DNA of 64,000 bases from Streptomyces sp. SJL17-4. GTDB lineage: Bacteria > Actinomycetota > Actinomycetes > Streptomycetales > Streptomycetaceae. Below, piece by piece: positions 1 to 64,000 of this stretch. The position numbers were made by a program, and so were the translations under genes. The stretch covers positions 1,674,001 to 1,738,000 of the forward strand of contig NZ_CP104578.1 in NCBI RefSeq assembly GCF_036826855.1, given 5' to 3'. The notes beneath the pieces were generated by a model. The model saw nothing but the letters and a program-made list of their open reading frames with translations. It had not been told where the DNA came from and ran no database searches. Each line of letters begins with the position of its first letter. Within the stretch, counting starts at the first letter, position 1.

Positions 1-1
1 C

Positions 2-1996
2 TGGAGCTTCGCCCAGGCGGCGTCCGCGCCCATCGTGTTCCTCACCGCCTACCACGCCCTGGTCGACCTGGCCGGTCTGACCGCCGGCGAGCGCGTCCTG
101 ATCCACGCCGCCGCCGGCGGTGTCGGGATGGCGGCCGTCCAGCTCGCCCGGCATCTCGGGGCGGAGGTGTACGGCACGGCGGGCCCCGGCAAGTGGGACG
201 CACTGCGTTCCCTCGGCCTGGACGGTACGAACCTGGCCTCGTCCCGCACCCTGGACTTCGAGTCCGTGTTCGCCACGGCCACCGAGGGCCGCGGCATGGA
301 TGTCGTACTGAACTCGCTCGCCGGTGAGTTCATCGACGCCTCCCTGAGGCTGCTGCCGAACGGCGGCCGCTTCGTGGAGATGGGCAAGACCGATCTGCGC
401 GACCCGGAGCGGGTCGCCGCCGACCACCCCGGGGTGAACTACGGCTTCTTCGACCTGCTGCAGGAGCCGACGGAACGGATCGCCGAACTCCTCACGGACG
501 TCCTGCGGTTGCTGTCCTCGGGGGCGCTCACCCCGCTGCCGCTGAGCACCTGGGACGTCCGCCGGGCGCCGGAGGCGTTCCGTCACGTCAGCCAGGCCCG
601 GCACATCGGCAAGGTGGTCCTCACCCTGCCCGCGGCCCTCGACCCGGACGGTACGGTCCTGGTCACCGGCGCCACCGGCGCCCTGGGCGGACTCGTCGCA
701 CGGCACCTGGTCACCGAGCACGGCGCCCGCCGTCTGCTCCTCGTCAGCCGCCGGGGTCCCGACGCGCCGGACGCTCAGGAACTCGCCTCCGAACTCACCG
801 AGTTGGGCGCGGAGGTGACTCTCGCGGCCTGTGACACCGCCGACCGCGAGGCGCTCGCACAGCTGCTCACCGATGTCCGGCTCACCGCCGTCGTCCATGC
901 GGCGGGGGTGCTCGACGACGGTGTGATCACCGCGCTCACCCCGGAACGCCTCGACACGGTGCTCGCCCCCAAGGCCACCGCGGCCCGCAACCTGCACGAG
1001 CTGACCGCGGACCACGACCTCGCGGCCTTCGTCCTCTTCTCCTCCGTCATGGGCGTCATCGGTGGCGCCGGCCAGGGCAACTACGCCGCGGCCAACTCCT
1101 ACCTCGACGCCCTGGCCCAGCACCGCAGGGCACAGCGTCTCCCCGCACTCTCCCTGGCCTGGGGCATGTGGGCGGACACGGCGGGACGACCGGGCGCCGC
1201 CGGAATGGCGGGGTCCCTGTCCGAGGCCGACCGGGGTCGACTCGCCCGCACCGGCCTCGCCCCCATCGACCGGACGGAGGGCCTGGCCCTGCTCGACGCG
1301 GCACTGCGCATGGACGCCGCCGCGCTCGTACCCGCTCCGCTCGACCGTGCCACCCTCGGCGCGCTTGGCACCCAACTGCCCACGGTGCTGCGGGACCTGG
1401 CTCCGGCCGCACCGCGACCGGACCGGGCGACGGCCACCGCCGCGGCCCCGACGACCGCGACCCTGCGCGACCGGCTCGCCGCACTGGGCCAGGCCGAGCG
1501 GGAGGAGATGCTCCTCGACCTCGTCCGGGTACAGACCGCCGCGGTGCTCGGCCGTTCCTCCGCGTCCGGCATTCCCGCCGACCGGTCCTTCAAGGACATG
1601 GGCTGTGACTCGCTCACGCTCGTGGAACTGCGCAACAGGCTGCAGACCAGCGTCGATCTGCGACTGCCCGCCACCTTCCTCTTCAACTACCCCACGCCGA
1701 TCGCGGTCGTGGCCCACCTGCACACCGAACTGGCCCCGGCCGAGACGGATGCCGTCGCCTCCGGCGACGCGAAGGCCGTACCCGGCCTGGTCGAGCTCGA
1801 CGGCCTCGAAGCCGCGCTCGCCGAACTCCCGGACGACACCCAGGACGACGTCAGGGACGAGATCGTCCAACGACTCCAGGCACTGGTGGCCCGCGTACCG
1901 GCTCAGCGGACCCAGTCCGACGACAAGGATCTGGCCGCGCGGGTCGAGTCGGCCTCGGTCGACGAGCTCCTCGCGTTCATCGACTCCGAACTCTGA
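2..1996 (+). CDS. Modular type I polyketide synthase, C-terminal part (ER-KR-ACP-docking), 5' end outside the window
   Basis: The frame is open from base 2, so the gene starts upstream of the window. Seen in order: the C-terminal part of an enoylreductase with an NADPH-binding [11 protein letters not shown] loop near base 115; a ketoreductase with TGATGALGG near 665, an LDD motif at 911-919 and NYAAAN with the catalytic Tyr at 1082; an ACP with GCDSL, Ser codon at 1610; and a helical tail ending [14 protein letters not shown] predicts a B-type (D-hydroxyl) ketoreductase. The tail looks like the C-terminal docking domains that pass the chain to the next PKS protein, here the hybrid gene 167 bases downstream. 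With ER and KR present, and a DH expected upstream, the module should be fully reducing. The KS, AT and DH cannot be seen. Confidence 0.95.
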
Positions 1997-2077
1997 CCCC
2001 GACTCCCACTCCGAACCACAACTCCACCTGCGCACCGCACGGAGCCGGACCTCGGTCCGCCCATCCTGTTCGCGCGC

Positions 2078-2114
2078 GGCACGCCCGGGCACGGCCCACG
2101 GGCGTGCCGTGCCC
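2078..2114. other. Two overlapping inverted repeats between the PKS genes
   Basis: GGCACGCCCG (2078-2087) pairs with CGGGCGTGCC (2099-2108), and GGGCACGGC (2087-2095) pairs with GCCGTGCCC (2106-2114). The two stems share bases and exclude each other. They lie in the 167-base gap before the hybrid PKS-NRPS gene. They could be a partial terminator or simply a relic; there is no T-run. The base pairing is visible and the role is inference. Confidence 0.4.
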
Positions 2115-2163
2115 GGACCGCGCACACGCACAGCTTCACGACGCCTACGGGGGCTTCATCGTC

Positions 2164-5100
2164 ATGACAACAACGGACAACGACAAACTCGTCGAATACC
2201 TCAAGCGCCTCACCGTCGACCTCCACCAGTCCCGTCAGCGGGTCCGTGAGCTGGAGGCCGGCACCAACGATCCGATCGTGATCGTCGGCATGGGGTGCCG
2301 TTTCCCGGGCGGGGTGGACTCCCCCGAGGCGCTGTGGCAGGTCGTCGCGCAGCAGCGCGATGTCATCTCCGGACTCCCCACCGACCGCGGCTGGGACCTC
2401 GACGGTCTCTACCACCCCGATCCGGACCACTCCGGTACGTCCTATGTGCGTGACGGTGGATTCCTGAGCGGCGCCGCCGAGTTCGACCCCGCGTTCTTCG
2501 GGATCGCTCCCCGTGAGGCGCTGGCGATGGACCCGCAGCAGCGGCTGCTCCTGGAAGTGTCGTGGGAGGCGCTCGAGCGGGCGGGAATCGCCCCCGGAGC
2601 ACTGCACGGAACGTCAACGGGCGTGTTCCTGGGCGCGATCGCCCAGGAGTACGGTCCGCGACTGGGTGAGGCTGCGGCGGGTTCGGCCGGGTTCGGTCTG
2701 ACGGGCACCACGTCGAGCGTGGCCTCGGGCCGGGTGGCCTACACCCTCGGGTTGCAGGGCCCCGCTCTGACGGTCGACACGGCGTGTTCGTCGTCCCTGG
2801 TCGCGCTGCATCTCGCCGTGCAGGCGCTGCGGTCCGGCGAGTGCTCGCTGGCCCTCGCGGGCGGTGTCACGGTCATGTCGACGCCCGGCATCTTCGTCGA
2901 GTTCTCGCGCCAGCGGGGACTCGCAGCCGACGGCCGCTGCAAGTCCTTCTCCGCCGACGCGGACGGTACGGCGTGGGCCGAAGGCGTCGGTGTGCTCGTC
3001 GTGGAGCGGCTGTCGGACGCCCGACGGCTCGGACATGACGTGCTGGCCGTGGTCGCCGGTACCGCCGTCAACCAGGACGGCGCCTCGAACGGGCTCACCG
3101 CGCCCAGCGGCCCGGCGCAGGAGCGGGTCATCCGCGCCGCCGTGGCCGACGCCGGAGTGACCTTCTCCGGCGTCGACGCGGTCGAGGCCCACGGCACCGG
3201 CACCGTCCTCGGCGACCCCATCGAGGCACAGGCCCTCCTCGCCACCTACGGCAGCGAGCGTGACGGTGGGCAGCCCCTGATGCTGGGCTCCCTCAAGTCC
3301 AACCTGGGCCACGCGCAGGCCGCCGCCGGTGTCGGCGGCGTCATCAAGATGGTCATGGCTCTGCAGCACAGTGAACTCCCCGCTTCCCTGAACGTGAGCA
3401 AGCCCAGCGAGCTGGTGGACTGGGCCGCCGGCGGCGTCGAGGTCCTCACCGAGCCGCGCCCGTGGCCCGCCACCGAGGACCGGGCCCGACGCGCCGGTGT
3501 CTCGTCGTTCGGCATCAGCGGCACCAACGCCCACGTCATCCTCGCCGAAGCCCCGACGGGCGAGCCGGTCACCGAAGACAAGGCACCGGACGGCGCTGCC
3601 CGGCTGGAGGGCGCAACGCTGCCGTGGACGGTGTCGGCGCGTTCGGCCGATGCTCTCGCCGAGGCCGCGGGCCGGCTCGCGGAGTACGTACGGGCACGGC
3701 CCGAGCTCCGCCCCGCCGATGTGGCGTTCTCGCTGGCCGCCAAGCGGTCCGCCTTCGAGTCCCGGGCCGTGGTCCCCGGTGCCGAAGGACGCGACGGCCT
3801 TCTCGCCGGTCTCGACGCGCTCGCCTCCCGCGAGGTCGACGGCGAGAACGGTGTGTCCTCCTCCCGAGCCGTGTTCGTGTTTCCGGGGCAGGGTTCGCAG
3901 TGGGTCGGGATGGCCGTCGAACTCCTCGACTCCTCCCCCGTCTTCGCACAGGCCATCAGCGAGTGTGAAGCGGCGCTCGCGCCGTTCGTGGACTGGTCCC
4001 TGACCGCCGTCCTGCGCGGCGAGGACGACGCCCCCGGCCTCGACCGCGTCGACGTCGTCCAGCCCGCCTCCTGGGCCATGATGATCGCCCTCGCCGCCCT
4101 CTGGCGCGCCAACGGCATCAACCCCACCGCCGTCGTCGGCCACTCCCAGGGCGAAATCGCCGCCGCCGTCGTCGCCGGCGGCCTCACCATCGAAGACGGC
4201 GCCCGCGTCGTCGCCCTCCGCTCCAAAGCCCTCCGCGTCCTCTCCGGAGGCGGCGGCATGGCCTGGCTCAGCGTCCCCGAAACCCAAGCCCAAGACATCC
4301 TCACCGCCTGGCCCGGACACATATCCGTCGCCGCCGTCAACGGCCCCTCCTCCACCGTCGTCGCCGGACGACCCGAAGCACTCGACGAACTCCTCACCCA
4401 CTGCGAAACCACCGGCGTCTGGGCCCGCCGCATCCCCGTCGACTACGCCTCCCACTCCGCACACGTCGACGAAATCCAGGACACCCTCGCCGAGGAACTC
4501 AAGGACGTCAGCCCGCAGTCCGGACGCATCGCCTTCCACTCCACCGTCACCGGCGACGTACTCGACACCAACGCGCTCGACGGCGCCTACTGGTTCCGGA
4601 ACCTGCGCAGCAAGGTCCGACTCGCCGACGTCATCGCACAACTCACCGCACCCGACGTCGTGTTCATCGAAGTCAGCGCCCACCCCGTCCTCATCTCCGG
4701 CATCACCGAAACCATCGGCGACACCGGCGCCGTCGTCGGCACCCTCCACCGCAACACCGGCAGCCTCGAACGCTTCATCGAATCCGCCGCCGAAGCCTGG
4801 ACCCACGGCGTCACCATCGACTGGACGACGCTCCTCAAGCCCTACCAGGCCGCCACCGTCGAACTCCCCTCCTACCCCTTCCAGCGCCAGCACTACTGGC
4901 TGGAGCCCGAGCCGGCCGCGACGGACGCCCGCGGACTCGGCCTGAACTCGGCAGGGCACCCGCTGCTGGGCGCCGTGGTCGAGCTCGTCGAGGAGGACCG
5001 GCTGGTGTACACGGGGCGGCTCGGCCTCGACACGCAGCCGTGGCTCGGCGATCACGCCGTGCACGGCACCGTCCTGCTGCCCGGAACCGCCTTCCTCGAA

Positions 5101-8100
5101 CTCTCGATGGCCGTGGGCGCCCGGATGGGCTGGCGGCGACTCTCCGAACTCACCCTCCAGGCACCCCTGGTGCTGCCGCCCGACGAGGCCGTACAGCTCC
5201 GGGTGACCGTCGAGCCGCCGAACGCGAACGGGCAGCGGGAGCTGGCCGTGCACTCCCGGCCGCAGGACGCCGACCCCGGTGTGCCCTGGACACGGCACGC
5301 CGCGGCGCTGCTCGACATCGACGACGAGACGGTGGACTTCGACCTCGCCGAGTGGCCGCCGCCCGGCGCCCAGGAGATCGACGTCGAGAGCCGATACGAC
5401 ACCCTCGCGGAAGCGGGCTACGACTACGGTCCCGCCTTCCAGGGCTTGCGTGCCGCCTGGCGCGGCGGCCGGGACGTCTTCGCCGAGGTGAGCCTGCCCG
5501 CCGAGCTCGACGCCGCCTCCTTCGGCGTCCACCCGGCCGTGCTGGACGCGGCGCTGCACGCGGTCGGCCTGCTGCGCGAGGACGGCGGTACGGTCCTGCC
5601 CTTCTCCTGGTCCGGCGTCACCCGCTACACCGAGGGTGCGGACTCCCTGCGGGTGTGGCTCAGCGCCAGGGGCGAGGACGGGGTGACCCTGCGCGTCACC
5701 GACGGCTCGGGCAAGCCCGTGCTGTCCGCGGAGTCCGTCACGATGCGGCCGTTCACCGCCGACCTGGCCGCCACGCGCGGAACCGACGCGCTGTTCCGCC
5801 TGGAGTGGCAGCCGGTCCAGACCGCCGTGCCCGAGGTCGACGTGTGCCTGGTCGCCGATCTGGCCGAGGTGCCGGATCCCGTGCCGCAGCTCGTCGCCGT
5901 ACGATGTCCGGGCTCGACGCCCGACTCCGACAGCGCAGGGGCCGGCCTCGCCGCCCACGCGCACCGCGCGGCGGGTTGGGCGCTGGACCTGGTCCAGGAC
6001 TGGCTGGCCGACGCCCGCTTCACCGGCTCCCGACTGCTGGTGCTGACCGACGGCGCCGCAGGCCCCGATGTCACGAACCCCGACCAGGCCACCGTGTGGG
6101 GCCTGATCAGGACCGCCCAGTCCGAACACCCCGACCGTTTCGCACTGTTGGACACGGACCCGGGCGTTGCGTACGACGTCGACACCGTGCCCGGGGCCGT
6201 ACTCACCGAGCCCCAGCTCGCCCTGCGGGCGGGCACGGCCCTCACGCCGCGGCTCGTCCGGCACACCGCCGTCGCCGACCTGGCCGGTGCCGCCCCGCTC
6301 GACCCGGACGGCTCCGTACTCATCACCGGTGGAACCGGTGTCCTCGGTGCCTCGGTCGCGCGGCACCTGGTCACCGAGCACGGCGCCCGCCGCCTGCTCC
6401 TCGTCAGCCGCCGCGGCGCCGATGCGCCGGGCGCGGGGGAACTCGCCGCCGAGCTCACCGAGTTGGGCGCCGAGGTGACCCTCTCCGCCTGTGACACCGC
6501 CGACCGCGAGGCGCTCGCGCAGCTGCTCAACGGCGTGCGGCTCACCGCTGTCGTCCACACCGCGGGCCTCCTCGACGACGGTGTGATCGAGTCGCTGACC
6601 CCGGACCGGCTCGCCGCCGTGCTGCGCCCCAAGGTGGACGCCGCCGCACACCTCGACGAACTCACCGCGGACCAGGACCTCGCCGCGTTCGTCCTCTTCT
6701 CCTCGGTGGCGGGTGTACTCGGCAACCCGGGTCAGGCCAACTACGCCGCCGGCAACGTCTTCCTCGACGCGCTCGCCGTCCGCCGTCGGGCCGCCGGTCG
6801 CCCCGCGACCTCGCTCGCCTGGGGCCTGTGGGCCGAACGCACCGGCCTCACCGGCCACTTGGACGAGAACACGCTCTCGACCCGGGGCATCGCCCCGCTC
6901 TCCAACGAGCAGGGCCTCGAACTCCTCGACCGGGCGCTCGCCGACGACACGGCGATGCTCGTACCGGCCCGTCTCGACCCGGCCGCGCTGCGCTCCGACG
7001 CGCTCAACGGGACGCTGTCCCCGGTGCTGCGTTCGCTGGTGCGGGTCCCCCGGCGGCGCGCGGGCGAGTCCGGCCTGCGCCGCAAGCTCGGCCGGCTGTC
7101 CGAGGAGGAGGGCCGCCGTCTGCTGCTCGACCTCGTCAACACCCAGCTCGCCGCGGTCATCGGCCGAGACTCGACGGACGGGATCGACCCGGACCAGCCG
7201 TTCAAGAGCTTCGGCGTCGACTCGCTGCTCGCGGTGCAGCTGCGGAACCGCCTCAACTCCGCGACCGGCCTGCGTCTTCCCGCCACCCTGGTCTTCGACC
7301 ACCCCACGCCGTCCGCCGTCGTCGACTTCACGCTCGCGCTCGCGCGGGAACGCGCCGAGAGTGCCTCCCCGCAGCCCGTCGCCGCCGTCGTACCGCGTAC
7401 GGACGAAGACGACCCGATCGTGATCGTCGGCATGGGCTGCCGGTTCCCGGGCGGGGTGGACTCGCCCGAGGGGCTGTGGCAGGTCGTCGCCGAGCAGCGC
7501 GATGTGATCTCGGACTTCCCGACCGACCGGGGCTGGGACCTCGACGCTCTCTACCATCCGGACCCGGACCACTCCGGCACGTCCTACGTGCGGCGTGGTG
7601 GATTCCTCCACGAGGCCGGCGAGTTCGACCCCGCGTTCTTCGGGATCTCGCCGCGTGAGGCGCTGGCGATGGACCCGCAGCAGCGGCTGCTCCTGGAGGT
7701 GTCGTGGGAGGCCCTGGAGCGGGCGGGCATCGCGCCCGGAACGCTGCACGGCAGCGACACCGGTGTGTTCGCCGGTGTGATGTACCACGACTACGGCGGT
7801 GGCGGCCGGCTCCCCGAGGAGGCCGAGGGCCACTTCATGACGGGCACGGCCGGCAGTGTCGCCACCGGCCGGGTGGCCTACACGCTGGGCCTCCAGGGGC
7901 AGGCGCTGACGGTGGACACGGCGTGCTCGTCGTCGCTCGTCGCGCTGCATCTCGCCGTACGGGCCCTGCGGTCCGGCGAGTGCTCCCTGGCCCTCGCCGG
8001 TGGCGCCGCGGTGATGTCCACCCCCAACACGTTCATCGAGTTCTCGCGTCAGCGGGGACTCGCGACCGACGGCCGCATCAAGTCGTTCTCGGCGGACGCG

Positions 8101-11100
8101 GACGGTACGGCGTGGGCCGAGGGCGTCGGTGTGCTCGTCGTGGAGCGGCTGTCGGACGCCCGACGGCTCGGGCATGACGTGCTTGCCGTGGTCGCCGGTA
8201 CCGCCGTCAACCAGGACGGCGCGTCCAACGGGCTCACCGCGCCCAGCGGTCCGGCGCAGGAGCGGGTCATCCGCGCCGCCGTCCAGGACGCCGGGGTCTC
8301 CTTCTCCGGAGTCGACGCGGTCGAGGCCCACGGCACCGGCACCGTCCTCGGCGACCCCATCGAGGCGCAGGCGCTTCTCGCCACATACGGCAGCGAGCGT
8401 GACGGGGGGCAGCCCCTCATGCTGGGATCTCTCAAGTCCAACCTGGGGCACGCGCAGGCCGCCGCCGGTGTCGGCGGCGTCATCAAGATGGTCATGGCCC
8501 TGCGCCATGGCGAAGTACCCGCCTCGCTCAACGTGAGCAAGCCCAGCGAGCTCGTCGACTGGGAGTCCGGCGGCGTCGAGGTACTGACCGAGGCGCGCCC
8601 CTGGCCTGCCACGGAGGGGAGGGTACGGCGGGCCGGAGTGTCGTCCTTCGGCATCAGCGGCACCAACGCCCACGTCATCCTCGCCGAAGCCCCGACGACC
8701 GAGCCGACCGCCGAGTCGGCCTCCGGGCCGACCGCCGGGCCGACCGCCGAGGACGTGACCGAGGGTCCTGAGGCCGCTCTGCCGTGGATGCTGTCGGCGC
8801 GTTCGGCCGATGCGCTCGCCGAGGCCGCGGGCCGGCTCGCGGAGTTCGTACGGGCACGGCCCGAGCTCCGCCCCGCCGATGTGGCGTTCTCGCTGGCCGC
8901 GAACCGGTCCGCCTTCGAGTCCCGGGCCATGGTTCCCGGCGCCGAAGGACGCGAGGGGCTTCTCGCCGGTCTCGACGCACTGGCCTCCCGCGAGGTCGAC
9001 GGGGTCGCCGCGGCCGTCTCCGGTGCGAAGCCGGGGCGCGCCTCGGGTGCCTCTGTGGTGTTCGTGTTTCCGGGGCAGGGTTCGCAGTGGGTCGGTATGG
9101 CCGTCGAACTCCTCGACTCCTCCCCCGTCTTCGCACAGGCCATCAGCGAGTGTGAAGCGGCGCTCGCGCCGTTCGTGGACTGGTCCCTGACCGCCGTCCT
9201 GCGCGGCGAGGACGACGCCCCCGGCCTCGACCGCGTCGACGTCGTCCAGCCCGCCTCCTGGGCCATGATGATCGCCCTCGCCGCCCTCTGGCGCGCCAAC
9301 GGCATCAACCCCACCGCCGTCGTCGGCCACTCCCAGGGCGAAATCGCCGCCGCCGTCGTCGCCGGCGGCCTCACCATCGAAGACGGCGCCCGCGTCGTCG
9401 CCCTCCGCTCCAAAGCCCTCCGCGTCCTCTCCGGAGGCGGCGGCATGGCCTGGCTCAGCGTCCCCGAAACCCAAGCCCAAGACATCCTCACCGCCTGGCC
9501 CGGACACATATCCGTCGCCGCCGTCAACGGCCCCTCCTCCACCGTCGTCGCCGGACGACCCGAAGCACTCGACGAACTCCTCACCCACTGCGAAACCACC
9601 GGCGTCTGGGCCCGCCGCATCCCCGTCGACTACGCCTCCCACTCCGCACACGTCGACGAAATCCAAGACACCCTCGCGAGTGAACTGAAGGACGTCACCC
9701 CGCGGACGGGCAACATCGCCTTCCACTCCACCGTCACCGGCGACGTACTCGACACCAACGCGCTCGACGGCGCCTACTGGTTCCGGAACCTGCGCAGCAA
9801 GGTCCGACTCGCCGACGTCATCGCACAACTCACCGCACCCGACGTCGTGTTCATCGAAGTCAGCGCCCACCCCGTCCTCATCTCCGGCATCACCGAAACC
9901 ATCGGCGACACCGGCGCCGTCGTCGGCACCCTCCACCGCAACACCGGCAGCCTCGAACGCTTCATCGAATCCGCCGCCGAAGCCTGGACCCACGGCGTCA
10001 CCATCGACTGGCCCACCCTCCTCAAGCCCTACCAGGCCGCCACCGTCGAACTCCCCTCCTACCCCTTCCAACGCCAGCACTACTGGCTCGCACTCGATGC
10101 CCCCTCCGTGGCGCCCGGCGCGCCCCGCCCGGCGGTATCGGCTGCCGAGTCGACAAGCCTCCTGGGCGTGCGGATGCCGTCCTCACCGCTCGCGCAGGCG
10201 CAGTTCTCCCCGCCGCTCGACCCGTCGGCGCACCCCTGCCTCGGGGACTTCGTGGTCGGCGGCCGGCCGGTGGTCAGTGCCGGTGTGTTCGTGGAGTCGC
10301 TGATCGAGGCGGTCACCGAACTCGCCGGACCGGGACCGGTGTCCGTCCAGGACCTGGAGCTGCCCGCCGATCTGGCGCTCGCGCCGGCCGGCACCGGGCG
10401 CGCGGCTCAACTCATCGTGAACGACGACCGGTTCAGCTACTACGCGCAGGACCCGGCCGGTGGCTGGCAGCTGCACGCGCAGGCCCTGGCCCGGTCGGGC
10501 GCGTCGGCCGCTCCGACGGTGGCGCTCGCGGCGGGCGGTTCGGGCCGCGAGCTGACCGGCGACGAGCTGTACCGGCTGCTGTGGCAGCGCGCCCTGTACC
10601 TGGGCTCCGCCGCCCGCTGGGTGGAGCGGATCAGGCTCGGCCGGGGCGAGGCCACCGCCGAGATCCGGTCCGCCGTACCCGGCGAGACAGAGCCGTACGT
10701 GATCCACCCCGGACTCGTCGACGCGATGTTCCAGACCGCGCTCGCCTGCTTCCCGGCGGACGGCCCGGCCCTCGTGCCGGCCGGTCTCGAACGGTTCGTC
10801 CACTACGACCGCGGTGGCCCCCAGGACGGGCTCCGATGTCACGCCGAGCTGTTCGAAGGCGGCACCCGGGCACGTATCCGGCTCGTCTCGGCGAACGGCC
10901 GGCTGGTGGCCGAGGCCGACGGCGTACGGTTCGTCCCCGCCCTGACCCGGTCGGTGGCGGAACCCGAGACCGCGCAGGCCCCCACGGCGCACCACGTGCC
11001 CACGGCCGTGCGGGCACCCGCTCCGGAGCCCGAGGCGCGCCCGCGCGTCGCGGCCCCGGCAGTCGCCGCCGCGACGGCCCCGGCCGACGTGTCCGACGCG

Positions 11101-14100
11101 GCACCCGCCGTGGCGCCCGACGCGGCCCGTGCCCTCGTGAACCGGACCGTCGCCCGGGCCCTCGGGACGACGTCGGCCCGGCTCGACGCCCGACAGTCCT
11201 TGCAGGCGCTCGGTCTGGACTCGCTGATCGCGATGAAGATCCGGACGACGCTGAGCAAGGAGTTCGACGTCCTGCTGCCGATGAAGGCGTTCCTCGACGG
11301 CCGCAGCACCGATGACATCGCCGACGACGTCCTCGCCCTCCTCGGCGCCGGCCCCGAGGGTCACGAGGGAGCGGAGACCGAGGCCCAGGTGGCCGACGGT
11401 GAAGCCGCCGCGACCGAGGACGACTCCGAGCGCTACGAGCCGTTCGGACTGACCGACCTCCAGCAGGCGTACCTCGTGGGCCGTGGTGACGCCTTCGAAC
11501 TCGGCAACACCTCCACGTACTTCCAGATCGAGATCGACCTGGAGAACGTGGACCTGGATCGGCTCGGCGCGTCCTTCCGGGCGATGATCGAGCGCCACGA
11601 CATGCTGCGGGCGGTCTTCACCGCCGACGGCGAGCAGCGCATCCAGCGCGACGTCCCGGCCTATGTGATCCGCGAGACCGACGCCTCCTCCCTGGACCCG
11701 GCCGAGCGCGAGGCCGAACTGGTCGCGGTGCACGAGGAGATGCGGCACCAGGTCTTCGACACCACGAGCTGGCCGCTGTTCGACGTGCGGGTGACCCGGA
11801 TCGACGACCGGGTGATCCGGCTGCACGCCGGCTTCGACGCCCTGATCATCGACGGTTTCAGCACGTCGATCCTGTTCAAGGAGTGGGCCGCGCACTACCG
11901 CGGTGAGACCCTTCCCGAACTGCGGCTGCGCTACCGGGACTACGTCAGGGAGGCCCGTGCCCTGGAGGCCGGGCCCGAGTACGACCGGGCGCTCGCCTAC
12001 TGGCGGGACCGGCTCGACACCCTGCCTCCCGCGCCCCAACTGCCGCTGGCGGTAAGCCCGTCGAGCCTTGAGCGGCCGGTGTTCAACCACCGTGGCGCGA
12101 CCCTGGGCCGGGAGGACTGGGACCGGTTCAAGCAGCACGCCTCGGCGGCCGGGGTCAGCCCCTCGGCGGCCCTGTGCACCGCGTACGCGCAGGTCATCGC
12201 GGAGTGGAGTGCCACTCCCGACTTCTCCCTGAACCTGCTCTACTTCAACCGGCTTCCGCTGCATCCGCAGGTCGGCGACGTCATCGGTCAGTTCTCCACG
12301 ACCCTGATGCTGGAGATCCGCGACTCGGCGGCCGACTCGTTCGCCGTCCGTGCCTCCGACGTCCAGAGCCGGCTGTGGAGCGACATGGAGCACAGCCAGG
12401 TGAGCGGTGTGCAGGTGCTCCGGGAACTGAACCGGGCTCGCGGCGGCTCGATGCGGGCGGCCGCGCCGGTCGTCTTCACCAGCCTGGTGAACATCGCCGG
12501 TCAGCAGGACGGCGAGCGCGGCGGAGTCGTCCAGCACCTCGCCGGGATCGGTGAGAACGGCCGCCAGGTGAGCAGCTCGGTCCGCACCCCCCAGGTGTGG
12601 CTGGACCACCAGGCGGTCGAGGAGGCCGGTGAGCTGCTCCTGAACTGGGACGTGATCGAGGAGCTGTTCCCGGCGGGCTGCATCGACGCGATGTTCGCCG
12701 CGTACCAGCGGACGCTGCGCGAGCTGTCCCGCGACGCGGCGGCCTGGCAGCGGCCCAGGCCCGCCCTCGCCCCCGTCGCCGACCTCGACGTACGGGCCGA
12801 GGCCAACGCCACCGACGGGCCGGTGCCCGACGGACTGCTGCACGACGCCGTGCTCGCCAGGGCGGCGGAGACCCCCGACGCGCCGGCGGTCATCACGGGG
12901 TCGCTGACCCTGACGTACGCGGATCTCGACCGAAGGTCGCACGAGGTGGGTCACCGGCTGCGCGCGCTGGGGGCCGGTCCCGGTGATCTGGTCGGCATCG
13001 TGATGGACAAGGGCTGGGAGCAGGTCGTCGCGGCCCTGGGCATCCTGCGGGCGGGGGCGGCGTACGTGCCGATCGACGCCCGGGTGCCCGCCGAGCGGCT
13101 GCATGTGCTGCTCGACAGCGCCGGGATCAGCCGGGTGGTCACCCAGCCGTGGGTGGACGACATCGCCGACTGGCCCCGGGGCGTGGACAGGATCGTGGTG
13201 CGGGCCGGTGAAGACGCCGACGCGGAGCACGACGGCGCGAGCCGGCAGGCGGGCGGCGAGCTCGAGCCGCTCGGGCCGTCCGGCGCCAAGCCCACCGACC
13301 TCGCCTATGTGATCTTCACGTCGGGCTCCACCGGGCTGCCCAAGGGCGTGATGATCGAGCACGGCGCGGCCCTGAACACGATCGTCGACGTCAACGAGCG
13401 CTACGGCGTCACCGCGGCGGACCGGGCCCTCGGACTGTCCGCGATGCACTTCGACCTGTCGGTCTACGACGTCTTCGGACTGCTGTCGGCGGGCGGCGCC
13501 CTCGTGCTGCCCGAGCCGTCCGCGCACCGCGAGCCCGCCCGCTGGGCGGAGCTCGTCACCGAGCACGGGGTGACGATCTGGAACAGCGTGCCCGCGCTGA
13601 TGGAGATGTTCACCGAGCACGCCCTCGCGAACCGGCTCACCGGACTGCCGCTGCGGCTGGTCATGATGAGCGGGGACTGGATTCCGGTGACCCTGCCGGG
13701 CCGGATCCGGCTGCTCCTCGAGGACGCCGAGCTGTGGAGCCTCGGCGGCGCCACCGAGGCGTCGATCTGGTCGATCCTGCACCCCATCGGGGAGGTCGGC
13801 GAGGACTGCGTGAGCATTCCCTACGGCAAGGCGATGCGTAACCAGCGCTTCCATGTGCTCGACGGCACGATGCGGCCCTGCCCCGTGTGGGTGCCCGGCG
13901 ACCTCTACATCGCCGGGGTCGGTCTGGCCCGCGGCTATCTGAACGACGAGGCCAAGACGAACGCCGCGTTCCTGCACCACCCGGTCACCGGTGAGCGGCT
14001 GTACCGCACCGGCGACCTGGGACGCTTCCTGCCGGACGGCACCATCGAGTTCCTCGGCCGCCAGGACTCCCAGGTCAAGATCCAGGGCTATCGCATCGAA

Positions 14101-15423
14101 CTGGGCGAGGTGGAGGCCGCTCTCACCCAGTGCGAGGGCGTACGGGCCGCCGCGGTCGTCGCGGCGGGCGAGCAGCACGGTCCCAAGCGGCTGATCGCGT
14201 ACGTCGTCCTCGACGACGGGCGCGACGACACCGAGCAGCGGATCACCGAGTCGCTGCGCAAGGTGGTCCCGCAGCACCTGGTGCCGCAGCGCATCCTCGT
14301 CCTGGACGAGCTGCCGCTCAGCGACAACGGCAAGGTCAACCGGGCGGCGCTGCCCGCCCCCGACGAGGTCGCCGTCGAAGGCGCCGGCTTCGTCGCCCCC
14401 CGCGACGAGGTGGAACGCCGACTCGCGGAGATCTGGGCGGAGTTCTTCGGTGTCGCCGAGATCGGGGTGACCGCGAGCTTCTTCGACCTCGGCGGGGACT
14501 CGCTGCTCGCGGTGCGGCTGATGGCCAGGATCGCCCGCGGTCTGGGCCGCAGCCTGCCGCTGTCCAGCCTCTTCGCCCGGCCGACCATCGAGCTGCTCGC
14601 CCAGGCGGTCCGGGAGACCGGCAGCGGCGAGGAAGGCCGCAGGGCACTCGTACCGGTACGCGCCACGGGCTGGCGGACTCCGCTGGTGTTCGTCCACCCG
14701 GTCGGCGGTGACGTGCTCTGCTACGCGGAACTCGCCGAACTCCTCGGCCACGACCAGCCGTTCTACGCGCTGCAGCTTCCGGACACGGAGCTGCTGAGCG
14801 TCGAGGACATGGCCGCCCACTACGTCGCGGCGGTCCGTGAGGCGCTGCCCGACGGCCCGTACCGGCTCGGCGGCTGGTCGATGGGCGGAGTGATCGCCCT
14901 GGAGATGGCGGCCCAACTCACCGCGGCGGGAGCCGAGGTGGAGCTGCTCGCCGTGGTCGACCTGATGGAACAGCCCGGACCGGCCGAGGGCGCGCCGGTC
15001 TCCGACGAGGTGCTGCTGTCCTGGTTCGCCCGGGATCTGGCGGGCCTTGCCGGGGTGGAGTGGGAGCTGCCGGCCGAGGCCTTCGACGGCCGTCCGCCGG
15101 TGCAGGTGCTGCACGCCGAGGCGCGTGCTGCGGGGGCGTTGTCCGAGGACATCGACCTCGACACGCTGAGCTCCATCGTCGGCCGGTTCCAGAGCAACTA
15201 CCGTGCCCTGCTGCGGTACGCGCCCAGCGGCTTCGCCGGCCGGGTGCTGTCGCTGCGGGCGGCGGACGGCGGTGCGACCGTCGAGACGGCGAACCGCTGG
15301 ATGGAGTACTTCTCCGGTGACGCCGCCCTCGTGGACGTGCCCGGCGACCACTACACGGTGATGCGCGGTGAGCGGCTGCGGGTCCTGGCGGACGAGCTGC
15401 GCCGGGCTCTCGACGCCCACTGA
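2164..15423 (+). CDS. Hybrid PKS-NRPS: KS-AT-DH-KR-ACP / KS-AT-DH*-ACP / Cy-A(Cys)-PCP-TE
   Basis: Terminal megasynthase of 4,419 residues. The ATG at 2164 follows CGGGGGC and begins a coiled docking helix ([16 protein letters not shown]), so it is preferred over the in-frame GTG at 2104. Module 1: KS from residue 36 (Cys208, His343, His383); AT from 570 (GHSQG Ser661, YASH 761-764, methylmalonyl type); DH with intact HxxxGxxxxP (His964, Asp1128); KR with LDD 1470-1472 and Tyr1527; ACP Ser1687. Module 2: KS (Cys1921); AT (Ser2390, YASH); a DH-like domain whose catalytic His position is Phe2696 although Asp2853 and Gln2857 remain; ACP Ser3020. NRPS: cyclization domain with DxxxxDxxS at 3225-3233; A domain (A3 SGSTG near 3720; FDLSVYD and GGATEASIW as in cysteine activators); PCP Ser4113; thioesterase with GWSMGG Ser4239 and His4396. 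Expected end product: an alpha-methyl enone, then an unreduced beta-keto unit, then a 2-substituted thiazoline carboxylate released by the TE. There is no oxidase domain in the A domain. Confidence 0.96.
3874..4900 (+). repeat. AT-domain repeat, copy 1 (near-identical to 9061-10087)
   Basis: The acyltransferase segment of module 1 is almost identical at the DNA level to that of module 2, at an offset of 5,187 bases. By eye, about 570 bases (3910-4478) match perfectly, followed by a short diverged patch and a second identical stretch from about 4528 to 4824. Flanking linkers differ clearly. This pattern fits recent gene conversion between the modules. Confidence 0.9.
9061..10087 (+). repeat. 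AT-domain repeat, copy 2
   Basis: Partner of the copy at 3874-4900, in the same orientation. The first differences at its right side are at about 9666 (aAgAC versus aGgAC) and in the next dozen codons. Identity then resumes until the end of the AT-to-DH linker at the [12 protein letters not shown] motif. Confidence 0.9.
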
Positions 15424-15430
15424 ACCGACC

Positions 15431-15461
15431 CGGCCGGGCCGCCCCTCCGGCGGCCCGGCCG
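15431..15461 (+). terminator. Hairpin after the hybrid PKS-NRPS gene
   Basis: A perfect 13-bp stem, CGGCCGGGCCGCC (15431-15443) with GGCGGCCCGGCCG (15449-15461), and a five-base loop, starting eight bases after the stop codon. There is no T-run, which is usual in Streptomyces. It may only reduce read-through, since the next gene is on the same strand and probably belongs to the cluster. Confidence 0.6.
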
Positions 15462-15525
15462 ATCCACCCCGGACCGGTCCCTTCGGGTTGCACGGGTCCA
15501 GGTCCAAGAAGTGAGGACAATCGGT

Positions 15526-16662
15526 ATGGGAATTGATCAGGCCGACCCGATACGGCGGCAGGCCGGTGAGCGAGCGAGCACGCTGCCGGCCACCGTGCCG
15601 GTCGCCGTCGTGGGAGCGGGCCAGTCCGGGCTCGCCGTCGGATATCACCTGCGGCAGGCCGGCGTGGAGTGTGTGCTGCTCGACGCGGACAGCGAGGTCG
15701 GCGAGACGTGGGCGCGGCGCTGGGACTCGCTGAAGCTGTTCACGTCCGCGCAGTTCTCCGGGCTGCCGGGTCTGCCCTTCCCCGGCGACGGCAGGCATTA
15801 CCCCGGCAAGGACGAGGTGGTGGCGTACCTGCGGGACTACGCCGAGCGGTTCGACCTGCAGGTGCTGCCGGACCACCGGGTGCTGTCGGTACGGCGGGAC
15901 GGTGACGGCTATCTGCTGAGCACCACGCGCGGCCACTGCCGGGCCGGGCAGGTCGTCATCGCGACCGGGGCGTTCGGCATCCCCCGCCTTCCGGAGTTCG
16001 CCGCCGCGCTCGGTCCGGACGTACCCACCCTGCACACCAGCGAGTACCGGAGCCCCGCGCAGGTGGCGCCGGGGACCGTGGTGGTCGTCGGCGACGGCAA
16101 CTCCGGCCGGCAGATCGCCGCCGAGCTGTCCACGACCCACGACGTGGTGCTCAGTTGCAGCGAGGCCGTCTCACCGCCCCTGCCGCAGACCGTCGTCGGC
16201 CGGGACATGTTCTGGTGGATGAGCGTCCTCGGGGTGATGCGTCTGCCGGTGAACATGCAGGCGCCCGACCCGGTCGTCGGTGACCGGGTGCCCGAGCTCG
16301 TCGCGGCGGGCGGGCTGCGGACCGTTGGCCGGATCACGGCGGCCGACGGAGCCGAGCTGCTGGTCGCGGGCGGCGAGCGCGTCAAGCCGTCCACGGTGAT
16401 CTGGGCGACCGGTTTCCGCACCGACTGGAGCTGGCTCGACCCGGAGATGCTGGACGACGACGGGCAGCCGCGGCACACCGAGGGCACGGGTGCGGTCCCC
16501 GGCAGCTACTACCTGGGGCTGTACCGGATGCGTACCCGCGGCTCGGCGCTGATCGGCTTCGTGGGCCGCGACGCCGAGCACGTCGCGACGGCGATCATCG
16601 CCACCGCCCACGGCAAGGACACCACGACCACTCCGCCCACGACAGAAGGCCGACCGTCATGA
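15526..16662 (+). CDS. Flavin-dependent monooxygenase (FAD/NAD(P)-binding, CzcO-like)
   Basis: 378 residues. The N-terminal FAD-binding Rossmann motif VAVVGAGQSGLAV and a second NADPH-binding motif VVVVGDGNSGRQIAAEL place it among class B-like flavin monooxygenases that oxygenate C, N or S atoms in the cytoplasm. ATWTG-type ending is represented by VIWATGFRTDW. The ATG at 15526 has GAGG nine bases upstream; an in-frame GTG at 15511 has a weaker site. It follows the hybrid PKS-NRPS by 100 bases and overlaps the next gene by four bases, so a tailoring role on the polyketide-thiazoline is likely. Candidate chemistry includes oxidation of the thiazoline or hydroxylation of the chain; the sequence does not decide this. 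Confidence 0.85.
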   Translation: MGIDQADPIRRQAGERASTLPATVPVAVVGAGQSGLAVGYHLRQAGVECVLLDADSEVGETWARRWDSLKLFTSAQFSGLPGLPFPGDGRHYPGKDEVVAYLRDYAERFDLQVLPDHRVLSVRRDGDGYLLSTTRGHCRAGQVVIATGAFGIPRLPEFAAALGPDVPTLHTSEYRSPAQVAPGTVVVVGDGNSGRQIAAELSTTHDVVLSCSEAVSPPLPQTVVGRDMFWWMSVLGVMRLPVNMQAPDPVVGDRVPELVAAGGLRTVGRITAADGAELLVAGGERVKPSTVIWATGFRTDWSWLDPEMLDDDGQPRHTEGTGAVPGSYYLGLYRMRTRGSALIGFVGRDAEHVATAIIATAHGKDTTTTPPTTEGRPS

Positions 16663-17093
16663 CCAGTGCCACCTCCACCGAACTCGATGTGCTGGGGGCG
16701 CTGTTGGCGTTCGACTTCATCGGGTTCGCCCAGAAGTCGGCCGCACTCGACCCCACCGACCCGCACTACGGTCAGGCGGTCGGCGCCGCCTTCGGGATCG
16801 CGGTCCGCAGGCGCTTCCCGCAGGGTGCGGCGCCGCAGGAGATCAGCGGCTACGTCGCGGAGGTCCTCGGCTCGCTGGACGCCGGCGGGGAGGACTTCGA
16901 CCCGGCGTTCCTCGAAGGCCTCGTCGCCGCCGCCCTCGACGGGGGCACGGCGACCGGCGGTGAGCACCAGGACCCCGAGACGACGATCCAGGCCCGGCTC
17001 GTACTGACGCTCCGGCTGGTACGGGAGCTGGGTCTCGACACCGACCAGCAGCGGGAGTTGCTGACGGAGACGGCACACCGACTGGGCTCCTGA
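16659..17093 (+). CDS. Small acidic protein of unknown function, coupled to the monooxygenase
   Basis: 144 residues, start ATG overlapping the upstream stop (ATGA), so translation is probably coupled. I do not recognise a family. The protein is soluble, acidic and largely helical in appearance, with no signal peptide, no membrane segment and no cysteine. The N-terminal stretch (LDVLGALLAFDFIGFAQKSA) is amphipathic, and the C-terminal third (ETTIQARLVLTLRLVRELGLDTDQQREL) looks like a helix pair. Its position as last gene of the PKS-NRPS run, before a strong hairpin, suggests a partner of the monooxygenase or a pathway accessory protein. That role is inference from context. Confidence 0.75.
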   Translation: MTSATSTELDVLGALLAFDFIGFAQKSAALDPTDPHYGQAVGAAFGIAVRRRFPQGAAPQEISGYVAEVLGSLDAGGEDFDPAFLEGLVAAALDGGTATGGEHQDPETTIQARLVLTLRLVRELGLDTDQQRELLTETAHRLGS

Positions 17094-17105
17094 CGCACGC
17101 GTCCA

Positions 17106-17133
17106 GCGGCGCCCCGGTCACCCGGGGCGCCGC
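17106..17133. terminator. Bidirectional terminator between convergent genes
   Basis: A perfect 12-bp GC stem (GCGGCGCCCCGG with CCGGGGCGCCGC, loop TCAC) lies 13 bases after the last cluster gene and 24 bases before the end of the convergent acyl-CoA synthetase. It probably marks the right border of the PKS-NRPS cluster. Confidence 0.75.
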
Positions 17134-17156
17134 ACCGTCGTTCGCCTCCGCCGCGG

Positions 17157-18818
17157 TCAGGACTCCGGCGGCGCCTGCGGGTCGAGGTCGCCCGGGACCC
17201 AGACGTCCAGCGCCCCTTCCGCGTACAGCGTCCGCACCGCCCGCTTGTCGTACTTGCCGACGCTGGTCTTGGGCACCGCGTCCACGAACGACCACCGCTC
17301 CGGCACCCACCAGCGTGCCACCCGCCCGGTCAGGAACTCCCGCAGCTCGTCCCCGCCGACCTCGGCGCCCGGCACCAACGACACGCAGGCCAGCGGGCGT
17401 TCCTCCCAGCGCGGGTCGGGCACACCGACCACGATCGCCTCGAGGACCGCCGGGTGCTCGATGATCGCGTTCTCCAGCTCGATGGTGGAGATCCACTCGC
17501 CACCGCTCTTGATGCCGTCCTTGAGGCGGTCGCTGACCACCACCCAGCCGCCCGGCTCGATCACGCCCAGGTCGCCGGTGCGCAGCCAGCCGTCGTGGAA
17601 CTTCTCCGAGGAGTCAGGGGAGTTGTAGTACGAGCCGGTGACCCACGGCCCGCGCAGCTCCAGTTCGCCCACCGAGGTTCCGTCCCAGGGCTGTTCGGTG
17701 CCGTCCTCGGCGATCAGCCGGACGTCGACGTAGGGCATCACCCGGCCGCTCTTGGCCAGCCAGCCGACCTCCTCCTCGTCGGGGGTGCCGTACGGGGGGA
17801 CCGCGAAGGTGGCGAGGGGGCTGGTCTCGGTGAGTCCCCAGCCCTGCGTCAGACGGACGCCGTATTGGTCCTTGAGCCGCTGCAGCAGGGCGCGCGGCGG
17901 GGTCGCGCCGCCGCAGCCGGCGAGCCGTACGCTGCTCAGGTCCAGCGGCTGCTGTTCGCCGTGGTGGACCAGGCTGTTCCAGATCGTGCAGATCGCGGCC
18001 ACCGCGGTGGGCCGCTCCTCGTTGATGATCCGGACCAGGTCCGGGGTGTGCAGCTGCCGGCCGTTCATGATCAGGTCGGAGCCCGCCAGCCAGGCGGAGT
18101 ACGGCCAGCCCCAGGCGTTGGCGTGGAACATCGGCACGATCGGCAGGACGCGGTCGCCGTCGTGCATGGCGAAGCCGGAGCCGCCCGAGACGCCGAGGGT
18201 GTGCAGGGAGATCGAGCGGTGGCTGTAGGCCACGCCCTTGGGGTCCCCGGTGGTGCCCGTGGTGTAGCAGAGCGCCGCCGCTTCCCGCTCGTCCAGGTCG
18301 GGCCAGACGTAGCCGGGTCGCTCGGCCGCGAGGAGGTCGTCCCAGCGGTGCACGGCGATGTGCCCGGGCAGGTCGACCTCGGGCGCGCCGCCGATGACGA
18401 CCACGTGCCGTACGCTGCCGAGCCGGTCCCGCAGGGGGACGAGCATGTCCTGGAGGGTCGAGTCGACCAGGAGGACGGCGTCCTCGGCGTGCTCGACGAT
18501 GTAGCCCAACTGGTCGGGGTGGAGACGGAGGTTGAGGGTGTGCAGTACGGCGCCCATGCTCGGTACGGCGAGATAGGCCACCAGGTGTTCGGGGGTGTTC
18601 CAGGCGAGGGTGGCGACGCGCTCGCCGAGCTGCACGCCCAGCCTGGCCAGTGCGGCGGCGAGTTGCTCGGCCTGGTCGGCGATCTCGGCGAAGGTCTGTA
18701 AGGACCGTTCGTTCTGCCCGTCGGCGCATCGGATCACCCGGCTGTCCGCGTAGACGCGCTGTCCGTGCGCGAGGAGGTCACGGACGAGCAGTTCGCGGTC
18801 CTGCATGGTGCTCTTCAT
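17157..18818 (-). CDS. Medium/long-chain acyl-CoA synthetase (adenylate-forming)
   Basis: 553 residues. Activates a carboxylic acid as acyl-AMP and transfers it to CoA. Seen: P-loop YTTGTTGDPKG, aromatic/Glu motif GWGLTETSP, hinge region WLRTGDLGV and catalytic Lys in KTSVGKYDKR. The start at 18818 is chosen because AAGGGG lies seven bases upstream; a longer frame reaching 18986 would run through a repeat and hairpin and has Pro/Thr-rich unlikely sequence. It converges on the PKS-NRPS operon across a terminator and is separated from the export operon upstream by another hairpin. It could supply a starter acyl-CoA for the cluster, or be an ordinary fatty-acid catabolic enzyme; substrate cannot be told from the sequence. 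Confidence 0.92.
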   Translation of the reverse strand: MKSTMQDRELLVRDLLAHGQRVYADSRVIRCADGQNERSLQTFAEIADQAEQLAAALARLGVQLGERVATLAWNTPEHLVAYLAVPSMGAVLHTLNLRLHPDQLGYIVEHAEDAVLLVDSTLQDMLVPLRDRLGSVRHVVVIGGAPEVDLPGHIAVHRWDDLLAAERPGYVWPDLDEREAAALCYTTGTTGDPKGVAYSHRSISLHTLGVSGGSGFAMHDGDRVLPIVPMFHANAWGWPYSAWLAGSDLIMNGRQLHTPDLVRIINEERPTAVAAICTIWNSLVHHGEQQPLDLSSVRLAGCGGATPPRALLQRLKDQYGVRLTQGWGLTETSPLATFAVPPYGTPDEEEVGWLAKSGRVMPYVDVRLIAEDGTEQPWDGTSVGELELRGPWVTGSYYNSPDSSEKFHDGWLRTGDLGVIEPGGWVVVSDRLKDGIKSGGEWISTIELENAIIEHPAVLEAIVVGVPDPRWEERPLACVSLVPGAEVGGDELREFLTGRVARWWVPERWSFVDAVPKTSVGKYDKRAVRTLYAEGALDVWVPGDLDPQAPPES

Positions 18819-18957
18819 GGTGCGGCCCCTTGGAGGTTGCGCCGTCGCGTGGACGAAGCCGGCCCCGAGGGCGGAGCCGGCTGCGAGGGTGGCTGACGGC
18901 TCTGAGGGTGGTGTGGGTGAGGTGGTGACCCTGAAGGTGGGTGAGGTGACCCCGGAG

Positions 18958-18986
18958 GTGGGTGACGGCGGTTCGCCGTCACCCAC
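18958..18986 (-). terminator. Terminator hairpin after the secreted-protein gene
   Basis: A perfect 13-bp stem with a three-base loop (GTGGGTGACGGCG, GTT, CGCCGTCACCCAC) 30 bases beyond the stop of the leftward secreted-protein gene. Immediately to its left, 18905-18957 holds degenerate GGTGGGTGAGGTG-type direct repeats. It probably ends the peptide-export operon. Confidence 0.7.
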
Positions 18987-19015
18987 GTCCGCCTGGCCCG
19001 GGGCCAGTCGTCGGA

Positions 19016-19570
19016 TCAGCCCAGGTACTCGATGTCCCCCACCAGCGTGGCGCTGACGTGGTCGTGGTCGAGGAGGTTGACCCGGGCGTTCATCTTGCCG
19101 CTGCCCCGGACCATCGCGTAGTTGCCCGTGCCGGCGGTGAGCGTGAACGTGCCGGTCGGGTAGACCAGGGTGTTCGTCGTCACCGGCGCGGTGAGCGCGT
19201 AGCTGATGTTGAGCTTGTCACCGTCGGCCTCGGTGAGCGTCAGCGTCCCCTTGATGTCGTACTTGCCGGGGATGGTCGCGAGACACACGACCTCGGTCTG
19301 GGACCAGGTGGCGGTGCCGACCGGCTTGCCGGTGGCGGTCCCCGTCCCGACCACGTTGTAGCCGTTGCAGCCCACGGTGTCCGGATGCGTGGTCGCGACC
19401 ACGCCGAAGTTCGAGGTGATGTCGACGGTGGGCAGCCAGGTGTCGGCGACGATGCCCGCGCGGTCCGTCTCGGTGGCGTACGTGACACCGGCCGTACCGC
19501 CGGTTATCAGTACCGCCGCGGCCGCCACCCCAGCGGCGCGCGCGAGCCATCTGTTCGTGAATCTTGTCAT
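19016..19570 (-). CDS. Small secreted protein, possibly beta-barrel (allene-oxide-cyclase/dirigent-like)
   Basis: 184 residues. A clear Sec signal peptide (MTRFTNRWLARAAG, hydrophobic AAVLITGGTAGVTYA) is followed by a mature domain rich in beta-strand-forming residues, with two cysteines (CNGYN and VVCLAT) that could form a disulfide. The C-terminal pattern TGNYAMVRGSGKMNAR ... VSATLVGDIEYLG resembles the repeating strands of allene-oxide-cyclase or dirigent barrels, a weak similarity only. GGGGGAG precedes the ATG. It is the last gene downstream of the two exporter genes, 171 bases away, so it may belong to the same transcript; it could act on, or protect against, the exported peptide. Function unknown. 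Confidence 0.8.
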   Translation of the reverse strand: MTRFTNRWLARAAGVAAAAVLITGGTAGVTYATETDRAGIVADTWLPTVDITSNFGVVATTHPDTVGCNGYNVVGTGTATGKPVGTATWSQTEVVCLATIPGKYDIKGTLTLTEADGDKLNISYALTAPVTTNTLVYPTGTFTLTAGTGNYAMVRGSGKMNARVNLLDHDHVSATLVGDIEYLG

Positions 19571-19741
19571 CTTCTCCCCCGGAATGATGCAGAAATTGCC
19601 TAACTGCGCCTATATGAAGGCCTGTTGGGGACAGCTTCCCTGATCGAAAGCCCTTCCGTCGAGGCATTCCGGCTTTTCCGTCCGGGAGGCTCGGATTCCG
19701 AAATGTGCCCTCTCCATGTATCCCCGCGCGGCAGACACCGC

Positions 19742-22711
19742 TCAGCCGAGCTGACGGCGTACGAGTTCGTGGAACGCGCCGCTCGTGTCGGCGAGCAGTT
19801 CGGCGGGCGGTCCCTGCTGGGCCACCCGGCCGTCCGCCATGACGATCACCCGGTCGGCGTCCATGATCGTGGACAGCCGGTGGGCGATCACGACGCGCGT
19901 GGCGCGCAGGGTGCGGGTGGACTCGATGACGACACGCTGGGCCTCGTTGTCCAGGGCACTGGTGGCCTCGTCCAGGAAGAGGACCCGCGGCTTGCGGATG
20001 AGGGCCTGGGCGATCATCAGCCGCTGGCGCTGGCCACCGGAGACCGTGCCGCCGCCGTCGGACAGCATGGTGTGCATGCCCATGGGCATGGCCTTGATGT
20101 CCTCGGCCAGACCTGCCATGGCGGCTGCCTCCCAGGCCTCCTCCGGAGCGTACGGCTCCGCCCCGCGGATGCAGTCGAGGATCGACCCGGAGAACGGCTG
20201 CGCGTTCTGCAGGACGACGCCGCACTGCCGGCGCACGGCCGCCCGGTCGAGCGCCGCCAGATCCTGACCGTCGTACAGCACGCTGCCCGCGACCGGCCTG
20301 TCGAAGCCGATGAGCAGCCGGAGCAGGGTCGACTTGCCACAGCCGCTGGCCCCGACGATCGCGACGAACTCGCCGGGCCTTACCTCGACCGACACGTCGT
20401 CCAGGACGAGCGGACCGTCCTCGGTGTACCGGTAGGACAGGTTCTTCGCCTCGACCGCCCCGCTCAGCACCCCCGGCTGTGTGCTGGAACCGCGCACCTC
20501 GGGGGTCTCCCGGAAGACCGGCCCGATCTGTTCGAACATCGGCTGCACGGCGGCGGCCGAGATCAGCGCACCGGTCAGCTGGGTGACCGAGGACAGCAGG
20601 ATCGTCACGGCCGTACTGAAGGTGAGGAACTCTGCGGCGGACATGCTGCCCCGCGCCGGCCCCGCGAGCAGCATGAACATCACGAGCATGCACAGCGGCG
20701 GGCAGACCGCGTTGAGGACGGTGATGACGTTCTTGATCCGGCCGATCCGCTGCTGGAGCTCCCGCGTGCGGGCGAACTCCCGCGCCCAGGCGGCGTAGGC
20801 GAAGCTCTCGGCCGCGGCCACGCGCAGCTTGGGCAGCCCGCGCAGGGTCTGGAACGCCTGGTTGTTGAGCTTGTTGCCGAGGACGAGCAACCGCCGCTGG
20901 TAGCGCAGCTGCCACAGCCCGAGCCCCAGGAAGAGGGCGGCGATGACGAGCAGCATGGCGAGCGCCGCCAGGGCCAGCGGCACGCTGTAGAAGAGCAGCA
21001 GGACGAGGTTCATCGTGCCGACGGTGCTCGCCTGCAGACAGACCGACCCGATGCCGGAGAGCACGCTGCGGATGGCGCTGACGCCCATGGCCGCGCTCGC
21101 CAGCTCCCCGGTGGAGCTGCCGGTGAAGAACGTGACAGGCAGCCTCAACAGCCGGTCCCAGACGGCCGGTTGAAGTGTGGCCTCGATGCGGCCCTCCACC
21201 CGCAGGATCGCGATGTTCTGCAGCAGCATGAAGGCGGCCGAGACGACACTGGCCGCGATGAGCGCCAGCGCGGTCTGCACGATGAGGCTGTCCTCGGCGT
21301 GCGGTACGTACTCGCCGAGGACCTTGCCGGTCGCGATGGGCACGAGCGCGCCGAGGCCGACCGCGACCAGACCGCCCACGAGGAGGCTGCGCAGGTCCCC
21401 GCCGGTCCCCCGCAGGCTGAAACGGAGCAGCCGCAGCAGGCTCGGCCTCCCGTCGGGCAGTGGGCGGTAGAACATGACGGCACCGGGTTCGAAGAGGCCC
21501 TCGTCGGCGGCACCGACGCGCTCCCGGCTGCCGGTGGCGGGGTCGACGGCCTCGTATCCGCCGCGCCGCCACAGCAGGGCGACCGGGGCGCCGTCCTCCT
21601 CCCGCCGCCCCACCAGGGGCCCGCTGTTCTCGCGCCACCAGCGGCCGTGGAGGCTGACGACCCGGGTGCGGATCCGTGAGGCGAGCGCGATGCGCTCGAC
21701 GGGGTCGGCCCGGCCGGGGTCGCCGCCGGAGCCGACCGGCTCCGTCAGGGTGATGCCCGCCTCACGGGCGACCAGCCGGCACACGGCGAAGGCCGCGTCG
21801 TCGCTCCCGCCGCGCCCGGAGGCCCCGCGCGACCGGCCGCCGGAGCGGCCGATGGAGGCGAGCAGGGCCTGGTCGGCCTGGGTACGGGCGGCCTCGCCGG
21901 CCTCGATGCCGGCCGCCGTGCGGTCCTCATGGGCGCGCTCGACCTGCTCGATCCAGTTGTCCAGGGCGTACAGCAGGCGGTACTGCTGGTCGACCATGCC
22001 CTGCCACATCGCCCCGTCGACGAGGAGCGCTGCCGCGGTGTCGTACCCGTCGTACCCCTCGTACACGGCGCCGTACCGGACGCTGCCCGGGGTGATCTGC
22101 ATCCACAGGACGTCGTCGTCGGCCGCGCCCGGGCCGGCGGTGGCGCGGCTTTCGAGCGGCGCCTGGTAGAGGACGCGCAGGCCGCGCCCGATGCCGAGTG
22201 CGAAGGCGTTCTCCAGGGGGCTCAACGGCACCTCGGTGACGCCGTACTCCCCCGGTCCGTACGCCTCGGGCCCGAACCGGCCCTGTCCGTGCGGGCCGTG
22301 CCCGAACTGGCCATGGCCGTACTCCCCGTGCCCGTACTCCCCGTATCCGTACTCCCCGTGCGCGTACTCCCCCTGCCCGTACTCCCCTTGTCCGTACGGC
22401 TGCAGCTCGCGCAGTTCGATGCGGCGCAGCAGGCAGCCCTGGAGGGGGCGGCCGATCAGGGTGTGGCCGGGGCCCTCGGCCGGGCCGAGCAGCAGCGTGC
22501 CCGGCACGAGGCGGCCGAGGAAGTGCCAGTGGCCCTCCTGCGCGGCGTCGATCGCGAACAGGTCCAGCTCGCCCTCGACGACGAGCCACAGCACGAGCGG
22601 CCCCTCCAGGGACAGGCTGCGCATGCCCGCGCAGTCGAGGGGCGTGCCGAGTCCGCCCAGGGCGGCCACGACCGGGTCCACGGCGACGGGTGCGGGGTGG
22701 GGGGACGTCAC
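19742..22711 (-). CDS. NHLM-type peptide exporter, second ABC transporter (membrane-ATPase fusion)
   Basis: 989 residues, GTG start with AAGGAG seven bases upstream and one base after the stop of the partner exporter. Parts: an N-terminal cupin/cNMP-like regulatory domain (about 1-100), a Tyr-Gly-x-Gly-Glu repeat (106-156), a long linker, an exporter membrane domain (about 420-690) and an ATPase with Walker A GASGCGKST, signature VSGGQRQRL and Walker B VLFLDEATSALD. There is no C39 peptidase. This architecture matches the second ABC protein of nitrile-hydratase-leader-microcin (NHLM) export systems, in which two ABC proteins and an HlyD protein occur together. It probably pairs with the peptidase-bearing exporter as a heterodimer in the cytoplasmic membrane to export the upstream precursor. 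Confidence 0.9.
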   Translation of the reverse strand: MTSPHPAPVAVDPVVAALGGLGTPLDCAGMRSLSLEGPLVLWLVVEGELDLFAIDAAQEGHWHFLGRLVPGTLLLGPAEGPGHTLIGRPLQGCLLRRIELRELQPYGQGEYGQGEYAHGEYGYGEYGHGEYGHGQFGHGPHGQGRFGPEAYGPGEYGVTEVPLSPLENAFALGIGRGLRVLYQAPLESRATAGPGAADDDVLWMQITPGSVRYGAVYEGYDGYDTAAALLVDGAMWQGMVDQQYRLLYALDNWIEQVERAHEDRTAAGIEAGEAARTQADQALLASIGRSGGRSRGASGRGGSDDAAFAVCRLVAREAGITLTEPVGSGGDPGRADPVERIALASRIRTRVVSLHGRWWRENSGPLVGRREEDGAPVALLWRRGGYEAVDPATGSRERVGAADEGLFEPGAVMFYRPLPDGRPSLLRLLRFSLRGTGGDLRSLLVGGLVAVGLGALVPIATGKVLGEYVPHAEDSLIVQTALALIAASVVSAAFMLLQNIAILRVEGRIEATLQPAVWDRLLRLPVTFFTGSSTGELASAAMGVSAIRSVLSGIGSVCLQASTVGTMNLVLLLFYSVPLALAALAMLLVIAALFLGLGLWQLRYQRRLLVLGNKLNNQAFQTLRGLPKLRVAAAESFAYAAWAREFARTRELQQRIGRIKNVITVLNAVCPPLCMLVMFMLLAGPARGSMSAAEFLTFSTAVTILLSSVTQLTGALISAAAVQPMFEQIGPVFRETPEVRGSSTQPGVLSGAVEAKNLSYRYTEDGPLVLDDVSVEVRPGEFVAIVGASGCGKSTLLRLLIGFDRPVAGSVLYDGQDLAALDRAAVRRQCGVVLQNAQPFSGSILDCIRGAEPYAPEEAWEAAAMAGLAEDIKAMPMGMHTMLSDGGGTVSGGQRQRLMIAQALIRKPRVLFLDEATSALDNEAQRVVIESTRTLRATRVVIAHRLSTIMDADRVIVMADGRVAQQGPPAELLADTSGAFHELVRRQLG
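22244..22396 (-). repeat. In-frame 15-bp repeat encoding Tyr-Gly-x-Gly-Glu units
   Basis: Residues 106-156 of the second exporter consist of about ten degenerate pentapeptides of the form (Y/F)-G-x-G-(E/Q/P), with x mainly Q, H or Y. The DNA shows a 15-base period (CCGTACTCCCCGTGC type on the plus strand). It sits between the regulatory domain and the linker. Expansion by slippage is likely. Confidence 0.85.
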
Positions 22712-22712
22712 C

Positions 22713-25019
22713 TCAGTGCTCCTTGACCAGTTCGGCGTACGCGCCCCGTGCGGCGAGCAGGTGCTCGTGCCGCCCGCGCTCGACGACGGTGCCCCGCTCC
22801 AGGACGACGATCTCGTCGCTGTCGCGGACGGTGCTCAGCCGGTGGGCGATGACCACGCAGGCACAGCCCCGGCGCCGCAGGTTGTCGATGACGAGACGCT
22901 CGGTCGCCGCGTCCAGGGCGCTGGTCACCTCGTCCAGGACCATGACGCTGGGACGGCGCACCAACGCCCGTGCGATCTCCAGGCGTTGGCGCTGGCCGCC
23001 GGAGAAGTTGCGGCCGTCCTGCTCGACCCGGCTGTGGATGCCGCCGGGACGGCGCGCGATCACCTCGTACACGGCGGCGTCCTCGAGGGCGGCCACGACG
23101 GCCTCGTCGGGGATGGACGGGTCCCACAGGGCGACGTTGTCGCGGACGGTGCCCTCGAAGAGGAAGACGTCCTGGTCGACGAAGGAGACGGAGGCGGCGA
23201 GCGCGCCGCGCGGGATGTCCTCAAGCCTCATGCCGTCGATGCGGATGGTGCCTTCCCAGGGGGCGTAGAGCCCGGAGATCAGCCGCGAGACGGTGGACTT
23301 GCCGCTGCCGGAGCCACCGACGAGCGCGACCTGCTGCCCGGGGCCGACGGCGAGCGAGAAGTCCTTCAGGAGCGGGGCGTCCAGCGGGCTGTAGCCGAAG
23401 GTGATGCCGTCGAGCGCCACATGGCCCTTGAGGCGGCGGGTCGCGGCGGGCGGCTCGCGCCGGGAGTAGAGCGGGTCGACGGGGAAGTTCTCGACGTCCT
23501 TGAGCCGGGCGACGTCGGCGGCGAAGTCCTGGATGCGGCCGGCCACGCCGTTGAGGCGGGTGATCGGGGTGGTGAAGCTGGTGATGAGTGCCTGGAAGGC
23601 GACGAGCAGCCCGACCGAGAGATGCCCCTCCACCGCGCGCAGGCCGCCGATCATCAGGATCAGCGCGCTGTTGAGCGCGGCGAGCGTGGGGGCGACGATC
23701 GCCAGCCACATGCTGGGCACGCCGAGCCGCTGCTGCACGTCGAGGGTGACGGCGTGCTGGCCGGCCCAGCGCCGGAAGAAGCCGTTCTCGCCGCCGGTGG
23801 CCTTCATCGTCTCGATGAGCTGCAGGCCGCTGTACGAGGTGTTGGTCAGCCGGGCGCTCTCGGCACGGAGCTTCTGGGTGTCGGTGGCCCGCACATGGAT
23901 CACGATCCGCATGGCCACGACGTTGAGCAGCGCGATGCCGATGCCGACGACCGTCAGCTGGGGGTCGTACGTCCAGAGCAGTACCGCGTAGAGGATCACG
24001 ACCACGGCGTCCACGCCGGCGGCGGCGAGGTCCCGTGCCAGTGTCTCGGCGACGGCGTCGTTGGACTGCAGGCGCTGGACCAGGTCGGCCGGGTTGCGCT
24101 GGGAGAAGAAGGTGACGGGGAGCCGGAGCAGATGCCGCAGGAAGCGGGCGCTGCCGAGCGTGGAGGAGATGATGCGGCCGCGCAGCAGGTTGGACTGCTG
24201 GAGGAAGGTGAGCACCGCCGTGAGCAGCAGGGCCGCCGCCATCGACGCGAAGAGCACGCCGAGGAGTGAGGTCTGCTCGCCGATCAGGAACATGTCGATG
24301 TACGTACGGCTCAGCGCGGGTATCGCGGCGCCGACCACGACGAGGAGGAGGCTGGCGAGCACGGCGGCGAGCAGGGTGCCCGAGGTGCCGCGCAGGCGGG
24401 CGGGCATCGCGCCCATGACGCCGGGCCTGCGTCCGGTGCGGCGGAAGCCCTCGCCGGGCTCGAAGGTGAGCACGACGCCGGTGAAGCTGGTGTCGAACTC
24501 GTCCATGGGCACGAAGCGCCGGCCCTTGGCCGGGTCGTTGATGTGGACGCCGCGGCGGCCGAGGCGGCGCCCGATGCCCTCGTAGACGACGTAGTGGTTG
24601 AACTCCCAGAAGAGGATGGCCGGCGGCCCCACCGCGGCGAGCGCGGCCAGGTCCATCTGCATGCCCTTGGCCTTGAGGCCGTAACCGCGGGCCGCCTTGA
24701 GGAGGTTGCTGGCGCGGGACCCGTCGCGGGAGACGCCGCAGGCGATGCGGAGCTCTTCCAGGGCGACGAACCGGCCGTAGTGACCGAGGACCATGGCGAG
24801 CGCGGCGGCGCCGCACTCCACCGCCTCCATCTGCAGCACGGTGGGGGTGCGTACGGGGCGGGGTGTACGGCCCTTCGGGACGGGCCGGCGACGCCTGGGG
24901 CTTCGGGCGGCCGGCTCGGGGCGACGGCGCCGGGTGCCGCCCTGCGGCGCGGGTCGGTGACGCCGCTGCGCGGCGGGCGGGAGCTGCGGGGTCTGGGTCG
25001 TGTCGGGCGACGCGGTCAC
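22713..25019 (-). CDS. NHLM-type peptidase-containing ABC exporter (C39 peptidase-membrane-ATPase)
   Basis: 768 residues. Processes and exports double-glycine-leader peptides. An Arg/Pro-rich N-terminal tail of about 65 residues precedes the C39 peptidase, with catalytic Cys in MEAVECGAAAL, His in FNHYVVYEG and Asp in HINDPAKG. The membrane domain follows, then the ATPase: Walker A GGSGSGKST, signature FSGGQRQRL, Walker B VMVLDEVTSALD. I chose the GTG at 25019, the last in-frame start before the peptidase; it lacks a good ribosome-binding site but overlaps a stop (GTGA) that ends a 44-codon frame starting at the adaptor's own GTGA overlap, so coupled translation is plausible. It lies downstream of the adaptor and one base upstream of the second exporter. 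Confidence 0.9.
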   Translation of the reverse strand: MTASPDTTQTPQLPPAAQRRHRPAPQGGTRRRRPEPAARSPRRRRPVPKGRTPRPVRTPTVLQMEAVECGAAALAMVLGHYGRFVALEELRIACGVSRDGSRASNLLKAARGYGLKAKGMQMDLAALAAVGPPAILFWEFNHYVVYEGIGRRLGRRGVHINDPAKGRRFVPMDEFDTSFTGVVLTFEPGEGFRRTGRRPGVMGAMPARLRGTSGTLLAAVLASLLLVVVGAAIPALSRTYIDMFLIGEQTSLLGVLFASMAAALLLTAVLTFLQQSNLLRGRIISSTLGSARFLRHLLRLPVTFFSQRNPADLVQRLQSNDAVAETLARDLAAAGVDAVVVILYAVLLWTYDPQLTVVGIGIALLNVVAMRIVIHVRATDTQKLRAESARLTNTSYSGLQLIETMKATGGENGFFRRWAGQHAVTLDVQQRLGVPSMWLAIVAPTLAALNSALILMIGGLRAVEGHLSVGLLVAFQALITSFTTPITRLNGVAGRIQDFAADVARLKDVENFPVDPLYSRREPPAATRRLKGHVALDGITFGYSPLDAPLLKDFSLAVGPGQQVALVGGSGSGKSTVSRLISGLYAPWEGTIRIDGMRLEDIPRGALAASVSFVDQDVFLFEGTVRDNVALWDPSIPDEAVVAALEDAAVYEVIARRPGGIHSRVEQDGRNFSGGQRQRLEIARALVRRPSVMVLDEVTSALDAATERLVIDNLRRRGCACVVIAHRLSTVRDSDEIVVLERGTVVERGRHEHLLAARGAYAELVKEH

Positions 25020-25150
25020 GGGAGCGGCCAATCGGGCTGGGGGGTCGTGGCGGGCGACGCGGTCACGGAAGCGCTCCGTCGGGCCGGCGTGTCGGGCGAC
25101 GCGGTCACGGAAGCGGCCCGCCGGGCCGGCGTGTCGGGCGACGCGGTCAC
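25016..25150 (-). repeat. Tandem 42-bp repeat at the adaptor/exporter junction, each unit with a GTGA
   Basis: On the minus strand the motif GTGACCGCGTCGCCCG (one unit has a one-base variant soon after) begins at 25150, 25108, 25066 and 25019. The spacings are 42, 42 and 47 bases. The first GTGA is the stop of the HlyD gene and the last is the chosen start of the exporter. The 42-base units keep one frame, encoding VTASPDTPARR(A/S)AS; the 47-base unit shifts it. Confidence 0.85.
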
Positions 25151-25953
25151 GGGAGCAGCCAGTCGACGGGGCGCTGCGCGGTGAGGTGGACGGTTCCGGT
25201 GACGGGGGTCGTGGAGTCGACGGCGTACGGGGGGCCGTCGGCCGAGGACCACCGGTAGCCGGACGGGGTCGTGGCCGAGCGCTCCAGCTGGACGAGCACC
25301 GCGACGGGGTTGCCGTGCCGGGCGAACTGCTCGGCGAGCCTGCTGTCGCCGAGGAAGCCGCTGATCTGCGCCGGTGTCTGGGGGGCGCGGCCGACCGCCT
25401 TGACCCGCCCGCGGAGCACCCCGAACCGCTGCTGGGGTGCGGACGGGACACCCAGGTCGACCTGGGCGCCGACGGGGATCGTCGCGCCGCTGCCGCCGGG
25501 CACGTAGAGCATGGCCACCAGCGGGTCGTCCGGGTTCTTCACGCGTTCCACGGTCGCCACGTCGGCGCCGGTGGTGACGACGAGACCGGTCTTGGCGAGG
25601 AGGGTCGTCACCCGTCCTCCGTCGACCGCGCGAACGTCCCGGTCGCCCTGCGGCGTCCGGACCGTGAGCAGGGGTGCGCCCGGGGACACCGACTGCCCTT
25701 CCTCGGCATGGACGGCGGTGACCTGCCCCGCGTACGGGCTCTGGAGGAGGTAACTGCCTTCGGCCCGGGTGAGAATGCCGGGTGCGCTCAGCTTCGAGGA
25801 CACGGATCCGGTGAATGCCCAGAAGGTCGCGGCGGCCATCACGACGACGGTGACGGCGAGCACGAGCCGGCCCTGCGGACGCGCGAACCGTACCGGCAGG
25901 TCGAGTTCTTCGGGCGATTGCAGCTTGGAAAGCGCCTTCTGACGGAACTGCAC
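25147..25953 (-). CDS. HlyD-family membrane-fusion (adaptor) protein of the NHLM export system
   Basis: 268 residues. One N-terminal membrane segment (LVLAVTVVVMAAATFWAFTG) is followed by a lipoyl-like barrel half (GSYLLQSPYAGQVTAVHAEEGQSV) and beta-rich domain, the layout of HlyD-type secretion adaptors, anchored in the membrane and facing outside. The start is the GTG at 25953, giving MQFRQKALSKLQSPEELDLP, the usual beginning of NHLM adaptors; GAAGGA is seven bases upstream. An ATG at 25974 has no spaced ribosome-binding site. It is the second gene of the leftward operon, 130 bases after the precursor, and its stop overlaps the first GTGA of the tandem repeat. Confidence 0.88.
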   Translation of the reverse strand: MQFRQKALSKLQSPEELDLPVRFARPQGRLVLAVTVVVMAAATFWAFTGSVSSKLSAPGILTRAEGSYLLQSPYAGQVTAVHAEEGQSVSPGAPLLTVRTPQGDRDVRAVDGGRVTTLLAKTGLVVTTGADVATVERVKNPDDPLVAMLYVPGGSGATIPVGAQVDLGVPSAPQQRFGVLRGRVKAVGRAPQTPAQISGFLGDSRLAEQFARHGNPVAVLVQLERSATTPSGYRWSSADGPPYAVDSTTPVTGTVHLTAQRPVDWLLP

Positions 25954-26083
25954 GGGCTCATCCTTCGACTGCATTCTTTACGGGGCTGCCGAATTGACCG
26001 GCAGAAGCTCGCCCGCCATGGGCGGGAAGGGCAGCCGTGAACCCCGGAACGGGAATGCGTTCCGGGGTTCACGGATATACCGC

Positions 26084-26302
26084 TCAGAGACCGGCGACAC
26101 CGACGTTGACACCGGCGAGGCCCGTGACGACGCCCGGCAGGGTCTGCACGCCCTGGACGGTCTGCAGCGAGGTCACGGTGCCGAGGACGGTGCTGACGTC
26201 GCCGACCACGGCACCGGCGAGGCCACCGGAGATGGCGAGGCCGCCGGAGACGGCGTCCAGCTCGGCGTCGGCGATCTCACGGGTCTCGATGTCGTTACGC
26301 AT
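26084..26302 (-). CDS. Double-glycine-leader precursor peptide (candidate bacteriocin)
   Basis: 72 residues. Leader of about 21 residues, MRNDIETREIADAELDAVSGG, ends in the ELDAVSGG signature recognised by C39 peptidases; a second SGG lies five residues later (SGG-LAI-SGG-LAG). The core is about 50 residues of Gly, Val, Leu and Thr, with GxxxG-like spacing, no Cys, no Lys or Arg, and one Asp. ATG at 26302 is preceded by GAAGGG nine bases upstream. It is the first gene of the export operon, with the adaptor next. No lanthionine, cyclodehydratase or radical-SAM enzyme is nearby, so the core is probably unmodified and membrane-active. An uncharged hydrophobic peptide could also be a structural or signalling peptide. 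Family assignment by leader and context only. Confidence 0.8.
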   Translation of the reverse strand: MRNDIETREIADAELDAVSGGLAISGGLAGAVVGDVSTVLGTVTSLQTVQGVQTLPGVVTGLAGVNVGVAGL

Positions 26303-26735
26303 GTGTGCGCACCCTTCAATTCGTGTGAATGTTTTTACCCCGGCCGGAATCAAGCCGTTCCGACGGCGGCCGCGATGTGCAGATATAAGCACGCGAACGG
26401 GTTGCCCGGCCAACCGAGTTGACGTGCTGCGGCACACGAATTCATCACCGAATCGAGCGGCGTTTCGATCCATTTGACAGATCGCCAGGAGATCGTCACA
26501 GGTTCTCCGCAGGATCGAGTAACAGAAATCGACCCTCCGCCGCGCCGACGGAACGCAAGGGGACATAGACCCCTCAAACGACGGGAGCGCGGCCGTCGCG
26601 TCGAGGAGTGACGCAAGGGGAAGGGCTCCCTCCTCTTGCACGATGTGAAGATTCGCCGGAGCGACGCTCGGTGAGGAGGTCGACACACCGGGTGCCGACC
26701 GAGCTCCGAGCGCCGTGCCGGCGAAGGGACCCCGG
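26303..26735 (-). promoter_or_regulatory. 433-base gap: probable promoter of the peptide-export operon
   Basis: No gene is supported here. The stretch is less GC-rich than its neighbours. On the minus strand a TTATAT (26388-26383) lies 81 bases upstream of the precursor start and could be a -10 element; no good -35 was found at normal spacing. An inverted repeat GGTTG-N6-CAACC (26400-26415) lies just upstream of it and could be an operator. The MFS stop is only 433 bases away and no terminator hairpin was recognised. Confidence 0.35.
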
Positions 26736-28232
26736 CTAGGACACCGACGCCTTCTCGGGAGCGGCGGCAGTGGCGACCGACGGCGTCCCCGCAGCCGGGC
26801 GAGCCGTCGCGCGCCCCCGCAGACCGAGCCCCGCGACCACCCCGACCAGGGCGAACGCCGTGGCGCCGATCCAGAAGGTGAGGGTGAAGCCGGACTCCGC
26901 CGGCAGCGGCGGGACCCCGGCCGGGAGGTGCTCGATGGTCTGCGAGGCGAGGATCGTGGTGACGACCGCGCTGCCGATCGCGCTGCCCGTGGAGCGGGAG
27001 ATGGAGTTGATGCCGTTCGCGATACCGCTCTGGTGGTGCGGGACGCTCGCCATGATGACGGCCGGCATGGCCGCGTAACCGAAGCTGACGGCCGCGCCGA
27101 CGACGATCCCCGCCCCGATCACCGACGCCGTGTGGCCGTGGCCGAGGGCGAGCCAGGCGAAGCCGACGGCGCCGAGGCCCGCGGCCAGGGCGAGGGCCGT
27201 GCGCGGCCCGCGGTGGCGGACCAGCCGGCCGCCGATCGGGGAGGCGAGCAGCGAGACGATCGCGCCGGGCAGCAGGAACTGCACGGAGGCACGCAGGATG
27301 GACGCGTCGAAGCCGTAGCCGGTGAGGGCCTCGGGCATCTGGACGAGGTAGGAGACGCCCAGGAAGTTCGCGAACATGCCGAAGCCGACGAGGATGCCGG
27401 CCAGATTGGCCATGAGGACCGGGCGGTGGACGAACATCTTCATGTCGACGAGCGGTTCGCGGACCTTCCGCTCCACGAGGACCCAGACGACCGCCATGAC
27501 GACCGCGCCGGCGAAGCTGCCGAGCGTCCGGGTCGAGGCCCAGCCCCACTCGTGGCCCTGCGAGATGGGCAGCAGGAGCAGCAGCAGCGTGGCGCCGAGG
27601 GTCAGCGCGCCGAGGAAGTCGGTGCGGCCGCCCGTCTTGTGGCGGGTCGCGGGGACGAGGAACACGACCGCGAGGAGGGCGAGCACCGCGAAGCCGGTCG
27701 CCATCCAGAAGGCGCTGCGGTAGTCGGCGTCGGAGCCGGAGGTGAGCAGGCCGGTCGCGACGAGCGCGAGGCCGCTGCCGAAGGCGAGGGTGCCGCTGAC
27801 CAGCGACATGGCGCCGGGCAGCTTCTGCGGCCTGACCTCCTCGCGCAGGACGGAGAGGGCCAGCGGGAAGATCGCGGTGGCGGCGCCCTGGAGGACGCGG
27901 CCGAGGATCAGCAGGGGCAGCGAGGTCGCGAGGGCGGCGACGACGGAGCCGACGACCATGACACCGAGGACGGCGACGAGGGTGGGCTTCTTGCCGTGCT
28001 GGTCGCCGAAGCGGCCGAGCAGCGGGGTGAAGACGGCGGCGGAGAGGAGCGTGGCGGTGGTCACCCAGCTCACGTCGGCGGTCGAGGTGCCGAGGTCGGC
28101 GCGGATGAGGCCGAGGATCGGGACCGGCAGGGTCTGCATCATCGAGACGACCATGGCGGCGAGGCTCAGGGCGAAGACGACGACCGTCTCGCGCCGGGGA
28201 TCGGCGACGGGCGGTGCGGGGGCGTGACTCAT
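26736..28232 (-). CDS. MFS drug exporter, DHA2 family (14 TM)
   Basis: 498 residues with about 14 hydrophobic segments. The motif GRFGDQHGKKPTLV matches the conserved loop 2-3 of major facilitator exporters, and LPVPILGLIRADL ... VSWVTTATLLSAAVFTPLLG is typical of proton-driven DHA2 multidrug exporters in the cytoplasmic membrane. It is divergent from a MarR regulator, with three matching operator-like palindromes between the genes. This arrangement indicates an exporter repressed by the adjacent MarR protein and induced by a small molecule. The substrate is unknown. Confidence 0.92.
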   Translation of the reverse strand: MSHAPAPPVADPRRETVVVFALSLAAMVVSMMQTLPVPILGLIRADLGTSTADVSWVTTATLLSAAVFTPLLGRFGDQHGKKPTLVAVLGVMVVGSVVAALATSLPLLILGRVLQGAATAIFPLALSVLREEVRPQKLPGAMSLVSGTLAFGSGLALVATGLLTSGSDADYRSAFWMATGFAVLALLAVVFLVPATRHKTGGRTDFLGALTLGATLLLLLLPISQGHEWGWASTRTLGSFAGAVVMAVVWVLVERKVREPLVDMKMFVHRPVLMANLAGILVGFGMFANFLGVSYLVQMPEALTGYGFDASILRASVQFLLPGAIVSLLASPIGGRLVRHRGPRTALALAAGLGAVGFAWLALGHGHTASVIGAGIVVGAAVSFGYAAMPAVIMASVPHHQSGIANGINSISRSTGSAIGSAVVTTILASQTIEHLPAGVPPLPAESGFTLTFWIGATAFALVGVVAGLGLRGRATARPAAGTPSVATAAAPEKASVS

Positions 28233-28280
28233 GGCGGGGAGGGCCTCTTCCGGTGACGCGGGAGCTTCAGATCATCGATG

Positions 28281-28295
28281 CTTGATGTCATCAAG
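28281..28295. promoter_or_regulatory. MarR operator candidate 1
   Basis: CTTGATGTCATCAAG, a perfect palindrome of the form TTGA-N5-TCAA, 49 bases upstream of the MFS start. It shares its core with two more sites in the same gap (centres 28288, 28329 and 28350). Confidence 0.7.
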
Positions 28296-28319
28296 TACTT
28301 CGCCGACGGTAGACCCGGA

Positions 28320-28338
28320 TACTTGAGGTGGTCAAGTA
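28320..28338. promoter_or_regulatory. MarR operator candidate 2
   Basis: TACTTGAGGTGGTCAAGTA, a perfect 7-5-7 inverted repeat. It overlaps the -35 of the predicted marR promoter. Confidence 0.75.
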
Positions 28339-28351
28339 AACAATTGATAAT
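28323..28351 (+). promoter_or_regulatory. Predicted marR promoter
   Basis: TTGAGG (28323-28328), 17-base spacer, GATAAT (28346-28351), about 28 bases before the ATG. Both hexamers lie inside operator palindromes, which predicts autorepression. Confidence 0.55.
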
Positions 28352-28356
28352 GTCAA
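28344..28356. promoter_or_regulatory. MarR operator candidate 3
   Basis: TTGATAATGTCAA, the same TTGA-N5-TCAA core, overlapping the predicted -10 (GATAAT) of the marR promoter. Binding there would block the repressor's own transcription. Confidence 0.65.
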
Positions 28357-28378
28357 GTGTTCTGGGTAGGCTCGACCC

Positions 28379-28819
28379 ATGAGCGAGACGACCTCCCGCA
28401 CCCCCACCAAGCTCCAGCTCATGGAGCTGCTCGCCGCCATCGGCACGGCCCAGTGGCGCGACTTCGCGGCCGCCGCGGCCCACCACGGTCTGACCTCCAC
28501 CCAGGCGAAGGTCCTCGCTCAGCTCGACGGCCCGCTGCCGATGCGCGCCCTGGCCACCCTGCTCGTGTGCGACGCGTCCAACGTCACCGGCATCATCGAC
28601 CGCCTGGAGGCCCGCTCCCTGGTCCGCCGCGAGCCCGACCCCTCCGACCGCCGCGTCAAGAACGTCGTGGCGACCGACGAGGGCCGGGACATCATCCGCC
28701 GGGTCCGCGAGGAGATGCAGGCCACGAGCGGCGCCCTCGACACCCTCGACGCGGACGAGAGCACGACCCTCTACGCCCTGCTGGCGCGGCTGCGCCCGGG
28801 CATGGAGAAGAGCCCCTGA
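28379..28819 (+). CDS. MarR-family transcriptional regulator
   Basis: 146 residues. The central winged helix (LTSTQAKVLAQLDGPLPMRALATLLVCDASNVTGIIDRLEARSLVRREPDPSDRR) carries the usual MarR recognition helix and the D-x-R wing motif. Dimeric ligand-responsive repressor of the cytoplasm. Divergent from the MFS exporter; three TTGA-N5-TCAA palindromes in the gap fit it as repressor of both genes. Its stop codon lies inside a terminator stem. The inducing ligand cannot be inferred. Confidence 0.93.
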   Translation: MSETTSRTPTKLQLMELLAAIGTAQWRDFAAAAAHHGLTSTQAKVLAQLDGPLPMRALATLLVCDASNVTGIIDRLEARSLVRREPDPSDRRVKNVVATDEGRDIIRRVREEMQATSGALDTLDADESTTLYALLARLRPGMEKSP

Positions 28820-28840
28820 CCCGACAGGTCAGGGGCTCTT
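28808..28840 (+). terminator. Terminator overlapping the marR stop codon
   Basis: A perfect 14-bp stem (AAGAGCCCCTGACC with GGTCAGGGGCTCTT) and five-base loop CGACA. The stop codon TGA (28817-28819) is part of the stem, and the 3' arm ends in CTCTTCG. Its 3' arm is also the first unit of the tandem repeat that follows. Confidence 0.8.
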
Positions 28841-28964
28841 CGTCGGGACCGACAGGTCATGGCTCGTCGTCGAGACCGGCAGGGTCAGGGACTCGTCGTC
28901 GAGACCGGCAGGGTCAGGGACTCGTCGTCGAGACCGGCAGGGTCAGGGACTCGTCGTCGAGACC
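28823..28964. repeat. Five-unit minisatellite (27-29 bp) running into a gene end
   Basis: Units at 28823-28850, 28851-28877, 28878-28906, 28907-28935 and 28936-28964. The last three are identical 29-mers beginning GGCAGGGTCAGGGACTCG and ending CGTCGAGACC; the first two are diverged. The stop codon (28943-28945, minus strand) of the leftward membrane-protein gene lies in the last unit. Confidence 0.85.
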
Positions 28965-29521
28965 GCGTACACCCGGGGGAACGCCGGCTCGGTGAGGTCG
29001 ACGGTCAGGTCGGTCACCGGGCGCGGTTCCTCGCGCTTCACCGTCGTACCGGACCAGTTCATGCCCTCGACGAAGCTCCAGCCCGCGATGTCCGCGTCGC
29101 GGTCGCCGACCGTGATCCGGCCCGGGGTGAGTGCCGCGCGGCTCGTGCCGGACTCGGCGAGGAAGCCGTCCAGGCCGGCGGCGGTCGTCGTGAACTGCAC
29201 GTACAGCCGGCTGGTCTTCCAGTTGCTGGTCTCGTAGTACGCGACCCCCCACGACCCGGCGGGGATCGGGACCTCGTAGATCCGCCGCTTCATCAGCGAG
29301 GGCCAGTTGTCCTGGAGTCCCGCCGCGGAGGACTCGCGCTCCTTGTCACGGCCGCTGTCGCGGCTCTGGCCCGCGGAGATGACGAGATAGCCGGCCGGGA
29401 TGCCGACCAGCAGGACGATGATGACGGCGGTCAGCCAGCGGCGGCGGATCATGTGCCGGTGGTCCTCGGGGAGCTTGCCCCCGGGGGCGCGCGGCGGGGT
29501 GGACTGGTGGGGCAGGGTCAT
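28943..29521 (-). CDS. Membrane-anchored protein of unknown function
   Basis: 192 residues. A short cytoplasmic N-terminus, one membrane helix (WLTAVIIVLLVGIPAGYLVISAG) and an outside domain of about 140 residues that I do not recognise; it contains NWPSLMKRRIYEVPIPAGSWG-type strand-rich sequence and no cysteine. The ATG overlaps the stop of the ROK kinase gene (ATGA), so it is read at the end of that operon. The last few codons (VSTTSP and stop) come from a tandem repeat unit, so the C-terminus may vary between strains. Function unknown; the context suggests a sugar-locus accessory or a passenger. Confidence 0.75.
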   Translation of the reverse strand: MTLPHQSTPPRAPGGKLPEDHRHMIRRRWLTAVIIVLLVGIPAGYLVISAGQSRDSGRDKERESSAAGLQDNWPSLMKRRIYEVPIPAGSWGVAYYETSNWKTSRLYVQFTTTAAGLDGFLAESGTSRAALTPGRITVGDRDADIAGWSFVEGMNWSGTTVKREEPRPVTDLTVDLTEPAFPRVYAVSTTSP

Positions 29522-30693
29522 GAAGGCGGGTCCTCGGGGAAACGGGCGGCCCGGCCCGAGGTCCCGCTGCGCAGGGCCTGGGCGTAACGCTCGTACCGTT
29601 CGTACCGCTCCACCCGGCGCCGGTTGGCGCGGCGGAAGCGGCGGGCGACGAGCCGGGCGAGGTCGGCGGCGCCGACCATCCCCGCCTCGGGGCCGAGCTG
29701 GGCGCGGGTGATACGGGCCTCGGGACGGTAGCCGCGGCCGGTGAGGTGGCGGCGGAAGGAGTCCCTGGCGGGGCCGATGAGCAGGTCGTCGGCGGCCGAG
29801 ACGCCACCGCCGATCACGAAGCAGGAGGGGTCGAGGGCGGCGGCGAGGTTGGCGATGCCGACGCCCAGCCACTGGCCGATGTCCTGGAAGAGCTCCACGC
29901 ACATGGCGTCGCCCTCGCGGGCGAGCTCGGTGATGAGCGGTCCGGTGATCTCGGGGACGTTCCCCTTGACCCGCTCGATGATCCCGTACGCGACCGGGGA
30001 GTCGGCGGCGGCCAGCTCTCGGGCCTCGCGGACCAGCGCGTTTCCGGAGCTGTACTGCTCCCAGCAGCCGCGGTTGCCGCAGGGACAGCGGTGGCCGCCG
30101 GGGACGACCTGCATATGGCCGAACTCGCCGGCCACCCCGAACTTCCCGCGCTTGACCTGGCCGCCCTCCAGGATGGCGCCGCCGATGCCGGTGCCGAGGG
30201 TGATCATGACGAGGTGGTCCTCGCCACGTCCGGCACCGAAGCGCCACTCGGCCCAGGCGGCGGTGTTGGCGTCGTTGTCCACCATGACGGGGACTGCGAG
30301 GCGGCTCTGCAGGGCGTCCTTGAGGGGCTCGTTGCGCCAGGCCAGGTGCGGGGCGAAGAGCACCGTGGCGCGCTCGGCGTCGACCCAGCCGGCCGCGCCG
30401 ATGCCGACGGCGTGCACGTCGTGCCGGTCGGAGAGGTCCAGGACCAGTTCGACGATGGTGTCCTCGACGACCTTGGGGCTCTTGGACTTGTCCGGGGTCT
30501 CCGTGCGGAGCTTCTCCAGGATGTTGCCGTCGGCGTCGACGACGCCGGCCATCACCTTCGTACCGCCGATGTCGATGCCGACGGTCGGCACCCGCGGCGC
30601 CGTCAGATGGGAGCGCCGCTCCCGGGTGCCGACGGTCCGCAGCACGGTGCCCCGGGCCGACCCCCGGTGGGCGAGGTCACGGTAGGTACTCAT
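29518..30693 (-). CDS. ROK-family sugar kinase (glucokinase-like)
   Basis: 391 residues. Phosphorylates a hexose or related sugar with ATP in the cytoplasm. Seen: nucleotide-binding DIGGTKVMAG, ROK signature region LGTGIGGAILEGG, catalytic Asp in DNDANTAAW and the zinc-binding CPCGNRGCWE cluster, all intact. The N-terminal 40 residues (STYRDLAHRGSARGTVLRTVGTRERRS) extend beyond the usual ROK start but contain no full DNA-binding helix. ATG at 30693 was chosen over 30723. It follows the sugar ABC genes by 66 bases on the same strand and probably phosphorylates the imported sugar. It is not the typical compact glucokinase, so the substrate is open. Confidence 0.9.
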   Translation of the reverse strand: MSTYRDLAHRGSARGTVLRTVGTRERRSHLTAPRVPTVGIDIGGTKVMAGVVDADGNILEKLRTETPDKSKSPKVVEDTIVELVLDLSDRHDVHAVGIGAAGWVDAERATVLFAPHLAWRNEPLKDALQSRLAVPVMVDNDANTAAWAEWRFGAGRGEDHLVMITLGTGIGGAILEGGQVKRGKFGVAGEFGHMQVVPGGHRCPCGNRGCWEQYSSGNALVREARELAAADSPVAYGIIERVKGNVPEITGPLITELAREGDAMCVELFQDIGQWLGVGIANLAAALDPSCFVIGGGVSAADDLLIGPARDSFRRHLTGRGYRPEARITRAQLGPEAGMVGAADLARLVARRFRRANRRRVERYERYERYAQALRSGTSGRAARFPEDPPS

Positions 30694-30759
30694 CGGCTCC
30701 GATTCTGCCAGGTGGGGTGTCAAGGGGCCGTTACATCGGGGACGGGCGCGGGAGGTCCG

Positions 30760-31566
30760 TCACGTCCCGGACGGCCGCTCCAGTTCGTGCCGGAGGTCCT
30801 CCAGCTCGGTGCCGCCGGCCATCTGCCGGGTCAACTCGTCGAGCGTGACGGAGCCCTTGGTGTGGCTGCCGGCCATGACGCCCCGCTTGAGCAGGACGAA
30901 CCGGTCGCCGACCAGGTACGCGTGGTGCGGGTTGTGGGTGATGAGGACCACGCCGAGACCCTGGTCGCGGGCGGCGGCCACGTACTTCAGGACGACGCCG
31001 GACTGCTTGACGCCGAGTGCGGCGGTCGGCTCGTCGAGGACGAGGACCTTCGCGCCGAAGTGGACGGCCCGGGCGATGGCCACGCACTGCCGCTCGCCGC
31101 CGGAGAGGGTGCCGATGGGCTGGTCGACGTCGCGGAGGTCGATGCCCATGCGGAGCAGCGCCTCGCGGGTGGTGGTCCGCATCAGGCCGACGTCGAGCCG
31201 CTTGAAGGGGCCGGATCCCCTGGTGGGCTCGGAGCCGAGGAAGAAGTTCCGCCAGACCGGCATGAGCGGGACGACGGCGAGGTCCTGGTAGACGGTGGCG
31301 ATGCCCCGGTCGAGGGCGTCGCGCGGGTTGGCGAGGGTGACCTCCTCGCCCTCGATGCGGAAGGTCCCCGTGTCGTGCTGGTGGAGACCCGCGACGATCT
31401 TGATGAGGGTGGACTTGCCGGCGCCGTTGTCACCGAGGACGCAGGAGATCTCGCCGGAGCGGACCTCCAGGGAGACCCCTTCGAGGGCGCGGATGTTGCC
31501 GTAGTACTTGCTGACGTCGTCGAGCTCGACGAGCGGAGCGGACTCGGTCTTCGTGGCCGTCGTCAC
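30760..31566 (-). CDS. Sugar ABC transporter, single-domain ATPase (FrcA-like)
   Basis: 268 residues. Powers import by the membrane partner. Walker [11 protein letters not shown]-loop region VYQDLAVVP, signature LSGGERQ, Walker [12 protein letters not shown] and switch His in ITHNPHHAY are present. It has only one ATPase domain, unlike the double-domain RbsA or XylG, and so resembles FrcA-type proteins. The GTG at 31566 overlaps the permease stop (GTGA). Order on the minus strand is binding protein, permease, ATPase, then kinase. Confidence 0.92.
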
Positions 31567-32618
31567 TTGGTGGCCTCCACGCGCTTGCGGATCCAGGCGT
31601 TCAGCAGGGTCGCCAGGAGGAGCATCGCTCCCAGGAAGAACTTGAACCAGTCCGGGTTCCACTCGGCGTACACGATGCCCTTGCTCGTCATGCCGAAGAT
31701 GAGGGCGCCGACCGCGGAGCCGATGGCGGAGCCGTATCCGCCGGTGATCAGACAGCCGCCGATGACGGCCGCGATGATGAAGATCAGCTCGTTGCCGACG
31801 CCCTCGCCCGACTGGACGACGTCGAAGGAGAAGAGCAGGTGCTGGCCGGAGATCCAGGCGCAGAACGCCACGCCCAGGTAGAGGCCGATCTTCGTCCGGT
31901 AGACCGGGACGCCGACCGCGCGGGCCGCGTCGGCGCCGCCGCCGACCGCGAAGATCCAGTTGCCGAAGCGGGTGCGGAGCAGGATCCAGGTGGCGAGCGC
32001 GACCAGGCCGAACCACCACAGGATGGTGACCTTGAACTCGACGCCGCCGATGGTCAGCTGCGAGGCGAAGAGCTTGCGGGCGGAGGAGAAGCCCTCCATG
32101 TCGGCGATGGTCTTGGTGGAGACGGTGCCGCTGATCAGCTTGGTGAGGCCGAGGTTCAGGCCGGTCAGCATGAGGAAGGTGCCGAGCGTGATGATGAAGC
32201 TGGGCAGTTTCGTACGGGTGAGCATGAAGCCGTTGAAGGCGCCGATCGCCAGGGTGACGAGCAGCGAGACGCCGACGCCGACCCAGACGTTCGCCGTCAT
32301 CTGGTAGCTGAACATCGACGAGACCAGGGCCGAGCTGGTGACCAGGACACCGGCGGACAGGTCGAACTCGCCGCCGATCATGAGCAGCGCGACGGGGACC
32401 GCCATGATGCCGAGGGTGGAGGCCGCGTAGAGCACGGTGCCGAGGCTGGACGGGTTCAGGAAGCTGTCGGCGACCACGGAGAAGAAGACGAAGACGGCGA
32501 TCGCGCCGACGACCGAGCCGAGCTCGGGGCGGGCCAGCAGCTTCTTCAGCGGGGTGGTGCGCAGCAGCCGTTCGTCGACGTGGTCGAGCCCGTCCGACGG
32601 TGGGGCGGTGGAGCTCAT
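31563..32618 (-). CDS. Sugar ABC transporter permease (ribose/xylose type)
   Basis: 351 residues with about ten hydrophobic segments. The motifs [18 protein letters not shown] and the ATPase-contact loop [18 protein letters not shown] are those of RbsC/XylH-type permeases, which form the membrane channel of carbohydrate uptake-2 (CUT2) importers. The ATG overlaps the stop of the binding-protein gene and its own stop overlaps the ATPase start, so all three are translationally coupled. It imports a monosaccharide or inositol; the substrate is inferred from neighbours only. Confidence 0.93.
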
Positions 32619-33634
32619 CGGGTGCCCCGCTCCGCGTACTCGACGAGCTTCGCGGCGTCGTCCTTGGTGATGATCTGCGGGCCGGTGAGGACCGGCTTGC
32701 CGCCGCCGAGGACGTTGGCGTTGTAGCGGTAGAGCCAGAGCAGGTCGACGGCCTCGTAGCCCTGGAGGTAGGGCTGCTGGTCGACGGCGAAGCCGAGGGT
32801 GCCGGCCTGGAGGGAGGTGGCGACCTTGGCGTTGAGGTCGAAGGTGTCGATCTCGGCCTTGCTCCCGGCGCTCTTCGCGGCCTGGACGGCGGCGTCGGCG
32901 AAGGGGGCGCCGAGCGTCACGACGGCGTCGACGTCCTTGTCGGACTGGAGCTTGGCCTCGATGGAGGCCTTGACGTCCGGCATGTTGGTGCCGTCGACGT
33001 AGAGGTTGACCAGCTCGCCGCCGAAGGTCTTCTTCGTGCCCGCGCAGCGCTGCTCGTGGCCGACGTTGCCCTGTTCGTGCAGGACGCAGAGCGCCTTCTT
33101 CTTGCCCCGCTTGTCGAGTTCCTCGCCGACGGCCTCGCCGGCGACGGTCTCGTCCTGGCCGATGTGGGTGAGCGCCCCGTACGCCTTGGACTGCTCGGCG
33201 CCCGAGTTCACGGTGATCACCGGGATGCCGGCCTTGACTGCCTTCTCGACGGCGGCCTTCATGGCGTCGGGCTTCGCGAGCGTGACGATCAGACCGTCGA
33301 CGTCCTTGGCGACGTACGAGTCGATCAGCTGCGCCTGCTGCTGGGCCTCGTCGCTGTGGGCGTAGAGGAAGTTGATGTTGTCCTTGGCGGCGGCCTGCTT
33401 GGCGCCCTTCTGGACGATGTCCCAGAAGGTGTCGCCGTCACCCGAGTGGGTCACCATGGCGAAGGTCCAGCGGGGGGTGTCGACGGCCGCCCTGCCCTGG
33501 GCCTCGGCGGCCTTGCGGGCGTCCTCCGCCCGCTTTCCGCCGGTGCTGCTGCACCCGGCGAGCGCCCCGGTGAGCGCGAGCGCGAGCACGGCGCCGACTG
33601 CGGCGCGTACCCCTCCTGTCCGAAGCCTGGTCAC
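32615..33634 (-). CDS. Sugar ABC transporter substrate-binding lipoprotein
   Basis: 339 residues. Starting at GTG 33634, with AAGGAGG ten bases upstream, gives [20 protein letters not shown] followed by lipobox LAGC, a complete lipoprotein signal. The mature protein is a periplasmic-binding-protein type I fold as in ribose, galactose and inositol binders ([33 protein letters not shown]). It sits on the outer face of the membrane and hands substrate to the permease. An operator-like tandem repeat lies 29-54 bases upstream of the start. Next to a Gfo/Idh/MocA dehydrogenase, inositol or a related cyclitol is a reasonable guess. Confidence 0.92.
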
Positions 33635-33662
33635 GAGGCCGTGCCCTCCTTTGTGTCCTTTG

Positions 33663-33688
33663 CGTGCATTGCAGTCGTGCATTGCAGT
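33663..33688 (-). promoter_or_regulatory. Tandem 13-bp operator-like repeat upstream of the sugar ABC operon
   Basis: CGTGCATTGCAGT occurs twice head to tail (33663-33675 and 33676-33688). Each copy contains the small palindrome TGCA-T-TGCA. It is 29-54 bases upstream of the binding-protein start, where a repressor would block transcription. The GntR protein encoded just upstream is the likely ligand-controlled binder. Confidence 0.6.
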
Positions 33689-33756
33689 ATCGGTCATGCG
33701 GGTCGTGGCGCTCGCCAGGGGGCCGGTGTCCGGCTCTTGGGCCGGTGGGGTACGGC

Positions 33757-34524
33757 CTACGGACGGACCATCAGCTGGAACTCGAAGGAGTAGCGGTCGG
33801 CCCGGTAGAGATGGGAGCCGTACTCGACGGGGCGTCCGGTGTCGTCGAAGGTGACGCGCTCCATCGTCAGCAGCGGGGCGCCCTCCCGCTCGTCCAACAA
33901 GGCCGCCTCCGTAGCGGTCGCGGCGCGCGCGCCGACGGCCTGGCGTGCGCTGTGCAGGGTCAGCGCGGCGGAGCGGAGCATCCGGTAGAGACCGGTGGTC
34001 TCCAGGCGCGCCGTGTCGGGTCCGCCGGGGCCGAGGAGCCCGGCGGGCAGGTGGTTGCGCAGGTACGCCATGGGTTCGCCGTGCGCGGTGCGGAGCCGTT
34101 CGAGATAGACGACCTCGCTGCCCTCGGGTACGCGGAGGGCCGCGGCGACCGGACCGGTGGCGGGTTCGGCCCGGTTGACCAGGACCCGGGTGGCGGGGAG
34201 CTGTCCGGCGGCGTCCAGGTCGTCGTACAGGCTGCTCAGCTCCAGCGGGCGGCGGACCGTGCTGTGCACGACCTGGGTGCCGACCCCCCGGCGGCGGACC
34301 AGGAGGCCCTTGTCGACGAGGGTCTGGATGGCCTGGCGGACGGTGGGGCGGGAGAGGCCGAGGCGGGTGGCGAGGTCGATCTCGTTGCCGAGGAGGGTGC
34401 CCGGGGTCAGCGTGCCGTTCTCCACGGCGCTCTCCAGCTGCTGGGCCAGCTGGAAGTAGAGCGGGACCGGGCTGCTGCGGTCCACGGAGAGCGGGGGCAG
34501 GGCGGCGCCTGACTGCTTGGACAC
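33757..34524 (-). CDS. GntR-family (HutC subfamily) transcriptional regulator
   Basis: 255 residues. N-terminal GntR winged helix (PLYFQLAQQLESAVENGTLTPGTLLGNEIDLATRLGLSRPTVRQAIQTLVDKGLLVRRRGVGTQV) and a C-terminal UTRA effector domain ending FEFQLMVRP. Start GTG at 34524; upstream sequence in the same frame overlaps the divergent dehydrogenase region and is not protein-like. Located between the leftward ABC operon and the rightward dehydrogenase, so it can control both; palindromic sites are present in both gaps. Effector probably a sugar or sugar phosphate. Confidence 0.92.
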   Translation of the reverse strand: MSKQSGAALPPLSVDRSSPVPLYFQLAQQLESAVENGTLTPGTLLGNEIDLATRLGLSRPTVRQAIQTLVDKGLLVRRRGVGTQVVHSTVRRPLELSSLYDDLDAAGQLPATRVLVNRAEPATGPVAAALRVPEGSEVVYLERLRTAHGEPMAYLRNHLPAGLLGPGGPDTARLETTGLYRMLRSAALTLHSARQAVGARAATATEAALLDEREGAPLLTMERVTFDDTGRPVEYGSHLYRADRYSFEFQLMVRP

Positions 34525-34573
34525 GGGGGGAGCGTAGCCCGGTGCGCTGATGACGGGAAGTCGTGACGTCCGG

Positions 34574-34595
34574 TTGTCCTGACAAATCCTTGACA
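34574..34595. promoter_or_regulatory. Palindrome and -35-like element between GntR and dehydrogenase genes
   Basis: TTGTC-CT-GACAA (34574-34585) is a perfect short inverted repeat, followed by TTGACA (34590-34595) as a possible -35 for the rightward dehydrogenase gene. No convincing -10 was seen. A GntR operator here would allow autoregulation and control of the dehydrogenase. Confidence 0.45.
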
Positions 34596-34624
34596 CCGGG
34601 GACGGACGGCTCCACGGTGGGGCC

Positions 34625-35623
34625 ATGCGCATCGGACTCATCGGTACGGGCCGGATCGGGAGCTTCCACGCGGGTGTGCTGGCCCGCCACCCGGAGGTCG
34701 AGTCGCTGGTCGTGGCGGACGCGGACACCACGCGGGCGGCCGGGGTCGCGGGGGCGCTCGGGGCGGAGGCCGCGCCGGACGTCACCGCGCTGTTCGCGCA
34801 CGCACTGGACGCCGTGGTGATCGCCTCGGCGACGGCCGCGCACGCGGAGCTGATCGCCCGCGCGGCGGGCGCCGGGCTCCCGGCCTTCTGCGAGAAGCCG
34901 ATCGCCCTGGACGTGCCGGGGACGGCGAGCGCGCTCTCGGCGGTGGCCGAGGCGGGCACGGAGCTCCAGCTCGGCTTCATGCGGCGCTTCGACGCGGGGT
35001 ACCGGGCGGCGCGTGAGGCGGTGCGCTCGGGGCGGCTCGGCCGGCTGCACACCGTACGGGCGGCGACCTCCGACCCGGCACCGCCGCCGGCCGCGTACCT
35101 CCCCCTCTCCGGCGGTCTCTTCCGGGACTGTCTGGTGCACGACTTCGACATCGTGCGCTGGGTGACCGGGCAGGAGGTCGTGGAGGTGTACGCGACGGGC
35201 TCGGACGCCGGTCCCGCGATGTTCCGGGAGGCCGGTGACGTGTCCACGGCCGCCGCGCTCCTCACCCTCGACGACGGCACGCTCGTCACGGCGACGGCGA
35301 CCCGCCGCAACGGCGCCGGGTACGACGTCCGCATGGAGCTGGCGGGCGACCTGGACCAGATCGCGGTGGGCCTGGACGACCGCACCCCGCTCACCTCGGT
35401 GGAGCCCTGGGCGTCGGCCCCGCCGGGAAAGCCCTGGACCGGCTTCCTGGAGCGGTTCGCCCCCGCGTACGAGGCGGAGCTCGACGCCTTCGTACGCCTG
35501 GTCCGCGGCGAGGCGCCCAACCCGTGCGACGGGCGGGAGGCCCTGGCGGCGCTCCGGATCGCGGAGGCGTGCGAGCGCTCGCGTCGGGAGCGGTGCCCGG
35601 TACGGGTGGACGACATCCGTTAG
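34625..35623 (+). CDS. Gfo/Idh/MocA-family oxidoreductase (inositol 2-dehydrogenase-like)
   Basis: 332 residues. NAD(P)-binding Rossmann motif IGLIGTGRIGSFHAGVL, the family EKP signature (FCEKPIAL, catalytic Lys) and the active-site DFDIVRW with its preceding His (LVHDFD) are all present. Such enzymes oxidise myo-inositol, glucose or other sugars in the cytoplasm. GGTGGGG lies directly upstream of the ATG. It is divergent from the GntR gene and next to a CUT2 importer and ROK kinase, which together suggest uptake and oxidation of a cyclitol or sugar. Specificity among inositol isomers cannot be read from the sequence. Confidence 0.9.
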   Translation: MRIGLIGTGRIGSFHAGVLARHPEVESLVVADADTTRAAGVAGALGAEAAPDVTALFAHALDAVVIASATAAHAELIARAAGAGLPAFCEKPIALDVPGTASALSAVAEAGTELQLGFMRRFDAGYRAAREAVRSGRLGRLHTVRAATSDPAPPPAAYLPLSGGLFRDCLVHDFDIVRWVTGQEVVEVYATGSDAGPAMFREAGDVSTAAALLTLDDGTLVTATATRRNGAGYDVRMELAGDLDQIAVGLDDRTPLTSVEPWASAPPGKPWTGFLERFAPAYEAELDAFVRLVRGEAPNPCDGREALAALRIAEACERSRRERCPVRVDDIR

Positions 35624-35639
35624 TCGCCCCGTAGCGGCG

Positions 35640-36818
35640 TCACCACCGGACCGGGAGGTGCCGGACTCCGCGCATCAGGAGGCCCGGGAGCCACTCCCAG
35701 GGCTCGCCCTCCGGGTCGAGTTCCAGGTTCGGGAAGCGGTCGAGGAGGGTCCGGAGCGCGATCCGGCCCTCCAGCCGGGCGAGCGGGGCGCCCAGGCAGT
35801 AGTGGATGCCGTGCCCGAAGGCCAGATGGCCCCGGGTGTCCCGGCGGATGTCGAAGCGGTCGGGTTCGGGGAACCGGGCCGGGTCGCGGTCGAGCGCCCC
35901 GATGGCGACGAGAACGCTCTGACCTGCCGGAATCTCGGTGCCGCCGACGGTGACGGGCTCCCGGCTGAAGCGGAAGGTGCTGGTCTCCACCGGCCCGTCG
36001 TACCGCAGGGACTCCTCGATCGTCCCGTCCAGGAGGCCCGGGTCGGCGCGCAGGGCGGCGAGCTGATCGGGGTGGGTGAGGAGGTTGCGGACGGTGTTGG
36101 CGATCAGGTTGACCGTCGTCTCGTGGCCCGCGATGAGCAGCAGATAGGCCATGGCCCGGAGTTCGGGTCCGGAGAGCCGGTCGCCGTCCTCGGCGCGGGA
36201 GGCGATCAGACCGGAGAGCAGGTCGTCGGTGGGGCCCGCGGCCCGCTTGTCCTCGATGAGCGCGTCGAGGTAGGCGCCGAAGTCCACCATGCTCTGGGTG
36301 AAGTCCTCGTCGCCGGTGGGGGTGACCAGCTCGGTCGACCAGCGGCGGAAGGTGTCCCGGTCCGCCGCGGGGACCCCGAGGAGCTCGCAGACGACGGTGA
36401 TCGGCAGCGGGTACGCGAAGGAGTCGACGAGGTCGGCGCGGCCGGCCGGTTCCATCGCGTCGACGAGTTCCGCGGTGAGCCGCTCGATGCGGGGACGCAG
36501 GGCCTCCACCCGGCGGCCGGTGAACTCGCCCGTGACCAGGCGGCGCAGCCGGGTGTGGTCGGGTGCGTCGGCCGCGAGGAGGTGGACGCCGATGATGTCC
36601 TCCTCCGGCGCCCGTACGCCGATCACGTGCGGGGACTTGGCGAGCCGGGGGTCGGCGAGGGCCGCACGCCCCTCCTCGTGACCGACGACCAGCCAGAACT
36701 GGAAGCCGTCGGGCATCCGCACCTCGTGGACGGGACCGGCCTCGCGGAGCCTCGCGTAGGAGGGATACGGGTTCGCGGTGAAGTCCGCGCCGTACTCCCC
36801 CAGTTCGATGACGGACAT
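35640..36818 (-). CDS. Cytochrome P450 (CYP107-like)
   Basis: 392 residues, the usual size of soluble bacterial P450s. I-helix AGHETT (oxygen activation), E-x-x-R in ESLRYDG, and the heme-binding FGHGIHYCLGAPLAR with its Cys ligand are intact. Hydroxylates or oxidises a small lipophilic substrate using electrons from ferredoxin; no ferredoxin gene is adjacent. It converges on the dehydrogenase gene with only 16 bases between. Neighbours do not reveal a substrate; it is 20 kb from the PKS-NRPS genes, so a role in that pathway is unsupported. Confidence 0.94.
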   Translation of the reverse strand: MSVIELGEYGADFTANPYPSYARLREAGPVHEVRMPDGFQFWLVVGHEEGRAALADPRLAKSPHVIGVRAPEEDIIGVHLLAADAPDHTRLRRLVTGEFTGRRVEALRPRIERLTAELVDAMEPAGRADLVDSFAYPLPITVVCELLGVPAADRDTFRRWSTELVTPTGDEDFTQSMVDFGAYLDALIEDKRAAGPTDDLLSGLIASRAEDGDRLSGPELRAMAYLLLIAGHETTVNLIANTVRNLLTHPDQLAALRADPGLLDGTIEESLRYDGPVETSTFRFSREPVTVGGTEIPAGQSVLVAIGALDRDPARFPEPDRFDIRRDTRGHLAFGHGIHYCLGAPLARLEGRIALRTLLDRFPNLELDPEGEPWEWLPGLLMRGVRHLPVRW

Positions 36819-36855
36819 CGACGCAGACTATCCGACGGGTCCGGGGCGGAGACGA

Positions 36856-37539
36856 TCAGTTCTGGCCGTCCTCGCCCCCTCCCGCGGTCAAGAGGCCCGC
36901 GTCGTGGACGAGGAGGGCGATCTGGACGCGGTTGTTGAGGCCGAGTTTGGCGAGGACCCGTGAGACATGGGTCTTGACCGTGGGCACGCTCATGTACAGC
37001 TCGGCCGCGATCTCCGCGTTGGACAGACCGCGGCCGACGGCGACGGCCACCTCCCGCTCGCGGTCGGCGAGTTCGGTGAGGCGTCCGGCGGCCGCGGTGC
37101 GCGGGGACTGCTCCGGCCGGCCTGCGACATGGGTCATGAGCTGGCGGGTGACGGCCGGGGACAGCACCGGGTCCCCGGCCGCGACCCGGCGGACGGCGGC
37201 GACGATCTCGGCGGGCGGCGTGTCCTTGAGGACGAAGCCGGCCGCGCCGGCCCGCAGGGCGCGCAGCACCTGCTCGTCGGCGTGGAAGGTGGTGAGGACG
37301 ACGACCTCGGGGGCGCCGGGCTCGGCCCGCAGCCGCTCGGTGGCGGTGAGCCCGTCCACGTGCGGCATGCGGATGTCCATGAGGACGACGTCGGGGGCGT
37401 ACCGGGTGACGAGTTCGGGGACCTCGCGGCCGTCGGTCCCCTCACCGACGATCTCCAGGTCCTCGGCGCCGCCGAGCATCAGGGTGAGGCCCGCACGGAC
37501 CAGGGGGTCGTCGTCGACGATGAGCAGCCGAATGGTCAT
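36856..37539 (-). CDS. NarL/LuxR-type response regulator
   Basis: 227 residues. Receiver domain with acidic pocket VDDDP, phospho-acceptor Asp in VVLMDIRMP and Lys in VLKDTPP; C-terminal LuxR helix-turn-helix (LTELADREREVAVAVGRGLSNAEIA ... VKTHVSRVLAKL). Its ATG overlaps the kinase stop (ATGA), so the two form a cognate pair. A pair of inverted repeats upstream of the kinase gene may be its target. Confidence 0.94.
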   Translation of the reverse strand: MTIRLLIVDDDPLVRAGLTLMLGGAEDLEIVGEGTDGREVPELVTRYAPDVVLMDIRMPHVDGLTATERLRAEPGAPEVVVLTTFHADEQVLRALRAGAAGFVLKDTPPAEIVAAVRRVAAGDPVLSPAVTRQLMTHVAGRPEQSPRTAAAGRLTELADREREVAVAVGRGLSNAEIAAELYMSVPTVKTHVSRVLAKLGLNNRVQIALLVHDAGLLTAGGGEDGQN

Positions 37540-38750
37540 GGGGGCCACGGTAGCCAGGCGTGCAGGGAGAATCCGCCGTCGGGGGCGGGTCCGTGCTCCA
37601 TCCGGCCACCGGCGAGCGCGGCGCGTTCGGTGAGTCCGATCAGGCCCTGGCCTGAGCCGGGGACGGGCGGGACCGGTCCGGCGGGTGCCGGGTTGTGGAT
37701 GTCGACGGTGAGGCCCTCGCCGGGGCGGCCGCGCACGGTGACGGTGACCGTGGTGCCGGGGGCGTGCTTGCGGGCGTTGGTGAGGCCCTCCTGGGCGATG
37801 CGGTAGACGGTACGGCCGGTGGCGGCCGGGACGGTGGCCGGTTCGTCCACGGTGGTGTCGAGGACGACGTCGGCCCCGGCCTCGCGGGATTCCTCGATCA
37901 GCGCGTCGAGGGTGGCGAGGGTGGGCTGCGGCCGGTGGCCTCCGTCGCCGTTCTCGCCGGGGGCGCGCAGCACGCCGATGATCTCGCGCAGGTCCTGGAG
38001 GGCCTCGTGGGCACTGTCGCGGATGACGCCGGCGGCGCGGGCGACCTGCTCGGGCGGGGCGTCGGGCCGGAACTCCAGGGCTCCGGCGTGCACGCTGAGC
38101 AGGGTGAGCCGGTGGGCGAGGACGTCGTGCATCTCGCGGGCGATGGCCTCGCGGGCGAGCCGCTGGGCCTGGGCGGCGCGCAGTTCGGCCTCGGCCTCGG
38201 CGCGGCGGGCGCGCTCCCTGAGGGCCTCGACGAGCTGGCGGCGGGAGCGGACGAGCATGCCCCAGGCGGTGACGAGCAGGATGAGGGTGAAGCCGAGGGC
38301 GATGGAGAGCCCGGTGTTGGTGGTGGGGTCGGGCCGGATGAAGGCCTGCGCGGTGGAGGCGGCGACGGCGAGCGCGCCGATCGCGGCGACCTCGCGGAAG
38401 GGCTTGCGCACGGCCACGCTGAAGAGGCTCGCGAGGAGGGCGCCGGCGGCGACCGGGGCCACGATGTTGAGCAGCGAGAGGCCGATCGCGAGCCCGGCCG
38501 GCCAGCGGCGGCGCAGCCAGAGGGCGCAGCAGCCGGCGGCGCCCAGGAGCTGGTCGACGAGGGTGACGGCCTCGCTGGTGTACTGCGCGCTGGTGTCGGC
38601 GGCGAGGAGGCCGACGAAGGCGGCGAGGAGGAAGAGCGAGGTGTCCACGATCCAGTCGCGGACGGTACGGCGGGGCCGGCCCTCCCCGTTCCCACCGGGT
38701 TCGGCCAGGTGGGAGGGGAGCAGCCAGCGCTGCCGGTCCGTGCGGGTCAT
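37536..38750 (-). CDS. Sensor histidine kinase (HisKA_3 type)
   Basis: 404 residues. Five or six N-terminal membrane helices with short loops, a coiled linker (RRQLVEALRERARRAEAEAELRAAQAQ), dimerisation/phosphotransfer box REMHDVLAHRL with the His, and an ATPase with GLIGLTERAAL. The lack of a large sensor domain suggests sensing within or at the membrane. First gene of a two-gene operon with the response regulator and divergent from a small membrane-protein gene. Signal unknown. Confidence 0.93.
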   Translation of the reverse strand: MTRTDRQRWLLPSHLAEPGGNGEGRPRRTVRDWIVDTSLFLLAAFVGLLAADTSAQYTSEAVTLVDQLLGAAGCCALWLRRRWPAGLAIGLSLLNIVAPVAAGALLASLFSVAVRKPFREVAAIGALAVAASTAQAFIRPDPTTNTGLSIALGFTLILLVTAWGMLVRSRRQLVEALRERARRAEAEAELRAAQAQRLAREAIAREMHDVLAHRLTLLSVHAGALEFRPDAPPEQVARAAGVIRDSAHEALQDLREIIGVLRAPGENGDGGHRPQPTLATLDALIEESREAGADVVLDTTVDEPATVPAATGRTVYRIAQEGLTNARKHAPGTTVTVTVRGRPGEGLTVDIHNPAPAGPVPPVPGSGQGLIGLTERAALAGGRMEHGPAPDGGFSLHAWLPWPP

Positions 38751-38806
38751 ATCGGCAATGTACGCAGCCGGGGGCGCCGTGCGGGGCAGTGGCGGCCGGG
38801 CCGCTA

Positions 38807-38878
38807 CCGAAGTCGCGGAGGTCGATACTTCGGTCGCGGTGCCGGTGGACCGGAGGCGGACGCGGCCGGTCCACCGGC
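38807..38878. promoter_or_regulatory. Two inverted repeats between the kinase and small membrane-protein genes
   Basis: CCGAAGT (38807-38813) pairs with ACTTCGG (38827-38833); GCCGGTGGACCGG (38841-38853) pairs with CCGGTCCACCGGC (38866-38878), a perfect 13-bp repeat ending 17 bases before the small gene's ATG. They could be binding sites for the adjacent response regulator or a leader hairpin covering the ribosome-binding region. Confidence 0.45.
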
Positions 38879-38895
38879 GGCGTCATGATCACCTC

Positions 38896-39117
38896 ATGAA
38901 GAAGTTTCTGGAGGTCACCGGTTTCCTGCTCGCCCTCTTCGGTGTGGCCGGGGTGGTGCGCGAGCTGACGGACGGCTGGTTCCGTCTCCTCGGTGTGACC
39001 CGGTTCCTCACGGAGAACGTGTGGTTCCTGGAGGGCCGTGAGCTGTTCGCCAACATCGTGATCGCGGTGCTCGGCCTGGTCCTCATGATCGTGTCGGACC
39101 GGGTGGCGAAGACCTGA
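38896..39117 (+). CDS. Small membrane protein of unknown function
   Basis: 73 residues with two hydrophobic helices (FLEVTGFLLALFGVAGVV and LFANIVIAVLGLVLMIV) separated by an aromatic loop (LTDGWFRLLGVTRFLTENVWFLEG). Lower codon bias than flanking shadows and a plausible Lys-rich start (MKKFLE) support it as a real gene. No clear ribosome-binding site. Divergent from the two-component operon, it could be a target of, or an accessory to, that system. It converges on the DMT exporter gene 14 bases away. Confidence 0.7.
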   Translation: MKKFLEVTGFLLALFGVAGVVRELTDGWFRLLGVTRFLTENVWFLEGRELFANIVIAVLGLVLMIVSDRVAKT

Positions 39118-39130
39118 TCGGTCCGCCGGC

Positions 39131-40066
39131 CTACCCGGCCCCGTGGTCGGCGGCCCTCCGGCCCCAACTGGTGCCCGCGAGCACGAGGATCGCGCCCGCG
39201 AGGCCCAGGACGCCGGGGCGGTCGCCGGCGAGGGCGATGCCCGCGGCGGCGGCCCAGAGGGGCTCCGTGCCGAGGAGGAGGCTGACCCGCGACGGGGAGG
39301 TGCGGCGGACCGCCCACATCTGCACGAAGAACGCGAAGAGCGTGCAGAAGACGGAGAGGAAGAGCAGTCCGGCCCACTCGCGGGGGCCGAAGTCGAGAGC
39401 CACCGCCCAGGGCGAGGCGCCGGTGCCGGGGAAGGCCGCGATGACGGCGAAGACGGCGACGGCGGAGCCGAGCTGCACGGTGGTGAGGGAGAGCGAGTCG
39501 GCCGACCGGACGGCCTTGATCCGGGACATCGCCAGGACGTGGACGGTACGGGCGAGGGCGGCGAGGAGCATGAGCAGGTCGCCGAGGGAGGGGGTGGTGA
39601 AGCCTCCGCCCTGGGTGAGGAGCACGACGCCGCCGACGGAGAGCGCGGCGGCGCCGAGGAAGGCGCGGGGCGGCCTGACCCGGGTGACGGCGGCCTCGGC
39701 GAGCGGGGTGAAGATCATGGTGAGGCTGATGATCAGGCCCGCGTTGGTGGCGGAGGTGTGGACGACGCCGTAGGTCTCCAGGAGGAAGATCCCGCTGAGG
39801 ATCAGCCCGAGGACCCCGGCGCCGCGCCACTGGGCGGCGCTCAGGGCCCGGAGCCTGGCCCAGCCGGCGACGACCAGGACGGGCAGCACCACCGCGAACC
39901 GCAGCACGAGGACCGCGATGACGGTGTGGGTGGTGGTGATGCCCTTGGCGGCGAGGTAGCTGGCGCCCCAGACGACGGCGACGAGCAGCACGGGCAGGTC
40001 GGTGAGCCAGGCGCGGCGCGGGGCGCCGAGGGACACGGGGGCGGCGATCGACGACGAAACCGACAT
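39131..40066 (-). CDS. EamA/DMT-family exporter (10 TM)
   Basis: 311 residues with ten hydrophobic segments and the internal EamA duplication (WGASYLAAKGITTTHTVIAVLVLRF in the first half; SPSRVSLLLGTEPLWAAAAGIALAGD in the second). Drug/metabolite exporters of the cytoplasmic membrane. ATG at 40066 has GGAG eleven bases upstream; the frame is open for 22 further codons without a better start. It stands alone between convergent and tandem neighbours. Substrate unknown. Confidence 0.9.
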   Translation of the reverse strand: MSVSSSIAAPVSLGAPRRAWLTDLPVLLVAVVWGASYLAAKGITTTHTVIAVLVLRFAVVLPVLVVAGWARLRALSAAQWRGAGVLGLILSGIFLLETYGVVHTSATNAGLIISLTMIFTPLAEAAVTRVRPPRAFLGAAALSVGGVVLLTQGGGFTTPSLGDLLMLLAALARTVHVLAMSRIKAVRSADSLSLTTVQLGSAVAVFAVIAAFPGTGASPWAVALDFGPREWAGLLFLSVFCTLFAFFVQMWAVRRTSPSRVSLLLGTEPLWAAAAGIALAGDRPGVLGLAGAILVLAGTSWGRRAADHGAG

Positions 40067-40191
40067 TGCGGCCGTTTCTCCAACTCTCGGGGTGGGGTGG
40101 AGACTTCGACGGCTCGCACGTGGAGCGATCACCGTACCGGGACGGGCCTGTGGTGGCTACATCTTTCCGGGGTCCTCTGTCGGTGTGCGGG

Positions 40192-40803
40192 TCAGACGTA
40201 GCTGCCGTACGAGGGGCGGCCGGCGAGCTCGTACGTACCGATGGCGACGCCCGAACCGGTGGTGCGGGCGTCCGTCTGACGGAAGGCCGTGGGGCGCACT
40301 CCGTCGCCGAAGAGACGGCGGCCGGTGCCGAGGATCACCGGGAAGACGAGCAGATGCAGGGTGTCGATCAGGTCGTGGTCGAGCAGGGTCCGGGCGAGAC
40401 CGCCGCTGCCGTGCATCTGGATCTCGCCGTCGATGCGCTCCTTGAGTGCCCCGACCTCCTCGACGACGTCCCCGCGGAGCAGGGTGGTCCCGGCCCAGTC
40501 GGCGGAGTCGAGGGTGGAGGTGGCGACGTACTTGGGGAGCGCGTTGAGCTTCGTGGCGATGGGGTTGTCGGGGTCCGTCTGCTTCGGCCAGTAGCCGGCG
40601 AAGATCTCGTAGGTGCGGCGGCCGAGGAGGAAGGCGGTCGGCCGTTCGAAGACCCCGTCCATGAACCGTCCGAAGTCCTCGTCGCCGTAGGGGACGGACC
40701 AGCCGCCGTGCGGGAAGCCGCCGCTGGGGTCCTCCTCCGGGCCGCCGGGGGCCTGGTGGACGCCGTCGAGGGTCAGGAACTGGGTGAGGCTGAGCGTGGC
40801 CAT
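40192..40803 (-). CDS. RibD C-terminal/dihydrofolate-reductase-like protein
   Basis: 203 residues. Matches the common actinobacterial DHFR-like reductases: FLTLDGVHQAPGGPEED near the start, AFLLGRRTYEIFAGYWP, and GEIQMHGSGGLARTLL ... LVFPVILGTGRRLF in the NADPH-binding part. Members reduce small heterocycles with NADPH, but most are uncharacterised. ATG at 40803 has AAAGGG six bases upstream. No operon partner. Confidence 0.9.
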   Translation of the reverse strand: MATLSLTQFLTLDGVHQAPGGPEEDPSGGFPHGGWSVPYGDEDFGRFMDGVFERPTAFLLGRRTYEIFAGYWPKQTDPDNPIATKLNALPKYVATSTLDSADWAGTTLLRGDVVEEVGALKERIDGEIQMHGSGGLARTLLDHDLIDTLHLLVFPVILGTGRRLFGDGVRPTAFRQTDARTTGSGVAIGTYELAGRPSYGSYV

Positions 40804-40973
40804 GGGGGTGCCCTTTCGTCTCCGGTCCATCGTGTCTCAGCAGTTCCGACCGTGCCGCCGGGCGGAACTCATCGGTGATCGGGTCGGCGTCCGATTCCCG
40901 CCAGCTTGCGGCGCCCGCGGCAGCTTTCCTTGAACCCGCAACCACTTATGGCTACTCCACACGGAGGTTCGGG

Positions 40974-41714
40974 ATGTCCACGATGAACGGCACGGCGGTT
41001 CTGGTGACGGGCGGCAGCCGCGGGATCGGCGCGGCCACGGCCGTCCGCCTCGCTCAGGAGGGCGCGGACGTCGCCTTCACCTACGTCCAGGACGAGGTGC
41101 GGGCCAAGGAGGTCGCCGCGCGCATCGAGGCGACCGGCCGACGGGCGCTGCCGCTGCGGGCAGACGCGGCCGACGCCGGGGACGCGGCGGGCGCGGTGAA
41201 CTGGGCGGCGGACGCGCTGGGACGGCTCGACGTCCTGGTGAACAGCGTGGGCGTCGGGATCCTCGGCCCGCTGGAGTCGCTGACCCTCGCGGACGTGGAC
41301 CGGGCCCTCGCGGTCAACGTCCGGGCCCCTTTCCTCGCCTCGCAGGCGGCGGCCGCGCGGCTGCCGGAGGGCGGGCGGATCGTCACCATCGGCACCTGCA
41401 TGACCCAGCGGGTTCCGGGCCCCGGCGGCACGCTCTACGCGACCAGCAAGTCGGCGCTGATCGGCCTGACGAAGTCGCTCGCCCGGGAGCTGGGCGGGCG
41501 CGGCATCACGGCCAACCTCGTCCACCCGGGTCCCATCGACACCGACATGAACCCGGCGAACGGCCCGTACGCCGAGGGCCAGGCCGCCATGACGGCGCTC
41601 GGCCGCTTCGGCACCCCGGACGAGGTGGCCGCGATGGTCGCCTTCCTGGCGGGCCCGGAGGGACGGTACGTGACGGGTGCGGAGTTCTCGGTGGACGGCG
41701 GGCACGCGGCGTAA
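40974..41714 (+). CDS. Short-chain dehydrogenase/reductase (classical SDR)
   Basis: 246 residues. Cofactor motif TGGSRGIGAA, catalytic Tyr and Lys in YATSKSA, and NSVGVG in place of the usual NNAG. The equivalent of the catalytic Ser region reads IGTCMTQ, so the Ser appears replaced by Thr or Cys. C-terminal VTGAEFSVDGGHAA is typical of FabG-like enzymes. ATG at 40974 with GGAGG six bases upstream. NAD(P)H-dependent oxidoreductase of the cytoplasm; substrate unknown. Confidence 0.92.
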   Translation: MSTMNGTAVLVTGGSRGIGAATAVRLAQEGADVAFTYVQDEVRAKEVAARIEATGRRALPLRADAADAGDAAGAVNWAADALGRLDVLVNSVGVGILGPLESLTLADVDRALAVNVRAPFLASQAAAARLPEGGRIVTIGTCMTQRVPGPGGTLYATSKSALIGLTKSLARELGGRGITANLVHPGPIDTDMNPANGPYAEGQAAMTALGRFGTPDEVAAMVAFLAGPEGRYVTGAEFSVDGGHAA

Positions 41715-41898
41715 CGCCGGCCCCGTGGCGACTCACAGCACCCGTACACAGGGGCCGTTTCGAAGGGCCCACCCATAGGACCGGCGAGTGAGCCGAAGGG
41801 GCGCGGCCGGGGGAACGACCCCGAGCGCGCGGAGGCCCCCCGAGGAACGAGGGGGTCGAGCACGGTCGGGGTCGTGAGCCCGGCTTGAGCGCCCCGGA

Positions 41899-41935
41899 GG
41901 CGGCCGAGCCCTCAAAAAAGGGGGGCTCAGCCGCC
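41899..41935 (-). terminator. Terminator of the allantoinase-allantoicase operon
   Basis: A 13-bp stem with one mismatch (GGCGGCCGAGCCC with GGGCTCAGCCGCC) that contains the allantoicase stop codon (41927-41929). Read on the minus strand the loop carries a run of six T. Functional in the leftward direction. Confidence 0.75.
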
Positions 41936-43045
41936 CAGTTCCTGGTGGCGGGCCGTCAGGCGGGCCGTACCGGCGTCCGTGAGGGAGCCGAAGAGGCGGA
42001 GGCGGGAGATGCCGCCGTCCGGGTAGATGTCGATCCGGACGCGGGAGCCGACCGCCGGGGTGTCGAGCACGAACCGGTGGTTGGTGTCGGGCTGGAGGCG
42101 GGTCCGGGGCAGGATCTCGGTCCACTCCTCCGAGCCCTCGGCGGCGACGGACAGCGCGGCCCAGCCGGCGCTGTTGCCCTTGAGGTACGCGGTGTCGATC
42201 TCTACGGCGCGGATCTCGGACTCGGCGACGAGCTGGTAGCGGATCCAGTCGTTGCCCTTGTCGCGGCGGCGACGGGTCTCCCAGCCGTCGTCCATCTTGC
42301 GGGAGCGGCCCGGCTGGATGGTGTTGGTGGCCGGGGAGTAGAAGCGGTCGGAGGCGTCCTCCACCTGGCCGCCGTTCTCCAGGGCCGCGAGGTCGAAGGT
42401 GCCGAGCACGCCGAGCCACTGCGGGTCGGGGGCGACCTCGCCGTACACGCGGAGGCGGGCGATGCCGCCGTCGGGGTGCTGGTTGACGCGGAGGTGGGTG
42501 AAGCGCTGCTCGACGTCGACGGCGAAGCCGTTGGCGGCGTGGCCGCCCACGGCGGTGCGCGGGACGAGCGTCGTCCACTTCACGTCGTCGGCGAGGAGCT
42601 CCTCGGGCGAGGGCGAGCCGGGGACGGAGGCGGCCTCGACGGAGACGGCCTGCGGGTAGTTGCCGCGGAAGTGGGCGGTGTCGACGACGATGCCGCGGAC
42701 GACGCCGGGCGCGCCGAGGCGTACGAGGGCCCAGTCGTGGTCGTCCTCGGTGGGGTGCGGCTGCTGGGCGGAGACGCCACGGCGGCGGCGGGTCTCCCAG
42801 CCGTCCATGATCTTGCCCTTGTGGCCGAAGTGCTCGGGGTCGAACTCGGCGGCCTCGGGCTTGAGCAGGTTCTCGCGCTCCGCGAAGAACTCGTCGTTGG
42901 CGGCGATCACGCCCGCGCCGAGGCGCCGGTCGGCGAGGTCGGCGTACTGGGTGAAGGGGAAGTCACCCGTCCGGTAGTCGGCGTAGGGGTCGCCACCGCC
43001 GTAAGGGCTGGCGTCGCCGGTGAAGGAGGGTATGCCGGTGCTCAC
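41927..43045 (-). CDS. alc: Allantoicase
   Basis: 372 residues. Hydrolyses allantoate to urea and ureidoglycolate, in the cytoplasm. The protein shows the family's internal duplication: KIMDGWETRRRRG in the first half and KMDDGWETRRRRD in the second, each followed by a DxA(H/Y)(F/L)(R/K)GN motif (VDTAHFRGN, IDTAYLKGN) and a HPDGGI/YPDGGI motif before RLR(V/L)(Y/F)G. GTG start three bases after the allantoinase stop, so the two are one operon. Regulated with allantoinase by the divergent IclR gene. Confidence 0.96.
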   Translation of the reverse strand: MSTGIPSFTGDASPYGGGDPYADYRTGDFPFTQYADLADRRLGAGVIAANDEFFAERENLLKPEAAEFDPEHFGHKGKIMDGWETRRRRGVSAQQPHPTEDDHDWALVRLGAPGVVRGIVVDTAHFRGNYPQAVSVEAASVPGSPSPEELLADDVKWTTLVPRTAVGGHAANGFAVDVEQRFTHLRVNQHPDGGIARLRVYGEVAPDPQWLGVLGTFDLAALENGGQVEDASDRFYSPATNTIQPGRSRKMDDGWETRRRRDKGNDWIRYQLVAESEIRAVEIDTAYLKGNSAGWAALSVAAEGSEEWTEILPRTRLQPDTNHRFVLDTPAVGSRVRIDIYPDGGISRLRLFGSLTDAGTARLTARHQELGG

Positions 43046-43048
43046 GGG

Positions 43049-44383
43049 TCAGTTGTTCCTTTCGAGGAGGCGGCCGGAGGGCTCGGCGAGGGTGCCGTGG
43101 TCGGCGATCCGCTCGCCGCGGAGCCAGGTGGAGGTGACGACGCCGTTGAGGGTCTTGCCCGCGTAGGCGGTGATCCGGTTGCGGTGCTGGAGCTCGGCCG
43201 GGTCGACGGTGAAGGAGGCCTCCGGGTCGAGGACGGCGAAGTCGGCGTCACGGCCGGCCTCGATGGCGCCCTTGCGGGTGAGGCCGGCGAGCCGGGCCGG
43301 GCCCTCGGACATCCAGCGGACGACGTCCGTCAGGTCGAAGCCGCGGCGGCGGGCCTCGGTCCAGATGGCGGGGAGGCCGAGCTGGAGGGAGGAGATGCCG
43401 CCCCAGGCGGACGCGAAGTCGGGCGTCTTGAGGTCGGTCGTGGACGGGGAGTGGTCGGAGACGATGCAGTCGATCGTGCCGTCCGCGAGCCCCTGCCACA
43501 GCGCGTCCTGGTTGACGGCCTCGCGGATGGGCGGGCAGCACTTGAACTCCGTCGCCCCGTCCGGGATCTCCTCGGCGGTGAGCGTGAGGAAGTGCGGGCA
43601 GGACTCGACGGTGACCTTGACGCCCTCGGCCTTGGCGGCGGCGAGGACCGGCAGCGCGTCCGAGGAGGAGAGGTGCAGGACGTGGACGCGGGCGTTGAGC
43701 CGGCGGGCCTGGTTGATCAGGTTCTCGATCGCCGTGTTCTCGGCGTCGCGGGGACGCGAGGCGAGGAAGTCGGCGTACGCGCCGCCGGAGCGCTGGGGCG
43801 CGGCGGCGAGGTGGTGGGGGTCCTCGGCGTGCACGATCATCAGGCCGCCGAAGCCGGAGATCTCGGCGAGCGAGGTCGCGAGCTGCTCCTGGTCGAGTTC
43901 GGGGAACTCCTCGACTCCGGAGGGCGACAGGAAGCACTTGAAGCCGTAGACACCGGCGTCGTGGAGCGGGCGCAGGTCCTTGACGTTGTCGGGCAGGGCG
44001 CCGCCCCAGAAGCCGACGTCGACGTGGGCCTTGGTGCGGGCGACCTCCTGCTTGACGCGTAGGTTCTCCACGGTGGTGGTGGGCGGCAGCGAGTTGAGGG
44101 GCATGTCGAGGAGGGTGGTGATGCCACCGGCGGCGGCCGCGCGGGTGGCGGTCCAGAAGCCCTCCCACTCGGTGCGGCCGGGGTCGTTCACGTGCACGTG
44201 GGTGTCGACGAGTCCGGGCAGGACGACGTCGTCGTCGACGTCCTCGAGCCGGGCACCGGCGGGTACCTCCGCGTCGTACGGCAGCACGGCCGCGATCGTC
44301 CCTCCGGAGACGGCGATCGACGCCGGGCGTGTCCCCTCGGGGGTGATGACACGCGTCGAGCGCAGGACCAGGTTGACGTCCAC
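43049..44383 (-). CDS. allB: Allantoinase
   Basis: 444 residues. Opens the hydantoin ring of allantoin to give allantoate. Zinc ligands HVHVND, carboxylated Lys in [10 protein letters not shown], His in IVHAED and HVLHLSS, and the catalytic Asp in VSDHSPS are all present, as in class AllB cyclic amidohydrolases. GTG start with GAGGGG five bases upstream. First gene of the allB-alc operon, divergent from an IclR regulator, with a perfect TTCAAC-N5-GTTGAA palindrome 33 bases upstream of the start. Confidence 0.96.
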
Positions 44384-44415
44384 CCGTACCCCTCTTCCAG
44401 TGCTTCAAGAAAAAA

Positions 44416-44432
44416 TTCAACGAACTGTTGAA
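44416..44432. promoter_or_regulatory. Palindromic operator candidate for the IclR (AllR-like) repressor
   Basis: TTCAAC-GAACT-GTTGAA, a perfect 6-5-6 inverted repeat, 33-49 bases upstream of the allantoinase start. Position and symmetry fit an IclR-type operator. Confidence 0.6.
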
Positions 44433-44520
44433 GGAGTTTTCACTTCCGGACGACATGTCGTCAAGGGCACACTTCCAGCATCGCCGCCGACGTCGGACGC
44501 CGCCGCACGCCGCTTGGACG

Positions 44521-44536
44521 TTTCCACCAAGTGAAA
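44521..44536. promoter_or_regulatory. TTTCCACCAAGTGAAA motif shared with the malate synthase promoter
   Basis: TTTC-N8-GAAA arms around CCACCAAGT. Upstream of malate synthase, 51105-51120 reads TTCCACCATGAGGAAA, sharing TTCCACCA and the G-rich GAAA end. This is a plausible common regulator site for the allantoin-to-malate genes. Confidence 0.45.
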
Positions 44537-44720
44537 TGCAAATTCCGTACAGTAGAACGTAGCTCCGTACAGCTGGGGCCGGCCCGGAGGCCTCCGGGCC
44601 GTCACCGACACCGGACAAACACGTCCTGACCGGCGCGGACGCCGACACCAGGACCATGTACCCCGGCCGATGGGCCGGTAGGCTGCTGCCTTGCCCGCCT
44701 GCCCCGAAAGGACCGTTGAC

Positions 44721-45527
44721 GTGCCGACGTCCAGCGCCAGCACCACCGACGCCGCCAAACCCGCCGCGAGCGGGGGCGTCCAGTCCCTTGAGCGTGCCTT
44801 CGACCTCCTGGAGCGGATGGCCGACGCCGGGGGCGAGGTCGGGCTGAGCGAGCTCTCCGCCAGCAGCGGACTCCCGCTCCCCACCATCCACCGCCTGATG
44901 CGCACCCTGGTGGCCTGCGGGTACGTACGCCAGCAGCCCAACCGGCGGTACGCGCTCGGCCCCCGTCTCATCCGGCTCGGCGAGTCCGCCTCCCGCCTCC
45001 TCGGCACCTGGGCCCGCCCGTACCTGGCGCGGCTCGTCGAGGAGACCGGCGAGACCGCGAACATGGCGCTGCTCGACGGCGACGAGATCGTGTACGTGGC
45101 GCAGGTGCCGTCCAAGCACTCGATGCGCATGTTCACCGAGGTCGGCCGGCGGGTGCTGCCGCACTCGACGGGTGTCGGCAAGGCGCTGCTGGCACACACC
45201 CCGGCGGAGGAGGTCCGCGCGCTGCTCGCCCGTACCGGCATGCCGGCGGCCACGGAGAAGACCATCACGACGCCGGACGGCTTCCTCGACGCGCTCGTCG
45301 CGGTCCGCGAGACGGGGTACGCGGTCGACGACAACGAGCAGGAGATAGGAGTCCGCTGCCTCGCGGTCTCGGTCCCGGACTCCCCCACGGCCGCGGCGAT
45401 CTCGATCTCGGGCCCGGCGGGCCGTGTGACGGAGGCGGCCACGGAGAAGATCGTCCCGATCCTCCAGGAGGTCGCCCGAGAACTGTCGTCGGCCCTGGCG
45501 AACACGACGGGCAACGGGGGCGCGTAG
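44721..45527 (+). CDS. allR: IclR-family regulator, probable AllR repressor of allantoin genes
   Basis: 268 residues. N-terminal winged helix (LERAFDLLERMADAGGEVGLSELSASSGLPLPTIHRLMRTLVACGYV) and C-terminal IclR effector domain (TGVGKALLAHTP, VDDNEQEIGVRCLAVSV). GTG at 44721 has GAAAGGA eight bases upstream. Divergent from allB-alc. In Streptomyces coelicolor an IclR protein, AllR, represses the allantoin genes with an intermediate as inducer; this gene has the same context. The assignment rests on that context and the family. Confidence 0.88.
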   Translation: MPTSSASTTDAAKPAASGGVQSLERAFDLLERMADAGGEVGLSELSASSGLPLPTIHRLMRTLVACGYVRQQPNRRYALGPRLIRLGESASRLLGTWARPYLARLVEETGETANMALLDGDEIVYVAQVPSKHSMRMFTEVGRRVLPHSTGVGKALLAHTPAEEVRALLARTGMPAATEKTITTPDGFLDALVAVRETGYAVDDNEQEIGVRCLAVSVPDSPTAAAISISGPAGRVTEAATEKIVPILQEVARELSSALANTTGNGGA

Positions 45528-45709
45528 CCCTGCGGGGCGGCGGGGGTGGGTCGGCCGCGGGTGCGGGGCCCCGTGCGGGGTCGCGCGGGTGCGGACCGCC
45601 CCCCTGCGGGCCGGTGCGGACCGCCCCTTGCGGGCCTGCGCGGCCGAGACGCCCGTGCGGGCCGCGCCCGCACCACCTCCACTGCGGGCCGCGCCCGCGC
45701 CACACCCCC

Positions 45710-45911
45710 GTGTGGGCAATCGTCCCGCAGGGCGGGACGGGTGGGCACACGGGACGGCGCCCTCTGGCGGCGCCTCCGCCCCTTGCGCCTGGACCCGCAC
45801 CCCCTGTGCGCTGCACCTGTGGTGCGGGTTCAGGCACGGAAGCCTAGGCCCGGCAGGGGGCGCCGTCCGTTGTGCCCACCCGTTCCGCCCCAGCGGAACA
45901 GTTGCCCACAA
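45710..45911. repeat. Nested inverted-repeat element of about 200 bp
   Basis: Left arm 45710-45765 and right arm 45855-45911 are imperfect reverse complements over about 56 bases (for example GTGTGGGCAAT with GTTGCCCACAAC, and GGACGGCGCCC with GGGCGCCGTCC). Each arm has its own stem (GTCCCGCAGGGCGGGAC; TTCCGCCCCAGCGGAA). The middle holds ACCCGCACC pairing with GGTGCGGGT. The whole can fold as one long branched hairpin. It resembles a MITE-like or REP-like intergenic element; no reading frame or target-site duplication was recognised. Confidence 0.75.
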
Positions 45912-45951
45912 CGGCGGTGGCGGGGGGGCACCGCCCAGCGACGCGAGTGCC

Positions 45952-46045
45952 GGCACCGAGGATGGGCGCCGCCCCGGGGGCGCAAGCACTCGGGATGGGC
46001 GCCGCCCCGGGGGGGCGCAGGCACTCCGGGGCGGCGCCGTCCCGG
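45952..46045. repeat. Tandem GC repeat of about 30 bp
   Basis: GGATGGGCGCCGCCCCGGGG and GCGCAAGCACTC alternate twice, then a diverged third unit (GCGCAGGCACTCCGGGGCGG). GGGCGCCGCCCC is self-complementary, so each unit can form a small hairpin. Confidence 0.65.
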
Positions 46046-46108
46046 GGGCGGAGGTTCCGCAGTGGGGAGCGGGGGCGGAGGCCCAGCGGAGGCTCAGGCC
46101 GGTCGGCC

Positions 46109-46789
46109 TCAGACGCTCGCGCGTTCCGACACCCGCCCATCCCGTACCTCCACCACCCGCCCCGCGCGAGCCACATGCGTCCGGTCGTGCGTCACCAGCA
46201 CCGTCGCCGTCCCCCGCCCCACCGTCAGCCCCGCCAGCAGCTCCACCACCGCCGCTCCCCGCTCATGATCCAGCGCACTCGTCGGCTCGTCGACGAGCAG
46301 GACCGCCGGCTCGTTCATCAGCGCCCGCGCGATGTTGACCCGCTGCCGCTGCCCGCCGGACAGCTGGTGCGGCCGTCGCCCGGCCAGGTCCGCGAGGCCC
46401 ACCGCGTCGAGCAGTTCCAGCGCCCTGCCGCGGGCCGACTTCGCCGGCCGCCCCGAGACGTGCGCCATGACCTGGAGCTGTTCCGCCGCCGTGAGCGACG
46501 GCAGCAGATTGGGCTGCTGGAACACGATGCCGATCCGCTCCCGCCGCAGCGCCGCCCGCCCGGCCGCGTCCAGCTCCCCCGTCTCGGTACCGTCGACGAC
46601 GACCCGCCCCCGGTCCGGCGTCACCAGCGTCGCGGCGACCGCGAGCAGGCTGGACTTGCCGGAGCCGGAAGGCCCGACGACGGCCGTGAGGGATCCTGCG
46701 GGGACGGTGAGGGAGACCGCGTCGAGCGCGGTCAGCCGGCCGTCGCCGTCCGGGTAGGTGAGGGTGACGGCATCGAGGACGAGACTCAT
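46109..46789 (-). CDS. MacB/LolD-type ABC transporter ATPase
   Basis: 226 residues. Walker A GPSGSGKSS, Q-loop VFQQPNLLPSLTA, signature LSGGQRQRV, Walker B VLLVDEPTSALD, switch His in VTHD. Type VII ABC systems of this kind drive an FtsX-like permease in export or lipoprotein/stress functions. The ATG overlaps the permease stop (ATGA). Divergent from a two-component system, the usual arrangement for envelope-stress or antibiotic-response exporters. Confidence 0.94.
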   Translation of the reverse strand: MSLVLDAVTLTYPDGDGRLTALDAVSLTVPAGSLTAVVGPSGSGKSSLLAVAATLVTPDRGRVVVDGTETGELDAAGRAALRRERIGIVFQQPNLLPSLTAAEQLQVMAHVSGRPAKSARGRALELLDAVGLADLAGRRPHQLSGGQRQRVNIARALMNEPAVLLVDEPTSALDHERGAAVVELLAGLTVGRGTATVLVTHDRTHVARAGRVVEVRDGRVSERASV

Positions 46790-47865
46790 CGGGCACTCCC
46801 GAGCGCGGTAAGAGGATCGACGGCGGTGATCCGCCGGATGGACAGGGCCGCCCCGAGGACACCGAGCACCACCATCACGGCGGCCGGCCCGAGGACGGTC
46901 AGCGGTTCGAGGACGAACGGCACGTTCCCGCCGCTGACCAGCGCCCCGACGCCGACCGCGAGCGCCGTCCCGAGCAGCGTGCCCGCCGTGAGCATCAGGA
47001 CCGCCTGCCCGAGGGCGTCCTTGAGCAGGTACGGGGTCGAGGCGCCGAGGGCCTTCAGGACGGCCACGTCACCGCTCCGCTGAATGGTCCAGACGGTGAA
47101 GAAGGCCCCTATGACGAGGGCGGAGATGACGAAGAGGAAGCCGCGCATGAGCTGGAGCGAGCCGTTCTCGGCCTGGTAGGACCCTATGGCGGTGAGGGCC
47201 TCGTCGACGGTCCGCGCCTCGGTGCCGACGGCCTTGTCACCCGCGTCCCAGTCGGTGTCCCCGTCCCCGCGGAGCGCGACGACGGTGGCCTGCTCCTGCG
47301 CGGTGGTGCCGCTGTGACCGAGCCGCTGCCAGTCGTCGAGGGTCGTCCACACGACCGGCGTGTGGCTGTACGAGGCATCGCCCGCGACCGCGGCGACGGT
47401 GAGCTCCAGGGGCCCGAGGCGGACGGAGTCACCGACGGCGACGCCCAGCTCCTCCGCCGCGGACTCCGAGAGCACGGCCGTGCCGACGGCGGGCGCCACG
47501 GGGGCGAGCCCGCCCTCCGGCTCCGTGCCGAAGGCGGACACGGCGGCGGTGCGGTCCCCGGCGGCGCCGTTGAGCGTACGGATGCCGAGCGGCGCCGCCG
47601 AGACGACCCCGGGCCGCTCGGCCCACTCGCGCCACTGCTCCTCCGTCACCGTCGAGTTGGCGAAGGAGACCGACTGCCCGGACGGCGGCGCGGCGAAGGC
47701 GAGCCGGTCGGCGGGCAGGCCGGTGATCGCGGAGATGTTCTCCCTCGCGAGGCCGGCGGTCAGCCCGGACAACAGGCCCACGAGCAGGGTGATCAGCACG
47801 ATCACGGTGCCCATGAGGGTGAAACGCCCCTTGGCGAATCCGAGGTCTCTCCATGCGACGAACAT
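46786..47865 (-). CDS. FtsX/MacB-like ABC transporter permease
   Basis: 359 residues. One N-terminal membrane helix, an extracytoplasmic domain of about 200 residues (ITGLPADRLAFAAPPSGQSV ... ), then three C-terminal helices with the FtsX hallmark SGDVAVLKALGASTPYLLKDALGQ. Single-unit permease that should act as a dimer with the adjacent ATPase. The ATG at 47865 (MFVAWRDLGFAKGRF) matches usual family starts although its ribosome-binding site is weak; a TTG at 47928 is less likely. First gene of the leftward pair, divergent from a histidine kinase. Confidence 0.9.
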   Translation of the reverse strand: MFVAWRDLGFAKGRFTLMGTVIVLITLLVGLLSGLTAGLARENISAITGLPADRLAFAAPPSGQSVSFANSTVTEEQWREWAERPGVVSAAPLGIRTLNGAAGDRTAAVSAFGTEPEGGLAPVAPAVGTAVLSESAAEELGVAVGDSVRLGPLELTVAAVAGDASYSHTPVVWTTLDDWQRLGHSGTTAQEQATVVALRGDGDTDWDAGDKAVGTEARTVDEALTAIGSYQAENGSLQLMRGFLFVISALVIGAFFTVWTIQRSGDVAVLKALGASTPYLLKDALGQAVLMLTAGTLLGTALAVGVGALVSGGNVPFVLEPLTVLGPAAVMVVLGVLGAALSIRRITAVDPLTALGSAR

Positions 47866-47977
47866 GGTGACCAGAGTGGTGCGCGGGGCGTCCCCCGGGC
47901 ATCGCGCCACGGATGGCTCCGCAATCAAACTTTCGGTTGAGTCCGGATTGTCTGCCGCTGTCTAGGCTGGAGGGAAC

Positions 47978-49156
47978 ATGGATCCGAGCCCCTCCCACCA
48001 CCCCACCCGGCGCCCCCTCACCCCCGTCCTGCGGGTGCTGCGCCTCTGTCTGCACCTGCTGATGGCGGGCCTGCTCGCCCTCGCGGCGGTACGGGCCGAC
48101 TCGGCCGCCGGGGCGGTGCTCGCGATGGTGACGGGCGCGGTCTACGCCGCCGGGTCGTATCTGCCGTCCGTACGGGACTCGCAGCGGGCCGCGGCGGTGT
48201 GGCTGGGTGTCCTGGGCGCGTCCTGGATCGCGCTGCTGTGCCTGACCCCGGAAGCGCTCTGGGTGGCCTTCCCGCTCTACTTCCTCCAGCTGCATCTGCT
48301 GCCCGCCCGCTGGTCGCTGCCGGTGGTCGCGCTGACGGCGGTCGCGGCGATCCTCTCGTACGTGGGGCACGGCGCCACGCTCAACCCGGGGGTCTTCATC
48401 GGGCCGCTGCTCGGCGCGGCGGTCGCGGTGGCGACGGTCCTCGGCTACCAGGCGCTGTACCGGGAGAGCGAGCGGCGGCGCCGGCTCATCGAGGAGCTGA
48501 TCGAGACGCGGGCGGAGCTGGCGGCGGCCGAACGGCACGCGGGGACGCTCGCCGAGCGGGAGCGTCTCGCCCGCGAGATCCACGACACGCTCGCGCAGGG
48601 CCTGTCCTCGATCCAGCTGCTGCTCCGCGCGGCCGAGCGGGCGCTGCCGCCGGACTCCCCCGCCGCGGGCCACATCGACCGGGCCCGGCAGGAGGCCCAG
48701 GGCAATCTGGCGGAGGCCAGACGTTTCGTCCGGGCGCTGTCACCGCCGGACCTGGAGCACGGCTCCCTGGCGGCGGCCCTGGAGCGCCTGTGCGAGCCGG
48801 GGGCCGGGCCGCGGGTCCGCTTCTCCGTCAGCGGTACGCCGGTCGAGCTGCCGACCCCCTACGAGGTGGCGCTGCTCCGTATCGCCCAGTCGGCGCTCGC
48901 GAACACGGTGCGGCACGCGGACGCGTCACGTGCGGAGATCACCCTGTCGTTCATGGACGCCTCGGTGACCCTGGACGTGGTCGACGACGGCGGGGGTTTT
49001 GAACCGGGCGCGGTACGGCCCTCCTCCGACGGCGGTTTCGGGCTTCCGGCGATGCGCTCGCGCGCGGAGTCGCTGGGCGGCACGTTCACCGTCGAGTCCG
49101 CCCCCGGCCAGGGCACGGCCGTCGCCGTCTCCCTCCCCCTCCCCGCTGGAGCGTGA
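47978..49156 (+). CDS. Sensor histidine kinase (HisKA_3 type)
   Basis: 392 residues. About five N-terminal membrane helices, then a coiled linker (LIEELIETRAELAAAERHAGTLAERERL), phosphotransfer box REIHDTLAQGLSS with the His, and an ATPase with VVDDGGGF and GLPAMRSRAESLGG. GGAGGGA lies immediately upstream of the ATG. Paired with the overlapping response regulator; divergent from the ABC exporter it probably controls. Signal unknown. Confidence 0.93.
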   Translation: MDPSPSHHPTRRPLTPVLRVLRLCLHLLMAGLLALAAVRADSAAGAVLAMVTGAVYAAGSYLPSVRDSQRAAAVWLGVLGASWIALLCLTPEALWVAFPLYFLQLHLLPARWSLPVVALTAVAAILSYVGHGATLNPGVFIGPLLGAAVAVATVLGYQALYRESERRRRLIEELIETRAELAAAERHAGTLAERERLAREIHDTLAQGLSSIQLLLRAAERALPPDSPAAGHIDRARQEAQGNLAEARRFVRALSPPDLEHGSLAAALERLCEPGAGPRVRFSVSGTPVELPTPYEVALLRIAQSALANTVRHADASRAEITLSFMDASVTLDVVDDGGGFEPGAVRPSSDGGFGLPAMRSRAESLGGTFTVESAPGQGTAVAVSLPLPAGA

Positions 49157-49161
49157 AGAGC

Positions 49162-49788
49162 ATGACCATCCGTCTTCTCCTGGCCGACGACCACCCCGTC
49201 GTACGGGCGGGCCTGCGCGCGGTCCTGGACACGGAGCCGGACTTCGCCGTCGTCGCGGAGGCGGCGACCGCCGAGCGCGCGGTGGAGCTGGCCGCTGCCG
49301 GGGGCGTGGACGTGGTCCTGATGGACCTGCAGTTCGGCGCCGGGATGCACGGCTCGGAGGCGACGGCGTCGATCACGGCGGCGCCCGGCGGGCCGAAGGT
49401 GCTGGTCCTGACGACGTACGACACGGACGCGGACATCCTGGCGGCGGTGGAGGCGGGTGCCTCCGGCTACCTCCTGAAGGACGCGCCGCCGGAGGAGCTG
49501 GCGGCGGCGGTCCGCACGGCGGCGGCCGGGCAGTCGGCCCTCGCGCCGGCGGTGGCGCACCGTCTGATGGACCGGATGCGGACCCCGGCGGAGGCGCTGA
49601 CCAAGCGCGAGCTGGAGGTGCTCCAGCTGGTGGGCGAGGGCCTGTCGAACCAGCAGATCAGCAAGGTGCTGTTCCTGAGCCAGGCGACGGTGAAGTCCCA
49701 TCTGGTGCACGTCTTCGCGAAGCTGGGCGTGGACTCGCGGACGGCGGCGGTGGCGACGGCGACGGCCCGCCGCCTGATCAGGCGCTAG
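49162..49788 (+). CDS. NarL/LuxR-type response regulator
   Basis: 208 residues. Receiver with ADDHP acidic pair, phospho-acceptor Asp in VVLMDLQF and Lys in LLKDAPP; LuxR helix-turn-helix TKRELEVLQLVGEGLSNQQISKVLFLSQATVKSHLVHVFAKL. Two starts are possible: the GTG at 49153 that overlaps the kinase stop (GTGA), and the ATG at 49162 with GGAG ten bases upstream, which gives the usual MTIRLLLADDH beginning and is preferred. Cognate partner of the upstream kinase. Confidence 0.93.
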   Translation: MTIRLLLADDHPVVRAGLRAVLDTEPDFAVVAEAATAERAVELAAAGGVDVVLMDLQFGAGMHGSEATASITAAPGGPKVLVLTTYDTDADILAAVEAGASGYLLKDAPPEELAAAVRTAAAGQSALAPAVAHRLMDRMRTPAEALTKRELEVLQLVGEGLSNQQISKVLFLSQATVKSHLVHVFAKLGVDSRTAAVATATARRLIRR

Positions 49789-49877
49789 CACCGGTCACCA
49801 CACACCCGTCACCGCACGGCAGTCACGCCGCGGCTGCCCCCGCCACCCGTCGAGGCTCACCCGTCACAGCACGCCCG

Positions 49878-50204
49878 TCAGTCGACAGGCCCCCGGGGCG
49901 CCGGCGGGCCGAAGAGTTCCACCGCCCGCCGGACCCCGGCGAGCCCTTCCGCGAGGGCGCTGACGGATCCGACCGATCCCGCGACGAGCAGCAGCGAGCG
50001 GCGCAGCCGTCGTACCTCGGGGGCGCCGCTGAGCGCCATCGCGTCGAGCGCCGCGAGTTCGTCCTCGGCGATGCCCCGGTCGGCGAACTCGACGCGATGC
50101 GCGGCCAGTTCACGTCGGAGCCGGGACACGGCGGACCGCAGTTCGGCCACCCTCGGGTCCATGCCCTCGCCGGTCACTCGCCTCTGCCCCACGCTTCGCA
50201 ACAT
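49878..50204 (-). CDS. Small coiled-coil protein of unknown function (DUF5955-like)
   Basis: 108 residues. N-terminal heptad-like helix (DPRVAELRSAVSRLRRELAAHRVEF) then a helical hydrophobic C-terminus (RSLLLVAGSVGSVSALAEGLAGVRRAVELF). It resembles a Streptomyces family I recall as DUF5955, without a known role. ATG at 50204 with GGGGAG four bases upstream. Its upstream region contains three ACTCCGA repeats and an inverted repeat. Confidence 0.75.
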   Translation of the reverse strand: MLRSVGQRRVTGEGMDPRVAELRSAVSRLRRELAAHRVEFADRGIAEDELAALDAMALSGAPEVRRLRRSLLLVAGSVGSVSALAEGLAGVRRAVELFGPPAPRGPVD

Positions 50205-50243
50205 GGTTCTCCCCCTCGCACGGCACTGTGCGCAGAACTCCAT

Positions 50244-50281
50244 ACTCCGAACACTCCGAGCACTCCGAGCAGCGCTCGGAG
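50244..50281. promoter_or_regulatory. Direct and inverted repeats upstream of the small coiled-coil gene
   Basis: ACTCCGA occurs at 50244, 50253 and 50262 with a nine-base period, and CTCCGAG (50263-50269) pairs with CTCGGAG (50275-50281). It lies 40 bases upstream of the leftward gene and may be a regulator site or an RNA hairpin. Confidence 0.4.
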
Positions 50282-50411
50282 CCGACCCCGGGCGGTGGTC
50301 GGGCGCCGTGAGTTGCGGGTCAGTTAACTCCTTCGCCACCCCACCGCGCCACCCTTCGCCCGGGGAATTCAGGCGACCGTGTGATTCCGCCTGATGAGGT
50401 ATGCAGTCCCC

Positions 50412-51038
50412 ATGACAACAGCGCATGACCGAACGGATGTCCACACGCCACTCGTCGCCGGCCTGCTGCTCGCCGCCGGGGGCGGACGGCGGCTCGGCGG
50501 GCGCCCCAAGGCACTGCTGCCCCACCGCGGCCGCCCCCTCGTCGAGTACGCCGTGGGGGCGCTGCGCACGGCCGGCTGCGAGGTGGTGCACGTGGTTCTG
50601 GGCGCGTCGGCCGAGGTCGTACGGGAGCGGGCGGAGCTGCCGGAATGTGTGCTCGTGGACAACCCGGAGTGGGCGGAGGGGATGGGCTCCTCGCTGCGGG
50701 CGGGGCTCGCCTCGCTGGCAGCCGACCCGCGCGGGGTGGACGCGGCGCTCGTCCTCCTGGTCGACCAGCCGGGGATCGGGGCGGAGGCGGTGGCCCGGGT
50801 CCGGGCGGCGTACGTCTCGCGGGATTCGCTCGCGGCGGCCTCGTACGACGGGCAGCGGGGCCATCCGGTGCTGTTCGGCGCCGGGCACTGGGCGGGGATC
50901 GCCGAGCTCGCGGTGGGCGACCGGGGCGCGCGGGACTATCTGGCGGCGCACCGGGATGCGATCACCCCGGTGGACTGTTCGGATGTGGCCGAGCCCTATG
51001 ACATCGACACCGAGGAGGATCTGGCGCACTTGGAGTGA
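50412..51038 (+). CDS. MobA-like nucleotidyltransferase (molybdenum cofactor cytidylyltransferase-like)
   Basis: 208 residues. The glycosyltransferase-A-type NTP-binding motif LLAAGGGRRLGGRPKALLP and the metal-binding region LLVDQPGIG are those of MocA/MobA-like proteins, which attach CMP or GMP to molybdopterin. In purine-degrading operons such a protein commonly matures xanthine dehydrogenase; that enzyme is not in this window. ATG at 50412 with GAGG twelve bases upstream; an earlier ATG at 50394 lacks a site. It lies 226 bases upstream of malate synthase in the same direction. Confidence 0.85.
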   Translation: MTTAHDRTDVHTPLVAGLLLAAGGGRRLGGRPKALLPHRGRPLVEYAVGALRTAGCEVVHVVLGASAEVVRERAELPECVLVDNPEWAEGMGSSLRAGLASLAADPRGVDAALVLLVDQPGIGAEAVARVRAAYVSRDSLAAASYDGQRGHPVLFGAGHWAGIAELAVGDRGARDYLAAHRDAITPVDCSDVAEPYDIDTEEDLAHLE

Positions 51039-51103
51039 ACGGCGTGGCACCCAGCGCCATGGTCTGTCGATCCAGAGAATCTCGACATCAACAAACCATT
51101 GAA

Positions 51104-51158
51104 CTTCCACCATGAGGAAACTAGTATCCACTGTTCAGAAGCGCCTGTCCGTTCAGAA
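51104..51158 (+). promoter_or_regulatory. Malate synthase control region: shared motif and GTTCAGAA direct repeat
   Basis: TTCCACCATGAGGAAA (51105-51120) resembles 44521-44536 at the allantoin locus. Downstream, GTTCAGAA occurs at 51133-51140 and 51151-51158 (18-base period). All lie 107-161 bases before the start codon, in operator range. Confidence 0.5.
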
Positions 51159-51264
51159 GGCGCTTGCGGCCGTATCTCGGCGCCGGCGGCACTGCGTGCC
51201 GTCCAGCGACGCCCGGCGGCCGTCTGGCACCGCCCGTGAAGTCCGCTGAAGGAAGTGACAGTTC

Positions 51265-52896
<1,632 letters not shown>

Positions 52897-52963
52897 TCTC
52901 GCAGCCGAAGTAGCAGAAGAACGGCTGCCCCGACGGCCCGCACAGCGGTCGGACAGCATCCTG

Positions 52964-53013
52964 AACAGGGCTTCGTCCCCGGTGTCGCACAACACCGGAG
53001 GCGGGGCCCTGTT
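52964..53013 (+). terminator. Malate synthase terminator
   Basis: Outer stem AACAGGGC (52964-52971) with GCCCTGTT (53006-53013) and inner stem CCGGTGT with ACACCGG, forming one long interrupted hairpin 68 bases after the stop codon. It ends in GTT rather than a T-run. Confidence 0.75.
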
Positions 53014-53156
53014 GCCGTTCCTGTGGGCTCACAGGCGACGTGACGCAACCGAGATATGCAGCTACCTAGCGGTAACAAGCCACGAGGTGACAGATTCCGC
53101 CGTGCCACCGGCCGGCGGTTGTCCCCCACGTCACTGCGTACCGCAGGAGCACAGCC

Positions 53157-54302
53157 ATGCCTTCGTCCCCCCACCGTGCGCTGCGCGCACTCCTGGCACT
53201 GTGTACCGCCGCCGGGCTCGCCTCCGTCGCCGCCCCCACCGCCTCCGCCTCCCCGGGCAGCGGGCCCACCGCCGTCGTCACCATGGGCGACAGCTACATC
53301 TCCGGCGAGGCCGGGCGCTGGCTGGGCAACAGCCTCACCGACTCGGGGAGCCGCAACGGCACCGACCGGGCCTGGACGGGCAGCGCGTACGACCCGTCCC
53401 GGGTGTACGGCACCACCGCGGGCGGATGTCACCGCTCGGACACCGCCGAGGTGAAGAGCGCCGGACCGATCGCGAGCTCCCTGGTCAATCTGGCCTGCTC
53501 CGGGGCCACGACCGACAACGTCTTCCGCGCCTCGCAGGGCGGCCTGTCCTACAAGGGCGAGGCCCCGCAGGCCGACCAGCTCGCGGCCGTCGCCGCCTCG
53601 CACGACGTGGAGCTGATCGCGCTCTCCATCGGCGGCAACGACCTCGGGTTCGCCGACATCATCGCCACCTGCGCCAAGGACTACATCGTCTGGTACTCGT
53701 ACTGCCACGACGACCAGCAGGCCGAGGTCGACGCCCGGATCGACGGGGTGATGGCGGACGTCGGCCGTTCGGTCGACGAGATCCGGGCCGTGATGACGGG
53801 CGCCGGATACACCTCCTCCGACTACCGGATCGTCCTCCAGTCGTATCCATCGCCCCTCCCCCGCGCCGCCGAGAACCGGTACGCGGAGAGCGGCTGGTCC
53901 CGTACGAACACCGGCGGCTGCCCCTTCTGGAACGCCGACTCCGACTGGGCCCGCGACTCCCTCGTCCCGCAGCTCGCCAACCGCCTGAAGGGCGTCGCGG
54001 CGGCGAAGGGCGTGCAGTTCATGGACCTGCGGGACGCGCTCCAGGGGCGTGAGGTGTGTGCCAAGGCGAGCCGTCAGGTGACGTCGACGGCGCCGACGTC
54101 GGGGACGACGAGCGAGTGGGCGCGCTGGATCGACAGCCAGAGCACCCAGGGCCTCGTCCAGGAGTCCATGCACCCCAACGCCTACGGCCAGCAGGCCCTC
54201 GGCCGCTGTCTGGCCCTGGTCCACGCCCGCCCCACGGGCAACCACAGCTGCCGGAACACGGCGGGGTCGGGGCCGTCGGGGATGTACCTGACGGCGGGAT
54301 AG
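53157..54302 (+). CDS. Secreted SGNH-fold esterase/lipase
   Basis: 381 residues. Sec signal peptide (MPSSPHRALRALLALCTAAG ... PTASASP), then a GDSL-type hydrolase: block I GDSYISGEAG with nucleophile Ser, block III IGGNDLGF, and block V SMHPNAYG with the catalytic His. The residue three before that His, usually Asp, is Glu here (ESMH). Several cysteines could form disulfides. Probably an extracellular esterase, lipase or phospholipase. GGAG seven bases upstream of the ATG. Single gene after the malate synthase terminator. Confidence 0.92.
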   Translation: MPSSPHRALRALLALCTAAGLASVAAPTASASPGSGPTAVVTMGDSYISGEAGRWLGNSLTDSGSRNGTDRAWTGSAYDPSRVYGTTAGGCHRSDTAEVKSAGPIASSLVNLACSGATTDNVFRASQGGLSYKGEAPQADQLAAVAASHDVELIALSIGGNDLGFADIIATCAKDYIVWYSYCHDDQQAEVDARIDGVMADVGRSVDEIRAVMTGAGYTSSDYRIVLQSYPSPLPRAAENRYAESGWSRTNTGGCPFWNADSDWARDSLVPQLANRLKGVAAAKGVQFMDLRDALQGREVCAKASRQVTSTAPTSGTTSEWARWIDSQSTQGLVQESMHPNAYGQQALGRCLALVHARPTGNHSCRNTAGSGPSGMYLTAG

Positions 54303-54360
54303 CGACAGCGCGGGGCAGGGGCTGCGGCACCTGCTGGGCGCCGAGCCGCGTGACCGAGAG

Positions 54361-56160
54361 CTACGGCGCCAGGCCGAGCGGGCCGAGGACCCGCTCGGCC
54401 TCGTGCCGGTCGGCCGCCCGCATCGCCCGGACCAGGGCGGCGGAACCGCCGGGCCAGGCGGCGGCCGCCGTGTCGAAGGCGGCACGGCGGGACTCCAGGG
54501 GCCCCTTCTTGGCGGGCAGCGCGTCGAGCACGAACAGGGCCCGTGCCGAGATCCCCACCTGGATCAGGTCGGAGGGCTCTCCACGCGCGCGGAGCGCCTG
54601 ATGGGCGTACGCGCCGATCACCGGGTCGCGAAGGGCTCCGCGCAGCGCATCAGGCGGGGCCGCGGCGGTGTCGAGGACGGTGAAGAGCCCTCGGGTGGCG
54701 GCGGCGTCGGTCGTGCCGACGTGGACGGTGCCGAGGGCGGCGAGCAGTTGGGACCAGGCGTCGGCGGTGTCCCCGCGCGCGCGGAGCCAGTCGGCGAGCA
54801 CGCGCGCGGCCACGCCCGTGGGCCAGCCCCCGGCGGCGGCCACCGCCTCGGAGGCGGACCACGCCCTGGCCTCGGCGGCGTCGGGGGCGGCGATCCCGCG
54901 CACTCCGAGGAGATAGCGGACGACGCCGGCGCCGCGCGGGGTGAGCCCGAAGGCGTCGCCGGTGCGGAAGACCAGGCCGGTGGCGGCGAGTCGGTCGAGG
55001 ACGGCGGCGAGGTCGCGGGTGGGGCCCTCGAGCCGGGCCCGGTCGGTCTCGGTCAGGTCGGTCGTACCGAGGAGCCGTGCGAGCTCGGGGACGGGCGGAA
55101 CGATGTGCGAGGACGCGAACGCCCCGTCCGGCACCGCCGCCGGTACGGGTACGGGCAGGTCCTCCACGGCCGGATCGACGGCCCAGTCCTCGTACTCGGC
55201 GGCCTTGCGGGCGACGGACTCGGCCGAGCAGCCGCGCCGGTAGACCACGTACAGCAGATGCGGAGCCTCACCCCCGTAGGGCTCGAACTCCTCCTCGGAC
55301 AGCTCCTCCACGGCGGTGATGAGGGTGTCGGCGTCCTCCTCGACCGGCCCGGCCTCGATGGCGGCGGGCGGGGGTACGGGGACGGAGATGTCGCCGTAGT
55401 GGTCGAGGTGCTCGTCCAGGAGGGCGTCGGCCAGGACGAGGTGGGGGAAGTCGTCGGGCCCGGGCGCGAAGCGCGCGTACGGCCCGGCGAGCTGCTCGGC
55501 GAGCCCGGCGGCGGTCCACCGGTCCTGGAGCGCGGCGGCCACCTGCCCGATGCCGGTCGCGACGGCGTGGTCGGTGAGCAGCGGCCCCGCGGCGGGCGGC
55601 TGCTCGGCGTCCCGTACGTACGCGCGTGTGAGGGCCTCAGCGAGCAGCACGTCGGCGAGGGCCGTGCGTCCCATGAGGTCGGCCCGGTGCACGCCGTCGG
55701 GCAGCGGCGCGCCGTCGAGGGCGGCGAGTCGGCGCCGTACGTCCTCGGGGTCGGCGAGGTCGGCGCCGCAGGAGCGCAGGAGCGAGGCGTACCACCGGTG
55801 CCAGGTCAGGTTCCCGGGATCGGTCATCGCCCGCTCGAAGTCGCCGGCGGCCTCCCGGACGGCCACGGCGACCTGTTCGCCCCGGCCCCCGTCGAAGCGC
55901 GCCGCGAGCTGTCCGACCACGGCGGGATAGACGGCGAGCGCCCCGGGCGGCACGTACACGAACGTCGGCAGGTCCTCGACGAGCAGCTGCCGTACGAGCC
56001 CTGGCGTCGGCTCGGGCACCCCCGACGCCCTATCGGCCCCCCGGAGGGCGAGGAGACCCAGCACCGCCTCGGCGGCACGCACGAAAACGGGATCGCGGCG
56101 CTCGGGTGCTCCGTCGAGGAAGCTGTCGAGCCCGGTGTTGGTGAGAACGGTCTCGGCCAC
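54361..56160 (-). CDS. Large cytoplasmic protein of unknown function
   Basis: 599 residues, unrecognised. No signal peptide and no membrane segment. Mostly alpha-helical, acidic, rich in Ala and Asp. A stretch in the second half (LAAVLDRLAATGLVFRTGDAFGLTPRGAGVVRYLLG) looks like a winged helix, and a repeat-like helical C-terminus (ALRDPVIGAYAHQALRARGEPSDLIQ) recalls HEAT-type repeats. Strong codon bias over the full length supports a real gene. It stands alone between convergent SGNH hydrolase and the FN3 lipoprotein gene. Confidence 0.85.
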   Translation of the reverse strand: MAETVLTNTGLDSFLDGAPERRDPVFVRAAEAVLGLLALRGADRASGVPEPTPGLVRQLLVEDLPTFVYVPPGALAVYPAVVGQLAARFDGGRGEQVAVAVREAAGDFERAMTDPGNLTWHRWYASLLRSCGADLADPEDVRRRLAALDGAPLPDGVHRADLMGRTALADVLLAEALTRAYVRDAEQPPAAGPLLTDHAVATGIGQVAAALQDRWTAAGLAEQLAGPYARFAPGPDDFPHLVLADALLDEHLDHYGDISVPVPPPAAIEAGPVEEDADTLITAVEELSEEEFEPYGGEAPHLLYVVYRRGCSAESVARKAAEYEDWAVDPAVEDLPVPVPAAVPDGAFASSHIVPPVPELARLLGTTDLTETDRARLEGPTRDLAAVLDRLAATGLVFRTGDAFGLTPRGAGVVRYLLGVRGIAAPDAAEARAWSASEAVAAAGGWPTGVAARVLADWLRARGDTADAWSQLLAALGTVHVGTTDAAATRGLFTVLDTAAAPPDALRGALRDPVIGAYAHQALRARGEPSDLIQVGISARALFVLDALPAKKGPLESRRAAFDTAAAAWPGGSAALVRAMRAADRHEAERVLGPLGLAP

Positions 56161-56262
56161 GCTTCCCAGGGTAGTTCGGCGGGGGACGAATCGGACGGAG
56201 GACGCAGGCGGCGGGGACGGGGAGTCGCCTGCGTCGCGGAGCGGGCGCCCGGTGGGCCGACG

Positions 56263-57228
56263 TCAGCGGACCACCACCGTCCGGGGTGCCGAGAAGTCGC
56301 CCCAGGTGCCGTCCGGGAGTTGGGCGCGGAGGGTGACGGTGTACCGGGTGCCCGGGGGGTCCTGGACCGGGAACGTGTAGGTGGCGCGGCCGGGGGGCGG
56401 GGCGGTGCCCCAGATGATGGTGGTGGCGAACCTGCCGTCGAGGTGGAGTTCGTGGTGGGTCACCGGGGCGCCTGTGTCCGGTGGGGTCCAGGTGACGGTG
56501 ATCTCGCTCTTGGCCGCTGACGCGGTGAGGCGGGTGGGGGCGGTGTTCGCGGGCGCGCCCGGGGACGGGGCCGTGGTGAGGTCGGCGGGGGTGCTGTCCG
56601 GGGAGGAGTTCTCGGCGGCGTCGCGGGCGCGGACGGTGAACGCGTAGGCGGTGCCGGGGCGCAGTCCGGTGACGTGGGCGGAGGTGGCGGTGCCGGGCAC
56701 GGTGTGGATGCGGGTGTCGGCCTGGTAGACGTCGTACGCGGTGACCTCGGTGTCGTCCTTGGACGCGGTCCAGCGGAGGGTCACGGCGCGGCTGCCGTCG
56801 GGAGTGGCGCGGAGCGCGGCGGGTGTGGTGGGGGGCGTGCGGTCCTCGGCGGCGGCGCGGAGGGTGGTCGCGGTGACGGTGGCGCTCGGGGGCGAGACGT
56901 TGCCGGCGGCGTCCCTGGCCCGGACGGTGAAGCGGTGGAGGGTGGCGGGGGCGAGGCCGACCACGTCGGTCATCAGGGTGGTGGCCGGGAGGTCCTTGAT
57001 CTTGCGGCCCTCGCTGTAGACCGCGTATCCGGTGACGGCCCGGTCGTCGGTGGCCGCGCTCCACATCACATGGACCGTGCTCGCGCTGCCCGCCGTCGCG
57101 GTGACGCCGGAGGGGACGCTGGGGGCGCGGACGTCCTTGACCTCGGGAACGGCGGCGCCGGAGCATCCGGCGAGCGTGAGCGTCAGCGTGAGGGCGGTCA
57201 ACAGGCTTGCGGCGAGCGGTCGTTGCAC
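56263..57228 (-). CDS. Lipoprotein with three fibronectin type III domains
   Basis: 321 residues. GTG at 57228 with AGGAGG seven bases upstream gives MQRPLAASLLTALTLTLTLAGC, a lipoprotein signal with lipobox LAGC. Three FN3 domains follow: about 40-130 (APSVPSGVTATAGSASTVHVMW), 135-225 (TPPTTPAALRATPDGSRAVTLRW) and 230-321 (APTRLTASAAKSEITVTW). FN3 domains usually bind proteins or polysaccharides; there is no catalytic domain. Displayed on the outer face of the membrane. Divergent from an unknown rightward gene. Confidence 0.9.
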   Translation of the reverse strand: MQRPLAASLLTALTLTLTLAGCSGAAVPEVKDVRAPSVPSGVTATAGSASTVHVMWSAATDDRAVTGYAVYSEGRKIKDLPATTLMTDVVGLAPATLHRFTVRARDAAGNVSPPSATVTATTLRAAAEDRTPPTTPAALRATPDGSRAVTLRWTASKDDTEVTAYDVYQADTRIHTVPGTATSAHVTGLRPGTAYAFTVRARDAAENSSPDSTPADLTTAPSPGAPANTAPTRLTASAAKSEITVTWTPPDTGAPVTHHELHLDGRFATTIIWGTAPPPGRATYTFPVQDPPGTRYTVTLRAQLPDGTWGDFSAPRTVVVR

Positions 57229-57358
57229 GGGCCGGCCTCCTCCGCCGGAAAGGTCCAGACCTATATCGCACAGTCGGACCGGCCTCGACAAGGGGGCGTT
57301 GTCAGTGGCGTGCGCTTCACTGAGAACATCACTCTCCGTAGTCGAATCTGGGGGAATC

Positions 57359-57952
57359 ATGACGGACCGTACGACCTATCTGAGCCACGCCGGGGTACGC
57401 CGACGAGGCTGGACCGACACGATGGTGCGGGAGCTCCTCGGCACACCCGATGTGCAGGGCCGCGACCCGCGCCGCTGGTCCCCCGCGCCCCTGCGGCTCT
57501 ACCTCCTGGCGCGGGTCGAGACGGTGGAGCGGACACCCGAGTTCACCGGCACGTCGACGCTCGCTCTGGCCGGTTCCTCTGCCGCCGCGGCCTACGCGGA
57601 GCGGCGCCGCGCCGCCGTCCTGGCCGCGATCCGCGCGCAACCGATCGAGGTGCCCCGGCTCCCCGGCCCCGAGCTGGAGCGGCGGGCGGTCCGGCACCGG
57701 CAGCTCCTGGGGGCGCGGAGCCCCGGGACGCCACCGGGAGACGGGGCTCCGGCGGGGGCACTCGTACGGTGGCAGGTGAGCTACCTCCGGCACGCCCTCG
57801 CGCGGTACGAGGCGCTCCTCGACGGCCTGTACGGCGAGACCGGGCGCGGCGAGGCCGAGCGGCTGCTGCGGCGACGGCTGTACGAGGCGATCGGAGCCGC
57901 GTATCCGGCACTGGCTCAGGAGTGCCGTCGCAGGATCGCGGTGGAGCGGTGA
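57359..57952 (+). CDS. Protein of unknown function with excisionase-like N-terminus
   Basis: 197 residues. The N-terminal 50 residues (LSHAGVRRRGWTDTMVRELLGTPDVQGRDPRRWSPAPLRLYLLARVE) follow a pattern I recall from actinobacterial proteins with a MerR/excisionase-like helix-turn-helix (GWT..MVR.LLG.PD...), which suggests nucleic-acid binding. The rest is helical and basic (ERRRAAVLAAIRAQPIEVPRL; ERRAVRHRQLLGARSP). ATG at 57359 preceded by GGGGGAA. No membrane segment. Role unknown. Confidence 0.78.
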   Translation: MTDRTTYLSHAGVRRRGWTDTMVRELLGTPDVQGRDPRRWSPAPLRLYLLARVETVERTPEFTGTSTLALAGSSAAAAYAERRRAAVLAAIRAQPIEVPRLPGPELERRAVRHRQLLGARSPGTPPGDGAPAGALVRWQVSYLRHALARYEALLDGLYGETGRGEAERLLRRRLYEAIGAAYPALAQECRRRIAVER

Positions 57953-58013
57953 GCGGGGGCGCGGCCGGGCGCCGTCCCCGCCACCGGAGTCCGGGCGGGC
58001 CGCCCGACTGCCG

Positions 58014-58729
58014 TCACTGCCGCAGCAGGCGTGTGAGCGCCCGGCAGGCCGCCGGGATCGGCGCCACGATCCTGACCGCGCACCGGTCGCGGAGGGCCTC
58101 CGCCGCCTCGCCCAGCGGGCCGCCGCCGATGACGACCGCCCGTGCCCCGTCCCGCTCCACGCAGGCGCGGACCGCCTGCTCCAGCTGGTCGAGGAGCGAC
58201 TCCGGGTCGGCGGAGAGCCGTTCGGGGGCGTCCGTGGTGAGGCGGAGGCCGGTGTACCGGTCGGCGAGGCCGAGGGCCGCCACCCGCGCGGCGATGGCCC
58301 CGGCCAGGAGCGGCGTCGTGGTGGCGACGCCGAACGGGGTGCCGTCGGCCGCCGCCTCCCTGAGCGCCGCTTCGCCCAGGCCCACCACGGGCACGTCGGT
58401 CGCCGCGCGCAGCTCCGCCAGGCCCGGGTCGCCGAAGGCTCCGACGAGGAGCGCCGCACAGTCGCCTCGGGCCGTGGCGCGGAGGCCGCGGCGAGGACCT
58501 CGGGCGCGGCGGCGCGCAGGGCGGCCGGGTCGGTGAGCATGGCCGGGCCCCGGTCCACGGTCACGCCCCGGACCGGGCAGCCGCCGCCGAGGGCGCGCTG
58601 GGCGATGGCGGTCATCATCGCGGTCGTGGCGGCGGAGGTGTTGGGGTTGATCAGCACGATGTGGCGACGCGTCAGCCGGAGGGCGCTCGCCGGCTCGACG
58701 CCGCGCTGCACCGCGGGGTTGATCGGCAT
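58014..58729 (-). pseudogene. Asp/Glu/hydantoin (allantoin) racemase gene with a frameshift
   Basis: N-terminal part RRHIVLINPNTSAATTAMMTAIAQ is the family's characteristic start, and continues in frame to about 58470. The rest (GDCAALLVGAFGDPGLAEL ... RAVVIGGGPLGEAAEALRD) is in another frame. Adding one G in GAGGCGAC near 58464 restores a continuous protein of about 238 residues. Both positions normally holding catalytic Cys are changed (GAFGDPG for ACFGDPG; IGGGPLG for LGCAG). Either a decayed allantoin racemase, a sequencing error, or a variant family member. It follows the NCS2 gene on the same strand. Confidence 0.75.
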
Positions 58730-58866
58730 CGCGCGGTGGGTCGGTACCGCGCGGCGGGTCGGCACCTCGTCGCCGCACTGCACCGGTTCGCCGCCCAGCA
58801 CCGCCGCCCCGGGCCCCGCGGCGTGCGCGGGGGCCGGGGCGGGCGGCGGGGTGACGGGGCGGTGGT

Positions 58867-60315
58867 TCAGTGGACGTGCGCCGCCTTCGCCGTGTGGCTG
58901 CCGGAGATGTCCTCGCCGGGCTCCATCGGCGCGGTGACGTCGTCGGCGTCCCGGCCCCGGCCCAGGTGGTTGAAGACCACGTTCAGCAGGACGGCCGCGA
59001 CGCAGCCGGTCGAGATGCCCGAGTCCAGGATGATCTTCGCCGTCTCCGGGAAGGCGTGGTAGAACTCCGGCGCGGTGATCGGGATGATGCCGACGGCCAG
59101 CGAGACGGCCACGATCAGGACGTTGTTGTCCTTCTCCAGGCCGGCCTTGACCAGGGTCTGGATGCCGCTGGCGGCGACCGAGCCGAAGAGGACGACGCCC
59201 GCGCCGCCGAGGACCGGCCGGGGGACGACCGAGATCAGCGAGGCGGCGACCGGCGAGAGGCCCATCAGGACCAGGAAGCCGCCACCGGCGGCGACGACGA
59301 AGCGGCTGCGGATCCGGGTCATGGCGACCAGGCCGATGTTCTGCGCGAAGGCGCTGCACATGAAGCCGTTGAAGAGCGGGCTGATCGCGGAGCCGAGGGT
59401 GTCGGCGCGCAGTCCGGCCGCGATGGTCTTCTCGTCGGCGGGCCGTTCGACGATCTCGCCGAGGGCGAGCATGTCGGCGGTCGACTCGGTCATGGAGACC
59501 AGCATGACCACGCACATCGAGATGATCGCGGCGAGGGCGAACTGCGGGCCGCCGAAGTGGAACGGCGTCGGGAAGCCGACGATGTCCGCCTCGGTCACCG
59601 GCGAGAAGTCGGTGACGCCGAACGGTATGGCGATGAGGGTGCCGATGACGAGGCCCAGGAGGACCGCGATCTGCTTGACGAAGCCGCGGGTGAAGCGGCG
59701 GAGCAGGAGGACGACGACGAGCGTGATGCCGGCGAGCGAGAGGAAGGTCGTCGAACCGTAGTCCTCGGCCGCGGGGTTGGGCCCTTGGGCCCAGCCGAAG
59801 GCGACCGGGAGGAGGGAGACGCCGATGAGGGTGATCACGGTGCCGGTGACGACCGGCGGGAAGAACCGCACGAGCCGGGAGAACCAGGGGGCGGCGAGGA
59901 AGCCGAGGAGACCGGCGACGATGATCGCGCCGAAGATCACGGGGAGCGCGTCGGCCTTGTCGTCGGTCGTGTCGACGATGGCGAGCATCGGCGCGACGCC
60001 GGCGAAGGTGACGCCGTTGACGAACGGGAGCCGGGCGCCGATCTTCCAGACCCCGAGCGTCTGGAGGAAGGTCGCGAGCCCCGCGGTGAAGAGGCTGGCG
60101 CCGGTCAGGAAGGTGAGTTCGGTTCCGGAGAGGCCGACGGCGGCTCCGACGATCAGGGGCGGGGCGACAACGCCCGCGTACATGGCGGCGACGTGCTGGA
60201 GGCCGCTGGTGAGCATCTTCAGTGGGGGCAGCGTCTCGTCGACCGGATGCTTCTCGCGGTCGTCGGGGGCGGAGCCTGCGGCTTGTGCATTGCGAACCTG
60301 GGGCTTGGCGGCCAC
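58867..60315 (-). CDS. NCS2-family nucleobase (xanthine/urate) transporter
   Basis: 482 residues with 12-14 hydrophobic segments. GLQHVAAMYAGVVAPPLIVG near the start and the nucleobase-ascorbate signature QNIGLVAMTR are intact; TESTADMLALGEI carries the substrate-binding Glu. Proton symporter of the cytoplasmic membrane for xanthine, urate or uracil. Downstream is the frameshifted racemase; upstream is a cluster of three hairpins. Purine specificity is inferred from the locus. Confidence 0.94.
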   Translation of the reverse strand: MAAKPQVRNAQAAGSAPDDREKHPVDETLPPLKMLTSGLQHVAAMYAGVVAPPLIVGAAVGLSGTELTFLTGASLFTAGLATFLQTLGVWKIGARLPFVNGVTFAGVAPMLAIVDTTDDKADALPVIFGAIIVAGLLGFLAAPWFSRLVRFFPPVVTGTVITLIGVSLLPVAFGWAQGPNPAAEDYGSTTFLSLAGITLVVVLLLRRFTRGFVKQIAVLLGLVIGTLIAIPFGVTDFSPVTEADIVGFPTPFHFGGPQFALAAIISMCVVMLVSMTESTADMLALGEIVERPADEKTIAAGLRADTLGSAISPLFNGFMCSAFAQNIGLVAMTRIRSRFVVAAGGGFLVLMGLSPVAASLISVVPRPVLGGAGVVLFGSVAASGIQTLVKAGLEKDNNVLIVAVSLAVGIIPITAPEFYHAFPETAKIILDSGISTGCVAAVLLNVVFNHLGRGRDADDVTAPMEPGEDISGSHTAKAAHVH

Positions 60316-60630
60316 GGCGGTTCCTCCGGTCGGTTACACGTCGGCGGCGACGCGGGGTTCAGGGAGGTGGTGCGATGCGGTGCGGGGTGCAGGAGGTGCG
60401 GCTCGTTGCGGGGTGGTGCGGGGGTGACGCAGGGGTGGTGCGGTGCGCGCGTGGGGAGTCCGCGACACGGGGACGGATGCCCGGTGGGGGTGCGGGCGGG
60501 TGTCACCGTCCCGGGAGGTGCCGTACGTCTTCTGCGTACGGCACCTCCCGGTCGGGCTGCCGCGGACCCCGCTCGGGTCCGCGGCGACCGACCGAGGGCC
60601 GTCCCCCTCGGTCGGACTCCATGGGGAGGG
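60316..60630. other. 315-base gap between the NCS2 and deaminase genes
   Basis: No gene is supported. The left part (60360-60500) is G-rich with irregular GGTGCGG repeats and should carry the promoter of the leftward NCS2 gene; I see no reliable hexamers. The right part holds three hairpins (separate entry). Confidence 0.6.
60511..60615 (-). terminator. Three consecutive perfect hairpins after the deaminase gene
   Basis: Stem 1: CCGGGAGGTGCCGTACG (60511-60527) with 60535-60551, 17 bp, seven-base loop. Stem 2: CCGCGGACCC (60560-60569) with 60575-60584, 10 bp. Stem 3: CCGACCGAGGG (60588-60598) with 60605-60615, 11 bp. They begin 16 bases beyond the deaminase stop in the leftward direction. A strong terminator array, possibly also a 3' stability element. 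Confidence 0.8.
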
Positions 60631-62019
60631 TCAGCCCTGGGCCGCGATGCGGGCCAGGCGCTGGGCCTCCGCGCGCGCGTCGCGCGCGATGGTGTCCTCG
60701 TCGACGGTGAGCAGTCGGTTGTTCTCGACGATCTGCTTGCCGTTGACGAAGGAGGCCGTGACCGGGGCCGCCGCGCCGAAGACGATGGCGGTGACCGGGT
60801 CGGCGATCGTGGAGTGGCCGAGGCCGTCGATCTTCCAGAGGACGAAGTCGGCGAGCTTGCCGGCTTCGAGGGAGCCGATGTTGTCGGCGCGGCCGAGGAC
60901 CTGGGCGCCGCCGTAGGTACCGAGGCGCAGCGCCTGGCGGGCGTTGAGCGCGGCCTCTCGGTGGGCGCCGAGGCGGTTGATGAGGAGCGCGTTGCGCAGC
61001 TCGGTGTGGAGCTCGCCGGACTCGTTGGAGGCGGTGCCGTCGACGCCGAGGCCGACGGGTACGCCCGCCTTCAGCATGTCGGGGACGCGGGCGATCCCGG
61101 CGGCGAGACGCGCGTTGGAGGAGGGGCAGTGCGCCACACCGGTCTTGGTGCGGGCGAAGGCCGCGATGTCGGAGTCGTTCATGTGGACGCAGTGCGCCAT
61201 CCACACGTCCTCGCCGAGGAAGCCGGTGGACTCGAAGTAGTCCGTCGGGCCCATGCCGAACAGCTCGTGGCAGAACTTCTCCTCCTCCACGGTCTCCGAG
61301 CCGTGGGTGTGCATGCGCACACCGAGGCGGCGGCCGAGCGCGGCGCCCTCCCGGAGGAGTTCGGTGGAGATGGAGAAGGGTGAGCAGGGGGCGACGGCGA
61401 CCTGGGTCATCGCGTCGAAGGAGGCGTCGTGGTACTTCTTCACCGTCTCCTCGGTCGCGGCGAGCGCGCCCTCGGTCGTCTCGACGGCGAAGTCCGGCGG
61501 CAGGCCGCCGTCCTTCTCGCTGCGGTCCATGGAACCGCGGGCGAGGGTGAAGCGGACGCCCATCTCGGAGGCGGCGCCGATGATGGCACCCGACAGGTCA
61601 CCGGAGTTCACCGGGTACACGTAGTGGTGGTCCATGGCGGTGGTGACACCGCCGCGGGCCATCATGGCCAGCGAGCCCTGCGCCGCGGCGCGCACCATCT
61701 GCTCGTCGATCCGCGCCCAGGTCGGGTAGAGGGCGACGAGCCAGTTGAACAGGTTGTGGTCGGTCGCCAGGCCCCGGGTGATCCACTGGTAGAAGTGGTG
61801 GTGGGTGTTGACGAGACCGGGCGTGACGAGATGGCCGGTGGCGTCGATGCGCCGGACCACGTTCTCCAGGCCCTCGGGAGCCTTGCCGGCGCCGATGGAC
61901 TCGATCTTGTTGTCCGCGACGACGAGGTAGCCGGAGGCGTACTCGGTGTCGTTCGCGTCGACGGTCGCGATCGCCGCGTTCTCGATGACGATGCGCTGGG
62001 CTGCCGAAGGTGCTGCCAT
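60631..62019 (-). CDS. 8-oxoguanine/guanine deaminase-like amidohydrolase
   Basis: 462 residues. Metal-dependent hydrolase with zinc ligands NTHHHFYQW, HTHGSE, HCVHMND and the catalytic Asp in GVDGTASNE. Within this COG0402 group the sequence fits 8-oxoguanine deaminases, which also convert guanine to xanthine. ATG at 62019 with GAAGGA ten bases upstream. It lies 48 bases downstream of the second NCS2 transporter on the same strand, so uptake and deamination of purines are linked. Exact substrate uncertain. Confidence 0.92.
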   Translation of the reverse strand: MAAPSAAQRIVIENAAIATVDANDTEYASGYLVVADNKIESIGAGKAPEGLENVVRRIDATGHLVTPGLVNTHHHFYQWITRGLATDHNLFNWLVALYPTWARIDEQMVRAAAQGSLAMMARGGVTTAMDHHYVYPVNSGDLSGAIIGAASEMGVRFTLARGSMDRSEKDGGLPPDFAVETTEGALAATEETVKKYHDASFDAMTQVAVAPCSPFSISTELLREGAALGRRLGVRMHTHGSETVEEEKFCHELFGMGPTDYFESTGFLGEDVWMAHCVHMNDSDIAAFARTKTGVAHCPSSNARLAAGIARVPDMLKAGVPVGLGVDGTASNESGELHTELRNALLINRLGAHREAALNARQALRLGTYGGAQVLGRADNIGSLEAGKLADFVLWKIDGLGHSTIADPVTAIVFGAAAPVTASFVNGKQIVENNRLLTVDEDTIARDARAEAQRLARIAAQG

Positions 62020-62067
62020 GGCGGTGCTTCCTTCATTCCTCGGGGGTGGTGTGGGCACGGCAGGACC

Positions 62068-63474
62068 CTAGGAGGATTTGAGTGCCGGGGCCGTGTGACG
62101 GCTCCGGGTGCCGAGATGGTGGAAGAACAGATTCAGCAGGACGGCGACGAGCGCGCCGGCGCTGATGCCGGAGCCGAGCACGGTCTGTGCCCAGGCGGGG
62201 AACTCGGCGTAGAAGGTGGGTGCGGCGAGCGGGATGATGCCCGCTCCGAGCGCGACGGCCACCAGGATGATGTTGGAGCTGTCGTCGAGTCCGGCTTCCG
62301 ACAGGGTACGGATGCCGCTGACGGCGATGGAGCCGAAGAGGACGATACCGGCGCCGCCGAGGACGGGCATCGGGACCATGGAGACGACCGCGCCGAGGAC
62401 CGGGAAGGCGCCGAGGACCAGCAGGGCGCCGCCGGCGACCGCGACGACGTACCGGGAGCGCACCCGGGTCAGCGAGACGACGCCGACGTTCTGGGCGAAG
62501 GCCGAGGTCGGGAAGCCGCCGAAGACGGGGCCGATCAGCGTGGCGATGCCGTCGGTGCGGAGTCCGCGGGTGATGGTCCGGCCGTCGCTGCGGCGCTCGC
62601 AGATCTCGCCGAGGGCGAGCATGCCGGCGCTGGACTCGGTCATCAGGACCAGCATCACGATGCACAGGGAGAGGATCGCGGCGGGCTGGAACTCCGGGGC
62701 GCCGAAGGCGAAGGGGGCGGGCAGGGCCGCGACGGGCGCCTCGCGCAGCGCCGTGAAGTCGGCCATCCCGAAGGGGATCGCGGCCAGGGTGCCGATGAAG
62801 AGGCCGAGCAGCAGGGCGATCTGCTTGACGAAGCCCTTGCCGAAGCGCTGGAAGAGCAGGATGACGACGAGGGTGAAGCCGGCGAGTGCCAGGTACTTCA
62901 TGGCGCCGAAGTCGGCGGCGGTCCTGTCGCCGCCCTGCGCCCAGCCGACGGGCACGGGCATCAGGGTGACCCCGATGAGGGTGATGACGACGCCGGTGAC
63001 GAGCGGCGGGAAGAAGCGCAGGAGCCTGCCGAAGAAGGGTCCGACGGCGAGGCAGAACACTCCGGCGACCATCACCGCGCCGTAGATGGCGGGGAGCTGG
63101 TGACCGGGGGCGCTGGTCTCGGCGATGGCGAGCATCGGCGCGATGCCGGCGGAGGAGGCGGCGTTGACGAACGGCAGCCGGTTGCCGGCGAAGCCCCGGA
63201 CGCCGAGGGTCTGCAGGATGGTCGCGCAGCCGGCGATCAGCAGGCCGGCCGCGATGAGCCGGGTCATTCCGGCGGCGTCCAGGCCGACGGCCTGGCCGAT
63301 GATGAGCGGAGGGGTGACGACGCCTGCGTACATGGCGGCGATGTGCTGGAGCGCCGCGGGGACGAGCCGCGAGGCAGGAAGCTTTTCGTCCACCGGATGA
63401 ACCTGGCGGGTCGGGTCCGGCGGGGTGGAACACGGGCCTTCGGCGGTTGCCGGCCCCTTTGCGGGCTGTGTCAT
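62068..63474 (-). CDS. NCS2-family nucleobase (xanthine/urate) transporter
   Basis: 468 residues, about 12-14 membrane segments. LQHIAAMYAGVVTPPLIIG and signature QNVGVVSLTR match the other NCS2 protein in this window, to which it is clearly paralogous. ATG at 63474 with GGAGGG six bases upstream; an earlier start at 63534 is less likely. Between urate oxidase and the deaminase in a leftward operon, so urate, xanthine or guanine is the likely cargo. Confidence 0.94.
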   Translation of the reverse strand: MTQPAKGPATAEGPCSTPPDPTRQVHPVDEKLPASRLVPAALQHIAAMYAGVVTPPLIIGQAVGLDAAGMTRLIAAGLLIAGCATILQTLGVRGFAGNRLPFVNAASSAGIAPMLAIAETSAPGHQLPAIYGAVMVAGVFCLAVGPFFGRLLRFFPPLVTGVVITLIGVTLMPVPVGWAQGGDRTAADFGAMKYLALAGFTLVVILLFQRFGKGFVKQIALLLGLFIGTLAAIPFGMADFTALREAPVAALPAPFAFGAPEFQPAAILSLCIVMLVLMTESSAGMLALGEICERRSDGRTITRGLRTDGIATLIGPVFGGFPTSAFAQNVGVVSLTRVRSRYVVAVAGGALLVLGAFPVLGAVVSMVPMPVLGGAGIVLFGSIAVSGIRTLSEAGLDDSSNIILVAVALGAGIIPLAAPTFYAEFPAWAQTVLGSGISAGALVAVLLNLFFHHLGTRSRHTAPALKSS

Positions 63475-63545
63475 GAGAATCCCTCCGGTCCGGCGCGGCC
63501 CCCGCCCGACTGCGGGCGGGCGGGGGCCGGTCACTCGGACGCCGC

Positions 63546-64000
63546 TTAGAGGTTGGTCATGTCGACCGGGATCTGCGCCGTGGCTCCGTCGCGGAGGACG
63601 GTGGCCTCGATGAGGCCGTACATGCGGTCGGCGGCGTAGTAGACCTCGTTGTCGTTCTTGAGGCCGAAGGGCTCGAGGTCGACCAGGAAGTGGTGCTTGT
63701 TCGGGAGCGAGAAGCGGACTTCGTCGATCTCCGAGCGGTGGTTGATGATGCGCGTGGCCATCTGGTACAGCGTCTGCTGGAGGGAGTACGAGTACGTCTC
63801 CGAGAAGGCCTCGAGCATGTGCTTCTTGGTCTGCTCGTAGGACCGCTCCCAGTTGGGCATGCGCTGCTCGTCGTCGGTCCAGTTGAACCGCCAGCGGGCG
63901 GACACCTGCGTGGCCAGGATGCGGTCGTACGCCTCCTGGAGCGTCGTGTACTGGTCCTTGATGTAGCCCCAGAACTCCGAGTTGGTGGAGTTCATGACGA
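63546..64000 (-). CDS. Urate oxidase, C-terminal part (5' end beyond the window)
   Basis: About 150 residues are visible. The sequence SLQQTLYQMATRIINHRSEIDEVRFSLPNKHHFLVDLEPFGL and YGLIEATVLRDG are classical uricase C-terminal motifs; the N-terminal T-fold half with the catalytic Lys-Thr is outside. Oxidises urate to 5-hydroxyisourate in the cytoplasm. The frame is open to base 64000. It precedes the NCS2 transporter by 71 bases on the same strand. Confidence 0.95.
   Translation of the reverse strand, partial: VMNSTNSEFWGYIKDQYTTLQEAYDRILATQVSARWRFNWTDDEQRMPNWERSYEQTKKHMLEAFSETYSYSLQQTLYQMATRIINHRSEIDEVRFSLPNKHHFLVDLEPFGLKNDNEVYYAADRMYGLIEATVLRDGATAQIPVDMTNL

Follow-up and report, generated by a model that had tools for sequence, protein, structure and literature searches.

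A widespread Streptomyces operon pairing a Cys-free double-glycine peptide with NHLM-type exporters and no modifying enzyme beside it

The closest described counterpart of the operon analyzed here is SCO0753-SCO0756 of S. coelicolor. In the available text of PMC6629963 (2019), SCO0753 is a 77-aa, very hydrophobic and Cys-free protein whose gene is followed by those of an HlyD homologue and two ABC proteins, and this gene order is conserved in many Streptomyces. According to the same text, no gene was more overexpressed than SCO0753 in a strain that had an activated Sco5282 kinase and showed dispersed growth. Compared with the null mutant, in which SCO0753-SCO0756 were almost silent, the activated-kinase strain gave log2 fold changes of 6.3 for SCO0753 and 4.25-4.4 for the exporter genes. 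The authors suggested that these proteins export the peptide, which might affect the hyphal surface. In the accessible parts of other reports, SCO0753 was up in an aor1 mutant (PMC5733086), sco0756 was up in a mutant without Ppm1 activity (PMC5882110), and SCO0756 was placed under bacteriocin biosynthesis (PMC6414726). The second related group comprises the NHLM export systems recognized by TIGR03794, TIGR03796 and TIGR03797 (Haft 2010, PMC2887384).

We analyzed a stretch of 64,000 nucleotides from Streptomyces sp. SJL17-4 (the window). Five genes on its minus strand, with the parts of the peptide gene and two further elements, are located as follows.

26382 to 26413, minus strand: promoter-like element TTGG-N17-GTGCTTATATC with an extended -10-like core, from pattern counts across loci
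26084 to 26302, minus strand: precursor peptide gene, 72 aa, from the ORF and a homologue search
26240 to 26302, minus strand: double-glycine leader, 21 aa, part of the precursor peptide gene
26087 to 26239, minus strand: Cys-free core, 51 aa, part of the precursor peptide gene
26035 to 26075, minus strand: hairpin with a perfect 17-bp arm directly behind the peptide stop codon, from folding z-scores and stem covariation
25147 to 25974, minus strand: short HlyD-type adaptor (TIGR03794 just below cut-off, PF13437 above; 100/100 loci)
22713 to about 25019, minus strand: exporter 1, C39 peptidase, permease and ATPase, from TIGR03796 and motifs
19742 to 22711, minus strand: exporter 2, permease and ATPase, from TIGR03797 and the Walker-B motif LF[FL]DEATSALD in 100/100 loci
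19016 to 19570, minus strand: small secreted protein of no family, judged to lie outside the conserved system

The peptide, the HlyD adaptor, the C39 exporter and the second exporter are transcribed in this order (19742-26302, minus strand), and the ORF positions confirmed the single direction that an earlier note on this sequence had described. That note had also counted the secreted protein as a member of the operon, which we reject, as the protein was present in only 3 of the 100 loci described below and had homologues in 2 of 61 genomes. No family matched it in NCBIfam or Pfam. A second copy, 64% identical, was observed elsewhere in the same genome (G000:C1:3144734-3145231, minus strand).

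Judged by gene order, length and description rather than by peptide sequence, SCO0753-SCO0756 is almost certainly the same operon type. The gene order and the hydrophobic, Cys-free peptide agree, and the exopolyphosphatase gene SCO0757, which comes next in S. coelicolor in the available text of PMC6629963, has its like downstream of the operon in 15/100 loci. Some B-type peptides, when an upstream Met is taken as their start (L014), have the 77 aa of SCO0753, while the window peptide belongs to type A (both types are defined below). The operon type is therefore already known, and the suggestion of the earlier note that it had not been described in detail does not hold, since the accessible text of PMC6629963 already discusses it. 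A literature search with subscription papers and preprints outside its range returned nothing on the operon under other names beyond the SCO075x papers, and within that range we found neither a count across the genus nor any mention of the enzyme-free descent, of the promoter element or of the hairpin.

To describe the operon across species, 100 loci were tabulated: 80 from genus-sample genomes, hand-picked from the match list and mostly on long contigs rather than random, 19 of the 20 loci from named relatives, and the window. L021 was left out because exporter 2 was not found there. The hlyD, exporter 1 and exporter 2 genes were present in the same order in 100/100 loci, and each locus carried one double-glycine peptide directly upstream of hlyD; in six loci a second pattern match lay farther upstream and was not of the peptide family. 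Fifteen extra loci from the class-wide sample described below gave the same picture, with the peptide in 13/13 complete loci (L197 repeating L004), never with Cys, and two loci cut by contig ends. The window peptide had 97 homologues at E <= 0.01, and a B-type relative had 589 at E <= 0.001, 120 of them listed. The named homologues of the window peptide were all from Streptomyces apart from two from Kitasatospora. The lack of conserved homologues beside such exporters, named in advance as the outcome that would count against the interpretation of the earlier note, was not what we found.

The frequency of the operon was estimated from exporter 2. Among 295 sampled genus genomes, exporter 2 scored over the cut-off in 217 and matched at E <= 1e-150 in 221. 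Of these 221 genomes, 219 had a single match and two had two. Because some of the genus genomes over the cut-off were TOMM-linked (L176, L177 and L179, with exporter-2 E values of about 1e-242 to 1e-245), we counted neither 217 nor 221 but the 212 genomes (about 72%) with E below 1e-253, a border that is our own reading of the score table. The border is supported by the 80 opened genus loci, all of the window type, and by L180 (1.2e-254), L183 (5.8e-256; exporter 2 71% identical, locus cut where its contig ends) and L186 (3.4e-261), which are also of this type. In a class-wide sample, 35/394 genomes were over the exporter-2 cut-off, 33 of them in the genus of the window. Streptomyces is the best-studied antibiotic genus, and about three quarters of its sampled species retain a peptide together with a dedicated exporter.

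The window peptide consists of MRNDIETREIADAELDAVSGG followed by a 51-aa core that lacks Cys and K/R/H, contains a single Asp and has a mean hydropathy of +1.18. Leaders of 20-24 residues and cores of 42-59 residues were found in the 100 loci, and Cys was present in 0/100 cores, which bears out the short leader and the Cys-free, nearly uncharged core reported in the earlier note. Among 91 unique cores, 75 had no K/R/H and 77 ended in AGL. A crude rule divided the leaders into type A (16 loci, MR..., including the MRND... of the window), type B (83 loci, MNSTPQ...) and one of neither type. Identical peptide genes occurred in three pairs, and 49 unique 71-aa precursors had a mean pairwise identity of 0.77. 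The dN/dS was 0.31 for the leader (clearly purifying) and 0.67 for the faster-changing core (weaker purifying selection), both ratios being probably too high because dS is low, as expected in GC-rich DNA.

No family in NCBIfam or Pfam matched the window peptide above its cut-off, and comparison with TIGR03793 and TIGR03798 (NHLP and Nif11 leaders) gave no match at E <= 1; an NHLP leader was accordingly rejected. Many of the listed homologues are labeled 'type A2 lantipeptide' in NCBI/UniRef. This name is contradicted by the cores, none of which (0/100) has a Cys for thioether rings, and we rejected the lantipeptide reading. The broad retention of a peptide and exporter, with the peptide filed under a class to which it cannot belong, leaves an easily testable gap. 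Two loci, L121 and L196, carry peptides with the leader MRHQIETAELADAELDA... and clearly different cores ending in QS, not GL. In L021 (9983-10207, S. coacervatus), a B-leader peptide with a different core was observed, and no exporter gene was found in the fetched stretch; an exporter encoded elsewhere may have this peptide as a second substrate.

Hydropathy along the B cores varied with a nearly helical period (100-110 degrees, p ~0.01 by column permutation, uncorrected for 25 angles). The A cores gave p 0.003 at 95 and 105-115 degrees but p 0.83 at exactly 100; additional peaks lay at 140-145 and 175 degrees. GxxxG spacings exceeded those of shuffled cores (2.9 vs 1.1 per core in B, 3.4 vs 2.0 in A), counts that are not independent because the sequences are related. 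AlphaFold2 placed a helix at residues 29-53 of the precursor with poor confidence (pLDDT 55.7).

The earlier note had assigned the exporters to the NHLM type, and this stood for both ABC proteins: exporter 1 scored 1009 bits against TIGR03796 (cut-off 853) and exporter 2 scored 878 bits against TIGR03797 (cut-off 709). The adaptor reached 153 bits against TIGR03794, just below the cut-off of 156.2, and was above the cut-off for PF13437. The real start of the adaptor is probably the GTG at 25953. HlyD proteins have a middle part that forms a long hairpin reaching an outer-membrane partner, and Streptomyces has no such partner. In the short adaptor of the window the middle of the TIGR03794 profile appears to be missing, and the missing part would correspond to that hairpin.

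Exporter 1 carried QMExxECG and [NR]H[YF]VV in 100/100 sequences and the ATPase patterns in 96-99/100; its reading frame was broken in L107. In exporter 2, [VM][ED]CG and [NR]H[YF]VV were found in 0/100 sequences and the Walker-B Glu was kept. A Gly-Gly leader therefore adjoins an exporter with intact C39 Cys and His motifs, the arrangement of a double-glycine/C39 system as judged from the genes, with predicted cleavage. The presumed start of exporter 1 is the GTG at 25019. A 42-base unit repeated 3.7 times in tandem (24999-25160) lies between hlyD and exporter 1 and overlaps this start.

Exporter 2 has about 300 extra N-terminal residues, of which the first 100 or so may, on a tentative structural model, adopt a CRP/FNR-like sensor fold. 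The best 50 of 1277 Foldseek rows were described as CRP/FNR, CooA or cAMP-binding, none at E <= 0.001; Pfam detected no CRP/FNR-type domain there, and a 20-row profile matched no PDB chain. A weak model hinted, by its position and strand order, at a degenerate C39 domain in exporter 2, which a profile comparison did not support (probability 0.3%). The N-terminal part also holds 15-base tandem repeats (22251-22397) encoding a Tyr-Gly-Glu/His-rich stretch whose length differs among close relatives.

Modifying enzymes were searched for by TBLASTN with YcaO queries from L163, L176 and the window's own genome, SagB queries from L163 and L176, and two LanC-like queries from the own genome. The three YcaO and two SagB queries matched 0/100 loci, so the YcaO cyclodehydratase that marks a TOMM cluster was found in none of them. 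No LanC match was obtained in the 100 loci, as the three matches to a LanC query all fell within residues 165-432, the kinase domain of one query; of the two marks of a lanthipeptide cluster, core Cys and a lanthionine synthetase, neither was found. The L163 and L176 queries can detect such enzymes, because they found YcaO in 11/20 and SagB in 8/20 loci of a comparison set (in which L178, which is cut, and L180 are of the window type). The claim of the earlier note that no modifying enzyme is nearby was thus extended to all 100 loci for these three enzyme classes. While both exporters are above the NHLM cut-offs and the adaptor is just below, the operon differs from the NHLM systems, as presented in the available text of PMC2887384, in lacking an NHLP or Nif11 leader, in its leader of 20-24 residues, and in the lack of any adjacent YcaO, SagB or LanC match across the 100 loci.

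The next closest exporter sets were found in seven Actinomycetes loci, with exporter 1 about 48-53% identical. These TOMM-linked loci all carry SagB-type genes and six also carry YcaO (L163, L164, L166, L176, L177 and L179; L175 has only SagB in the fetched stretch), whereas neither was found beside the window operon type. The enzyme genes lie directly upstream of hlyD, and those of L163 and L176 were confirmed as TIGR03604 and TIGR03605. Several more distant loci also have YcaO, and neither YcaO nor SagB was found in L165, L171-L174 and L182. NHLP leaders occur among the more distant loci (scoring above the cut-off of TIGR03793 for two L165 peptides and below it for L170 and L166), as does a Nif11-like leader below the cut-off in L169.

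An exporter-1 tree of 47 rows (29 chosen from the 100 loci, L180 and 17 others) grouped 30/30 short-leader rows in one clade with 100/100 support. The seven enzyme-linked rows adjoined this clade in two groups, in a midpoint-rooted tree whose root is uncertain owing to long outgroup branches. The enzyme-free loci, together with nearest relatives that sit beside YcaO and SagB, identify the operon as an enzyme-free, short-leader branch of the NHLM/TOMM exporters. Subject to the uncertain root, the tree reads as a loss, on the short-leader branch, of the modifying enzymes of TOMM-type ancestors. An export system switched from enzyme-modified RiPPs to a plain short-leader peptide would offer a clean case for studying leader choice by C39 exporters.

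Two features of the transcription unit recurred across the loci. In the promoter-like element of the window, the first base of the extended -10-like core lies 89 bp ahead of the start codon of the peptide gene. The core pattern, TG[CA]TT-N1-2-ATC, was found within 400 bp upstream in 94/100 loci (at 77-161 bp from the start codon; six loci lacked it) vs 1/1882 control windows, and the full form in 69/100 vs 0/1882, the pattern having been derived from the same upstream regions in which it was counted. A scan of the own genome found the exact element only at the window site, with one further site at one mismatch and one match to a reversed control pattern; a regulon defined by this element was therefore rejected.

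Behind the peptide stop codon, the hairpin had z = -7.2 in the window and z below -2 in 93/100 loci (mononucleotide shuffles), and perfect arms of at least 9 occurred in 82/100 loci vs a shuffled mean of 5. A CCCGG...CCGGG stem with compensatory outer pairs was present in 99/100 loci: the first four outer positions paired in 95, 95, 84 and 86 of the 99, with several pair types, whereas the same stem slid by one base paired in 2, 84, 21 and 50. This hairpin could leave the peptide mRNA in excess of the exporter mRNA. The log2 values of 6.3 and 4.25-4.4 in S. coelicolor fit such an excess without proving it.

From these sequence data we propose, with about even confidence, that the operon makes and exports an unmodified amphipathic peptide that acts at the hyphal surface or envelope. 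Exporter 1 would cut the precursor after Gly-Gly during ATP-driven export, the hairpin would let peptide mRNA outnumber exporter mRNA, and the freed core of about 50 residues would probably be helical with GxxxG faces. The core would serve the producer at its own hyphal surface or envelope, as part of an envelope or secretion response, and would not be a weapon; the exporter set would derive from sets serving enzyme-modified (TOMM) peptides whose enzymes were lost. The pairing of peptide and exporters in every locus, the lack of YcaO, SagB and LanC matches beside them, the intact C39 motifs and the genus-wide retention of the core argue for this proposal. The poor AlphaFold2 model and the peaks of the A cores away from 100 degrees weaken the case for a helix. 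Double-glycine export, which is typical of bacteriocins, counts against it, as does the higher dN/dS of the core than of the leader, a pattern also expected of a competition peptide. The induction in S. coelicolor does not make the peptide the cause of the dispersed growth.

SapB/AmfS, a surfactant lanthipeptide of Streptomyces, depends on a lanthionine synthetase for its production and on Cys. The peptide described here resembles it in being small, hydrophobic and proposed for the hyphal surface, and differs in having no Cys and no lanthionine synthetase beside it; a comparison with SapB is drawn in the available text of PMC6629963. A more specific form of the surface proposal, which we regard as tentative and somewhat unlikely, is that the peptide is a genus-wide, non-lanthionine counterpart to SapB: envelope or secretion stress would prompt its production in bulk, and an enzyme-stripped TOMM exporter would release it as a structural or surfactant coat that alters hyphal adhesion. 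A role at the hyphal surface, if true, would bear on pellet formation in fermentation.

The evidence on the core can also be read as that of a bacteriocin, an unmodified pore-forming or membrane-permeabilizing peptide directed against related actinomycetes, an explanation that we consider unlikely. The double-glycine leader with a C39 exporter, the hydrophobic core with GxxxG spacing above shuffles, its faster evolution than the leader, and the bacteriocin heading given to SCO0753 or SCO0756 in the accessible parts of PMC5733086 and PMC6414726 would agree with it. However, the core is kept across the genus rather than hypervariable and is almost without positive charge, and the frequency of the operon means that most neighbors would carry the same system. 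No immunity-like gene was seen in the 30 largest neighbor clusters; this argument is weak because the crude gene caller skips genes of <60 aa and called hlyD in 57/100 loci (and the peptide in about 64).

An enzyme encoded elsewhere could modify the peptide in trans: the own genome holds one YcaO match and two LanC-like genes, of which one is RamC-like, at sites distant from the operon. The enzyme could be a YcaO, a class III lanthionine synthetase acting as dehydratase only, or another type. The YcaO and SagB genes beside close exporter relatives and the 6-13 Ser/Thr per core, several of them nearly invariant, point the same way. Nevertheless, 31 of 79 opened genomes had no YcaO match anywhere at E <= 1e-15. 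YcaO was present in 199/291 genus genomes, and its association with exporter 2 in these was, if anything, negative (odds ratio 0.37, p 0.0024, uncorrected for kinship). The core offers no Cys for lanthionine or thiazole, and the cross-genome search covered YcaO. Taken together, these results make modification in trans improbable. A secreted signal sensed by the producer's own histidine kinase is still less probable, in spite of the genus-wide conservation and the peptide-exporter pairing, as a 50-residue hydrophobic core is, to our knowledge, long for a peptide pheromone and no kinase was seen in the 30 largest neighbor clusters of the crude caller. The tie of the S. coelicolor operon to a two-component system would favor a signal, but in the available text of PMC6629963 the operon lies on the output side of the kinase, and the extracellular loop of this kinase is given as four residues.

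Besides the proposed surface-peptide operon, the window contains a PKS-NRPS hybrid region (35-16662, plus strand), for which no link to the operon was found. The last part of a PKS module (35-1996) is followed there by a protein of 4439 aa (2104-15423, plus strand), which carries condensation, AMP-binding, carrier and thioesterase domains as well as two KS and two AT domains, and then by an FAD-dependent oxidoreductase (15511-16662, plus strand); an AMP-binding enzyme lies beside the region (17157-18728, minus strand). Around the 100 operons, the neighbor clusters, of which the 30 largest were named by eye from the first 90 residues of one member each, included GAF/phosphatase-like proteins (56 loci), secreted proteases (54), MFS transporters (28) and exopolyphosphatases (15). 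The protease cluster, serine-protease-like, is encoded on the opposite strand, upstream of hlyD at a median distance of 2.7 kb. In the available text of PMC6629963, the genes induced together with SCO0753 include that of a secreted serine protease, SCO1741.
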